Part shown: one piece after another, positions 1 through 64,000 of the stretch
Numbering within the stretch: the stretch's first letter is position 1
How the letters are laid out: every line of letters starts with the position of its first letter
Source of the DNA: Apostichopus japonicus
Lineage: Eukaryota > Echinodermata > Holothuroidea > Aspidochirotida > Stichopodidae
Assembly: GCF_037975245.1 (NCBI RefSeq)
Contig: NC_092580.1
Span: forward strand, 9,647,001 to 9,711,000
DNA length: 64,000 nucleotides
Reading direction: 5' to 3'
Program-made: the position numbers and the translations under genes
The notes under the pieces: generated by a model
Database searches by the model: none
What the model saw: the letters and a program-made list of their open reading frames with translations, nothing else
What the model was told of the DNA's origin: nothing

Positions 1-1262
1 GCACAGTGGATTCCTCAATGAAAGTCATGGCTGGAGCCAATTCTATGCAGTTGCACCGGGGGCTTCCACTAAACGACAGTGAAAACACAGAGCTGTTTAC
101 CTTTAAGTTGTCCTTACGGAACTTGGATGAGTTCAAAAGCAGGCACATCAAATCATCCATTGTCTACTACCAAGGACATGAGTGGTATCTAACGTGTAAA
201 TATGGCAGTGGAAAAGAGGCTGAATTTATTGGTGTGTATGTCTACTGGGGGAGTCCGTCAGAAGGTGAGAGGTGTAAAGCAGACTTTCGTATCATCATGA
301 GGAACATCGTAGACCCCACAAAGAGTCTAGTCACAGAGGGCAGTCAAGTCGAATTCAGTGCGCCAAGAAGCCCAGGGTGGGGTAAGAGGGAGTTTGCACC
401 TGTTTCAGAAATTTTCTCCCCTGGTGGGGGTTTCTTACAAGAGCCTGAAGGAATTGTAATAGTTGAGCTAGCCATGAAATCATGCTCCAGCATTTTAGAG
501 CAATACGTTGACTTTAATCAAATGATGATTCAACAGAGGGACCAGCATTTCCCATCTCATTTCACAACCAATTTTCGTCTGGGAGGTCTAGAGTTCTACC
601 TCTCTCTCTATCCTCTGGGGGACCGTCCAGAGGCTGATGGACACGTCTCCATCTATCTTCATCGCTTTGTTGGCAATGAGGCTGATCAGAGTGCTCTCTT
701 AGGATGCCGTCTGAGGTACAGATTCTTCATCGGCAATCTATTTTGCCCGAGCAGTTCAAAAACGTTTGAGTTTTCCTTCAAAAACGAACAGGGTTATGGT
801 AGGTTCAGAGGTTTTGAACCTATCCAAGAGGGGCGCATATTCAAAATGCAAGGGCCTACACCCATTGGAGTTGAGGTGGTGGCGTGTACACCATTCGTAC
901 AACCTGAAATAAGACTTGCAACCAAAGGCTACTACCATCCGTCAAACATAACATTTGAAGACTCCGTCTTTTGTGACCATCGTGGAAACTCCTGGAAGCT
1001 TTCAGTTGATCCAGAGTCGCCGACTTTAAACTTGTTAATGAAGCTCAACGATGAGAGAGATGAAGATGTCGCGGAACATGGCCGTAGCAGAATCTCCAGT
1101 AGATCAGACAGCACCAAGTTTGTTCAGTGGAGGGCATACATCTTATCCAGGTCAGACAGGAGGAAAACACTATCGGTGATTGGATGTCCATTAACAGCAT
1201 ACTTCTCTAGAGGGCTCCCACAGAAGAGCTTTAACATGACAACTAGTATTCCCATTTTCAAG
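1..1262 (+). CDS. MATH gene, first visible exon (MATH 1, MATH 2, start of MATH 3)
   Basis: Reads from base 3 without a stop for 420 codons and ends at AAG|GTAGGT, phase 0. Typical MATH strands are visible, such as GHEWYLTCKYG and FRLGGLEFYLSLYP, and RGNSWKLSV marks the start of the third domain. Coding two and a half domains in one exon is unusual for a gene with such long introns downstream. Confidence 0.85.
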
Positions 1263-4200
1263 GTAGGTATCTATGTATATTAACTACAATACCAGTAGAA
1301 AACAAGGCTGTTGCTGTCATAATACTCATGTACTTTACAGAAGTTATGTGCATATGTGTTCTCATGTTGTTAAACAGGGAGTTATTAGTCACTATAGCAA
1401 CTTCTAGTACATGTAGTTTGCAAGCACAAGGTTGTTGCTGTCATAATACTCATGTACTTTACAGAAGTTATGTGCATATGTGTTCTCATGTTGTTAAACA
1501 GGGAGTTATTAGTCACTATATAGCAACTTCTAGTACCTGTAGTTTGCAAGCACAAGGCTGTTGCTGTCATAATACTCATGTACTTTACAGAAGTTTTGTG
1601 CATATCTTCTCATGTTGTTAAACAGGGAGTTATTAGTCAATATAGTAATTTCTAGTTCCTGTACAGTAGTTTGCACGCATAAGTCTGTTAAGTAATTGCA
1701 TTTCTGAATTATCAAGGAACTGGTACTTTTAATGTACTGTAAATGAATGGTGCATTGACTTATACAGTAGTGTCAATGTCTTTGTTGTACAGTTGTAAGC
1801 AAGCGATGTTCGGAAGATACTTAAGATATGCCTAAACATATTCATAGATATATCCTACCTGTCATTGGTTCGTTACAATTTATTTTATTTCCTCTTAGAC
1901 CAGTGTACATACTGAAGCGTTGCTTTTCTGTAGTTCATTGTCATCATATACTGTAGATCATTTGATGTCAATGGGAGTTGAGACCTGAAAAGCTTGTCAA
2001 CACAAAATCTCAAGAAGTGATATATTGACAGATCTCATACTTGACATATGGATCTAGCATAAAGGTTGCTAGGTTTCAGCTGTTTTTGAAGTTCATACTG
2101 TAGCCCCTAGCAGATAATGGCTTAAGAGCTATATATCCATAAGAATAGAGTATGTACCAAATTTGTATACATGTATAAGATTGCTTACAAGTTTAATGTA
2201 CAACATAGTTATCATTTTAAGGTGAAGGTAAAGGTAAAGGTCATTTGAGGTCAACTGTAGTTGAAATCTGAAAACTTTGTAAAAGTGCTAGCTCAAGAAG
2301 TAGAATGCGCACAAATATCATCAAACTACTGTAAGACCCTTTTGCTTTTTGTCATGTCTATTGTATGTTAATTTGCAAATGGCAATGAACATGTTGGATT
2401 CTAACAATTTGGCACACACACAGCACACTTTTGCTGTTCATCGAATAGAAAGTCAAATTATATGAAAGTTTCAACAGTGCAGATTTATGCTTCATTACTG
2501 TGAAGTGAATCTTTAAGAACCCCAATTTTACAGCTATTGAAGTGTTTTTGTTAAATTGCTAACATACTGTACTGTAGAAGGACATCAATTGCCTTGAGCA
2601 GCTTAAGCCAATTTACAATTAAATGTGATCTTTTCTTGATAGCTGAAGAAATATTTATAGATTTATAGATTGTCAGTATTAAGTGTACTCAACAAGTACT
2701 GGGGATGTAAATATTTCTTCATTCTATCCACTAATTGCTATTTAAGTGTAAACCACTTGGAGGACGCGTCATTCTGGTCTTGGTTTTACTTTTTTCCACG
2801 GAACCATACTGTGCATGAATGATTTATAGCTTTAACAACATTTGTTGCCACCTACAGTACTGAGAGTTAAATAATGTCAAATGTTGCAGTGTAGTGATGA
2901 ACTAAGCATATCATGTACAAGATGCAAATGTAATTTACTAAGGATCAAATCAATTGCAAATCCTCATCAGTTTGTTATGTCCAGTAGTAAAGTACTGCTC
3001 TTACCATCAGTCTTTGACTTTTTCCAGGCCAAATCATTAGATGGTGACTACAGCAGCAAGGAAGACCCATCGTTATTGGTTCGTCTAGAGATGTTGAATA
3101 TTCAAGACATCCCAGGTGTTTTATATGACTACCCAACATTGGACTTTGAAAGATTCCAGTTGTACCACACTAGGTAAAATGTGCTACTTTATATTTCATG
3201 AGAAACCAAAATGGTTTGCTTATTTAAGCATACTGTGTATTTTGTGACCACAGCTGCATTGGACAATCTGTATCATATCTCTACATTATTACTGTTTAAC
3301 AATCAAAACTCCAGGAAGACACCTGAAATAATACAGTAGATATTGCAGAGACAATGAGATGGATTTCTCTTATATGGTATTTTAATATTCAAATGAATAA
3401 AGGTTTGTTTCTAATAATCAAGTGCAAACTCCATTGTTTTGAAAGCTTCTGTGCTTTGGGGGCATCAAATGATAAGTATTATCTTAACATGGAAATTGCT
3501 GTTCCCAGTTTGCCTGTTGATTGAACCAACCTGGAGATTGTCTGAGTATGGTTAGCTAAAGTCATACCTTTAACAATACCGGATATTTAGCGTTACTCAA
3601 AGCAATGGTATTATAAATAACCCCTAGAATGCCTCCCTGGACTCTGACAGTAGACAGAGGTCTGTTGGGATAAAACTGTGACACAGAGCAGATTAAAAAT
3701 AGTGTTTCAATCCAGCAAAAGATAAGAACCAGTTTTTACTTAAACTCTTCACCACATAGCATGGTGGGCTCTATTATGACACACTTAAGACTTTGAAAGG
3801 ACAACTTGTACTTATTGTCCAAACTTTTTGCTAGTTATTATATCACTTTGCAATGTCTTAACGGCATGCACATCCATATTTTATGTTTTTTGACAGAATA
3901 TTGATGAAACTGCTGCTGTTAATTTCAGAAGAGGGACCTTTGCTTAAAAATGCCTCTGTTAGACTTAAAACATGAGTGTCGTATTTTTTGGAATTCACCT
4001 GTGTAACCTAAGCCGAGTAAAACAATACTACTTTTTATGCATGCTTAAAAAGTACCATCGAGATAAGAATAACTTTACCCTATAAGTTGATTATCAGACA
4101 AACTTCTGCTGGCATATCGATAACCATACAGTAGTATAGCAAGACTACAGTACTTAGTAAAAAAGAAGAAAGTGAGAGAGCTTTGATCAGTTTTAATTTC

Positions 4201-7200
4201 AATATTCATAGTGTTTGCCACAAAAATGAAGCCAGTCTTACTACAGAAGGACACATAATATATGTACTTCTAGTAAGGAGTTGGTTAACCTGTATGAAGT
4301 AAAATTTGTTATAATTGGGAGTCTTAAAGAAACAACTGCTCGATACTTTGGATTGTGAGTTTACTGCTTGTGAATCCACGACCTTGCAAATTCTCACAAT
4401 TTTGGACAACCAATTGTAGAAAATTGTGAAAGTTGTTAATCATTTGCAGCTTTCTCCCTCTTAGCATTAGGAAGTATGTGTTGCCATACAGTATGTTGCA
4501 TTGCATGATAGAAATTGAGTGTTGTTGGTGCAACAGTCCCAATGCACCATTGAGTTGATTATTGTGTTGTTACATTTCATAGGGAAGGTCTAAAGAGATG
4601 CCTGAAGCAAAATGAACTGTTGATGGAAGAACTTGCCAGTATCCGAGGTCAACAGAATCCAGCGGGGTCATCAGCAGGGAAGGTAGCCCAATTGGTGGGT
4701 CCCGAGCAGAAGGTAATCATGAGCTGTCTTAGACAAGCTTGAGAATTCATATTTGGTTGTTTGAGGAGGAGCAGTATTGTGTAGGTAGTTTAGAATTAAT
4801 AAGTGTACCTACAGTGAAAAGAACACTGGACTTGTACACACTACATTGTTTAAATTAAGTAATGTAGAGTGTAACATCAAAGTTTGCTGGTGTCAAACTG
4901 TTCACTTCGTTATTAAACGAAGATCAGTGTCTGATGTAGAGTTTAACCTTCTTGTGGTCATTATAGTTGGAGACATTAATTACTTGATTCAACAATGCAT
5001 TGCTTATTACTTGCTTATTGGCTTCGGTCAGCTTGCGAGTCTAAAAGCCTCCATGGCTCCTTTCGCGAGTTCCTGCTTGCGGGAAGATTACATGTACATA
5101 CATACATACATTACTCCTCAGTCAGAGTGACTATGCATTATTTGGGGACACAGACATATGTTGAGAGTCTTCGCAATATATCTGATGAGAAATACAAGTT
5201 TGGTATAAGCAGTACCAGCACTTTTCACAGATGCAGACATTTTGGCATTTGTTCAAGCTGAGCCACTTTCCCAACCCAAATATTTCCATCTGTGTTGTAA
5301 TCAGTCTTGTTTGTAGAATCTTGATGATATGTCTGAGCGATTCTAAGCTATACACCCCAAAGATGGTTAGTAGTGATAGCAACTATATACACCCCAAAGA
5401 ATGGTTAGTAGTGATACCAACTATATACACCCCAAAGAATGGTTAGTAGTGATACCAACTACTGTATATACACCCCAAAGAATGGTTAGTAGTGAAAGCA
5501 ACTATATACACCCCAAAGAATGGTTAGTAGTGATAGCAACTATATACACCCTAAAGAATGGTTAGTAGTGATACCAACTACTGTATATACACCCCAAAGA
5601 ATGGTTAGTAGTGATAGCAACTATATACACCCTAAAGAATGGTTAGTAGTGATAGCAACTATATACACCCCAAAGAATGGTTAGTAGTGATAGCAACTAC
5701 TGTATATACACCCCAAAGAATGGTTAGTAGTGAAAGCAACTATATACACCCTAAAGAATGGTTAGTAGTGATACCAACTACTGTATATACACCCCAAAGA
5801 ATGGTTAGTAGTGATAGCAACTATATACACCCTAAAGAATGGTTAGTAGTGATAGCAACTATATACACCCCAAAGAATGGTTAGTAGTGATACCAACTAT
5901 ATACACCCTAAAGAATGGTTAGTAGTGATAGCAACTACTGTATATACACCCTAAAGAATGGTTAGTAGTGATAGCAACTATATACACCCCAAAGAATGGT
6001 TAGTAGTGATAGCAACTATATACACCCTAAAGAATGGTTATTAGTGATAGCAACTACTGTATATACACCCCAAAGAATGGTTAGTAGTGATAGCAACTAT
6101 ATACACCCTAAAGAATGGTAAGTAGTGATACCAACTATATACACCCTAAAGAATGGTTAGTAGTGATACCAACTACTGTATATACACCCCAAAGAATGGT
6201 TAGTAGTGATAGCAACTATATACACCCTAAAGAATGGTTAGTAGTGATACCAACTATATACACCCTAAAGAATGGTTATTAGTGATACCAACTACTGTAT
6301 ATACACCCCAAAGAATGGTTAGTAGTGATAGCAACTATATACACCCCAAAGAATGGTTAGTAGTGATAACAACTACTGTATATACACCCCAAAGAATGGT
6401 TAGTAGTGATACCAACTATATACACCCCAAAGAATGGTTATTAGTGATACCAACTACTGTATATACACCCCAAAGAATGGTTAGTAGTGATACCAACTAC
6501 TGTATATACACCCCAAAGAATGGTTAGTAGTGATAGCAACTATATACACCCCAAAGAATGGTTAGTAGTGATACCAACTATATACACCCTAAAGAATGGT
6601 TAGTAGTGATACCAACTACTGTATATACACCCTAAAGAATGGTTAGTAGTGATAGCAACTATATACACCCCAAAGAATGGTTAGTAGTGATAGCAACTAT
6701 ATACACCCTAAAGAATGGTTAGTAGTGATAGCAACTATATACACCCCAAAGAATGGTTAGTAGTGATAGCAACTATATACACCCCAAAGAATGGTTAGTA
6801 GTGATAGCAACTATATACACCCCAAAGAATGGTTAGTAGTGATAGCAACTAATGTATATACACCCCAAAGAATGGTTAGTAGTGATAGCAACTACTGTAT
6901 ATACACCCCAAAGAATGGTTAGTAGTGATAGCAACTATATACACCCCAAAGAATGGTTAGTAGTGATAGCAACTATATACACCCTAAAGAATGGTTATTA
7001 GTGATAGCAACTACTGTATATACACCCCAAAGAATGGTTAGTAGTGATACCAACTATATACACCCTAAAGAATGGTTAGTAGTGATACCAACTACTGTAT
7101 ATACACCCCAAAGAATGGTTAGTAGTGATAGCAACTATATACACCCTAAAGAATGGTTAGTAGTGATACCAACTATATACACCCTAAAGAATGGTTATTA

Positions 7201-10200
7201 GTGATACCAACTACTGTATATACACCCCAAAGAATGGTTAGTAGTGATAGCAACTATATACACCCCAAAGAATGGTTAGTAGTGATAACAACTACTGTAT
7301 ATACACCCCAAAGAATGGTTAGTAGTGATACCAACTATATACACCCCAAAGAATGGTTATTAGTGATACCAACTACTGTATATACACCCCAAAGAATGGT
7401 TAGTAGTGATACCAACTACTGTATATACACCCCAAAGAATGGTTAGTAGTGATAGCAACTATATACACCCCAAAGAATGGTTAGTAGTGATACCAACTAT
7501 ATACACCCTAAAGAATGGTTAGTAGTGATACCAACTACTGTATATACACCCCAAAGAATGGTTAGTAGTGATAGCAACTACTGTATATACACCCCAAAGA
7601 ATGGTTAGTAGTGATAGCAACTACTGTATATACACCCCAAAGAATGGTTAGTAGTGATAGCAACTATATACACCCCAAAGAATGGTTAGTAGTGATAGCA
7701 ACTACTGTATATACACCCCAAAGAATGGTTAGTAGTGATAGCAACTACTGTATATACACCCCAAAGAATGGTTAGTAGTGATAGCAACTATATACACCCC
7801 AAAGAATGGTTAGTAGTGATAGCAACTATATACACCCCAAAGAATGGTTATTAGTGATAGCAACTACTGTATATACACCCCAAAGAATGGTTAGTAGTGA
7901 TAGCAACTATATACACCCCAAAGAATGGTTAGTAGTGATAGCAACTACTGTATATACACCCCAAAGAATGGTTAGTAGTGATAGCAACTATATACACCCC
8001 AAAGAATGGTTAGTAGTGATAGCAACTATATACACCCTAAAGAATGGTTAGTAGTGATAGCAACTACTGTATATACACCCAAAGAATGGTTAGTAGTGAA
8101 AGCAACTATATACACCCCAAAGAATGGTTATAAGTGATACCAACTACTGTATATACACACCCCAAAGAATGGTTAGTAGTGATAGCAACTACATACACCC
8201 TAAAGAATGGTTAGTAGTGATAGCAACTATATACACCCCAAAGAATGGTTATTAGTGATACCAACTACTGTATATACACACCCCAAAGAATGGTTAGTAG
8301 TGATAGCAACTATATACACCCCAAAGAATGGTTAGTAGTGATAGCAACTACTGTATATACACCCCAAAGAATGGTTAGTAGTGATAGCAACTACTGTATA
8401 TACACCCCAAAGAATGGTTAGTAGTGATAGCAACTATATACACCCTAAAGAATGGTTAGTAGTGATAGCAACTACTGTATATACACCCCAAAGAATGGTT
8501 AGTAGTGATAGCAACTATATACACCCTAAAGAATGGTTAGTAGTGATAGCAACTATATACACCCCAAAGAATGGTTAGTAGTGATAGCAACTACTGTATA
8601 TACACCCCAAAGAATGGTTAGTAGTGATAGCAACTATATACACCCTAAAGAATGGTTAGTAGTGATAGCAACTATATACACCCCAAAGAATGGTTAGTAG
8701 TGATAGCAACTACTGTATATACACCCCAAAGAATGGTTATTAGTAATAGCAACTATATACACCCCAAAGAATGGTTAGTAGTGATAGCAACTACTGTATA
8801 TACACCCCAAAGAATGGTTAGTAGTGATAGCAACTATATACACCCCAAAGAATGGTTAGTAGTGATAGCAACTATATACACCCCAAAGAATGGTTAGTAG
8901 TGATAGCAACTATATACACCCCAAAGAATGGTTATTAGTGATAGCAACTACTGTATATACACCCCAAAGAATGGTTATTAGTGATAGCAACTACTGTATA
9001 TACACCCCAAAGAATGGTTAGTAGTGATAGCAACTATATACACCCTAAAGAATGGTTAGTAGTGATAGCAACTATATACACCCCAAAGAATGGTTAGTAG
9101 TGATAGCAACTATATACACCCCAAAGAATGGTTAGTAGTGATAGCAACTACTGTATATACACCCCAAAGAATGGTTATTAGTGATAGCAACTACTGCATA
9201 TACACCCCAAAGAATGGTTAGTGGTGATAGCAACTATATACACCCTAAAGAATGGTTAGTAGTGATAGCAACTACTGTATATACACCCCAAAGAATGGTT
9301 AGTAGTGATAGCAACTACTGTATATACACCCCAAAGAATGGTTAGTAGTGATAGCAACTATATACACCCTAAAGAATGGTTAGTAGTGATAGCAACTATA
9401 TACACCCTAAAGAATGGTTAGTAGTGATAGCAACTATATACACCCCAAAGAATGGTTAGTAGTGATAGCAACTACTGTATATACACCCCAAAGAATGGTT
9501 AGTAGTGATAGCAACTACTGTATAGACACCCCAAAGAATGGTTAGTAGTGATAGCAACTATATACACCCCAAAGAATGGTTAGTAGTGATAGCAACTATA
9601 TACACCCCAAAGAATGGTTAGTAGTGATAGCAACTATATACACCCTAAAGAATGGTTAGTAGTGATAGCAACTATATACACCCCAAAGAATGGTTATTAG
9701 TGATAGCAACTACTGTATATACACCCCAAAGAATGGTTAGTAGTGATAGCAACTATATACACCCTAAAGAATGGTTAGTAGTGAAAGCAACTATATACAC
9801 CCCAAAGAATGGTTATTAGTGATAGCAACTACTGTATATACACCCCAAAGAATGGTTAGTAGTGATAGCAACTACTGTATATACACACCCCAAAGAATGG
9901 TTAGTAGTGATAGCAACTATATACACCCCAAAGAATGGTTATTAGTGATAGCAACTACTGTATATACACCCCAAAGAATGGTTAGTAGTGATAGCAACTA
10001 TATACACCCCAAAGAATGGTTATTAGTGATAGCAACTACTGTATATACACCCCAAAGAATGGTTAGTAGTGATAGCAACTATATACACCCTAAAGAATGG
10101 TTAGTAGTGATAGCAACTATATACACCCCAAAGAATGGTTAGTAGTGATAGCAACTATATACACCCTAAAGAATGGTTAGTAGTGATAGCAACTATATAC

Positions 10201-12319
10201 ACCCCAAAGAATGGTTAGTAGTGATAGCAACTATATACACCCCAAAGAATGGTTAGTAGTGATAGCAACTATATACACCCCAAAGAATGGTTAGTAGTGA
10301 TAGCAACTATATACACCCCAAAGAATGGTTAGTAGTGATAGCAACTAACTCATGGTTGAATAGCTTAGGTTTTAGATCATAGTACTTGTATTCTTTGAGT
10401 TGTTTGCTCCTTCAAATTACATTGAATGGTGATAAACAAGTCTGATGCAGATGTTTCTTGTAAACCCCCCCCCCCCCCCAAAAAAGTTGATACTATATAA
10501 CTGATAAATATAGCTTGGTAAATGGTAAAACCAGGCTTAATCTACAACAGGAACTTAGAAGCATTGCCTGTATACTTGTTGTGAAGCTGACCTATTTAAA
10601 ATGATCAATTAGTAGAATATCTTATCCAAATAATTGTCAAGGACAAACTTTACTCGATTGTGCTGTGTTTCAATTATCTTACATAGTTTTCAGGATGTTG
10701 TGGCACCAGTCAATGTTAAGTGCCTCCGATACAGAATAAATAGTTCATCAAGGGATCTGTTGTTTACAATGAAAATAGGTCATGAAGGACCACTTTGATG
10801 AAGGTTTATAAGTTTCAAGTTGTTGTGACCCACATATTGATATCCAGTAAAATCCCTCTACAAACCTCATTTTATCTGTATCTTGTATCTTGAATTACCT
10901 GTTTGTTCAACCATAGCTAGTATTTCATTTTGACATTGAGTGATTCAAACCTGAGCTGAGAGTATACGGTCTATACAAAATGATTGTTTGCTTTCTGGTA
11001 ACCTGTACTGTGTTACACTGCCATGCTAGATATATAACAGCCTTTAATTACCCAAACAACAAACTGTTGTGGCTCAACCTTACTATGTAACTTGTGTTAC
11101 TCGAGTTACTAAATGTAACTCGTGGAGCATGTAATCGAATATCTGAATGTGTATGTTGTTTCACTTTTTTACTTTGTTACAGATGAATGGTCCACCCGTC
11201 AAGACCCCAGCGCAGCAGGTCCCTACCAGACCCACATCATTGCATACATCATCTTCTCTACCATCTCTGGCCAGCCAGTCTAACCACCAGGGCGTGTCTC
11301 CTAGTGGAAGAGGCCCACCGCCAAAGCCACCCCCCAGAGCTTACTCCCCTATCAGTAATGATTCCAATATCAAGAGATATTCCTTCTCCCGTATGGCCCC
11401 TCTGTCTGCATCTGCTGCTGCACCATCAAATGTCCATCCATCACCAACCAATCCAACTGGTGGCCATTATCGACATGCTCCCCCAATGGGTGGTATCTCT
11501 GGATCCTCAAACAGTGACAGTGCTTTCAAGAGGTTTTCGTTCACAGGGATCAATGTCACGCCATCTATGATATCAGATCAGGCAGACTCTAGCAATATTC
11601 AAACACCAGGTCAAACTGCAAGTCAAGCTCAGAATCATTTACCCAACGGTAATCAAATCAATGTTGCAGCAGTCACCAGTAGCAGTCTTCAGAGCCTGAA
11701 TACCACAAATGAGAATGTGGTTATGCGAAGACCAAAGCCTTCCAATGCACCAGGCCAATATAGATCATCTTACCAGGGCTCATCCTCCCAGGGCTCATCC
11801 TCCCAGGGGTCATCCTCCCAGGTACCAGCTACATCTGAGTCGGCATTCAAGAGATTTTCATTCACTGGGGTAAACGTCTCTACTGCACTGACATCCGAGT
11901 TTCCATCTGGAGCGCAGGATGCCTCTGGGTCATTCCATGAGCAGCATAACCCCATCTACCAATCAACTGATGTACCAGCAGTCCATCAGAGGCAAGCACC
12001 GATAGAGCAACCAATAAGGATCCCAGCCAGGGAATCTAACCAGAGAGTTCCTGCCCAAACATCTGAGGATTTTATCCACAAGTATACTATTCTACAACCA
12101 GATGACATTGAAGAAAGATCTGGAATGAATCCTCCTATTGCATCACCCCAGGAGAACCCTAAAGTGAATTCCCTTGAACCTGAGCACCTTTTAGAGTTTA
12201 ACCCTCAATCTGACAGGCAGGGCCCTCTAGATGTCATGCAAACAGCAAATATTGCTGGATTTGGGTGGCGGTCTGCAGATCCAAAAAATCCAAACTCCTA
12301 TATGGAAACTGAGATTTAA
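1..12319 (+). CDS. MATH-domain protein with Pro/Ser-rich tail, 5'-partial (gene-level entry; four exons)
   Basis: Coding exons are 1-1262, 3028-3173, 4583-4712 and 11183-12319. Phases at the three junctions are 0, 2 and 0, and the 890 residues join without a stop. The reading frame is open to the left edge, so the start is missing. The protein has three MATH (meprin and TRAF homology) domains: about window residues 30-157, 183-297 and 310-470, the last split by the first visible intron. A short helical segment (LKRCLKQNELLMEELASIR) follows, then a disordered tail of about 380 residues. The tail has an SH3-type proline motif (PPPKPPPRAY) and three copies of a KR[YF]SF motif. MATH domains usually bind partner proteins in signalling adaptors and ubiquitin ligases. 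I do not recognise the orthologue, and an N-terminal RING or B-box outside the window is possible. The gene converges on RPN1. Confidence 0.85.
1303..1676 (+). repeat. Tandem repeat, ~125 bp x 3, intron of MATH gene
   Basis: Three near-identical units start at about 1303, 1427 and 1553. Each begins CAAGGYTGTTGCTGTCATAA and includes ACTTTACAG, which resembles a 3' splice site. The array lies 40 bp past the donor at 1263. Small open frames inside it are a by-product of the repeat. Confidence 0.85.
1960..2300 (+). repeat. Dispersed AGGTCA-bearing repeat, plus orientation, two degenerate units
   Basis: Two units carry the family hallmarks: 'gacctgaaaagcttgtcaac' near 1982 and 'atctgaaaactttgtaaaag' near 2267, each followed by an 'ctcaagaagt' segment. 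A perfect DR4 of AGGTCA half-sites sits at 2238-2253. Other copies are listed at 20160, 28370, 35100, 39785, 42650 and 60040. Confidence 0.65.
2301..3027 (+). other. Rest of first visible intron; nothing recognised
   Basis: AT-rich intron sequence. The acceptor is TTTTTCCAG at 3019-3027. I see no gene, RNA or element boundary. Confidence 0.6.
3028..3173 (+). CDS. MATH gene, exon completing MATH 3
   Basis: Acceptor TTTTTCCAG|GCC and donor ACTAG|GTAAAA, entering at phase 0 and leaving at phase 2. It encodes SLLVRLEMLNIQDIPG, the usual last strand of a MATH domain, so it completes the domain begun in the previous exon. The open frame upstream of 3028 is intron. Confidence 0.85.
3174..4582 (+). 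other. Intron of MATH gene; nothing recognised
   Basis: 1.4 kb of AT-rich sequence between matching phase-2 junctions (AG|GTAAAA and TTTCATAG|G). No repeat, RNA or element ends seen. Confidence 0.6.
4583..4712 (+). CDS. MATH gene, exon with short coiled coil
   Basis: Acceptor TTTCATAG|G completes the split codon; donor is CAGAAG|GTAATC, phase 0. It encodes 43 residues, with a leucine-spaced helical stretch (LKRCLKQNELLMEELASIR) followed by a Gly/Ser/Pro linker. TRAF-type proteins often pair MATH domains with coiled coils for oligomerisation. Here the coil comes after the MATH domains. Confidence 0.8.
4713..5348 (+). other. 5' part of the 6.5-kb intron; nothing recognised
   Basis: Non-repetitive AT-rich sequence leading into the 5-kb minisatellite. 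Short open frames here lack protein character. Confidence 0.5.
5349..10347 (+). repeat. 5-kb intronic minisatellite, mixed 38-bp and 43-bp units, ~120 copies
   Basis: The unit is TATATACACCCCAAAGAATG followed by GTTAGTAGTGATAGCAAC. A longer form has an extra CTGTA before the TATATA. Units vary at a few two-state sites: CCCC/CCCT before AAAG, GTTAGT/GTTATT, GATAG/GATAC and with or without CTGTA. One short plus one long unit is 81 bp, so repeat-encoded open frames of 27-residue period appear; they are not genes. A segment near 6130-6626 recurs at about 7049-7545, offset 919 bp. The array lies between the coiled-coil exon and the tail exon. Confidence 0.97.
10348..11182 (+). other. 3' part of the same intron
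   Basis: Contains a C homopolymer of about 14 bases near 10466-10480. It ends in a pyrimidine tract and TTGTTACAG acceptor at 11174-11182. Nothing else recognised. Confidence 0.6.
11183..12319 (+). CDS. MATH gene, last exon: Pro/Ser-rich tail
   Basis: Encodes 378 residues and the TAA at 12317-12319. It has an SH3-type polyproline run (GPPPKPPPRAY), three KR[YF]SF motifs at 11372-11386, 11528-11542 and 11849-11863, and a QGSSS run encoded by three 15-bp repeats (about 11774-11820). Two motifs sit in a longer FKRFSFTG[IV]NV box. [KR]-R-x-S fits the basophilic (PKA-type) kinase consensus. The strand-shifted frame at 11187 is a shadow. Confidence 0.88.
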   Translation: MNGPPVKTPAQQVPTRPTSLHTSSSLPSLASQSNHQGVSPSGRGPPPKPPPRAYSPISNDSNIKRYSFSRMAPLSASAAAPSNVHPSPTNPTGGHYRHAPPMGGISGSSNSDSAFKRFSFTGINVTPSMISDQADSSNIQTPGQTASQAQNHLPNGNQINVAAVTSSSLQSLNTTNENVVMRRPKPSNAPGQYRSSYQGSSSQGSSSQGSSSQVPATSESAFKRFSFTGVNVSTALTSEFPSGAQDASGSFHEQHNPIYQSTDVPAVHQRQAPIEQPIRIPARESNQRVPAQTSEDFIHKYTILQPDDIEERSGMNPPIASPQENPKVNSLEPEHLLEFNPQSDRQGPLDVMQTANIAGFGWRSADPKNPNSYMETEI

Positions 12320-12521
12320 ACATCCATAATTATCATCTTTATATATTCTATTAGATTTTTAACCAGTCAGAGATCAGTTTTCTTTGATATGATGGACAAA
12401 TAATGACAAGCCAGGTATTCAACCATTATTCTTGTGTCCTCAGGAACAATCATGTAAACTAAACATTTTCTATTGTTAGTGGAGATTAATCTGTTTACAT
12501 GACATTTTATGAATTTTTACA

Positions 12522-12527
12522 AATAAA
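12522..12527 (+). terminator. Poly(A) signal of MATH gene
   Basis: AATAAA about 200 bp past the stop codon, followed by a T-rich stretch. Confidence 0.6.
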
Positions 12528-15500
12528 GTCATTTTCATCCATCTGATTAGGTACTTTAGAAGGATATGTCTGCACCTTTGTTGCTGACAGAGATCAGCTT
12601 GTTACGTCCCTCCTCAACTACTTACAGAAAGGCTCTTTCTTCTCAGGTAGAAGTGATATTGAATGGTTTGTCTGTGCACTTTAATACAGGTACCTTTAAA
12701 GTGGACATTGGTATGTTCTCTGATTCAAATTGGTTATTGAGAGCAAGAAAGTGATCACCATCAAGAGTGTAACTTTTTCACCTGTTTGATAGCTTCACTG
12801 AGATAGCTGAAGGAAGGCAAAATACACAGCAAAATGCAAGGTTGTCCTATACTACCTTTTTTGGTGCCTTTCTGACAACACAGTAATGTGTACGAATTAA
12901 AGAGTTACTTATGAAAGTATCCCAAAAGGTGTTAGGTTATGACCTAATGACAGACACTTCTTTAGGCCCACTAGCCAGTCACAGGCACCAACCAGGTTCC
13001 TATGTATGTTTAATTATAAAATCTGCCATGTAACTATTAGACTTGGTGAACATCACACCCACAGAGTGTGAATGTCAAGAACATAGAAAGCATTATGTAA
13101 AGCCTACCAAAGTTAAAGGTACATTGTTGCACTGGAGAGCTAACATTGTATAGTATGAGAATATTTTCAAGCTTTATTATATCTTGAAAACCAGAATAGC
13201 TAGAGAAACATTATCATGACTCAGTTTTCATTTTTCTTGGACAATGATTCATCAATACTAAATTTCTGCCTGAAGTCATGCATTATCATTCAGTGTCTTT
13301 TGTATCAAATTGTTATTGGTGGGTGCATGATGTGCAGTAGCAAGTTGTTTTCTCTTCATTTTTGTCATATTAACATTACCAAACCTAATACTCCTCTTTG
13401 GGCATTAAGTCAGTACCAGGATAATATCTTTTATTGATGTCCTTGGCAATAACCATTTCTTTTAGCTACCAGCCACTTATTGCTGCACCATTGGGGGAGT
13501 ATTGAAAGAGTGGAATGTATCTAAAAGCAGGTTGTGTTTGATACATTGTCTTTACTATTACATAAATACACTTGAGCACAAAAACATTGTTAGTTTGTTG
13601 CATGTAATAACTTTTGAAATGCTGCCATTGTATTGTTTATTATATTCTTTTCTTTCCTGTTAATGTTTGATTGAACTCAGTAAGGCCTTTGGCTATGTAT
13701 TCAAGTGTCATATATTCTATTGCGCTATGCATTTAGCACTCCACTGAAAGGCTTCTTCTATTCACATATCCTGTTGATGCCATACATTCTATATTAAGTT
13801 TTTGAATGTACCCATGAACAATAACATGCACAGTATGTATTATATATGTATTCATTATCTCCTTCATTCATGCTTTGCAATGCAGTGAATGTTACAGATT
13901 CTCTTTCACATTTTATTTCATACCACACCTAAAGTGAACGACCACCTCTCTCCCTCATTTGAATCCTATCTACGTCTTTGGGAATCATCCATGCTGTTTA
14001 GGTTTCAATCATGTTTCCATGTTCATGAGGAATTCTTCTTCTTATCATTTCTGACCTGTGTTTAGAACAACGACAGTAAAGCAATTCAAGTTGTATCTTA
14101 ATCTCTGGAGACTTTCCAAAATCATAATGCTTGATTTCAGTTTTTAATTTTGAACAGAGTTTTCATGTTTCTTACATTGCAAATCTCCATTTTATTTATG
14201 TATGTTGAATGCTGTGCTTCATGTATTCATGGAGAGAAACCGTCTCTTATTCTCTCTGTTGCAATATGCAGTTTTTGGTCAAGGGTTTAGCTTCTTTCTG
14301 GACAGGTTTCTCTCTTTACAGAGGACAGTCAAGTACTTTTCTTCTTTGGGGAGAGGAGAGAGGGGTGTGGGGAGAGGGGTGTGGGGAGAGGAGAGAGGGG
14401 CTGTTGACTGTACTTTATATAACAATACTCCATTTGGCTCTTTAGTTGTTGGACAGCAGTTTGTATTTATTAATTGGTAAATTTAGCTTTAACAGACAGG
14501 ATATTTATTCACATTCAGTCCCAGAGTTTTGTTAATCTTTTCATCAAAGTGAAAACCTGTGACATAATATATTGTATTAACTCCCTATACAGGCTATCAG
14601 TGATAACTTGTAATAGTTTAGTTAGTTGTTAGTATAGTCACCACTTTGGACAATGTGACACACAACATAGTAACATAGGCTGAGGAGAGCAGTTTGTCAA
14701 TTGGACAAGGTTTTAAATCTATTATCTGTGTAGTCATGTGGCCCCCATTGTTTCAATACTTTGGGGTAAGTTATGTAGCTATAACATGGGGAAGTGGGGG
14801 GGGGGGTATAGTTTTTGATATTTCTATAAAAGTTTAACATTGTACAGTTAAAAACTACATTGCCTTAAGATACATACTATTTTTTAGTCTTTCCATTTAA
14901 ATGTTGTAAATGTAATGTAAGTAGCAGATGTAGACTAGCTTTGAATCTGCACCTTGCAATTTTCCAGTTTTTGGTTTGGCATTTACTGAGGAAATGCCAC
15001 AAGACAAGTGATCTTGAATAAATTTGATGTGGATGATTTTTTTTGTCATAGTTGACAATTTTTTTAGTTTTTGAGAAGAACAGTTTCAATTCCTTTTAAT
15101 CTTTGTGTTTTTAGTTTTGAACTAGCCATAAATGACTATCTCAGCTATTTTGTATTCTAATTGTTTTAGTTTATTTTGACATGTCTGTTAGTTTAAAGTC
15201 AGTACTAAGGTTAGATCTGCACTTTTTGTTTAAATAGATTTATGTACATGCTCTACCATGAAAAGCTTCTCAGTTGTTAACAGTTCTTTTAGTGAATAAT
15301 AGAATTACCACATTATAAATTAAATGTCAGATTATTATTTCATGCTGTCCATGTCTTTGGTGCTCAAATTTCAGCCGAACTTTGAGAATAGTTGGGAAAC
15401 TCCCTTGAAAATTAGCAATACTTGAACTGTAGAGACTGATTTTGGTCCATTCTCTTCAATATTTGATGAATGCTTAATATATTAGTTGGCTCTTTGTGTA

Positions 15501-16769
15501 CTCATTGTACTGAACATTAAACACTGGCTGGCCTTGTGAGAAGGCACCACATTGTTGCAAAGACAGACTTGATTACTTCCTGGAATAGACATTAGTTAGG
15601 TAGCTGGAAAGATTAATTGTGACAGCAGATGTTTAAATCTTGACAATGTCAGTTGATTTCCAAACCAACATCAAGACCAAACTTTTGCTTGTGCACACAG
15701 AAACAACTCTCGGAGGTTTGTTTTGTGGCGCTTATTGTTACTGTCAGCTTCAATTGTTTGCAATTTGGCGAGTCTTACTCCAGTTGTCAACCACATAATA
15801 GGTATCCTTGTCAGAAGAAACTGTTGTAATATTAACCACCCCAACAGATAGATTCCTTCCATCCACCCACCCACTTTACTCCTTGTGATGCCACTTGGAG
15901 CCAGCAATGACAATTCTCTCCGTTAACAATATAAGATTCAATGAAGACAAATTGGACAAGTCCAAGGTTCACATAGGAAACCTTTTGTTCTTTATTCAAT
16001 TTTTCCAAAAATCATTAAAGGAACACACAAACTCATCCTCTCATAATCTTGCAAATAAGAGACAAGCAAAAACATGAAATAGTGAATAAAAAGAGCGAAG
16101 AAAATAAGGTGCAACCAAATATGTTTTGAAAATGATTGATTCTCATTCCTACCTGTTCTTTCACCAATAGTTGTCTACCATCAGACATAAAGACAAGTAG
16201 AAATTGCATCATGCACGTTCCCAAAAGCGACCTTTTATGATTTAATTTTAACCAAGCAAAGAATTTAGACAACCAAGTTACTAACAGATATTGATGTATG
16301 TTGCCTATTACATCCAGAATACTATAAAACAAGTGCTGTATGAAATTTGAACAGAACAAGTTGTCTTACCTGGCCTACAATTACCTAACTTGAATATAGA
16401 GAGCTCAGAAGAATGTTCAGGGATTAAAAATATTAAACCATATTTAATATTTACAACAGAACCAGTGCAAACTGGTTTTTCATTGCATTGAAGAAATAAT
16501 GTCATTCGTTTCAAACCAGAACACATACTCTTATTTTAATTGTAAAGGTCACATGGTGTGTTCTACGATAGAGAACTTGTAGACATCACAAAGTGTTGCT
16601 TCTTTCCAGAGGGGACGCTTTCCTTATAACTTGTTAAGTTCTTTTGCCCTCGGATATGATATTTTGACCCATCCCCAGAAATTCTAAAACCAATTTTCAC
16701 CATTTACACAAATCAGAAAAATAAAGATCCTATGTTTCACTAACTCATCAAAAAGTACTGAGGCCAGTT
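12528..16769. other. Convergent spacer between MATH gene and RPN1
   Basis: 4.2 kb without a recognisable gene. It includes a G-rich, G/A/T run at 14341-14400 and a G run near 14795-14807. The right part must hold the RPN1 3' UTR; a minus-strand AATAAA lies at 15991-15996 but is not certain to be the signal used. Confidence 0.5.
14341..14400 (+). repeat. G-rich imperfect tandem (GAGAGGGGTGTGGG)
   Basis: Repeated GGGGAGAGG and GGGGTGTGGGG blocks give more than four G-runs of three or more within 60 bp. This is a possible G-quadruplex on the plus strand. No link to a gene is visible. Confidence 0.6.
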
Positions 16770-16952
16770 TTATAGGCTAGAAAAGATTTGGTCAATCTTG
16801 CCAAGATATTCACTACGCCTTGCAGAGTTAGTCTTTTCATAATCAACATACTGCTGCTTGGATAACTTCCCATTAACTACTTTCTCGGCATTGGTGATGG
16901 CGGCTTGAATCAGATCCTTCACTTGAGCGGCAATCTTCTGAGCTTCATTTAC
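16770..16952 (-). CDS. RPN1: RPN1 exon 11: C-terminus and stop
   Basis: 60 codons plus TAA, acceptor GTCACCAG|GTA. Encodes [20 protein letters not shown] and [10 protein letters not shown], the family C-terminus. Confidence 0.95.
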   Translation of the reverse strand, partial: VNEAQKIAAQVKDLIQAAITNAEKVVNGKLSKQQYVDYEKTNSARRSEYLGKIDQIFSSL

Positions 16953-19900
16953 CTGGTGACATGAACAAATAAGAAACACAGTTTGAAAAATGTTGCAATG
17001 GTTACAGTTCCCTTAAAATGTCCAAAAATGTCTTCAACAAGGAAGGCATGTGACCATTTGACCACTAATCTTTCATATCTAAAACAATGTTTTGCTAAAG
17101 AAAGTGTCATTTCAAATATTCCATTCATTTCTTTAGAACACTCATGGAAATATTACTCCATATGACAAACCTGCTGTCAATGGAGAATATTGTATTAGCT
17201 TGTCAACCATTATTTGTGAATTCTTGTTATATGAATAGTAATTGAGCAAAGGATCTCACTCTACATTTCAATTCACAACAATTCTCTTTTTCTTATAAAC
17301 CTTAGAAACACATTCTACACCATTCTAAAAAATGTAATAGTTTAAGACAGTTGTGGCAATTCGAAGAGATACTAAATTATCTCTCACAAACAAAACTTGC
17401 TATGTGTGCTGTGACATTCTTCTTTATGTTGCTCAATTCTGTGAAATACAAGGACAGAATTTATGCTTTGGTTGGCTCAAAACAACAAGTAAACTTTGTG
17501 CAATATTAGGACAGCTTTTGAACTGACTTTGAGAAGATTCTAAAACTCCATAGCAACACAATTCATTAGCATGATGACTCAGATAATGATTCAGATAATA
17601 TCAAACACATTGTCTAAATTGCTCCTTGTATCCAATTGAAGGATAACAATAGGCACAACATTAAGTTTGATATGTTGTTTAACATTAATAACCACTGGTA
17701 TCAGTCCAGGGTTTCTTTCTACAAACACTTCTGATTTTTGAGAAATGACCCTTTAAACAGCTGAGGTTTGTCAGTTACAATGACTGGACTATAGTCTAAT
17801 ACACAAAACATTAGGTCAATTCCCTCAGATACAACACATGACTCAACGTGAAAACATAAAGACTTTTACTGCCTCAAGCGATATGGTTACAAATTTGACA
17901 AGGATGAATAGTGTTGAATGTCATCCAAAGGTGTTCTGTTGTTTGTTAAATGAACATATTTTGGTTGAGTTCTTAGAATTCATAAAACTATGGACTAACT
18001 ATAACATTTAATCCTGCACTCAGGAGCGCAGATTCAGCATATACTAAAGTTGAATATCTTGAAAACAGATATGTAGAATATTAAATATGAAGCACTTAAT
18101 TTGTGTTGGACTATAACTTATCAAGACTACAATTTTGCCTAAATTCATCTCTTGGGTAATGTTTGGGGAGGCAATTGTTATAAATGGCCAGAATCATTTG
18201 ATACACTCTGCCCAGTGTTCATGTGGAGGAGAGTGTGCTATACTGTAATTGAACATTGCAATAATATTTACAAGATGCAACAAATACTTTCTGTTGGAGT
18301 GAGTGGTTTTAGCTCTCTGGTTTAATCGTAAAGATAAATCACCATGTAGAAATTGCATGGTTTTACCAAATATCTTTCACAAACTTTTACAACCAACGTA
18401 ACATAACATGGATATTAACGGATGACTAAAGGCAGAATTTTAGGCTAGATATGTCACAGTGAAAACAATAAATCAATAAATAAATAAATAGATAAATAAA
18501 TAAATGAATGAATAAATAAATAAATAATAAAAGAAGGCTAATATGCTATTATGGTTTTGAAGATCATCAGATTTATATATTAATAATCTCAGGAAAGCTG
18601 CTTGAAGGCTTATTTGATGACAAACTTGGCTCACTTGGTGCAGATCTAAAAAAAATTCTCAATCTGTTCTAATAAACTCAATCAAAAATGTTCTTTTATT
18701 TCATATAAAGCAACAGACCATCTATGGATGATATTTCAACACCATTTGTCCTCAGCCAATGTGTACTAACTTTGTAAACATGTTACTTGAAATCATAAGA
18801 ATCTTATTTTCCTATTGAGAAATGACATGGGTCTATGTGTTGTACTTGTTCATCCAGCCACTTAAACTGATGTGCCTCATATGTTTAAAGGAACATTTCT
18901 CAAAATTAAATGTAGTATAAAAGCAAAATTTGGACTGATAATAATTGGCTATAAATGGACTTCAATATGTCATGATTAATATTAATGATGCAATACAGCA
19001 AGCACCATTAATGAGAGGAACAAACCTTATCAGCTACATCAGTACTTTCTGCTTTCATGGATGACATCAGATCAGTAATGCGTGAAGTAAAGTTACGATG
19101 TTCTGCGTCAAGAGCTTTCAGAGCGCTACGGAATGCTAGGTAAACAAAACAACAACAAACATTTGAACTACTTACTTGAAATCCTCTTGCAAGATATCTA
19201 AACCTACAAAAGTAGTCCATTTTTTCAAATAAATCTGTATGACATTAAAAATTCCTGTTCACAGACTATTTGCAAGTTTGTGAAAGAGAAAATGCTATGG
19301 TGTGCAAAGGAGAGGTAAAGCAAGATGAAAACTGGGAAGAAAGTAAGGCTAGGCTCTGTACCACAAACACTTAGTAATAACATGTTGTTTCAGCTAGAGA
19401 TTACTTGTTAGCACAGATCCCAACATCGATGTATACCACAAATAATCAGCCAGACATTTAATCACATAATTGGAACTTTCTCAAATGACCAAAGCAATGT
19501 AGCTTTAGAAATTTCCTTAGAAAATACAAAATACTATAACAACAAGTTTTGAAGCATCTTAATATAACCACTGAATAACTCTATCAAGCTCAAAAATAAA
19601 GAGCCTGGACAGCCATTGTTTTGGACATTATTTAGAAGCTACTGTTCCATTACAAGAAAAGCAGAATGATTGAAAGACCTACCTGAAACTAGTGACACCA
19701 CAGTAGGCTAATTGTCAGTATAGGAAGAGGAATCTTAGAGATATGGGTCACTTAGTTAATGTCTATACAGCATTGCATATTGGCCATAATTGCCACATCA
19801 TGTATGAAACTGCTGTTAAGTTGCTTAAGAAAGATCAAGCTCACATCACTGTACTCCTTCAGCAACCTTGTCAGACTCACTTGAGACAGTTCACAAGATA

Positions 19901-22900
19901 ACATATATATATTACTGAATATATAATGACTGTAATCTCACCTCCATTATCCTTGTTGGATTTGAATTTGTTGATGGCCGTATCGTAGTTAGGATACAGT
20001 CGCTGACGCTTTCCCTGAAGGGAGAGAATTTCTTCCACCTTTCCAGCCAAACGAAGGCGAGATTCGTTTGCAGCGTCCTGACAATTAAGACAAAAAAGAA
20101 TGAAAACTGAGAGCAATGTAATTATTACAATAGCAATTAAACAAACGAGTTATGACTACGACAGGTTTCTCACACGGTTGCTGTAATATGACTGTGAATT
20201 TCATCCAAGCTTTACTTGTACAATAATCATGTTTATAATGTTTTCAGACATTTGACTTGTTATAAACCTCCAATGACTTTTGACCTCCCACCACTTTCAA
20301 TAGGTAAGTTTGGTACACATCAAGGTGTATCTAAATACTAAGAATGAAGTTCAGCCAACTTATATTGTTTGAGATATCTTGTTTACTCCTTGTTACAAGG
20401 TTTTCAGATTTTGACCTCAAATGACCTCCAACAACTACCACTTTCAATGGGGTTCTTGTAGTTCTTTAAGTCAACAAAAGATGTACTGTAAGTGTTATAG
20501 TGTTTACAAGCTTAATTGTCACATACACCATCCCATGAGATTCTTTTTGCCTTCAGCAATGAATCAAAAATATTTCAAACTCAACAACTAGAGGCTCTTG
20601 TGCAATAATGTTATGTTTGAGAAGGTTTGCCTATGTGACTTGTAAATAGTTTAAAGAGGCAGCTATACTGACCAATGAACAAACTTGCACTTAATAGCAA
20701 TAAAAGTATAGCTAGTTCTAGGAAAAATTTACTTTTTCTAAAATGTTCTACAAGTGACACTTTTCTTCATACCTTTGTGATGGCAAAGTCAAGACGAACA
20801 GTGACAATGATGACCAAGAAGACCAGGAAAAATGCAACGACGACCATCAGAGGTTCCTGGAGTAGGAGCACTCTGGAGAATGTATAGTGAAGCTGTAATG
20901 AAGAAAACACATATTAAACTATATGTGAGTAATGCAATGACGACCATCAGAGGTTCCTGGAGTAGGAGCAGTCTGGAGAATGTAAAGTGAAGCTGTAATT
21001 AGGATAAGACATATTAAACTATATGTAAGTAATGTAATGACGACCATCAGAGGTTCCTGGAGTAGGAGCACTCTGGAGAATGTATAGTGAAGCTGTAATG
21101 AGGCAAAGACATATTAAACTATATGTGAGTAATGTAATGACGACCATCAGAGGTTCCAGGAGTAGGAGCACTCTGGAGAATGTATAGTGAAGCTGTAATG
21201 AGGAAAAGACATATTAAACTATATGTGAGTAATGTAATGATGACCATCAGAGGTTCCTGGAGTAGGAGCACTCTGGAGAATGTATAGTGAAGCTGTAATG
21301 AAGAAAACACATATTAAACTATATGTGAGTAATGCAATGACGACCATCAGAGGTTCCTGGAGTAGGAGCAGTCTGGAGAATGTAAAGTGAAGCTGTAATT
21401 AGGATAAGACATATTAAACTATATGTAAGTAATGTAATGACGACCATCAGAGGTTCCTGGAGTAGGAGCACTCTGGAGAATGTATAGTGAAGCTGTAATG
21501 AAGAAAGACATATTAAACTATATGTGAGTAATGTAATGACGACCATCAGAGGTTCCTGGAGTAGGAGCACTCTGGAGAATGTATAGTGAAGCTGTAATGA
21601 AGAAAGACATATTAAACTATATGTAAGTAATGCAATGACGACCATCAGAGGTTCCTGGAGTAGGAGTACTCTGGAGAATGTATAGTGAAGCTGTAATGAG
21701 GAAAAGACATATTAAACTATATGTAAGTAATGCAATGACGACCATCAGAGGTTCCAGGAGTAGGAGTACTCTGGAGAATGTATAGTGAAGCTGTAATGAA
21801 GAAAGACAAAACTATATGTAAGTAATGTAATGACGACTATCAGAGGTTCCTGGAGTAGGAGCACTCTGGAGAATGTATAGTGAAGCTGTAATGAAGGAAA
21901 GACATATTAAACTATATGTAAGTTATGTGCCTCATTTAATGTACCTCAATCACAACATGTACTATAGGAATGTGTCAAGTTGTGTAATTGGATACAGTAA
22001 GTATGCACATATCCATAGCAACATGTACAGTATAAATGAGTAAACAACTGACTCTTCAGGTAACATCTAAATAAAGTAATCATATTTTAAGCCAAATATA
22101 CAATGAAATATAATTACATAAACACCATAACTATAGAGGTACTCTATAAAATAAAATAAAATTGTTACTAATACTTTAGATATACTCGCTATCATTCCAA
22201 CATTACCAATGACTACTTGTTCACATTATTAAAGATACCATTCAGCATGATTACAATGCAGATGTGATTTGGTGTGAGTCTAATTATACTAATGTGTCAG
22301 TCAAAGGACTAATGTAAGATAAATGTTCCAAACATTTGAAATTTTGCCGAGCAGGGTTAGTATGTAACAAATCTATCTCTTGATAAAGTAGCTTTTCATA
22401 TTATTTAAAATCTTCATATTGGTTCCAGCACCTTGATGCATTAAAATCCACTGCTAGAGCAAGTCCCCTTGCCAAAACTAAATGTTATCACCAAACATTG
22501 GCAATAAAATAGGAGAGAGACTGGAACTAGTATATGACAGGCTCTGTTAATCCCAATATAGTAGAAACTTAATGACAACCAGCCCAGTACCCAACATCTG
22601 CAGCAGTTATGTTGATTGGTAGACAATGCACATTGCCTTGCCTAAAACTACTGTACTCTGACAATCTGCAGTAATGTTACTAGAGAAAAAAAGTTTGCTT
22701 CCCAGGGACGCAAGTCCCCTAAAATGTTTGCATCCAGTAAAAAAAAAAATTGCATCCCGATTAAAAACACCAATTTGCATTTGTGTTGTGACCTACTTTT
22801 ACTAGTGCTGTTGTAAAGATGCAATCTTATCACTGTCTATACTGTGTGAATGAGCTATATATAAGGCATATGTAGAGCAGATGGCCCGGTGCCCCAGCTT

Positions 22901-25900
22901 CGCTGTTTTACAGGGGCGGCCCACCACCTCTTTTGGTCCTCCCTGCCCTTTCAACTGATTTTCACCACCCAGCCACTCTTTCAACCACCCTTGTACTTTC
23001 TAACTCACCAACTACGTAGTAGCTACATGCTTTGACCTTGCAGCGACAACCAACCAACTCTAAATGCGGAGAGAACAAACATTCTCTGAGATGAAAAATC
23101 CTTTTCAGTATTAGAGATGTTAGCATCCCACATAATTCATACATTGTCCAAACTCGTAACATTTTCTGATCCAAAGAAAGATTCAAATATTACGTGATAG
23201 TCTCAGCAACAATTCAAGCGCATCTTCGTACCATGAGCCCTTGTCGAAAACGTACCTACTGTATGTGACATATGATATGCCTATACCACACACTTTGCTA
23301 TGTCTACACAGGGGAAGGTGACATTACAAGTAGTTGCATACTATGTGTTCACTGAGCAAAACAGATGCAATGTCTGCAGACAATGGGTAAGGGACTATTA
23401 GCCGATCAAATCACAGAAATTTGGAAAAGCGTCATGGACTATTTTCAGCGTGAACATCTCTGGAACGGAAATGTTGTTAACCTTTTACCTTAAGGTCGAT
23501 TGTTATGATTTATTTGTTTTCAAACAATTTCCATTATCTGTAGGAGTGGAAAAGAGTGTGGTTCCTTTCAGAACAAGCTATGGTTTTTTGAAAAGAAAGA
23601 AAGAAAGAAAGATGTTCTTTCAAAAATGTGGTTTGTTATATTTTGCAAAGGCCTTGTTGTGAGTGCATGTATTTGGGGTTCGTTTCTACTAATAAAAAAG
23701 TTGCGTCCTCCAAACGTATGCAAATTTGAAGATTTTCCGTCCCTGGCTAAAACAATGCGTCCCAGATGCAGAATAACAATGCTGATTTTGTGCTACGTAC
23801 AACTGTTTGAAAAAGACTGAACATTAAGCTTACCTCGAAGTCATCAATATGTTGCTCAACGAGGTTGGATTTATGGGCAATAAGCACGATACGGCCAGAA
23901 ATATCCAGGTAAGTCTTGTGTAACTCATCCGGATCGCGACGAACATCAAAGGGAGCATCAAGGCGAGCATTCCTAGGTAAGATGTGTGGTGTTATCAAAT
24001 CAAATTTGAATTCTATTTACTTACATTGTTAGCTACAGTAACTGTGAGTTTGTCTTTCCTCACGCACTCTCTCATTAAGTATGATCAGCCTAATGGAATT
24101 ATAAACAGAGACATGAACATAGAAAAAGAAAGAGTTTAACCTGTGAAGCTGCAATAAATAATAAAAAGCACTTAGGTGACAAGTAACATGGCATCCTAAC
24201 CTAATAACCTCAAGTCTGGGGAATGTAAGGTTTGTGGTCAGAATTCTTTAAGTGGTAAGAAGTCTTTATTTCAAACTGAATAAATCTCCAACAACCAAGT
24301 AGATATTGTTGTGCATTTAATATCAGTTTCTTTTCTCATGAATTGGTTGTGAAATAATCCAGCATAAGAGCATAAAGTACATTACTTCAGGTTTCTTGCA
24401 CTCACTTGCATCCTTCAGGGAGGATAATCTTGACAGTCAAATCATCCACAACCATGTCATCAAAAACATGATCTAAGAATCGCATCTTCAGGATGTAATT
24501 ATCACCTGTAAGAAAAGGAAAGGAAAGAAAAAGACGTTAGTGAAATTGGCCACTCATGTAGAACTGAAAGGTAGTGTAAAACACAAAATGGCCAACCTGC
24601 TCACAAAAAACTGACATTAAACGGCAAAGGGTTTTCTGTACACATACAGTAATTACAATATTCTTAAGAGATACAGTATAATGTTAAGCAAAATTCATAG
24701 CATGAACTAAGTTATGCACATTTTACTTGAATCTATTCCCTAAAAATGTTGACAGCTTTAATGAAAGAGACTTAAACATTTTAACGCTCTCTGTGGATGC
24801 TGCAAATTGTCGGCTGGCTGGATCCCTCTACTTAAACTGAGAAGGTTATAAAGCTGTAATAACTTATTTTGTTGAATTCCTTATCTTTGTTAATTCATAC
24901 AGGAATGCACTGTTGACAAACTGAGCCAGCAAAACTACATCAGCTATGAACAATAAACCAAACAGTGTGACAATGTCAGGAATTGGCTGTTAGCAATCTT
25001 GTTGTATTAGCCATTGATGCTACACCAGCACTGTGCTGTGTTAAAAATTGGCAAGAACCTGCTCGATTAAGATTCATACGTTTGCCTGTCAGTAATACAC
25101 TTGTTCTGCAGTGCAACATTCGTGTGTTGATTGCCGTGTAGTTTAATTTCAATGTGCAAAATATGTGCCTGCTCTCGCACAAGGCTAGAGCCTAGCCTTG
25201 AATATTGAACATCCTTCTACAGAAAATTCTTGCATACTAATCTATCACACTGCTACAAGGTGTCACATCTATTCTTTGTTTGCACGTTTTGCTTTTATTA
25301 TTGCTAGTAGTTGTAGTAGCTTCATAGATTCATTTGAAAGTTTTTGATTTACTTTGAAGGATTTTAAGAAACGTTTTATATTGAAAGTTGTTCACAGCTT
25401 TTAAGTTTGTCACTCATGAAAATGTAAAGAGTCAAATCTTATATCCGTGGCACTGGCCTTTGAATATTTAGTCAGTAACTGAATGGCAATGAAATCATTA
25501 CATTGTCAACAATCTTTTGCAAACCAATTATAAAACTACTATCCCACTTGGTTAGGGAGGAATTTTTCACCCTCTCATATTTACATTGTTATTGTAGTCC
25601 ACACCAAATAACCTCTTTGGTCAAGAAATAATACTTTTGAAAAGATCTGTGGCAACATATTCTGGACTTATTTTATGCAAATCATAACACCCAACATATT
25701 TCTTTCCAATATATGTTTCATTCTAAAAGTTTAACTTCTGCACTTGTGACTCTTACCTGAGCTGAAAAGATACTCATAGCTTGGAAGGTTATAACCCATG
25801 GTATAGTGAGTCTTCCAGCCCCCGAAGAGAGGAAACCTGGGTCGGAGTTCCAGTTCAACGTGATCATCCCTCTCCAAAAGGTTACTAGTGGAGATGTTGC

Positions 25901-28900
25901 CAATCTCATCTCGATAATAGACATCCTGTGCAGCAGCTGGGAGGATGGTCTGAATGGAAAGATAATTACACAAAGAGACTTTATGAGGCAAATGTGATTG
26001 ATTAGTGAAGGGGATGTTGTACATTGGATGCGTTGAGACAACCAAGGGTAGAGAGAAGGGAGCACATGTTAAATTACAGTATACTATCAGGCAAGAGATG
26101 CTGAACAAGTTACTTCTAAATCAGTCACCTTTGACTAACATTGCACACGGCACAATTGTTACATTGCTTAGGAAATGACTGACCAGTATATGAAACACAT
26201 GGCAGAAGTTCCAAGTAACAATCTCACATTTCACACTTTTCATATTTACAGTTAGCGTTTCACAAATCAGTAAGGTATTTATAGAATACTTGAAGCATGA
26301 ATCTTGAAACTTTTACTCACTGTAAAAGATTTGACAGAAGAGAAGCCATCCTGCTGTCTTTGGTAATCATATCTCGAGAAGGATCCTTTCAGCTTGGCGC
26401 CGGAGTGGGAAACATCAAAGGTCTCTTCCACTGCAATGTTTCCCCAGTGTGAAACTTCAATAACCCTCTCCATGCGGGTTACTGTCAGGAATGGTTTGTT
26501 GTTTTCAAAATGAATCTTAGCTTGTTCCTAGAGTGGAACATAAAACAATTCAATAACTAACATGAACGGATGGCATCATAACTCAGAAAAGCCAAACAGA
26601 GATGTTTCTGTGTTTTTTACAAATTTAACGAGAAGTTCCAGAAGCTTTGTGATTCATTGTCAAAGTTTTCACGAAACTTTCACTCAACTACCTGACTGAC
26701 GTAGATTAACTGCTCAGTCAATTTGTGGAAAGGATTACAGTAAGTCAGACCCAGGAGATCTGAGAGTTCCAGCTCTAATACCGACATATTGCAATACTAA
26801 CTGGCCAACCAATTAAGTTAACTAAAACAAAGCAGGAACAACCTTCACTTGTGGAATACAATCACATAAAAGCTGGATGAAGCTAGGGACATTTTAACCA
26901 AATTGAGCTAACAAACCAGTTATTCAATCCCTTTATCAACTGTCATTAATGAATGTAGGATACTTGCTTTTGTGAATATTTTACTTACTGCCAATATCAC
27001 TTTCCCCCAAAAAAATATTACCACTGTGTCATAAACCTGTATACTGTAGCTTTTGTCCTAAGTAATCACTACTTGACACATCGGTCTTTCACTGCACCTC
27101 ATAGACAAATTAATAAAATGAAGTAGGTTTTTTACCTTGCTGAATGCTTCTTTGTCTTCATATGGACCATAAGTGATAGTATCATCTTCAACTGACACAG
27201 GGTTTACTTTAGTATGAGACTCGATCTCACTGGAGGCCAGCTTGACTGTGGTGGTTTGACTGGTAGACTTGTAAGGAGAGTAAACCAAGACACTTCCAAA
27301 AAATTCAACCAGTTGCTTCTCACTCTGGGTGATCTGAGCTGGGTATGGGCGAAGGGCCTTGATGTAAACTTCTTCAAACTTGATGTCAGCACTGCTTCCT
27401 GCCTTCAATGGCTCCTGGAATTTGATCTCAAAGAAGGATCCACTGATAAAGAAAATGATAAATACTGTTCTAAAACATCAGGGAAATTGTCGCTCAAATG
27501 ACTATTAATGGTGTCATGAAACATTTATCAGTAGGTCACATACTCTGAAATGAAAACCATTTCATGTTGTCTATATACAGCTTGCTAACCATTATAAATA
27601 GACATGAACCTAACTTGAACTCAATTTTTACTTTGATCTGAAATGACCTTTGGCCTTCTTATTCACATTTCTCAAAACATATTACATGTATGACTAATAG
27701 TTATCTAACATAGAGCAAGAAAATAAAAGACAAGTTCCAACTGTTGTAATTGTCAGAATTACCTTGAGCCCATTTCCTTGAGAAATGGCAACAAAGAAAG
27801 AAGCTACTGTATCTGTCTTGCACATTTGAGCAAGTTCCAATATATTAACCGTATCATGGTTTACAACTGTAGCTACTACAGAGTAGATATCCTAATTCCT
27901 AATATGTCATGATTCTAACAGTTTGTGGTTGATTTAATCACTTCTGCAATGAACTAAACATGATCTGAAATTATTTAAAAACAGGTTGAGGTTTTGCCAC
28001 TTCAAGTTTGAGATGGGAAAAACTTGGTAAGAAAAATCTCTCCTAGTCTCAAGGAGAGAGGCAGGTTTGAATCATTCTTCTATTTGGACCCTTGATTGTT
28101 CTCAATTGTGGTATAAGTAGATGGAAGCACTAGAAAGGAAATCCATTTGAAACATACTTAACATTTCTGCAAATTAGAACCTTAAATGACATTTGACCGA
28201 CTCATATTGCCGAACATTTGTGACAACTCACCAACCAACAAGTTAACAATGCTCATTACTCACCTTTGTCCAGTAATTTTCACTGGAGCTAAGCTAACTT
28301 TTTCAGAATCTTCTTCTTCATCTTCTGTTTGCTACAGTAAAGAAAAATAAATTACTTTATACCAGCCTCCTTTGACATCAAATGACCTTGATTAGAATAC
28401 ACAAGGGTTCTGATACTTACTAAGGTGGATCTGATGTATGTACCAAATATAAATCCATCAATGTTTGTTGTTTGCAGAAAGTATTTACAAGGTTTTCAAA
28501 CTTTAACTTCTAGTGACAACAAATGATCGCTCCTGTTCATAAGAAAACAAATTATACCTCATGTACTTACTGTGGTGATGCACACGCCAATGACATTCAT
28601 CCAAGCTTACAGTAGTTTGGACTTTGGAGTCATTTTGTTCATAAGTGTTTTAGACTTTTTCTGTTCACCTCAAAAGTCCAGACAGTCATTAAACTTAAAA
28701 CATAATATTTTGTTTATCTATATTCAGTATATGTGGTTTTTGACATAGGATTCATCACTGTCCAGCTGTCCAGAGTTAAATAGCTTACTGTAGCCTGTAG
28801 GCTAAGGCCAGGGCAATGTAAAAGCCAGTTGCACTTGTACTGTAGTTATTTGCCTAGTAGGGCTGTGTCATTCCGGTTAATTCACCAACCGGTTAACCGT

Positions 28901-31900
28901 TTCTATTAACCGAACGGTTAACGTTTAAACGTAACCCGTGTTGTTGCCTCAAAATAAGAGCCGAAAATCAGAGTTATATAGCTCAGATTATAATTCCGAA
29001 AGAGCGCCACCACTTTTGATGCGGAAGTATCGTTTTTTCGTAACGCGTATATATGTCAAGAATTTGGTTGTATTTGCTTAGTTTTGACGAACGTTGCATT
29101 GAAAAACACGAATCGCGCGTTTTCATGAAGTTTTATACAGATTTTTGTTTCTCTTTCAGTTCATCAACTGTTACAGAGATATTTGAAGCAAATATTTCTT
29201 CGTTAATTGCGTAGCCCCTACTGTAATAGCGCAGGCATTGTATGGCAGTTATAAGCCTAATATTACTAGGCCTACTTAATATTGGCATTGTGTATTGAAG
29301 TTCGCGATCATATGGAGTGTTAGACTACAAGGCTTTCACCAGCTAGGCCAAGGTTAGGAAAGTCGGTTGTTAGGAAGCGATTACTACAGAAGTGTACGGT
29401 AGTAGGGCTAGGCCTACGCAATTACAAGTACAACAATGGGTCACAGATATATTGAATTTGTGCATTGTGGCGGGGTAGGCAGAGGGTAGGGGGAAGTGTG
29501 GAAAACATTGTAAAATTTCCCGCGAACACCCTGTCGATTTCCCGCCGGCAAACACAATTAGCACGCGTAGCATAATGGCGTGGGGTAGTCCCCTGGTGGG
29601 GTCAAATTTTGAAATGACAAGTTAGAGTAGCCATATTTTGTTATAAAATGAAAAGAGATCTATCTGTCTTACAATCATTAAAAAGTTTAACCTAAAAAAA
29701 CATGCGATTTTATGAAACAACGTTCGGCAAAGCCCCATTCCTAGACTGCCTAACAATAGCTTGCACAATACTACAAGGCCGTGGCTATTCTTACGACTAG
29801 TTGTAACAATTATTTATTAACTATTCTTACGACATCGGCGAATTCATGCGCAGTAAGTAAATAAAGCAACTTCGCATGTAGTAGGGTTAATCCTAACCCT
29901 AACCCTAATCGGAAAATAATGGTAACTCCTAGTCGTAAAAATAGTATACTACTCTTGGTTGTAAAAAAAAATTAGCAACTGCGCATGCGCAATCGGAAAT
30001 TTTTGTTACAACTAGTCGTAAGAATAGCCACTTTGATACTACAACAACGGTAGGCTACATTTTCCAAGGTACCTTGCCAAACAACTGTGAGCTCATCCCC
30101 TGTCTAACACCTGTTGTTAACAATTTTTTGGCATGTTGCCAAGGAACGTTTCATGGTCTAGAATTAATAAGGTCAGTCAGTAAAGGTTCGGTTAAGTTAT
30201 GAGAATTATTATCTTAGACGTTTAAGAAAAGTAGGTAAAATATGATCCCCGTAACAGCTAGGTAAGTAAAACAGGCAACTGACTCCTCCGCATGAACAAG
30301 ACAATCTATTCCACATGATACATGAAAGTAAACCTTGTAATCACATGTTTAAGGCCACTTGGCATGATTAACTAAATGCTTAATATTGTTTCCATGTTCT
30401 TGTAGAAAACGTAAACTTCGCAATATACAATTAGTTGTGTTTTTGTAGTTACGTGAGATCCGTAACCGACGAGGTGGTTAGGCTATTTGCTATACACTTA
30501 ACTATGGTAGGATATTATTTTCTCCGTAATTTTGGAAATTCTAGAAAATACTTTTTCGCCGCTTAACACCAGATTTGTTCTTACGTTTTATTCATAATTT
30601 GGTGTACTAGAGCCTTGTTTACATGACATTAGTTGCATTTAGCACGATATGCCAGTTTCGCGTGAATTTTTCAAAAGTTTTTTGCTCGATCTTTCGTAAA
30701 ATTTGAAAGGTGTACCAACTTACCTTTCGTACACAATTGGTTATTTCTCTACTGATTTTCTGAGTTTTTTTTACAGTCAAGTGTATACGTTGTGCATTGA
30801 GTATAAACTTATCGCGAATGCAAGAAAACGATGCGGGGATTTACAGCAGACAAATGTTTCTTTGTGGGATTACCGAGTCTGTTGAATGGAATCCCGCACC
30901 TTAGAGGGAACACTGAACTGAAATTACATCATAGTAAAGAAAACGTTTACTGCTTAAATACAATATAAATTTGAAAGGATTAGATGCAGACTCGCCACGT
31001 TGTCGAACGGGGTAACAATAGGCGCTTCACGGGTCGCATACCGCTTGGTAATCCCTTCAATCGTACCGCCAATCTTAAAAATCTTTTGTATGGATGCGTG
31101 ATAAAGTTTGCAATTGTTACGTGATTTTCGGCAAGCAAATGTTGCGGTCTATTTCGGGAATAAAGTGATGTGAAGACGCGCCGTTGCGACTGCGTAATTG
31201 GCATTACAAAAACGGTTAAACTTATACGATGTACGGCGGACGTTTATCCGGCCGTTCGGTCGGTTAACCGGTTAACCGTTTAACCGTTACAGCCCTATTG
31301 CCTAGCAAGTTGCATAGACATTGAACTAGGCCTACACTGGTTTTGAACGATGTGTTACATGTTATGCCATATGACAAACAGAAGTTATGATTGATAGTTC
31401 ATGTACGCACGTTTAACTAAACATATGTGTGAAATGAAAGTTCATAACTAAACACAGGGTTCTTTTGGATCCTATAAAACACCTACAACTATACAAGTTT
31501 TACAACTAGGCCTAGGCCTAAGTTACTGTACAAGTGTACAAATGCCAATTCCATTTCGTGAAACCAGTACGTACATGAAGGACGTTTATCATGATATTTT
31601 TGGAACGGCACCATAGATACTTCAGGTTTTCAAGTTAAACAAAATTAAACATGGAAAATAAAAATTAAACAGACTTACGCTAGCACCAGCAAAAGCTAAA
31701 GTGTCCTCCATTACTGGGTCAAGTCCAAAAACGTAGGAATCGGCAGCAGATGAACCGGTATTTTCCACCGTTACGGATGTAGAAATTTGAACAAGCTGAG
31801 AGGAAATATCCACTTTTCTTTCAACCTTTTTGTTGACTAATCCTGGCTTGATAGTAACTTTATTTTCACTCAGACAGCTAGAATAAAGCGTGGTAAGTAC

Positions 31901-31927
31901 CACAAATGCAAAAAGAAGCTTTTTCAT
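16770..31927 (-). CDS. RPN1: Ribophorin I, oligosaccharyltransferase subunit 1 (complete, 11 exons)
   Basis: Exons in transcript order: 31927-31679, 28331-28264, 27442-27136, 26527-26321, 25949-25757, 24505-24406, 23972-23834, 20892-20773, 20077-19942, 19135-19026 and 16952-16770. They sum to 1812 nt, or 603 aa plus TAA, close to the roughly 607 aa of vertebrate RPN1. All junctions are GT-AG and phases agree. A signal peptide ([20 protein letters not shown]) is followed by a lumenal region to about residue 436, one membrane helix (about 437-456) and a cytosolic helical tail. Family signatures include [37 protein letters not shown] and [13 protein letters not shown]. The protein is part of the ER complex that transfers glycan to nascent proteins. 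The ATG has A at -3. The orthology is secure. Confidence 0.97.
16953..19025 (-). repeat. RPN1 intron 10, with (AAAT)n microsatellite at 18468-18532
   Basis: 2.1 kb of AT-rich intron. The only clear structure is an imperfect AAAT microsatellite of about 65 bp. No gene or element ends seen. Confidence 0.7.
19026..19135 (-). CDS. RPN1: RPN1 exon 10: cytosolic tail
   Basis: Acceptor TTACCTAG|CAT, donor ATAAG|GTTTGT (a weaker but valid GT donor), phase 0 out. Encodes [20 protein letters not shown], matching the vertebrate tail helix in position and pattern. Confidence 0.9.
19136..19941 (-). other. RPN1 intron 9; nothing recognised
   Basis: 0.8 kb of AT-rich sequence with valid splice ends. Confidence 0.6.
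19942..20077 (-). CDS. RPN1: RPN1 exon 9: cytosolic tail
   Basis: Acceptor AATTGTCAG|GAC, donor GGAG|GTGAGA, phase 1 out. Encodes [20 protein letters not shown] and [13 protein letters not shown], the charged helical tail after the membrane. Confidence 0.92.
20160..20560 (-). repeat. Dispersed AGGTCA-bearing repeat, minus orientation, RPN1 intron 8
   Basis: On the minus strand it reads the same order as other copies: 'aaggttttcagattttgacc' on the plus strand near 20398 and 'tttcatccaagctttacttg' near 20199. A perfect DR4 (TGACCT, 4 bp, TGACCT on the plus strand) is at 20412-20427. At least two degenerate units. Confidence 0.65.
20773..20892 (-). CDS. RPN1: RPN1 exon 8: transmembrane helix
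   Basis: 40 codons, acceptor CATTACAG|CTT, donor AAG|GTATGA, phase 0. Encodes [20 protein letters not shown], then a hydrophobic helix and the basic stop VRLDFAITK. Its acceptor and first half are copied about ten times immediately upstream in transcript sense (20893-21921). Only this copy has the full helix and a donor. Confidence 0.93.
20893..21921 (-). repeat. 100-bp tandem array built from the RPN1 exon 8 acceptor and 5' half
   Basis: Ten extra units follow the real exon at 95-100 bp spacing; the GAGGTTCC landmark falls near 20850, 20950, 21050 and so on to about 21843. Each unit contains the acceptor CATTACAG and the exon start encoding [17 protein letters not shown], then about 45 bp of intron-like sequence in place of the membrane helix and donor. 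The 400-bp stretch from about 20881 is repeated almost exactly from 21281, showing multi-unit duplication. No copy has the complete exon. Confidence 0.95.
21922..23833 (-). other. Upstream part of RPN1 intron 7
   Basis: Mostly unassigned. Two related 'cagggacg/cgtccctgg' segments (about 22700-22770 and 23690-23775) lie in opposite orientation and may be ends of a decayed element. A short GAAA microsatellite is near 23594. No gene seen. Confidence 0.4.
23834..23972 (-). CDS. RPN1: RPN1 exon 7: end of lumenal domain
   Basis: Acceptor TTACCTAG|GAA, donor TTCGAG|GTAAGC, phase 0 out. Encodes [17 protein letters not shown] and [14 protein letters not shown], the segment just before the membrane-proximal strand. 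Confidence 0.95.
23973..24405 (-). other. RPN1 intron 6; nothing recognised
   Basis: 433 bp of AT-rich intron with consensus ends. Confidence 0.6.
24406..24505 (-). CDS. RPN1: RPN1 exon 6: lumenal domain
   Basis: 100 bp, acceptor TCTTACAG|GTG, donor GCAA|GTGAGT, phase 1 in and 2 out. Encodes [12 protein letters not shown] followed by [12 protein letters not shown], matching the family. Placed by phase and homology. Confidence 0.92.
24506..25756 (-). other. RPN1 intron 5
   Basis: 1.25 kb. The one local structure is a perfect hairpin at 25180-25200 (CAAGGCTAG, 3-base loop, CTAGCCTTG). Otherwise nothing recognised. Confidence 0.55.
25757..25949 (-). CDS. RPN1: RPN1 exon 5: lumenal domain
   Basis: Acceptor CCATTCAG|ACC, donor TCAG|GTAAGA, leaving phase 1. 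Encodes [20 protein letters not shown], with an N-glycosylation sequon (NIS) at a position also seen in vertebrates, then [13 protein letters not shown]. Confidence 0.95.
25950..26320 (-). other. RPN1 intron 4; nothing recognised
   Basis: 371 bp. Two overlapping frames open on the minus strand are extensions of exon 5 and shadows. Confidence 0.6.
26321..26527 (-). CDS. RPN1: RPN1 exon 4: lumenal domain
   Basis: 69 codons, phase 0 at both ends, acceptor CACTCTAG|GAA, donor ACA|GTGAGT. Contains the highly conserved [15 protein letters not shown] and FSRYDYQRQ motifs. The open frame continues past the donor into intron. Confidence 0.95.
26528..27135 (-). other. RPN1 intron 3; nothing recognised
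   Basis: 608 bp of unremarkable intron. Confidence 0.6.
27136..27442 (-). CDS. RPN1: RPN1 exon 3: lumenal domain
   Basis: Acceptor TTTATCAG|TGG completes the codon left by exon 2; donor AAG|GTAAAA, phase 0. It carries the conserved [11 protein letters not shown] and [20 protein letters not shown] stretches. Confidence 0.95.
27443..28263 (-). other. RPN1 intron 2
   Basis: 821 bp. A short AGGTCA-like patch near 27630-27660 may be a worn copy of the dispersed repeat family; otherwise nothing recognised. Confidence 0.45.
28264..28331 (-). CDS. RPN1: RPN1 exon 2 (short acidic exon)
   Basis: 68 bp, acceptor CTGTAG|CAA, donor AAAG|GTGAGT, leaving phase 2. It encodes [19 protein letters not shown], matching the acidic loop of the family. 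It is too short for a simple ORF search and is placed by phase and homology. Confidence 0.9.
28370..28650 (-). repeat. Dispersed AGGTCA-bearing repeat, minus orientation, RPN1 intron 1
   Basis: Recognised by 'ttgacatcaaatgaccttga' near 28372, 'caaggttttcaaactttaac' near 28490 and 'attcatccaagcttacagta' near 28596. These have the same order as the RPN1 intron 8 copy. Confidence 0.6.
29777..30035. mobile_element. 259-bp inverted-repeat element (MITE) nested in the hAT-like element
   Basis: The arms from 29781 and to 30031 are perfect 28-bp inverted repeats beginning GTGGCTATTCTTACGACTAG. The direct repeat ATACTACAA (29768-29776 and 30036-30044) is a candidate 9-bp target duplication. The outermost 4 bp of the two ends do not match, so the true duplication could be shorter (ATACTA if the ends are CAA...TTG). 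Superfamily not assigned. The centre has inverted telomere-type repeats. Confidence 0.82.
29882..29910. repeat. Head-to-head telomere-like repeats
   Basis: TAGGGTTA is followed by CCTAACCCTAACCCTAA: one G-strand unit facing about two and a half C-strand units of the TTAGGG animal telomere repeat. It sits in the middle of the nested MITE. Confidence 0.8.
31679..31927 (-). CDS. RPN1: RPN1 exon 1: signal peptide and start of lumenal domain
   Basis: 83 codons ending GCTAGC|GTAAGT, phase 0. Residues 1-20 are a hydrophobic signal peptide. The [16 protein letters not shown] stretch is the conserved ribophorin N-terminal strand. Confidence 0.95.
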
Positions 31928-34900
31928 GATTGATATGAGAGGATGAGTTCGGATTGAGAATCGATGGCCTTTCCCGGTCCAGTCAGGCAGAGTCGTCTGC
32001 TACGAAAGGCTTGTTTCAGGCCACGTCGGCGTTGTGTGACCTGTTAGACACTTCCGGAACGGGTCAGAGGAATTCAGCGGAACCAAAACAAAACGAAAGT
32101 GCGGACGTACTTGTAAAGCCGTATCAGATTCAGAATACAGATCAGCAATAGGTTAACAGTTAGGGTTCGTAAAACAAGGACTCGGACAACTTTTTTCTTG
32201 GTGAGGCTGGATGCCAAAGGGTTTATATCTTAGATAATGAAATGTTATTAATTATTTTGCTCGTTGAGCATCTAATTTTATAGAGTTTGAATGTGGACAC
32301 TGGTAGAAGCTTAGCCCAGTTAAGGTTTAACACGGAGAGTTAGCCTAGGCCTAACAGTAACAGTTAGGCCCCTAACAAGTAACACTAACAGTAAGAAACT
32401 AAGCTAGGCTATTACTAGTACTACTACAACTTAGACTGGTCCTAGGCTACAGTAGCCTACACAGTAACCACTGGAGCTCCCAACCTATGCTACATATTAT
32501 TTATTCTTCATTGGGATCATGTCCCACTTGTCGCCGGTTGGTTTTTAGAACCATTTGATTACAGGTTGAGTTTAACAATGGTAAAATGGGAATTTCAATG
32601 CTTATGGCTCCCTGTATGAACTCTGTAGCCAACCTCATGTTGCTTCAAGGTTTATGGGGTATTTTGCAGTACATGTAAAAGAGAAAGAGTGGTAATGAGT
32701 CAAAAGTTTTAAAATCCAACCCATCCTGATAATTTACACAAATATTTGAAATATCTCAGCATGAAGATGAATGCAATAATAATAATAATAATATCTTGAT
32801 CAAACTAATGCCTAATGCTTAGTGAAGGCTGAAAATCTTGACACAACACTTTTTATGAGAAGTGCTAAGAACAGATAATTTATGCTGAATAAAAGGTAAC
32901 ATTTTTAATGAAGAAAATCCTTAGCATGTCCATTACCAAGACTTTTGATTATCCCTTGTGTTTACTTCAGTAAAGACAGCAATATCTTTGTTACTCAAGT
33001 GCCACTTACCTAGAAAATACTACATCTTGGCTATTCACCTGGCAATCAGAGTGCAGCACTTAGAAGGTGAAGAGTAACATAGTAAACACACTTGTTGATG
33101 AAGTGCCAAGCAATTACGGCTCAAATTGATCATTACACATATTACATTGTTTTAAACAGTATGGTGAGTAACAGGTTGGCATCATTTGAAAAATATAAAA
33201 TCAAAAACATCCACAATTCAAAACATTATGGTGGGGAGAATCAGTTCTCATAATATTAGGTGCCATCACAATAACCACTGCTCTTAATCAGCTTTTAATT
33301 GCAATTGCAAATAACAGGTCATTTGTGTGTGCAATGTTTGCATTTAGATAGGTATAGAACATGTGACTTTCAGCATGCAATCCCATCTTTGCCAGAATGC
33401 TGTAGGAATACGGAAATTGAACATGTAATTTTTCAGGCAACCAGACGAAAGAATAAATGCAGTTTGCCTTACTTATCTGACTGCCTGTTTTCTTATTCGC
33501 CTGGAATTATGGGGGTATGGTGCAAGTGTTAGTCCTTACTCATCTGGCTGCCAGGTAATAGGATGATACATTTTTATATTTGCACAGCAACAGGATGAAT
33601 ATATATAGTAAGGGCACTTCTCCGTATTCATCCCTCTGTTGGGTGACCAAAATGCTGTAGTATCCTTCTGTTATATTGCTATTGCATGACAAATGCTTAT
33701 TGCATCAGGTACTGTCTTGTATGAATTATTGATACCAAAAAAGCAAAATAAATTTTACAAACTATTCATTGATTTTCGCTCTACCATCCTCAAAACATAG
33801 GTTGAGAATGTAGCAGTTTTGAAGTCAAAAAGGTATTCTAATGCTAAAATTTCAGCTCAAAATTCTGCACAGGTCTGAGTTAGACTGGCGTTAGCATAGG
33901 TCCTGTGATTTGCTTATCTTTCCTTTAATATATATAAATAGTGATTGACATTCAGCAGGTGTTCGCAGCAAGGTGTTCTCTAGGTTCATCAGACTATCAT
34001 GTGAATAAAATTGATGACATGTGAAGGTTCTTTGGAGCTCTACTTGTTCATCCTACTGTACCGTATTTCAAAGAAAGCAATGTGAATTCCAATATTTCTT
34101 GATGCTTATCCACAAGTGTAGAATTTGTGTACATTTTGATTGGTTACTTAACCACCACAATTTGTCATACATTGATATCAATTGGCCTGCTTGGTAAATA
34201 GCAACAACATACTGTTTTGGGGTTGTGTATCTAGTGCAGTTGAGCATTAGAGATAGAATTCAAAGATAAGCAGTCTTTAAATGGTTAACATACTGTATGA
34301 CATTTTGTGAATTGCTTTAGGCTTGTGGCTATTAGTGAAAGGTAAGGAATTTCAAAAGTCTGTCATATGGATATGTACAGGTATGTTTCTTCTCTATTTG
34401 CTGAAATTTTTAGCAGAAACGGATCCTATTGAAGTGATGCTACACTTCACACTGTAAGATACATTCATTCCACCAAATATAGATTGGAAATTTGGTCACT
34501 TTCATCTTCTTTAAGTGGGGAAAAATAACATTTAGAAGGAAGCCAGAGAGATAATGCTGATCATATTTCTTTAAATTTCTATTGAAAGCTGACAGAAAGG
34601 GGGTGAGGGGAGATGTTAGGGTTGGGGAGACAGCTACAGTAGGTAGCTTTTTAGTGAATGCAAACTGAAAATACTGACTGTTCTGCTAACCGGTGGTCAA
34701 ATACTTAAAAGGAATGTCTGGTAGCCCTATGAAGATACCTTTAAAAACGATAAATAATTTTCCAAACATGTTGTCAAAGTATGAGAACGCTAATGTTGCG
34801 TTTGACAGAGAAACTATTTTTAATCGTTAAGGATGGACAGTAACGAATGTGACATCATCTTTGAAATTGCAGATTTCGACATAACCCACGCTCCGTACAG

Positions 34901-37382
34901 TACCTACAGTAATCACAGCAACCGCGTTTGTATTCAGATTAATTTCTTCCTTAATTAACGGTGAAGTTTCTTATAAATTAGATATGTTTTTAAAAACTCC
35001 TTAGGCTGCCATATATGTAGTAGATCGGTGGTTTCGTGGTCTTTGTGTAACAAGATAAGTTTGAACAGCAGACTCTTCGTTGTTTACATTGTGATGTTCA
35101 GCTCCAATCATCTTTCAGGTCTTTGACCTCTGTTGATCTCAAATAAGCTTTGACCTTTACAGAGAATAGGTTTCTTGTGCTCACTAAAGTGGATCCAAAT
35201 ACACAGTATGAACTTCACCCAACATGATATCATGAGTTTAAGTAATTGCATTGTGTATAAGCAAATGCATCACATGCTCACGCTAACATACTCCTGGACT
35301 CTCATACACGCCACCACCATTGCAGTTTCATCTTTCAGTGTTTCAAATACTTTTCAAGTTTCCTTTTACTGTAAAGTTTATCCGTGAACTTTATTTCAGC
35401 AATTTCGAAGAACAGTTTATGAACTGTGGTTTGAGTGTGAGTGTGTATTACTGTATGTGCAAGGCTATGTAAGTATACCAACTGGGCATGGTAGGCTGTA
35501 TATGTTTGTGATATGTATGTAATAATATATAATAGGCAATCACCTGTGCGTGTACACACGCGAGTGAATTTGCTGCGGAAATAGGAGTGCTAACTTCAAG
35601 TCGCTCTTTTTGCCTACACTACGTCACCAAATTGATGCGTTCGAACAAACAGTGCTTTTGGTGAGAAACTGGTGAATTTGAAAACCAGATTTCTACAAGA
35701 AGAAAACGTTGAATTGGGACATGGTTAGAAAGAGAAAACTAAGAACTATAAGGACAATGTATCAAAATATTCCACCAGAAAATTCCTTTAAACATTTTGA
35801 AGCATTTATCAATGCCATGAGTAAGGAAGAAGTACACACCAGATTCAACCTCTGTGGATCAGTTAATTCACTTTCCTCCAAACAGCATGTAAACAATAAA
35901 AAGTAGATCAAGTCTGTGTTTAAGTAGAGTAAGATGTTTCATTACCTAGATTAGTGTTTATGTACACCAAAGTGTTCAGGTATCAACCTGACTTTCTTTT
36001 TACTTGAGTATGAAATTACTAGCAGTTCCAAGATAATTTAATTATGAATGCAAGTGACTTTTCATTACCCGAATGCTTTAGTACTCAAGCCACGTTAATT
36101 GCACAATTGTTGAGCCTAACAAGCTTTTAGTTGTGAATACGAACTATGTTAAGGTGGCAGGCGTATAATATTAGTCAAGGATTGACTCTCCTTGTGAATA
36201 AACAGGTATTGATAATCTTACAAAATCCTACTTTATCTTTTCGCTTTTCAGACGTTTCACTGTACGTACACATTTCAAAATGTCATAACAGTATGCCACA
36301 CTTAACTTATACTGTTATTACAAGTGAACACTGGGGATCTGTGTAAGAATTGGGGAAAATGATCGCAATCTTCAAAGACATACAAGTCAGAAATTTTAAA
36401 AGAAAATGTGGATGTTATACTAATAAAGCAAATATGTGGCATATATATCCATATATATATATATATATCCATAACTATGAATTTTGACCACCATTCCATG
36501 TGATTACTGTAGCAAAAGATGGAAACAGCTTCTTCAAGTTTTGCAAAAATACAATAGAACATTGCTGTCGAACTGTTTAACTCAATAATAAAATTAAACT
36601 GGTAACTACTAACAAGGTTTTATACCAAGAGGGTATCTGCTTTGAAATATTTATTACCAAACAGGCAACAACTATGATCTTGTATTAAAATGTAAGAGCT
36701 CTTTGTGTCTTTCAGTAAAGGGTTTCATGATGCCAAAACTCTGAATTATTTCTTTCAGTTTGATGAAAGATCTTGCAATTACTCAGTGCTTTTGTGTTGT
36801 GAAAGAGCGCATAATAATTTGTTCATGTGTTTTTATCTTTTTCATCATGCAAAGCATGTAACAGCAGTTTGATTGCAGCAATTTAAGTGATTTTAATTAT
36901 TTGAGGGTTTAAATGTTCTAGTATAATCCGGCAATATTTTCCTTACCGTACAGTAGCCCCAACATGTATAAAAGTCCATGAAGATTAAGATGTGCAGTAC
37001 CCATTAGGCCTACTTTATGGAAAAGAAATCTGAGAGTTTTACAATCTGAAAACTCCATAATGTGTAATAATTCCATCTAAAACACACACTTTTCACATGT
37101 TTAGTTTGAGTTTGGAATTTTGTTTTATGCTGGATCAATTTCAGTTTGCTTTTCTGTCAAGTATAGGAAATGTAAACCATTACATTAAATTAGCATTGAT
37201 CACATATAAGTTGTTCAGAAAGGCATGTTGGCTATTTGAAAACAAACAAGGACAAGATGGCTTTTATCGCTCATCTTTCAAGCAGATGTTTTTTGTCTTT
37301 TTCCAGTTTTTATAATGAACTATCATTGTACCTTTGATCTTTATATATAAGCTTATGCAAACAGCATCAGTGTTGTACAAAT
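31928..37382. other. Divergent spacer between RPN1 and TMBIM4
   Basis: 5.5 kb containing the RPN1 promoter and 5' UTR next to 31927 and any non-coding 5' exon of TMBIM4. There are AAT (about 32777-32793) and AT (about 36453-36470) microsatellites and one dispersed repeat at 35100. Short open frames (31954, 33299, 35709) show no domain or family likeness. No TATA box could be assigned. Confidence 0.5.
35100..35390 (-). repeat. Dispersed AGGTCA-bearing repeat, minus orientation; inverted match to 39800-40020
   Basis: About 220 bp is the reverse complement of the copy in TMBIM4 intron 4, including 'catgctcacgctaacatact' near 35273 and 'ggatccaaatacacagtatg' near 35191. It carries an imperfect DR4 (TGACCT, CTGT, TGATCT) near 35124. 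Confidence 0.85.
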
Positions 37383-37473
37383 ATGGATGCTAAAGCAGAC
37401 TTTCAGGGCAGTATTGAGGATGACTTTCGATATGGATCTAATGTGGCTGCAGCTGACATTGGAGTCCGTATGG
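37383..37473 (+). CDS. TMBIM4: TMBIM4 exon 1
   Basis: ATGG in good context; donor CGTATGG|GTATGA, phase 1. Encodes the cytosolic N-terminus with [17 protein letters not shown]. Too short for a simple ORF search. Confidence 0.93.
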
Positions 37474-40400
37474 GTATGATTCTTTTCATTTCCTTTGTTT
37501 TCATGAAATTTAAGTTTTGATATGTATCCCAGATTTATGTTGCACACACCAAACTGTAATTAGCTGGTTGTGCTTCATATCAAGAGTTTAGCCAGCAACT
37601 CATTCAGCCTAGTGAAATGTGAAGAATTACAAGCACAGTGTTGTTACACACATAACACTGCTAAGTTGATACTAAAAATAGCAAAAAAAACATTTTGTGA
37701 GTGTCTGTGAGAAAATTCACTACCACATAGATGTGCTGCAGCCTTCACAAGATATTTCAGGGAAATGTTGATGAGCTACAGAAGATGTCACCAAGCCACT
37801 CTCAGTTCAAAGCTTTTAGTGAAGTGGGAGGAACCTCCATACTGCAGATTGTGTCCCCTACGTTCTCTGCCTAGCAATAAAGCACTGTTTCCTACCCTCA
37901 ACAGAACCGCTGGTGCAACAAATGCCATGTTCAGTGCAACTTTTTCTTTTTGATCCAAAGCTACACTTAAGTGGAAGTTAGCCTCAATGATTAATGATAA
38001 ACCACTTTAGTCCTGACCTATATATATGCTTTGAAGCTGCAACTTGAAAGCTAAATATGCCAGATTTCTCTTTCACAAAGGAAATTACATCAACTAACAT
38101 ATCATACTTCATATGGGCTGAGAACATTTTTCAGGTTGTTTGAAGGGTTGTAATATTACTCTAATGAAGATTTCCTTGTACCTTTTTGCTTTCAAGTAAA
38201 TAGGATGAAGTAAAAAAAGCATATTAATTTTTATTTCATGGATGTTTGGTGCCTGTTCTTTGTAATTTAGGTTTCCTGCGGAAGGTGTTCTCCATCCTGA
38301 CATGCCAGCTGGCACTTACTACTGCAGTATCAACACTGTTCTTGTTCTCAGAATCTGTAAAGGGTTTTGTACAGACAAGGTAATGTAGTATGTGATGTAT
38401 ACAATATTAGAAGATTCCATTTATATTTCTGTCGGCAGTTAATTATACACAAAAAATAACAATTACAAATTCCAGAGTTGCACCTTGTACATATCTAGGA
38501 AAATGGAACATTGTGAGACATTTCTGGTCTCAGTTTAAATTGTGTAAAAAGTGGTCTTGGTTCCAAGAGTTATTGATGTAATTTTAAATCTTATAAGTGA
38601 TTTCACACATTGATGACAACTTCTACCCTGGGTACAGGCCATTATATCATACCACCTACGGTAGATGTACTGTGTACACAAAATCTATTTAAATCAACCA
38701 CAACTTATACCGTTTTATATTGATTGTAATACATGACTTACAGGTCTTCAGTGTGAGTAGCTGCTACTGTGTGGCAATGATAAAAGTGGTTTTCATTTGA
38801 GGACAGAGCCTTTGTGTTACTTATTTTCTCAGCCCTGGGATGTTGATGATGAACTTCATACTGACGTTTGTCGTGATGATGGCACTCATGGTGAAGAGAA
38901 GAGAGGCCCCCGCAAACATGATCCTTCTGTTTGTGTTTGTAAGTCAGCAGTTTCTCTGTTATCTTTGTATTAGGTCACAAAGTGTGTTAAATTCACTAAA
39001 AAGAAATCAGTATGCAGAGTATAAATGTTGTAAAAGTAAGTTGGCCTGACCTTTCGATCCTATCAGGATCTTCTTCAGGGGCTAAATGACAAGTTACAGT
39101 AACAGAAGGGACAAAAACACACACAGAATACAGACAGGTTAATGAGCATGGTTAACACAAAGAGATAGGTGTAAGGGGATTAGTAGACGTACAAAATGTA
39201 AAAGGAGAAGTAGGTGTTTAGTAGCAATTTTCTTGACTTGTTAGACCCCACTGTCCTTGACAGAAGGTGTGTCCTTGGTCTTCCTCACATTTAAGGTGAA
39301 ACAGTGCTGCAAATAAATATCCCTTTAATAGGAAACAGTCCAAGCTAGGGCCACCCTTGCACCTCTCTGTTGATGGCATTGTCGAGGCTTGACAATCAGA
39401 TGAGAGGTTCGTCCCAAAAATGTAAGAAACTGAACAATTGTCATAATAAGTTTTAGTTCAATTTCAAATGTTTAACCAGACTTTTTCCATTAAGTTGGAC
39501 TTTTTCTTCAACAAGTGACTTTGCAAAGCAATTTTTACTATTGACGCATGAAAGAGCTCTTCTCTCTCAATATTAAATGTCCCATTTTATCTTTACAGAC
39601 TTTGCTAGAGTCGATCACAGTTGGTACTGTGGTGACATTTTATGACAAAAGCGTCGTTCTAGAAGCATTTGTTCTGACTTTAGCAATCTCATTTGGTTTG
39701 GTCCTGTACACATTCCAATCAAAAAGAGACTTCAGCTCTTGGGGTGCTGGGTGAGTAGTGTATTTCTTTCATTATTGATTTCTAGCCAAAGGCAAAGGAA
39801 TCTATGCAATGGTGGTGGCGTGTATGAGAGTCCAGGAGTATGTTAGCGTGAGCATGTGATGCATTTGCTTATACACAATGCAATTACTTATATACAAACT
39901 CATGATATCATGTTGGGTTAAGTTCATACTGTGTATTTGGATCCACTTTAGTGAGCACAAGAAACCTATTCTCTGTAAAGGTCAAAGCTTATTTGAGATC
40001 AACAGAGGTCAAAGACCTGTAGTCTTGAAAATGTGATAACTCCCAAGGTCAGCTTGGATGAAATGCTTACTTGGTAGAAGGAGCCATTATATTGATTGCT
40101 AGAACACTGTTCATTTCTGTGGGAGTCAAAGCCTTAAACATTGTTAACATGGTAACATCAAAAGTAAAGCTTGGATGAAGCTCATACTTACATTATGCAT
40201 ACTCAGTATTTGGACTGACAATAGGGAGTACAAGAACCCAATTGAGAAACCTGAAACCTTGTAAACATTAAAAGCTGCAATAGTAAATTTGTACTTTCAT
40301 ACTTTGGTGAGTGCAAGATCCCAATTGAGGTTAATGAAACTTAGGTAAAAGTCTCAAATCCTTGCACAAAAGATAAACTGCAGAAGCAAAGCTTGGAGAA

Positions 40401-40996
40401 ACTTCACACTTGGTATGTAGATTCAATTTAGTGTAATCAATTTGTGAACCCAATTTGAATATAAATTAATACCAGTACTTAAGTCCACATTATTGAGTAT
40501 AATACTCATATTGTTTACTGTGCAAGTTTAAGTTCTTTTGATGTCAACAGAAGTCAAACTTTGTAAACACACAAACTCCAAAAGTAAAGCATATATGAAC
40601 TTGATATGTTGACATGTAGGTCAGAATAACCACAAGAATTACTGTACGGAGTTACTATCGAAATACTGTTGAATATTCTCATACAATGTGTGACAAGGAA
40701 TCACTGTAAAGCTGATTGGCATTTCTTGTTGTTTTTTCAGACTTTCTGTAGCATTGCTGGTATTGCTGATGGGAGGCATTATGAGGCTATTCTTTCCATA
40801 TTCAGATGCCCTTGAGTGGTGTTTGAGTGTCGGTGGTGCCTTGGTCTTCAGTCTGTTCATTGTGTTTGACACTAGCCTGATCATGCACAAGGTTTCCCCA
40901 GAGGAGTACATCATGGCCTGTATCAATCTATACCTGGATATCATCAACTTATTCCTGCACCTTCTAAGGATCCTAAGCAAAAGCCAAAAGCAGTAA
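37383..40996 (+). CDS. TMBIM4: TMBIM4 / Lifeguard 4 (Golgi anti-apoptotic protein), complete, 5 exons
   Basis: Exons 37383-37473, 38271-38379, 38833-38938, 39599-39750 and 40741-40996 total 714 nt, giving 237 aa (vertebrate TMBIM4 is about 238). All introns are GT-AG and phases 1, 2, 0 and 2 match. The start has A at -3 and G at +4. [13 protein letters not shown] at the N-terminus is characteristic of TMBIM4. Several hydrophobic helices follow, typical of the seven-helix BI-1/TMBIM fold. Asp196 ([10 protein letters not shown]) and Asp219 (LYLDIINLF) flank SPEEY and correspond to the family's paired acidic residues, implicated in pH-gated calcium leak. Members act in Golgi/ER membranes and limit calcium-driven apoptosis. 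Confidence 0.96.
37474..38270 (+). other. TMBIM4 intron 1; nothing recognised
   Basis: 797 bp of AT-rich intron. Confidence 0.6.
38271..38379 (+). CDS. TMBIM4: TMBIM4 exon 2: first membrane helix
   Basis: Acceptor TAATTTAG|GTT, donor ACAAG|GTAATG, phase 2 out. Encodes [20 protein letters not shown], which matches the family's FLRKVYSILSLQ start of helix 1. Confidence 0.93.
38380..39598 (+). other. TMBIM4 introns 2 and 3 (exon 3 between); nothing recognised
   Basis: Introns of 453 and 660 bp. No repeat structure or element ends noted. Confidence 0.5.
38833..38938 (+). CDS. TMBIM4: TMBIM4 exon 3: membrane helices
   Basis: Acceptor TTTCTCAG|CCC, donor GTGTTT|GTAAGT, phase 0 out. Hydrophobic Met-rich helix, then [16 protein letters not shown]. 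Confidence 0.92.
39599..39750 (+). CDS. TMBIM4: TMBIM4 exon 4: membrane helices
   Basis: Acceptor CTTTACAG|ACT, donor GCTGG|GTGAGT, phase 2 out. Encodes [16 protein letters not shown] and [15 protein letters not shown], close to vertebrate TMBIM4. Confidence 0.95.
39785..40640 (+). repeat. Dispersed AGGTCA-bearing repeat filling TMBIM4 intron 4, several tandem degenerate units
   Basis: Begins 'ggcaaaggaatctatgcaat', as does the copy at 60053, followed by units that each carry 'agcttggatgaa..ttcatac', 'gtgagtacaagaaccc' and 'gaaaccttgtaaac' segments. Roughly four units of about 150-180 bp fill almost the whole 990-bp intron. An imperfect DR4 (AGATCA, ACAG, AGGTCA) lies near 39996. Confidence 0.75.
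40741..40996 (+). CDS. TMBIM4: TMBIM4 exon 5: C-terminal helices and stop
   Basis: Acceptor TTTTTTCAG|ACT; TAA at 40994-40996. Carries the [15 protein letters not shown] and [16 protein letters not shown] signature and a short basic tail. Confidence 0.96.
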
Positions 40997-41065
40997 AAAT
41001 TAATGTTGTGTATTCACCGTGAATCATATTTCATCCAGCAGAGATTACTCTTCCGTTTGTAAATG

Positions 41066-41071
41066 ATTAAA
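41066..41071 (+). terminator. Poly(A) signal of TMBIM4
   Basis: ATTAAA 70 bp past the stop, followed by a GT/T-rich stretch. Confidence 0.6.
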
Positions 41072-42649
41072 GAAATTCTTGTTTGTGCTTTATATTGTGT
41101 TTGGAATCCAGTTCTTGAGTAATTTAACTTTATTACATAATTTGAAATTAATCAGTTACCATGTCTCTAGATAAGTTTTCACAGGTTTGGTCTCTTCCCC
41201 AGCATGTTCATCTGTATTTGCTGAAGATGAAGGTGCTAGTTGTTCCTTTTTGATTGTTTTTTTTGTTAGTCTGTCTGTATGTTTGTCTTTCTTTTCTTCT
41301 ACTGTTTTGTACATACCTGATAAACTACTGAAAATATTATAAACTGATATGTGTTACCTTTGTTAATTATGTAAGATGAAGACAAGCAGCTCACCCAACT
41401 CATGAATTATTTAAAGATCATTCCTATTGAACTGAAACATTAGTTGAAAGTCATTTGTTATCTGTGCAAAACTGTCTGTGGTGGTAGATACTTTTAAGTG
41501 ATAATACTTTATTTTATTTGACAACCATGAAAATGATGGCAAAGAAAATAATTAGGATAACAGTAGTCCTAAACTAAGATAATTTTATCGTTTTGATAAT
41601 TACATAACTTAATGGTCAATATGGGATAAGTTGTTTTCAAATAGTACTAAATTGAAATAGCTTTAAAAAAAAAAAATAGATATATATCATATATTATACT
41701 GGAGTGATATGCTGGGACAGAGCAAAAGTAGGAAACTTCAACTGCATGCTGCCAGTGTAGAAGCCAGCAGAAACAAAGCAGGTGTTTTATGACAATGGCC
41801 ACTATTGTTCTAACCAGGGGAATGCTCTGACATCTCCATAATAACAGTTTCCTGCCTGTAATAATGTTGTCATAGCAAGGAGCCATTCCCTGGTCATACA
41901 GGCCTATAATAAGTAGCCCTGTAGGCTGTACACTGCTGGCAATTATTATCACAAAAGTCAAATTGACTGCCAAATGTTTTACTGTGAAATAGAAACTTCA
42001 ATATTTTCAAGATTACATGTAATTAAGGAAGGAACCTTGAACCACTTCTGCACAGTTGTAAATTTAGTGTTTGGTAATGTTCGTATGGCAGTTTTTTGTG
42101 TGTCACTGATACCAACTAGCAGGGGTAAGAAACTGTTGGCTTGTTCACTTTGAAGACATGATGTTGCAGGTTTTAGTCAACACCTATCCTCGTTTAAGAT
42201 ATTCTCTCAGATAATTAAAGAGAATTGATTTCCATTGTCTATATAAACATTAAAGAAATTGTTCACATTGCACAATCACTTCATATGGAGCAGTGATTTC
42301 AACAACTTCGAACCCCTTTGTTTCATAAAATTGTGGTGTATAAAGTTTTTGTAAAAAATAAATCGAAAGTCTTTGTCAATGCATGTGTTCACAACTTTCA
42401 ATTTTCGATGATAATAGAATGGGAGACAGTGAATGTATTTGGAACCTGCATAAGCTTTGTGTAAGCTTTGCTATACATTAACATGTGTTGGTATTTACAA
42501 ACAGTACTGAGTATATATTCTATGGAGATGAAAATGAAAATTTCATTCCTTTATTTGAAATAAATTGAAGAAAAAAGTCACTCACCTGCACTCTTTTCCT
42601 TTTTGGTTTCTGTGTAAATTATATCCATTGCAATCTTAATGGTATTGGT
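41072..42649. other. Spacer after TMBIM4; nothing recognised
   Basis: AT-rich, with an A-run near 41664. No coding or element structure found. Confidence 0.5.
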
Positions 42650-42990
42650 GTGTACATGTATGTGAAACATCTTGCTCATAAACAAGATATCTCAAAAAGG
42701 GAAGGATGGATGGTTGTCAAAGTTTGCATGTGGATGCCACTTATTGAGGTCAAGAAGCCTATCGTTTACAGTGTAAGTCATAGGTCATTTGGGATCCACA
42801 GGGACAAAAATAAGAGTTAAACATAATATCTCAAAAAAATAATGGTTGGATGAATCTCATATTTAGTAAGTGGATGCTCCATATTGAGTTGATAAACTCT
42901 ATTGTTTTCATTGGAGGTCAATGGTCAGGAAAGGTTAATATCTCAAAACATTGTAAACAATGTATCTCAATACAGGAAGCTAGGGTAAAT
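42650..42990 (+). repeat. Dispersed AGGTCA-bearing repeat, two to three degenerate units
   Basis: Units of about 150 bp with 'atatctcaaaaa..atggttggatgaatctcata' and 'ggtcaaGAAGCCTATcgttt' type segments, the same order as in TMBIM4 intron 4. Confidence 0.6.
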
Positions 42991-43012
42991 CTCATAGTAT
43001 GTATATACATGG

Positions 43013-43110
43013 GCGGCGATCCTGGGGGGATGGGGGGATATATCCCCCTTGAAAATGGGTGGAGGGGATGTAATACACCATATCCCCCCACAAAATGCCA
43101 GGGATAAGAA
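43013..43110 (+). mobile_element. Truncated end of a G-run transposon
   Basis: GGGCGGCGATCCTGGGGGGA followed by alternating G and C runs has the look of an element terminus. No partner end or target duplication was found, so the assignment is tentative. Confidence 0.35.
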
Positions 43111-43317
43111 TATTTTCATGCCTACATTTATGCATCATCGTGAATGTACGGCTCTTTTTTAGCTCATTTCTCGTCTACCATAAACGCAGTGCAATCTTTT
43201 TCAAATAAAGCGTCTTTATAAAGCAAGAATAGTTGACTGTAGGCTTCATTGGCCCTATAACATCAAAAGGTATTATTGCACCCACGTTTTTGATATAGTA
43301 CATATATGGCTTGCGAG

Positions 43318-43500
43318 TCACTTCGCCCAACAACCATTTCGCCCAACTGCCATTTCGCCCAACCAGCCTGGTCATTTCGCCCAACCGCGTTGGTCATTTC
43401 GCCCAACCAGCATGGTCAGTTCGCCCAACCGTGTTGGTCATTTCGCCCAACCGTGTTGGTCATTTCGCCCAACCGTGTTGGTCATTTCGCCCAACCTTAT
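43318..43500 (+). repeat. 22-bp tandem repeat (TTCGCCCAACCnGnnTGGTCAT), forward arm
   Basis: About seven units of 22 bp, preceded by two shorter TTCGCCCAAC units at 43321-43360. An inverted counterpart lies at 46206-46404. The open frames over it encode FAQPxWSFRPT repeats and are not a protein. Confidence 0.9.
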
Positions 43501-43904
43501 TTTTACTAATATTCAGTCAGAATAATATTACTTTTTCTATTCCACCAGTTCAATTTGATTTATTTTGGGTTAGGTTACTTCGTAATAGGTAAATAAAAAA
43601 GTGAGGTCCGCTCGATGTCGATCGGAGTCTGAGTAGTTATTTCGGGTATAATGGGAGGATTACACTACTTTAGGCGTTTACGCATACAATGGAAGTTATA
43701 TTATTATACAAACACAGGGGAATCGGTCTTCATAAAAACCTATCAAACCTAACCCCTAAAACACTGATCCATCCTGCTGACTAACAATTCCCGAACGTTT
43801 CCTTATTAAATTGAAAAAAAAATATATAAAACCCGTCCGTAATATTGAATTACTATATTTAATCAATGTAACCACTTTATCAATGTAACCACATATGTAT
43901 TCAC

Positions 43905-45830
43905 CAGGCGCGTATCCAGGATTTTCTAACCCGGGGGGGGGCGAATTACTATCTAAGCGGAGCGCCACCATCGGTTGGCGCGGAGCGTACAAGAAAATTT
44001 TTGGTTTTGATACCCCCCAGATCACCGGAAATGGCACTTCTCGAGCTTGAAAATGAGCAACCAGATGTACACTTTTGCCTGAGAAGCAAGTATTTCCCAA
44101 AGTTTTTTTTCCATCCATAACCTTTTTGAAGATTGTCACCAGTCACACATCATGTTCGACCTGATTGCATGTCCTATGGATGATTGCTTTTGTAGGTGAT
44201 TCTACGTCACGGCCCACAATATCCGAAAGCCCCACTTTTGAAGGTTTTAAGCCCATTATTTGTTGAGAATTTGAAAATTGAGATTTCTCGTGAATAAAAT
44301 CACTTGAAAACATAGCCATAATGTTGCAGAAAATTCAATCTATGGATAACCAATATAGAAAAACCTCCTTGAACCCCTAACAGACAGGTCAAAATTGCAC
44401 GAGTAGAGGAAAGTATGATGAATAATGTTGGTGAGGAAATTTTGGAAAATTCCGACACAGTTAATTTCTTGGTGTAGAAATATTGCAACCTCTTATAATG
44501 GCTATTGTAAAACTTGGTTGAAGGAAATGAAAAATAGGAGATATTTCCGATATCAGGTATATCGAAACCGAACACTACACACATAGGCGTAGGTCCCGTA
44601 GGAGGCGGGGGCTGCAGCCCCCCCCCCCCCCTCCGCAACCCAATTTTTTCCAATTTTTTTCGGACACCTACTGAAAGAAAAATAAATAGCAATGAATAGC
44701 TTAAAAATGATCACCGTGGTAATTAAAATAAAGTTGTAAGCTTGGCCGACATTACTACTGTAAAAGAGAGTTTTGACATAAATGGATCTGTATGCTTTTT
44801 CTCCATCTACATAAGATATTTGGTTGTTTACATTAGCATTTGGCGGTATACTGTGCAACTTTGACGGACCGTGCGGTACACGATGGCATGCAATGTAACG
44901 ACCGATGTTTGCTTATATGATATTGGCATCGATATGTTGAACGCGCGCGAAAAATTTTGGCTTTTTTTTTCGGGCAAGTCGTTACAGCCCCAAATCCAAT
45001 TGGGCTACGCCTTCGACTACACACATAGACAGTTTTTGAGGCTGTTCATCGTGGAAAATGCATTTCAATGCTCACTGATATGATGTTATATCTGCTCTTT
45101 GCTTTACAAATTCGAACAGGCGTGTAGCGAGTAATTGCCTGTAGGCAAACTATCTAAGCGAAGCGCCACCATGTGTTGGCGCGAAGCGTACAAGAAAAAT
45201 TTTGGCCGAAAATGCCTCCCAGATCGCTGGAAATGACACTTCCCAGGCCTTGTAAGTTGCATCTAAGCATTGTCTATTTTGAAATTACTAGCGACGTCAT
45301 AAAGAAAATTTGCTCGGGGGGGGGGGCGGTCGCCCCCTTCCCGAAATGTTCCCCGACGACTCGGTCGAGTTCAAGACCAGCCACAGTTGGTTCCATATAG
45401 CACAATTCTACAATTTTTTAAGGCGTCCATACACACACACGCGTTATGATAGACCATATATAGTATTTATATAGATACATTAGTGAGAGAGGAAAAATGG
45501 AAACGTCAAAAATGGAGTTGTCGATGTAAGGGGTAGGGTGAGGCGCACACCCCTTCCGTAATCCTTGATCTGTCACTGGCTACCTGTGTATATAAAAGGG
45601 ATCAGCGCTTTAACTATGACTGTTCCTCTTTCTCTTCCCGAGGTCTTGGCTATCTTCTACTCCCTCCTTTCTCCTTTTTCCCTCTTTTTTTCTTTTTCTT
45701 TTCCCTTCCTTCCTCTCCTCCTTTTCTTTTTTTCCCCCTCCTTTTCCCTTTTTTCTTCTCTTTTTTTCTCTCCTCTTTTCCTACCCGGGGGGCGCGCGCC
45801 CCCAACGCCCCCCCCCTGGATACGCACCTG
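43905..45830. mobile_element. Unclassified element, copy 1 (1926 bp; CAGGYGCGTATCCAGG ends; 5-bp TSD)
   Basis: The left end is CAGGCGCGTATCCAGG and the right end is CCTGGATACGCACCTG. TTCAC is duplicated at 43900-43904 and 45831-45835. G/C runs lie just inside each end, and a pyrimidine-only tract of about 150 bp lies near 45630-45780. It is the inverted counterpart of 49505-51182. No transposase frame. Two copies of a shared module are at 43951-44056 and 45151-45255. I know no superfamily with this pairing of ends and a 5-bp duplication. Confidence 0.85.
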
Positions 45831-45839
45831 TTCACATAT

Positions 45840-46205
45840 GTAATCAATTTAACCACGACTTCAAGTTTCCTTAATACTCGGTTCGTATCCCGTAACGTTA
45901 GCAATTCCCGAACATTTACTATATCAAACCTATCAAACCTAACCCCTAAAACACTGATCCATCCTCAAGATTCCTTAATATTCGGTTCGTATCCTGTAAC
46001 GTTAAAAATTCCCGAACGTTTCTTTACTAAAGTTATACAAAGTAAAGGACTTCAAGTTTCCTTAATATTCCTTAATATATGAACGTTTACTATCAAACCT
46101 AACCCCTAACACACTGATCAATCCTCAAGTTTCCTTAATATTCGGTTCGTATCCTGTAACGTTAACAATTCCCGAACGTTTCCTTTTGAAATATCATATT
46201 TAATC
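45840..46205 (+). repeat. ~165-bp degenerate tandem repeat
   Basis: 'cggttcgtatcctgtaacgt' and 'tcaaacctaacccctaaaac' recur at about 45880/45936, 45979/46095 and 46142. A related piece lies at 43739-43800, on the far side of element copy 1, so the element appears to have split a tandem block. Confidence 0.7.
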
Positions 46206-46404
46206 AAGGTTGGGCGAAATGACCAGGCTGGTTGGGCGAAATGACCAGGCTGGTTGGGCGAAATGACCAGGCTGGTTGGGCGAAATGACCAGGCTGGTTG
46301 GGCGAAATGACCAGGCTGGTTGGGCGAAATGACCAGGCTGGTTGGGCGAAATGGTAAGGTTGGGCGAAATGGCAGTTGGGCGAAATGGTTGTTGGGCGAA
46401 GTGT
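46206..46404 (-). repeat. 22-bp tandem repeat, inverted arm
   Basis: Six or more perfect units of GACCAGGCTGGTTGGGCGAAAT, then shorter units. The order and the terminal ACTTCGCCCAAC are the mirror image of 43318-43500. The units are more uniform than in the forward arm. Confidence 0.92.
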
Positions 46405-46784
46405 CCTGCTTCCCATATATGCACCCTCATAGTATTCATATAGGCCCTATAGTAGGCCTACACACGAACAGCTGAGAATCTCATGTTACCAGGGTAATGC
46501 TTAATACACGTTTCACCTGGATGCCCTAGCAATCGGTACCTAGGAATGCAACTATGTGTAATTGTGTATTGCATGTGTATAGGCCTATAATAGCCTGCAT
46601 GAGGCCATTTTCTTCATCGAATTATATAAAAGAGCACTCGAACATTCTAACGTAGCGCCTGAAACAAGATTGACAGGGGCAATTTTCCCAAAATAACACC
46701 CGAAATTAAAAAAAAGTATTTTGGATCCTGATTATGAGATTTTTCGGACATGATATCTCTATTTTAAAGTTGGGTATATGCCGC

Positions 46785-46875
46785 TTGGAAACCTTGGGAA
46801 GTGCCGTTTCCGGCCATCTAGAGGGTTTTTAAATCCCAACATTTTCTTGTACGCTTCGCGCCAACTCATGGTTGC
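46785..46875 (+). repeat. Solo copy of the shared 105-bp module
   Basis: Contains GGAAGTGCCGTTTCCGG, then TTCTTGTACGCTTCGCGCCA. The second half is worn (TCATGGTTGC). No element ends found around it. Confidence 0.7.
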
Positions 46876-47231
46876 TATTTAAGTACCGATTTAAGTTATT
46901 GTGATGCGATTGGACTATATATTCTGGTAGAAGAGAAAGAGTGAGATTTGTATATATGTAAATGAGAAGTGGTGCCATCCCAACCATCTGTCATTATTAA
47001 ACATGTTCAGCAAGCATTGAGAAATTAACAGTCAGTTTGAGACCATATTATTTACCCCGGGAGTTCTCTAATGTTATTGTATGTATCATTTATGTGCCCA
47101 ATCGTAACATTGCTTAATCGGCCGCTTTGGAACTTTGCGATGTCATAAATGTCAACAACCTAAAATGTACTGCAGTCATCTCCTACGTTCTTCACTGCAT
47201 ACATATTGATCGCTACAACAGGGATCAAGGA

Positions 47232-47574
47232 CAGTGGCGGAGCGTCCATACAGTCAGAGGGGGCGGATGCCCCCCTGACGGACTCAAATGGACTGCTTTT
47301 TTATTGCGCTCTCAAATACCTATTGACATTTGTCACATTTTGTTGGTGTAATTTTTTGACAACATGGCGATGACACCTATTTATTATTCGTTTATCTGCA
47401 AATTAGCAAGGCCCGGAAAGGGTCATTTCCGGTGATCTAGGGAGTATCTTTACTCAAAAATGTTTGTACGCTCCGCGTCAACTGGTGGCGCTCCGCTCAG
47501 ATAGTGTCGAAAGCGCCCCTACAGACCATTCTCGCCCCCCCCCCCCCCGACCAATACCCCTAGCTCCGCCACTG
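47232..47574. mobile_element. 343-bp non-autonomous element, hAT- or P-like, perfect 8-bp TSD
   Basis: The ends are CAGTGGCGGAGC and its exact complement GCTCCGCCACTG. ATCAAGGA is perfectly duplicated at 47224-47231 and 47575-47582. G and C runs lie inside both ends and a copy of the shared module at 47405-47505. The 8-bp duplication and CAGTG start fit hAT or P-type transposons. It interrupts a LINE relic. Confidence 0.9.
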
Positions 47575-47582
47575 ATCAAGGA

Positions 47583-48300
47583 GCCAGTTCAAGACAACAG
47601 ACTACGCTCAATCGTCAGTCAGAAAATGAATACTCACTTAGGCTTCAACATCAACAAAGAACTTTTCAGGCTACAATCAGACAACGGTTCATGGAGAAAT
47701 TCACCACCATCACGTCTCTTAAAAAGAAGTAAATGGCGGCCCATAAAAACATGCAAAACACTGTTCCTCCCACTGATCTGTATTGTACAGATCAGTGGTT
47801 CCTCCGCTAAACATGCACCTCAAAATTTTTCACCTCAACGACGCCATCACTCGGGAACAAACAACTATAGAAATAAAAGAATATCTGCGGACAGAAGAAG
47901 TAGACATCGCTTGCTTAAACGAAAGCTTACACCATCCACAGCGCCCACCTAGACTAGATGGGTACAACACTCACCACCTCCGGAAAACAAACACAAAAGA
48001 GGCATCATGATAGCAGTTAAATCCAACATCTCACATCATCAGAGAAAATCCAGCTGCAAATAAACCAACTGGTCAACATATAGAAAACTTCTCACACAGA
48101 ACATTACCATCCCGCGTGAAGTAAACACCATCCAAGACATAGAGAATTACACAACCGAAATCACCAACAACATCCTCGACGCCAGCCAAGAAGCCATCCC
48201 ACACCAAATCCAATATAGACAACAGAGTAAACTCCCTCGACATATATCGCCAACCTCATCAAACAACGCAGGAAACTTCGCAGACTCTATCAACGCACTG
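47583..48300 (+). pseudogene. Decayed LINE fragment: endonuclease start and linker (Jockey-like)
   Basis: At about 47815-47985 the frame reads HLKIFHLNDAITREQTTIEI then EVDIACLNES. This resembles the N-terminus of APE-type LINE endonucleases (LKI..WN.......E....L....DI..L.E). GIMIAVKSNISHH follows after a frameshift. Near 48115-48300, TIQDIENYTTEITNNI and ANLIKQRRKLRRLYQR match the linker before the reverse transcriptase. Broken by frameshifts and deletions. Confidence 0.7.
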
Positions 48301-48304
48301 ATGA

Positions 48305-48690
48305 CATTTTCTTGAACTGAATGGTTCCAATACTAAAGAAATGCTAATTGACTTTTGTCGTAACACCATTTCTCCACCACCTGTCACTATCAAGGGGACG
48401 GCAGTCGATCGTGTTCATTCATATCAATATCTTGGGGTACTATTGAAAAACAAATTAACATGGGGGGGCGGGGTCATGTTGATGTTTTGGTTAATAAGTT
48501 AAACTCTAGATTGTACTGTCTCCCAAAAACGTCAAATTTTAATATTGTATTATATATAATTGATAGTGAAATTTAAATGTTCTATAATGGATCAACTAGT
48601 GGGCCTTGGCGTTACTACGTGATCCGTTGGGGTAGCAATATCAATAAAACTGAAAAGAATCGTATATAATTGTAAAGAAAGCGGAAGTAA
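48305..48690 (+). pseudogene. Decayed LINE fragment: reverse transcriptase C-terminal part
   Basis: From 48311: NTKEMLIDFCRN, SPPPVTIKGTAVDRV and YQYLGVLLKNKLTWG, the palm/thumb region of CR1/Rex-type LINE reverse transcriptases. The frame breaks at the G-run near 48470 and resumes as HVDVLVNKLNSRLYCL. It differs in type from the neighbouring endonuclease piece, so it is probably a separate insertion. Confidence 0.75.
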
Positions 48691-49499
48691 TTGTTGTGAT
48701 GTCTCAGCCTTTAGTGGCTCAACCTCACAGTGCTTCCTACAGTTTGTCGAAAATCAAGTTGCACGGAACATTTGACTAGAAAAGTCAATTACTGAATTCA
48801 GCGAAATCTCGTTGTTATATGCTTAATGTGGCGAACAAGGAAAACACGAGAAGCAGATCACAGCGTCCTATAAAATCAAGTAGCATATCCAGTATCAAAT
48901 ATATCATATCGTTCTTCATTTTTATTTTGCATTTTTTTGGGCTGCTCCCGTGACGTCCCGGAAAGTTTCTGTGTGTATGTGGGAGGAGGGGGAGCTTTTG
49001 CCCCTGGCTACGTCACTACCATCTTTAAAAGTAGCTTGGTCACATTGTTAGCAAGCTAGGTTTAAACTAATTCACGATTTGTCAACATGGGAAAACATGA
49101 AGTTGGTTGTAGTGTTGACATGCCATTTGCTACTGTAGTTCGTTGTATAACCAATGCGCCCATTACCAGATCTCAAAATGTGTTTGATCATATTTTCCAT
49201 AAATAAAGACAGGTCTGACTGTATATATGCTGTCCAATTCAAATACTTTTGGAGTTTATTTCAAACAATTGTATACGGTTCCAGTTACAATTGTGGAATT
49301 ACTTATCACAGTGTTTGAAAATAGTATATCATTACGGAATGTCTGCGCGGTTGTCGTGTTACTCAATTTATAACATTTTGGAGTCTACTTCAAGGCAACA
49401 CTGTAGATGTAGCCTATATCGTTCAAAATACTATTTTTTCTATTACAATACAAAAGTTTGGTCTTGTGGAAAATGGATGATGCGGCCAACAACAGTTAA
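48691..49499. other. Unassigned part of the transposon nest
   Basis: A possible element end on the minus strand, GTAGTGACGTAGCCAGGGGC (49000-49019), has no partner seen. Nothing else recognised. Confidence 0.4.
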
Positions 49500-49504
49500 G
49501 TTTG

Positions 49505-51182
49505 CAGGTGCGTATCCAGGGGGGGGGGGGGCGTTGGGGGCGCGCGCCCCCCGGGTAAGGAAAAGAGGAGAGAAAAAAAAGAGAAGAAAAAAGGGAAAAA
49601 AGAGGGGAAAAAAAGAAAAGGAGGAGAGAAAGGAAGGGAAAAGAAAAAGAAAAAAGAGAGAAAAAGGAGAAAAGGAGGGAGTAAAAGAGAGCCAAGACCT
49701 CGGGAAGAGAAAGAGGAACAGTCATAGTTAAGGCGCTGATCCTTATTATATACACAGGGTACTGCCAGTGACAGATCAAGGATTACGGAGGGGGTGTGCG
49801 CCTCACCCTACCCCTTACACCGACAACTCCATTTTTGACGTTTCCATTTTTCCTCTCTCACTAATGTATCTATATAAATACTATATATGGTCTATCATAA
49901 CGCGTGTGTGTGTATGGACGCCTTAAACAATTGTATAAATTGTAGTACAATTGTGCTATATGGAACCAACTGTGGCTGGTCTTGAACTCGACGGCGTCGT
50001 CGGGGAACATGACGCATTTCGGGAAGGGGGCGACCGCCCCCCCCCCCCCCGTGCAAATTTTCTTTATGACATCGCTAGTAATTTCAAAATAGACAATACT
50101 TAGATGCAACTTACAAGGCCTGGGAAGTGTCATTTCCAGCGATCTGGGAGGCATTTTCGGCCAAAATTTTTCTTGTACGCTTCGCGCCAACCCATGGTGG
50201 CGCTTCGCTTAGATAGTTTGCCTGCAGGCTTCGCCCCTCCCTTGGCAATTACTCGCTACACGCCTGTTCGAATTTGTAAAGCAAAGAGAAGATATAAGAT
50301 CATATCAGTGAGCATTGAAATGCATGTTCCACGATGAACAGCCTCAAAACTGTTTATGTGTGCAGTCAAAGGTGTAGGAGCCAAATTGGATTTGGGGCTG
50401 TAACGACTTGCCCGAAAAAAAGCCGAAATTTTTCGCGCGCTTCGCGCGCGTCCAACATATCGATGTCAATATCAGCCCCCGCCTCCTACGGGACCTACGC
50501 CTAAGTGTGTAGTGTTCGGTTTCGATATACCTCATATCGGAAATATCTCCTATTTTTCATTTCCTTCAACCAAGTTTTATGATAGCCATTATAAGAGGTT
50601 GCAATATTTCTACACCAAGAAATTAACTCTGTCGGAATTTTCCAAAATTTCCTCACCAACATTCTTCATCATACTTTCTTCTACTCGTGCAATTTTGACC
50701 TGTCTGTTAGGGGTTCAAGGAGGTTTTTCTATATTCCTTGTCCATAGATTGAATTTTCTGCAACATCATGGGTATGTTTTCAAGTGATTTTTATTCACGA
50801 GAAATGGGAATTTTCAGATTCTCAACAAATAATCGGCTTTAAACCTTCAAAAGTGCGGCTTTCGGATATTGTGGGCGGTGACGTAGAATCACCTACAAAA
50901 GCAATCATCCATAGGACATGCAATCAGGTCGAACATGATGTGTGACTGGTGACAATCTTCAAAAAGGTTATGGATGGAAAAAAACTTTGGGGATATACTT
51001 GCTTCTCAGGCAAAAGTGTACATCTGGTTGCTCATTTTCAAGCCCGAGAAGTGCCATTTCCGGTGATCTGGGGGGTATCAAAACCAAAAATTTTCTTGTA
51101 CGCTCCGCGCCAACCGATGGTGACGCTCCGCTTAGATGGTAATTCGCGCCCCCCGGGTTAGAAAATCCTGGATACGCGCCTG
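49505..51182. mobile_element. Unclassified element, copy 2 (1678 bp, inverted relative to copy 1; 5-bp TSD)
   Basis: The left end is CAGGTGCGTATCCAGG and the right end CCTGGATACGCGCCTG. GTTTG is duplicated at 49500-49504 and 51183-51187. It matches copy 1 in reverse across its length: purine tract near 49555-49710, module copies at 50115-50216 and 51043-51140, and the AGAAAATCCTGG border. It is about 250 bp shorter because copy 1 has extra sequence near 44630-44900. Open frames in both are parallel shadows. Confidence 0.87.
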
Positions 51183-51187
51183 GTTTG

Positions 51188-53420
51188 AAACAGAGTTCAG
51201 CCAAAATCCTTTGTGGTCCTCTTTCAAAAGTGCCGGGTGACTGGAAGTTACTCACCGAGTTTAATTTGTAAGTGGGCAGAGTATAGACATGCAACGGTAT
51301 CTATAAAAATGGGGTTATTATATGTTACACACATTGTCAACAGTCAAGTCGACTGAAGTGTAACTTCGCCGATGTTATAGCTGGTGGAACTCGATGGACG
51401 GGCTTCACGTCGATGAAACAGAACAATCTAGGGAGGCCTTGTATGCAAGCTAATTCCAGGAGGAAACCTTTTAGATATCAGGTTTACGGAAGCTTAAAAG
51501 TGCCACTAACTTTAGAAAACTTGACCCCAATAAGTCAACATTTTTCAGTATATTATTTAGATACCAAGATAATATCTTATCAAAAATCAGAAAAATGTTG
51601 GATTGCTTAGAGCAATTGAAAATTTTTCTGCAAAATGTTCAATGGACAATTTATCAGATCTCGTCAATTCAACATTTTACTGAAAAATGTTCAATTGTTC
51701 AATTGTTCATTTCATTCCAACTGAATAATTGAACAATTTTCTGCAACTTGAAATGTTGAATTGACCACTTATAATATGTCGTCAATTCAACAATTTTCTG
51801 CAAAAACGTTCAATTGACCACTTATCATATCTCGTCAATTCAAAAATTGTCTGCAAAATGTTCAATTGTTCACTTCATTCCTGCTCAGTTGGAATGAAGA
51901 AAATAGTATGCAAGTTGTTTTGCTATTAAACATTGCGAGTTGTTACTCACATGATAGTCTGTCACTCTGTCAGTACTCAATAGTCTCCGGTACCTTTCAC
52001 ACAATCAGACGACCGACCGACGAGATGTAGGAAGTGGCCGCTGATCTCGCTATATCACGAAATTAACTCTTGTTTGATGTGCATGCTCATATGAACATTA
52101 AAGCGACATAAAGGACGGTGTTGTGATTAGAAGTGACAGTCGATGCAGTAGTAGCCTTAATTACTCCTTGTTTTTGTAAGTTACTTTTGTAAGTGGTGGC
52201 ATTACACTACCGGCCTATGTTTACGCAGTTTTGTACCAGTGTTATATAGGTACTAGTTCCACGAGAGTTTTGCAACGCCTCCTCCATGCTTCACTCCGAC
52301 TCCGAGGGCCCAAATTTAGAACTTCATACCATTTCTCACATTGAAAATGGGTACTCTGCCCTCTGTAAAACATACCCTAGGACTATAGTTTAGACTTTCC
52401 ATCTTTTCTTCATTGAAAGCATTTAATCCAACTAGTGTTTGTGTAAACATTGCTCACCTGAATCAGGCATCCGTTGAGCGATCAACTAAGAGAATGGGTA
52501 GTTGACCCATAAACCTTTGGAACGAATGGCCACAATGTAAACATTATATAGTAGCCTAAATAAGACCACATAAGGCATTCTTTATATAAGGTAGAATACA
52601 TTATCTTGCATGAATCCTTAAATTTTGCATTGTGTTGTCACTGATAGACACAATTTTGGCCTTGTCTAAATTTTTAGATTGTAAACTCCTTTTCAGTCCA
52701 AGTTTTAAACCATGCGCCCTTTAGGAAAGCAGCTTTGAGTTCTTACCATCAATGAAGGACACACATACTTTATATTTTGAAGTACTTACTTATGTATTTT
52801 ACCATTTACAGGAATTATATGGCTAACTTTAGCACATGTGCATTAATGGAAATTTCTCTACTAATGGTTCTAACTCCACACCTGTACAAGTACAAATCTA
52901 TCATATTCTGGCATATTCTAATCGAACTTTGACAAACTTACATGTGATAAGTTTGAAGGACTCAACTAAACAGCAAAACCATAGAGACAGTCATTCCTAA
53001 TCCTTGTGCTCTTAGCACTGGCAAATTACAATATACCATGGTACCTGTTACAAGTTGAATTCATGAATTTTCCTTGATTCATTACATTCGGGACACACAC
53101 AGACAAGATAAAGGCATGAACCTAATATGGAAACTTAAACACTGAATTCATGACCTTGAAATGTTATGGAGTTATATTCCCTCCACATAAAATCATGGAA
53201 ACTTGAACATAGTTACATTATAGCTAGTCACATACACTAACATTGGTTTAATATCACCCTGCATTGGAAAAATTAGGAACAGATGCCCAATGAAATGGGA
53301 CAAATATAGTACTTGATAATTTGACATTTGTTTCATATCAAGGATTTTGCCAGAAAAAACAGTTTTCATGCCAAATTTATGATGACATGTACTGTATGTA
53401 GTCATGTACAGCATTTATTG
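51188..53420. repeat. Spacer with ~75-bp degenerate tandem repeat at 51600-51900
   Basis: Within 51600-51900, 'tcgtcaattcaacaattttc' and 'tgcaaaatgttcaattg' recur three to four times. The rest of the 2.2 kb shows no gene or element ends. Confidence 0.6.
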
Positions 53421-53424
53421 TTAA

Positions 53425-53761
53425 AGGCATTGAAGACTCGCCCCAAACTGCGTGTCGCGCTCTGAAAAAGTTAACTTTCCGATGCTTGAAAGTGAAGTTT
53501 TTCTCTTGTCGCTTCAAAATGCAGACAGTAATGTAACGTGATACCTTGTTATCTTTACCTGGACCTGAGATGTACATCGCTGTATCGTTTGTGCACTGTG
53601 TTGTGGGTATTGAACGCAGCTGTATGTGCTGACTGTACACTAGTGTCTAATTACCGACGGTAGCAAGCTGTGTGTGTATTTTCTGGGATCAATGATGGTG
53701 TCTAACACTTCTGTTACACCTCATTCGTAACTAGGTCAGATTGCGCGAGTCTTCACACCCT
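53425..53761. mobile_element. 337-bp MITE with TTAA target site (Kolobok/piggyBac-like)
   Basis: TTAA flanks both ends (53421-53424, 53762-53765). The ends are AGGCATTGAAGACTCGC and, reversed, AGGGTGTGAAGACTCGC, matching at 14 of 17 positions. TTAA duplication is typical of piggyBac and Kolobok. No coding frame. Confidence 0.8.
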
Positions 53762-53765
53762 TTAA

Positions 53766-54768
53766 GTTTCATCTCTATTTGCATTAATTGTAAGTTAACT
53801 TATTAATGCTCAGAGCCTAAGAAAGAGGACAAGTTTCACAGACTCCACAACAGGTTCTCATAAACAATCATAATGGACTTAAATATATAACTCTCAAATT
53901 GTCAACATTTACAACCAATTTACAGCAAATTCACTATATAGCTTCAACTACATTACTGTAGCTGTCCTCTGCTCATTCATAAGATTCCTTCACTTTTGAA
54001 CTTTGGAGGATTAATTTTGCTTAGTAAATAAGTATAACCATGCATGTCATCCACACAACACTTTACAGAATAGCTGATTACTGATATTCATTGTGTGTTT
54101 GCTGCGTGGGGGGGGGGGGGTGGGGGGGGTGAATGGAAATACCCTCCTACAGTAAGCATCTAAACTGAGTTCAATAATAAATTCAGCTTTACTCTATATA
54201 TTTTGCTTGGTACTCAAAATAACAAGCATAAATTTAGAAATGGTTGGGGTAACTGTACAGGACTACAGTACTGTGCAGTATTTTCAGATATGTTTTGTAG
54301 CTTGGAGCAATGTCTGAAAAGTGAAAACCTCTGTACAAACTTATCATTGCTTGGAATGTACAGGTAGGTTCATTACATATGCCCTAATGTTTAATTGTAA
54401 TAGAATAGTATTTTAGTTCCCACTGAAATGGTGAAGTCTGTCATCAGTACACAGAGACCACCTATAGGGATACTGTAGGTGATCATGGCCTAATCCCATA
54501 GCTTAAAGTACATTTACGTGATAGTGAAAATAAAAAATAATTGTTACACTGTGCAAGACCTTCTATATACAGTAACTGTATCTTGCAGCATTAATTGTCA
54601 CCCAAAAGTAACTAAGGCTACAACCTGGTATCAATATTCTTTGTACAGTAAGTTGCCTCAGAGTTGTTTGTTTAGCTTTCACATGTACAGTACCTGAATG
54701 GTATACAAATAATTATATTATAAAATTTCAGAGTACGTTGATGAAGAGATCCCAGCTATATCAGCACC
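53766..54768 (+). other. NISCH 5' flank
   Basis: Contains a G-run block near 54108-54130. AAATTTCAG at 54723-54731 could be an acceptor, so the start codon may lie in a second exon after a non-coding one. No promoter motif assigned. Confidence 0.4.
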
Positions 54769-54855
54769 ATGGCAGACCTGCCTGATGACTTTGTTAAGGA
54801 ACAGCTGAAACGAGAGGTGAAGATAATTGGAACATCTCAGATTGAAAATTACACA
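54769..54855 (+). CDS. NISCH: NISCH exon 1 (coding)
   Basis: 29 codons, MADLPDDFVKEQLKREVKII, donor ACA|GTAAGT, phase 0. An out-of-frame ATG at 54741 opens a 14-codon frame that ends just past this start. Confidence 0.9.
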
Positions 54856-57800
54856 GTAAGTCTCCATATATGTATACATGTAAACAGATATTTACCCTGT
54901 ATTCAGTGTGTAGTGGAACAGATTCAATACTAATGATACTCGTAGGAATCATAATTTGCTTATTAAGATACTTTAATACATACAATTCTTAGGGTATTTT
55001 GATACTAATTTAAGCACCACAGGATCAGAGCTGTCATGCTAGTAGAGTCCATATTTCTGTGGACTCTGACTTTGGTTTTCTTGGACTTGGAATGTTTTTG
55101 GACTAGGGTTGACCTGGACTTGATTTCAGACAGATTCTAGGTAAGTCCACCAACCAAAGTTACTGTACGTGCATGTTCATGTACCAGGCCTGGGGTTTGT
55201 ACAAGAACAGTACTGTACCAAGTGGAGATATTCTCATCATTTAATGCGCTAAATAAAGTCATTAAACGTTAGCTCCTTTGAAGGAGGAGAGCATTATGAA
55301 CTCTACTCTACAAGTGTATAAATTTACGGTGTCTGTAGACATTTTAATCATTTCAAAGTTCAAACTTATAAGACTAATTGGTAAATTTAATGTCATTTTC
55401 ATATACTGTACAGTATAGTCAGTGTGTAGTTTGCTGCATATTTTAAATATGCTTTTTGACCTACATGGAATTGACCTTAACATAGTAGGAAAGAAGTAAG
55501 CACAGAGGCAACCTTCAGCTTCCTTTCACCCAAAACAAATGTTGATGTGAAACAATTGACAAGCATGACATTCTATTTTAAACACATTAAGCCAACAGAT
55601 GTTTGGAAGCAAGTTGTTAGTACAGTAGTCATTCATTGTCATCTATTAATGTACAGTGTAATGCAACCTGACCAGGTGTGTCAATGCAGTGTCAAATTCA
55701 TTGCTAAGTGTAAAGTGACATAAACATGCCTACAAATATACTAAACCAGATGAAGGCATGATAAAGTGTACATGTGTGTTCTAATGTAATGCTGTTCTAT
55801 AAGCTTAAAGTGCCATAACTAAGCATGCCTTCACATAAACTTTAACCAGATGAAGGCATGATAAAGTGTACATGTGTGTTCTAATGTAATGCTGTTCTAT
55901 GAGCTTAAAGTGCCATAACTAAGTATGCCTTCACATAAACTTAACCAGATTAAAGCATGATAAAGTGTACATGTGTGTTCTAATGTAATGCTGTTCTATA
56001 AGCTTAAAGTGCCATAACTAAGTATGCCTTCACATAAACTTAACCAGATTAAAGCATGATAAAGTGTACATGTGTGTTCTAATGTAATGCTGTTCTATAA
56101 GCTTAAAGTGCCATAACTAAGTACGCCTTCACATAAACTTTCACCAGATTAAAGCATGATAAAGTGTACATGTGTATTCTAATGTAATGCTGTTCTATAA
56201 GCTTAAAGTGCCATAACTAAGCATGCCTTCACATAAACTTAACCAGATTAAAGCATGATAAAGTGTACATGTGTATTCTAATGTAATGCTGTTCTATAAG
56301 CTTAAAGTGCCATAACTAAGCATGCCTTCACATAAACTTAACCAGATTAAAGCATGATAAAGTGTACATGTGTATTCTAATGTAATGCTGTTCTATAAGC
56401 TTAAAGTGCCATAACTAAGCATGCCTTCACATAAACTTAACCAGATTAAGGCATGATAAAGTGTACATGTGTATTCTAATGTAATGCTGTTCTATAAGCT
56501 TAAAGTGCCATAACTAAGTACGCCTTCACATAAACTTTAACCAGATTAAAGCATGATAAAGTTTTCCTGTGTATTCTATTGTAATGCTGTTCTATAATAC
56601 TTACTTTAAGTGTTCTGGTACCCATAACAATACTGTTTTAATTTGTGTCTGTTAATGGTTGCTTCAAATATTTTGACAATTTGTAAATCTTTGGTCATCT
56701 CCTTCTTTCTCAACAGGTTTACACCATCCAAGTTTCAGTCAGTGACTGCCACTGGACAGTCAAACACAGATACAGTGAGTTTTGTGCCCTCCACGACAAA
56801 CTTGTCGGTGCTAATAGGGTGGAAAAGTCCGCTCTGCCTCCTAAGAAGCTCTTTGGTAATACCTCTAAGGCTTTCATCGAAAAAAGGAGAAGCGATTTGG
56901 AGGAATACCTACAAAAAGTTCTTGATGAAAATTTAGACTTACCAAGGCCAGTTTTGATTTTTCTAGAGTTCGATATTTATGTAAGTATTTTTTAGTTGAC
57001 ATACATTTCAGACAATGCTGAATATTGATATGATAACCAACAGCTCATAAGTAGGTAAAGTTTTTGTGAAGAAGTCAATCAAGCATGAAATGAAAAGCAT
57101 TTTACCCTCTTACTTTTACCTACAACTTAGTTGATAATGTTATTGTTAAAAAAAAAACATCCATCAAAGCTGCAGTACTTTGCCTTTGAAATGTATTTTC
57201 CCAATGTCACTTAGCTTCTGCCATGGTCAATATTTGTCACAGAATGTACAATAATGTGGATAAAGGTGGTATCATCTGGTATCTCAATACTATTCATTTA
57301 GTTTTTGTGTCCTATTGTGTACATGAGTAGTTTTAACAGTACTACCTGCCTACTGTATGTTTGCATGCTGTATGCAGTATGTGATAGCATTTCTGATTGA
57401 TTGCACTAATACACTGTATTTATAAGGCACTGTATAATACATGAAACAAGTGTATCAAGTTTGTTACCCTCACCTCCCTCAAAAAAAAAAAACTGTAGTA
57501 TTGTTTAATACCCCCCAGGCTTTACAATACTTATATACATATGATGAATCCTGTATTATGTGTTTATACAAATTGTGACTTAAATTCTCCCTGAACATGT
57601 TTTCTAACAAAAAATGAGACATCTTGGTAATTAGACAAATTGACATTGTTTGAACGACAATTGAGTAGCTACAATTGTTATTTTTTCCCCATAAAATGGT
57701 AAGAATGTTCTTACTCACATTGAACCTCAGGCCTACAGTACATGTATGCATCTGCTGTGACAAAAAGTGTGTGTCTTCACACTTCACTAAGTGTTGATAT

Positions 57801-60800
57801 GAGAAGGAACTTTATTATAACATTTAAAATGATGTCATCATTGCAGAAGACCCAAATGTCATACTAATGTGTTCATGTATGAACATGACACTAATTGTGA
57901 CCTCACTGATGCTACCGGCTAACATTATATTTACTGCTGCACTAGCTTTATGAGGCATGACACCATCAAGTCATTCTGCACAAATACAATTGTTTTATTG
58001 ACTAGTATTAAACATCCTGCTTGTGGGTGGACAGGGGGTCATTTAGGTCAGAAGAAATATTTCCTGTATACTGAAAAAAAACATCTCAAATAAAAAAAAG
58101 TGGTTGGTGTTACTTGAGTGTCTCTTCCTGAAAAGCCTTATATAAATGGCATGACTCACTATTAATAGGGCAATGATATATTTAACACAAATTGGGTTAA
58201 AAGATTACTGTATCTTCATATTGTGGGCAACACATTGAAATTTTGTATTCAAGCTTTTGTTTTCAACTAATGAGTGGTAATAAGAAGGTTATGGTAGGTA
58301 TATACAATATTACCATAGATCTAGATGAAATCCTCGGTGGTTGACAATCTACAAAGCCTTAACAGAAACACCACATTGCCACAGTGAAACAAGGAAACAT
58401 TGAGTTTATATATGAGACTCTTTCCTGGATTATTCTACCAATTAGGCAGAATTGTACGGTAAACTTCAACGCATTGGCAAAGTTAGGGACATATTTTCTT
58501 TGCTTTGAGCAGTTTAACTCCCAAGAATAGTTCTTTCTATTTGTGACGGAATCTCTCCAAACCATCAACAAAATTTCACAGCGGAAAGATCAAACTAAAC
58601 CACTGAGCAACATCAGGGAGATCATTACTACCGAGCTATCACTTAAAAGCACATTAATGCCTTTACTATGGGTGAATGAATGAGTGTCAATGCATGGTCG
58701 GAATGAACTTGCTGTTCGAGCCTTACAAGGCACGGCTACTGCAGGTTAATTGGAACTTTTTTAGGAAAACAGACAATCAATTGCAATTTAAATTAAAGAA
58801 TGAAATGGAAGACAAGCAGCACACAATTTGGAAGCTCCAGATGAGTGAAGGAAACTACTTAGGAAAAATAATGGGAGGTTGCTCCAGACCTGGCAAACCC
58901 ACCCTGCCGGGATGTACAGTACCCCTACACTAAGAAAAAATAAAAATATAAAATAGTTCCCTGTGACTGGACTGTTCCCCAGAGGAGGACAATTCTGATG
59001 GTGTTTTACTCACAAGTCCTCTAGTCACCGGGTTCCTAAACAAGGGGCCCCTCTGCCAGGGCTGAAGCCCCCTCCCAGTTTAAAAAAATCTTATGTCTCT
59101 TGGGAACTTTAATTATTTTTTTGAGTAGGTTTTTTAAACTAAGTATTTAACTAAGAAGTGATGGATTAGGGGATAAAGAAGGAGGGTGTTTTTTAAGGAT
59201 TTTTTGTTTGAGATAATTAGTTGGTCGAAAAGTGGTAAAGAGTTTGCTGCTTCAAGGAGCGTACTAGTGGCGATATAGCTAGGGATATTGTGGCAAATTC
59301 TAAGTAAATTCTAAGTATTTATAATGTTTAATTGGGAAACTTGAGATTTATTACAGCTAAGGAGGCAGATACTGCCATATAATTGGTTTAAATTTTGAAT
59401 GATAAATTTGTAATAAAATATGTGTGGATAGGTATTTTAGATCACTTAGGCTTTTAAGTGGGTTTAGGATTCTCCAAGCTTTGCTGACAATGAGATTAAT
59501 GTGTTTCTTAAAATTTAGTTTATTGTCTAGGGTGATTCCTAGGTAAACAGCTTCTTTGCTGGGGAAGATGTCAGTCGTGAAAAGATTAATACTGTAGTCC
59601 TCGGTCGAGTCATTGGAAAAAGGGTACTTAAAGATTACAAGCTTAGATTTATTTGGATTAATTTTAACTCTCCATTTACTACACCAGGAATGTTAGGGTA
59701 TTGGCGAATCTTTGTAGTGCACTGATGCATAGGGAAATTCTTTTACATGTATGCCAATTAGAAAGATTGTCGGCGAACTGACTGCATTGTTGAGTTTATT
59801 GTATGGGAGATTGTAAACATACTTACTACTATGGGACTATCACCTTATACCATTTTATAAGTATTATCATCGTCAGCCGCAGGATTTTCCCACTAGCTTT
59901 GAAACATGGATTGTTCATGACCAGCGTAGCAGCTAGATCATGCCACTATTAAAGTTGTCCTGTAATCATCATTGTATTGTCATGTCAGTGGCTACCCTAA
60001 CTACACACACAGTACTCACAACAAAATAAATGTGTTTTGATTCCTTGCCGGAGGCAAAAGGAATCTATGTAGAGGTGGTGACGTGTGTACTGTGTATATG
60101 AGCCCTTGCTCGTGAATATGGTAACTCAAAAAGTTCATAGTCTTCATGCTTTGTATGTAGATCCATCTTATTGAGTATAAGAACCCTATTCTATTCTGTG
60201 ATGGTCATAGGTCAACAGAGGTCAAAGTCTGAAAACCTTGTAAGCACAATAACTCAAAATTTTCTTAGTCCACTTTTTGATATTACCTGCTAGGGTGGTG
60301 CTTGTAAAACTGTTACCTACCAAATGTCTGTGCCTGTAAAGGTTTTAAGAAACCTAGTGTTTGATACTGATTGTGTCAAGTATGTGTTGCTTCTACATTA
60401 CAAGGTGGAACCACATCCTGTAATAGCATGACTCATATTATAGAAATTGCCAAGATTATCATGGTATTTGAACCAACCAAATATTGCATGTACACTGTAG
60501 ATGAATCTTTAAAATCCAAAGACAGCTTAGCAAATATTTAGCAGAGTAGTTTATGTTTCAAGGAGCAATCAGGAAGTTGGCTGAGCCAACCTTAGTATCT
60601 CAGCAATCAATTGCTAGAGTAATAAAGGATTTCTCTGGTAGAAGCAGTTGCCATCAAACTATTTCTGTAATATCCTGAGCTAAGAATTTCATATGGCAGT
60701 GTACTGTGGGAAGAATTATCTCGTCTTGTACACCCTAAACTGACCTTTTACTATTATTACTATACCATGTGGTAATTATCATAGTGATGGGTAAGCTGTA

Positions 60801-62996
60801 ACACACATCAGATCTCTTTAGCTTTTGTCACCTCAATTTGTTTATTAACAGTCTCTGACAATTACTGTCAATGAGTAATCTACTATAATGACATTTGAAT
60901 GTCTTCATTAGGTTAAATTTCTATACATGTTGTATGATATTTGGTCATCGGGTAGTGGTTTTTCTTGATAGTTAATAATAATGTTCCATATTTTGCAGTA
61001 ACTGAGACATTTCAGATCGTTTCTATTGCCTGATTTAGAAATTTATGGGTTGAACAAACAGACCCCTCTTCAATATTAAAGCTATAGTGTGAACAAGCCC
61101 CAACTAATAAGATTCTCATCTCAGTAACATTTTGCATTCATACAATTATTTTCTCAAGATTTTATCAAATACATATATTTTTTTGACAATACTATATGTA
61201 TAGATATTAACCATCATTATCAGTCTCAATCAGGATGTAGAGTATCTATTAAACTGATAACTATACTCCACAGGATCTCTTTGGTGTTGCACAAGCTCTG
61301 GCAGCTGAACTATATGAGAAAGGTGACGTTATTCTATCTGGGAGTGATATGTGCGAGATGACTCCCATGCAACTGTATGCAATCACAGAGAGATTAAAGT
61401 TACCACTGCCAACATGTGGTAAGTTCGTGTGATCATGGCTAAGGTACACTAACAGTACCTTTACACTATGCGATTAGTATTCATCCGGTTGAAATTACTT
61501 CAGGGAATAATTTAACCTGGTTTTGCATTGCAAAGTGCTATGCAAAACGGGTGCATTGCAATTCAAATGGAAATATGTAACATTGTGTATAGCTGGTTTT
61601 GTACTCAGGGACCATAGTAGTATAGTTTACACAACAATTTCCAAAGCCTTCACATCTGCTACACAAATATTTACACTTAATGATTCTGTGTACTTGTAGC
61701 ATCATACAGACAGCTCAATCCATACTGTCAGTGACGTAATGCAGTAGGCATTATCGTGTCTAGTTTGAAAAAGTACAGAAATTATTACCCTGAGATAAAT
61801 GAGATTCACATCAGGCTGCAGTGATGTCCTGTGCTGTGCAGACTGAACTATCCAGCTTGGAGTTAGCGATGATCCCTCTCTAACTTAGAAAGGTTAAAGT
61901 GTTTGTGCTCATGTAAATGCACTGCAAGAAACATTGTTTATGTATGGTCAAGGTATAGCTGCCAATTTCTCATGGATACTTTCCACCATATCATGTAAAT
62001 GCTTTGCAGGAATACGTGGTGTCACAAACACTGAAACAGTGTTTATGTATGGTCAAGGTATAGCTGCCAATTTCTCATGGATACTTTCCACCATCTCATG
62101 TAAATGCTTTGCAGGAATACGTATTGTAACAGACACTGCAACAATGTTTATGTATGGTCAAGATATGCAGTAGCTGCCAATTTCTCATGGATACTTTCTG
62201 CCATCTCCCTCCAATTCCTTTGATTCATTTCCATTCCAAACAAAGCTTTGGACACATATAGAATAACAGTACTTTGATTTATTGACAACTTGTCCACTCT
62301 ATCTTTTACATATCTCTCTGACAGGTTCAAATGATGCACGCAATGATATCGGCCACATCATGGATTTTCTGGCAACTTTGAAATATTTACGTGTAAGATA
62401 TGATAGACTTTACTTTAATCAGTACAGGATAAATTCCGAATCCCCTTGAGCAGGCTGATTGTTTGTTATAAGATTGCCTGCAGTGAGTTATGCAGATACA
62501 GTTGATAATGTGTTGCATTTGTAGGAATAGCATACTCAGTTGCTATTTATTTACAAATTATGTGTTATTGGGTCAGTTACACAATGTTATAGCAATGAAC
62601 ATTATACAGTAGTCCAAAGCAGCAAGTATTATGTGCCAGAATTCTTGTTGTTAGTCCACACATCAATGAGGAAGAAATCATGTCTATTCTTTTTTAATGT
62701 TCTGCAGCAATGGTCATATTGAGCTAGCCCCTCTAAAAAGTGAAAGGGAGGAGGGATGCAGGTATTTTTGACATTTCATAAAATTAAAAAATTAAATAGA
62801 TAAACTTTTCCTTGGTTATCTCAATAGATCAGCTAACATATTAGACGACAAGCATCGGTATGTATGATATGATACTTTTATGATATTTTTATGATTTCAG
62901 ATTGCGGGGTCTACACATAACCTTGGAACCAGCAATCGGAAGGTTGTACAGCTACCTTTTGACCTCAGCTCATTCAAAGCTATAGAAAAATTGCAG
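54769..62996 (+). CDS. NISCH: Nischarin, 3'-partial (first five coding exons)
   Basis: Exons 54769-54855, 56717-56980, 61274-61418, 62325-62392 and 62901-62996 give 220 residues in phase (0, 0, 1, 0, 0). The start CACCATGG is a strong Kozak site. The PX domain spans about residues 12-118, with WTVKHRYSEF (the Arg binds the phosphoinositide), LPPKKLFG and FIEKRRSDLEEYLQKVL. DLFGVAQALAAELYEKGD, TPMQLYAITERL, DIGHIMDFLATLKYLR and LGTSNRKVVQLPFDLSSF then follow the nischarin order closely. Nischarin is an endosomal PX protein that binds integrin alpha-5, Rac/PAK and LKB1 and restrains cell migration. The leucine-rich repeats and C-terminus lie beyond 64000. Confidence 0.95.
55738..56600 (+). repeat. 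~99-bp tandem repeat x 9, NISCH intron 1
   Basis: The GCATGATAAAGTGTACATGT landmark recurs near 55756, 55856, 55955, 56054, 56153, 56252, 56351, 56449 and 56549. Units differ by a few substitutions; the last is the most worn. The array ends about 120 bp before the exon 2 acceptor. Confidence 0.95.
56717..56980 (+). CDS. NISCH: NISCH exon 2: PX domain core
   Basis: 88 codons, acceptor TCTCAACAG|GTT, donor TTTAT|GTAAGT. Holds HWTVKHRYSEF, LPPKKLFG and the C-terminal helices of the PX fold. The frame shown by a simple ORF search at 56643 is a different, false frame. Confidence 0.95.
56981..59329 (+). other. NISCH intron 2, first part; nothing recognised
   Basis: A-runs near 57481 and 58074. 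An 85-residue open frame at 58676 has no family likeness and lies just downstream, in minus sense, of a LINE relic. Confidence 0.45.
59330..59790 (-). pseudogene. Decayed LINE reverse transcriptase fragment in NISCH intron 2
   Basis: The minus strand from 59780 reads QFADNLSNWHTC (a worn FADD catalytic box). After a frameshift come CSKWRVKINPNKSKLVIF, EAVYLGITLDNKLNFKKHI and AWRILNPLKSLSDL. This order (FADD, W.IN..K, YLG..LD..L.F..HI) is the palm and thumb of Jockey/I-type LINE reverse transcriptases. Stops and a frameshift show it is dead. It is antisense to NISCH. Confidence 0.82.
60040..60330 (+). repeat. Dispersed AGGTCA-bearing repeat, NISCH intron 2
   Basis: Starts 'ccttgccggaggcaaaagga' and continues with 'gtagatccatcttattgagt' and 'gtctgaaaaccttgtaagca'. 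A perfect DR4 (AGGTCA, ACAG, AGGTCA) lies at 60209-60224. Confidence 0.75.
60331..61273 (+). other. NISCH intron 2, last part; nothing recognised
   Basis: 0.9 kb of AT-rich intron ending at the CTCCACAG acceptor. Confidence 0.5.
61274..61418 (+). CDS. NISCH: NISCH exon 3
   Basis: Acceptor TCCACAG|GAT, donor TGTG|GTAAGT, phase 1. Encodes DLFGVAQALAAELYEKGD and TPMQLYAITERLKLPLP, parallel to ITAALAEELFEKGE and LQLYAVTEQL in vertebrate nischarin. Confidence 0.95.
61930..62215 (+). repeat. ~105-bp tandem repeat x 3, NISCH intron 3
   Basis: TTTATGTATGGTCAAGGTAT recurs near 61936, 62042 and 62146. Each unit contains TGCTTTGCAG, an acceptor-like sequence. The third unit is truncated. Confidence 0.9.
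62325..62392 (+). CDS. NISCH: NISCH exon 4
   Basis: 68 bp, acceptor CTGACAG|GTT, donor TTACGT|GTAAGA. Encodes SNDARNDIGHIMDFLATLKY. Found by phase and homology, as it is too short for an ORF search. Confidence 0.92.
62901..62996 (+). CDS. NISCH: NISCH exon 5
   Basis: 32 codons, acceptor GATTTCAG|ATT, donor TTGCAG|GTAACT, phase 0. Encodes LGTSNRKVVQLPFDLSSFKA, leading to the leucine-rich repeats in exons not in this window. Confidence 0.92.
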
Positions 62997-63127
62997 GTAA
63001 CTTTTGAAGAAAGTATGGATGAAAGACGTCTAATAGCTTTGATCATTTGTTTCTCAGCAGTCTTTCAAGTATTTATGTAATGGAAAGAACAAAGAAATGT
63101 ATGGCTAGACTGAGATTCAAACCAGTG

Positions 63128-63690
63128 ACCTCCCAAGCCCAGAGTTTGTGGTGATCCCAACGTACCCATTTCTATGCTTGGGCAGAATCCACATAGCCCA
63201 GAGTTTGTGGTGATCCCTACATACCCATTTCTATGCTTGGGCAGAAGCCACAGTAACTTGCATAGCCCAGAGTTTGTGGTGATCCCTACATACCCATTTC
63301 TTTGCTTGGGCAGAAGCCACAGTACCTTCCATAGCCCAGAGTTTGTGGTGATCCCTACATACCCATTTCTATGTTTGGGCAGAAGCCACAGTACCTTCCA
63401 TAGCCCAGAGTTTGTGGTGATCCCAACGTACCCATTTCTTTGCTTGGGCAGAAGCCACAGTACCTGCCATAGCCCATAGTTTGTGGTGATCCCTACATAC
63501 CCATTTGTATGCTTGGGCAGAATCCACATAGCCCAGAGTTTGTGGTGATCCCTACATACCCATTTCTATGCTTGGGCAGAATCCACATAGCCCAGAGTTT
63601 GTGGTGATCCCTACATACCCATTTCTATGCTTGGGCAGAATCCACATAGCCCAGAGTTTGCGGTGATCCCTACATACCCATGACTAGGGA
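63128..63690 (+). repeat. ~59/71-bp tandem repeat x 9, NISCH intron 5
   Basis: GCCCAGAGTTTGTGGTGATC followed by CCTACATACCCATTTCTATG recurs nine times. Central units carry an extra AGTACCTTCCAT-type segment (about 71 bp); outer units are about 59 bp. Open frames run through it on both strands but are repeat-borne. Confidence 0.93.
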
Positions 63691-64000
63691 TCATGATCCA
63701 CTTTCATTTGATACACTTTCATTCGATAATAATATAAGTAAATGAATACTTGGCTGTGACTGCAGAGTTTGTAATGTAGAGGTCACAGGTTTCAATCCTG
63801 TTCTAATCATAACATTCGTTGCTGCTTTCCATTTGTCTAAAATTTCCCAGTCAGTTTCCTATCTTTCATTACTTCTATATAATAACTAAGTATTTTGCTG
63901 TAGCAATACTCCTTATGTCCTTGTTTTTTGAGTGTTATGCTAATTTAGTATATATGTCAAGAATGACCTCATGTGACCCACAATAATGAAATGTTTTCAA
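63691..64000 (+). other. NISCH intron 5, continues beyond the window
   Basis: A tRNA-like B-box stretch (GGTCACAGGTTTCAATCCTG, 63780-63799) suggests a SINE fragment. Otherwise nothing recognised. Confidence 0.35.

Follow-up and report, generated by a model that had tools for sequence, protein, structure and literature searches.

Minisatellites whose units straddle an exon–intron boundary have been described in amphioxus under the name of mirages (PMC3087553, PMC3902484). The closest case is the globin gene BflGb6, in which an intron's 3′ end is repeated in tandem together with the 5′ part of the exon that follows, next to the authentic boundary, as units of 150–160 bp of which one haplotype has 6 and another 3. 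Many of these units keep their splice signals and they are partly homogenised, with the cluster boundaries reported as excluded from homogenisation, and RT-PCR suggested that the gene is regularly spliced (PMC3087553). Repeats that span exon–intron boundaries and thereby duplicate splice sites are likewise described for Adh3 (10–72 bp), for troponin C and for PGBD5 (60 and 108 bp), the last of these added in PMC3902484, where troponin C is cited (PMC3087553, PMC3902484). Mirages are reported not to disturb regular splicing, a statement that draws on the RT-PCR and the Adh3 data (PMC3087553, PMC3902484), and the hosts described in these two papers are cephalochordates.

The array considered here lies in an echinoderm, the sea cucumber Apostichopus japonicus, within a stretch of 64,000 nucleotides that we call the window. 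The minus strand of the window carries the coding region of RPN1 (ribophorin I, oligosaccharyltransferase subunit 1), which runs from start codon to stop within 16770–31927 and was delimited through PF04597 matches, a reading of the exons and the match of exon 1 to OST subunit 1 in a solved structure (6s7o, chain E). All seven of the PF04597 exon matches found genome-wide fall in the window, and six of them lie above the family cut-off. The match of exon 8 lies below it (18.6 bits, E 0.369), so that this exon was placed by order and frame, and its number presumes one short RPN1 exon (about Pfam positions 55–79) that was not located. Exon 7 (23834–23972, minus strand, 139 nt) ends in GAG, with the intron opening as GTAAGC, and since this is a codon boundary, exon 8 is read in phase 0. 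Intron 7 (20893–23833, minus strand) is 2,941 nt long if it ends at the real acceptor and 1,948 nt long if it ends at the farthest of the decoys described below, and the real exon 8 (20773–20892, minus strand) comprises 120 nt, or 40 protein letters, followed by the donor GTATGA from position 20772 down.

Directly upstream of exon 8 in the sense of the transcript, and including its start, Tandem Repeats Finder reports an array at 20831–21928 with a period of 100, 11.1 copies and 94% matches, numbers that rule out a chance origin of the repeats. In each of its 11 minus-strand units, 38 nt from the 3′ end of intron 7 run into the 62 nt with which exon 8 opens, and the AG between the two parts is intact. 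Unit 0 (20831–20930) contains the real acceptor, whose first exonic base is 20892, and the ten decoy units (20931–21923) place theirs at 20992, 21092, 21192, 21292, 21392, 21492, 21591, 21690, 21790 and 21885, which gives acceptor spacings of 100 bp in seven cases, 99 bp in two and 95 bp in one; the small deletions in units 6, 7 and 9 fall in the intron part. Private substitutions set units apart, units 1 and 5 are identical, and the decoys vary at 7 of their 62 exonic sites, divided 3/2/2 among the codon positions, which is a small number. At the joint between repeats, GCATT on the exon side and ACATA in the upstream intron have CAT in common. The sense strand of the array contains no GTRAG donor; 11 GTRAG motifs are present on the antisense (plus) strand of 20831–21928. 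Exon 8 and intron 7 were searched for inverted repeats of at least 20 nt through which the array might pair with other parts of the intron, and none were found. A search of the 671.6-Mb assembly (671,581,487 bases in 35 contigs) found the RPN1 array in no second place, its count of at least one being a lower bound.

A preliminary description of this DNA had assigned the locus to RPN1 exon 8, with ten decoy acceptors spaced 95–100 bp apart upstream of the exon and without donors in the decoy units, and all of this agrees with the PF04597 matches, the exon reading, the acceptor positions and the lack of GTRAG on the transcript strand. Other parts of it need adjusting. The acceptor sequence that it gave, CATTACAG, is present at the real site and at eight of the ten decoys, and units 1 and 5 read AATTACAG instead; the image of a satellite grown from an exon is better replaced by that of a minisatellite with a unit lying across the intron/exon edge (38 + 62 nt); and the statement that the copies lack the membrane helix is nearly correct, as the units retain just the first helix residues.

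Measured against the amphioxus cases, the RPN1 array belongs to the same known kind (PMC3087553, PMC3902484). Its unit combines part of an exon, a splice site and part of an intron (38 nt, AG and 62 nt, in 11 units), and it is contiguous with the authentic boundary, unit 0 being the start of the real exon. The likeness to BflGb6 extends to the tandem copying of an intron's 3′ end with the 5′ part of the following exon, to the splice signals retained in many units and to their partial homogenisation. The host, in contrast, is an echinoderm and not a cephalochordate, and in the same way the Adh3, troponin C and PGBD5 mirages sit in other genes and in another phylum. What is new relative to the two papers is the host phylum, the RPN1 gene, the recurrence of such arrays in a small survey and evidence for an exchange of sequence between a working exon edge and its array; a limited search of the open-licence literature found no report of exon-edge arrays in echinoderms. 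A curiosity of the lancelet is thus extended to an echinoderm.

Several near-identical acceptors competing for one upstream donor are also a feature of Dscam-type mutually exclusive exons. In such a cluster every copy has both an acceptor and a donor, whereas the RPN1 array offers half exons only, with no GTRAG donor on its sense strand, so that its copies could hardly act as separate exons.

Every base in the array was also compared with the base 400 bp further on. There are no mismatches between 20842–21101 and 21242–21501, which means that a 260-bp block on the minus strand, which spans the real acceptor and takes in 51 nt of exon 8 and the 209 nt preceding it, is identical to a block that holds decoys 4 and 5 and part of decoy 6. 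From −209 to +51 the real acceptor and decoy 4 are therefore identical, and the real unit differs from decoy 4 in 9 columns, compared with 14 from the unit that adjoins it. This identity suggests recent turnover of the array, and we infer that a recent duplication or conversion passed through the real edge of exon 8 itself. Here the locus departs from BflGb6, as the boundaries of that cluster are reported to stay outside homogenisation (PMC3087553).

The same identity bears on how the correct acceptor may be chosen. Sequence between −209 and +51 cannot distinguish the real site from decoy 4, so that any difference in their usage must come from position, from the distance to the donor or from sequence outside this span. 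Only the real acceptor is followed by the rest of the exon and by a donor 120 nt downstream. This makes exon definition, which the preliminary description had put forward beside low-level mis-splicing, the best explanation and closeness to the donor, judged from the DNA, the likeliest discriminator between the real acceptor and the decoys; the reading fits the anatomy of the locus and gains force from the identity of the two sites, so that the earlier interpretation is partly supported. Decoy 4 and the real acceptor would provide a clean in vivo test of exon definition. If units do exchange with a working exon edge, the turnover of a minisatellite can alter coding sequence together with a splice site that is in use.

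If a decoy were used, exon 8 would be extended to between 220 and 1,113 nt, measured to the real donor, and translation of the ten extended versions meets an in-frame stop in all ten, even for the five decoys that lie 300, 600, 699, 798 and 993 nt away, all multiples of three. The frame shift previously predicted for the nearest decoy is correct (100 leaves a remainder of 1 on division by 3) but understates the consequence. Messages that contain such stops would be expected to undergo nonsense-mediated decay.

Our preferred account, to which we give a probability of about three in four as a whole, is that this is an exon-edge minisatellite of the mirage type, that the real site is used through exon definition and that the array is tolerated. 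A tandem duplication would have joined intron 7 and exon 8 at points that share CAT, after which the units would have been multiplied and homogenised by slippage, unequal exchange or gene conversion. The real edge of exon 8 would have joined in a recent exchange with the array, as its 260-bp identity indicates. The spliceosome would then pick the real acceptor for being the only one with the donor 120 nt downstream, compared with 220 to 1,113 nt for the decoys, and such messages as do arise from decoy use would be cleared by nonsense-mediated decay. The array itself is probably without function, and it could be tolerated because copies were added only on the intron side, which left the exon intact. 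A splicing model in which the first transcribed acceptor wins would favour the farthest decoy and would count against this account.

The decoys may, on another reading, be used to a measurable degree and lower RPN1 output by way of stop-containing messages, in which case the number of copies would tune the dosage of the gene. The retention of the AG and the 3′ splice region in the decoys, the equivalence of decoy 4 to the real site over −209 to +51 and the stop that follows from every decoy are all in keeping with this idea. The regular splicing reported for the amphioxus cases (PMC3087553) speaks against it, as does the lack of any sign of coding-type selection on the decoys, whose few variable sites are spread 3/2/2 over the codon positions, and we regard a dosage role as unlikely. 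That the array is instead an incipient cluster of alternative exons under regulated splicing, whether Dscam-like or of the poison-exon kind, is very improbable. A partial exon copied in tandem within an intron is what such a cluster might start from, and a route from mirages to new introns or exons has been proposed (PMC3087553), but the sense strand of the array offers no GTRAG donors, exon 8 and intron 7 lack inverted repeats of at least 20 nt, and the unit spacing is mostly not divisible by three.

An error of assembly, be it a wrong repeat number or a false array, was weighed as well. Tandem arrays are classic sites of collapse and expansion, and the identity of units 1 and 5 is in keeping with such an error. 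On the other hand, private substitutions distinguish units, similar arrays occur elsewhere in the assembly, and the published A. japonicus assembly is described as built from 64× HiFi reads with a mean length of 14.7 kb (PMC10344927). Since reads of this length far exceed an array of 1.1 kb, an artefact is very improbable, and the account in terms of a tolerated mirage-type array retains our preference.

Whether RPN1 stands alone in this genome was addressed by a survey of the DNA around 110 exon matches (177,070 bases), comprising all 70 myosin-head matches and 40 of 134 kinase matches. Most of the latter stand high in their list, they have open frames of at most 156 residues, and several equally fitting rows were passed over; the 110 matches are partly non-independent, as several share a gene. 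Arrays with a period of at least 12 cover 9.7% of the survey and lie within 60 nt of 13 matches according to Tandem Repeats Finder. Arrays at that distance or closer were considered for exon edges, together with the one at L022, and exons that outrun their match could hide more. One candidate, L117, was dropped because its array is wholly intronic on a reading of the sequence, and five others (L038, L068, L073, L078 and L079) were dropped on their simple units or their distance to the match, as judged from the Tandem Repeats Finder listing alone.

Exon-edge arrays were recognised at 7 of the 110 matches. Four of them include 60–90 nt of exon: L060 is of the acceptor type (124-bp unit, about 69 nt of exon, 2 decoys), L062 is of the donor type (spacing 124–163 bp, about 89 nt, 4 decoys), and two kinase loci on contig C11, L091 and L092, are of the donor type with 70-bp units and about 64 nt of exon, with 11 and 10 decoys, respectively. 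The weaker three, all of the donor type, include 7–13 nt of exon, namely L012 (53 bp, 7 nt, 18 decoys), L071 (periods of 28, 62 and 124 bp, about 13 nt, 9 decoys) and L081 (31 bp, about 12 nt, 15 decoys). L012, L062 and L071 belong to one myosin gene region on contig C4. L091 and L092, 3.3 Mb apart, look like paralogues with a common donor-type exon-edge array, and comparing the two could show how such an array turns over once its locus has been duplicated. Donor-type arrays cannot separate the models of splicing discussed above, because the real donor is both the nearest to its exon and the first to be transcribed.

Decoys were located by sequence patterns, of which those for RPN1 and L017 contain AG, and for these two the number of decoys equals the number of copies found by Tandem Repeats Finder. 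All 79 decoys of the seven arrays and RPN1 would bring in a stop if used, one of them, in L081, being without GT. GT or AG is retained by 69 of 70 decoys in seven arrays, a count that leaves out the nine decoys of L071, which had been picked for GT; no claim of selection is drawn from this retention, as the decoys were picked by pattern.

The survey suggests, from the assembled DNA, that exon-edge arrays recur in A. japonicus. It was also used to ask whether arrays are commoner at exon edges than the high background of tandem repeats in introns would give, and no such enrichment was found. Array cover (period of at least 20) amounts to 13.8% beyond 400 nt from a match, a value that rests on 30 loci with 1.5-kb flanks, then to 7.3% at 101–400 nt, 4.2% at 21–100 nt, 3.2% at 1–20 nt and 1.6% inside the match. 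Because cover falls towards exons, arrays do not seek exon edges, and the simplest reading is that exon-edge arrays are tolerated by-products of frequent tandem duplication. One could go further and suppose that sea cucumber genes harbour a pervasive class of fast-turnover exon-edge minisatellites, so that very many genes would carry runs of intact decoys and the functional site could be an exchanging member of the array. We hold this wider view only tentatively and with somewhat more doubt than belief, as it is weakened by the fact that three of the seven arrays hold 7–13 nt of exon and two are look-alike loci. If it is true, such genes would constitute a natural experiment in which the spliceosome has to select one of several sites that are locally identical.

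The assembly also contains evidence on its host. Contig C35 is a mitochondrial genome of 16,099 bp, whose COX1 fits the echinoderm genetic code 9 better (923.2 bits) than code 5 (882.4 bits) when compared with the same best chain. With the protein genes named from their translations, its order is COX1, ND4L, COX2, ATP6, COX3, ND3, ND4, ND5, ND6 (minus strand), CYTB, tRNA-Phe, ND1 and ND2, which is the order of sea urchins and sea cucumbers. On another contig, C29 (31,219 bp; locus L008), COX1 matches lie about 16 kb apart, a spacing that would suit a head-to-tail mitochondrial dimer or an insertion of mitochondrial DNA.

Several further features of the window may be recorded. Tandem repeats include a five-kilobase minisatellite at 5349–10347 (unit of about 38 bp, 125 copies) and a 99-bp array at 55721–56597 with 8.8 copies and a 298-bp period as well. 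An origin from exons was rejected for the latter and for the arrays at 1302–1663, 61928–62207 and 63136–63681, as a six-frame reading, the only check applied, revealed no exon edge in them. An inverted repeat at 43298–46424 has arms of 22-bp units (CATTTCGCCCAACC...) at 43350–43498 and 46206–46354, and it is nested with a larger interrupted palindrome at 43931–51157, whose arms (about 43931–45792 and 49548–51157) consist of pieces that are 74–98% complementary; the two look like a mobile-element structure. Near the start of the window, positions 6–1283 hold an open frame of 425 amino acids with matches to the MATH domain.
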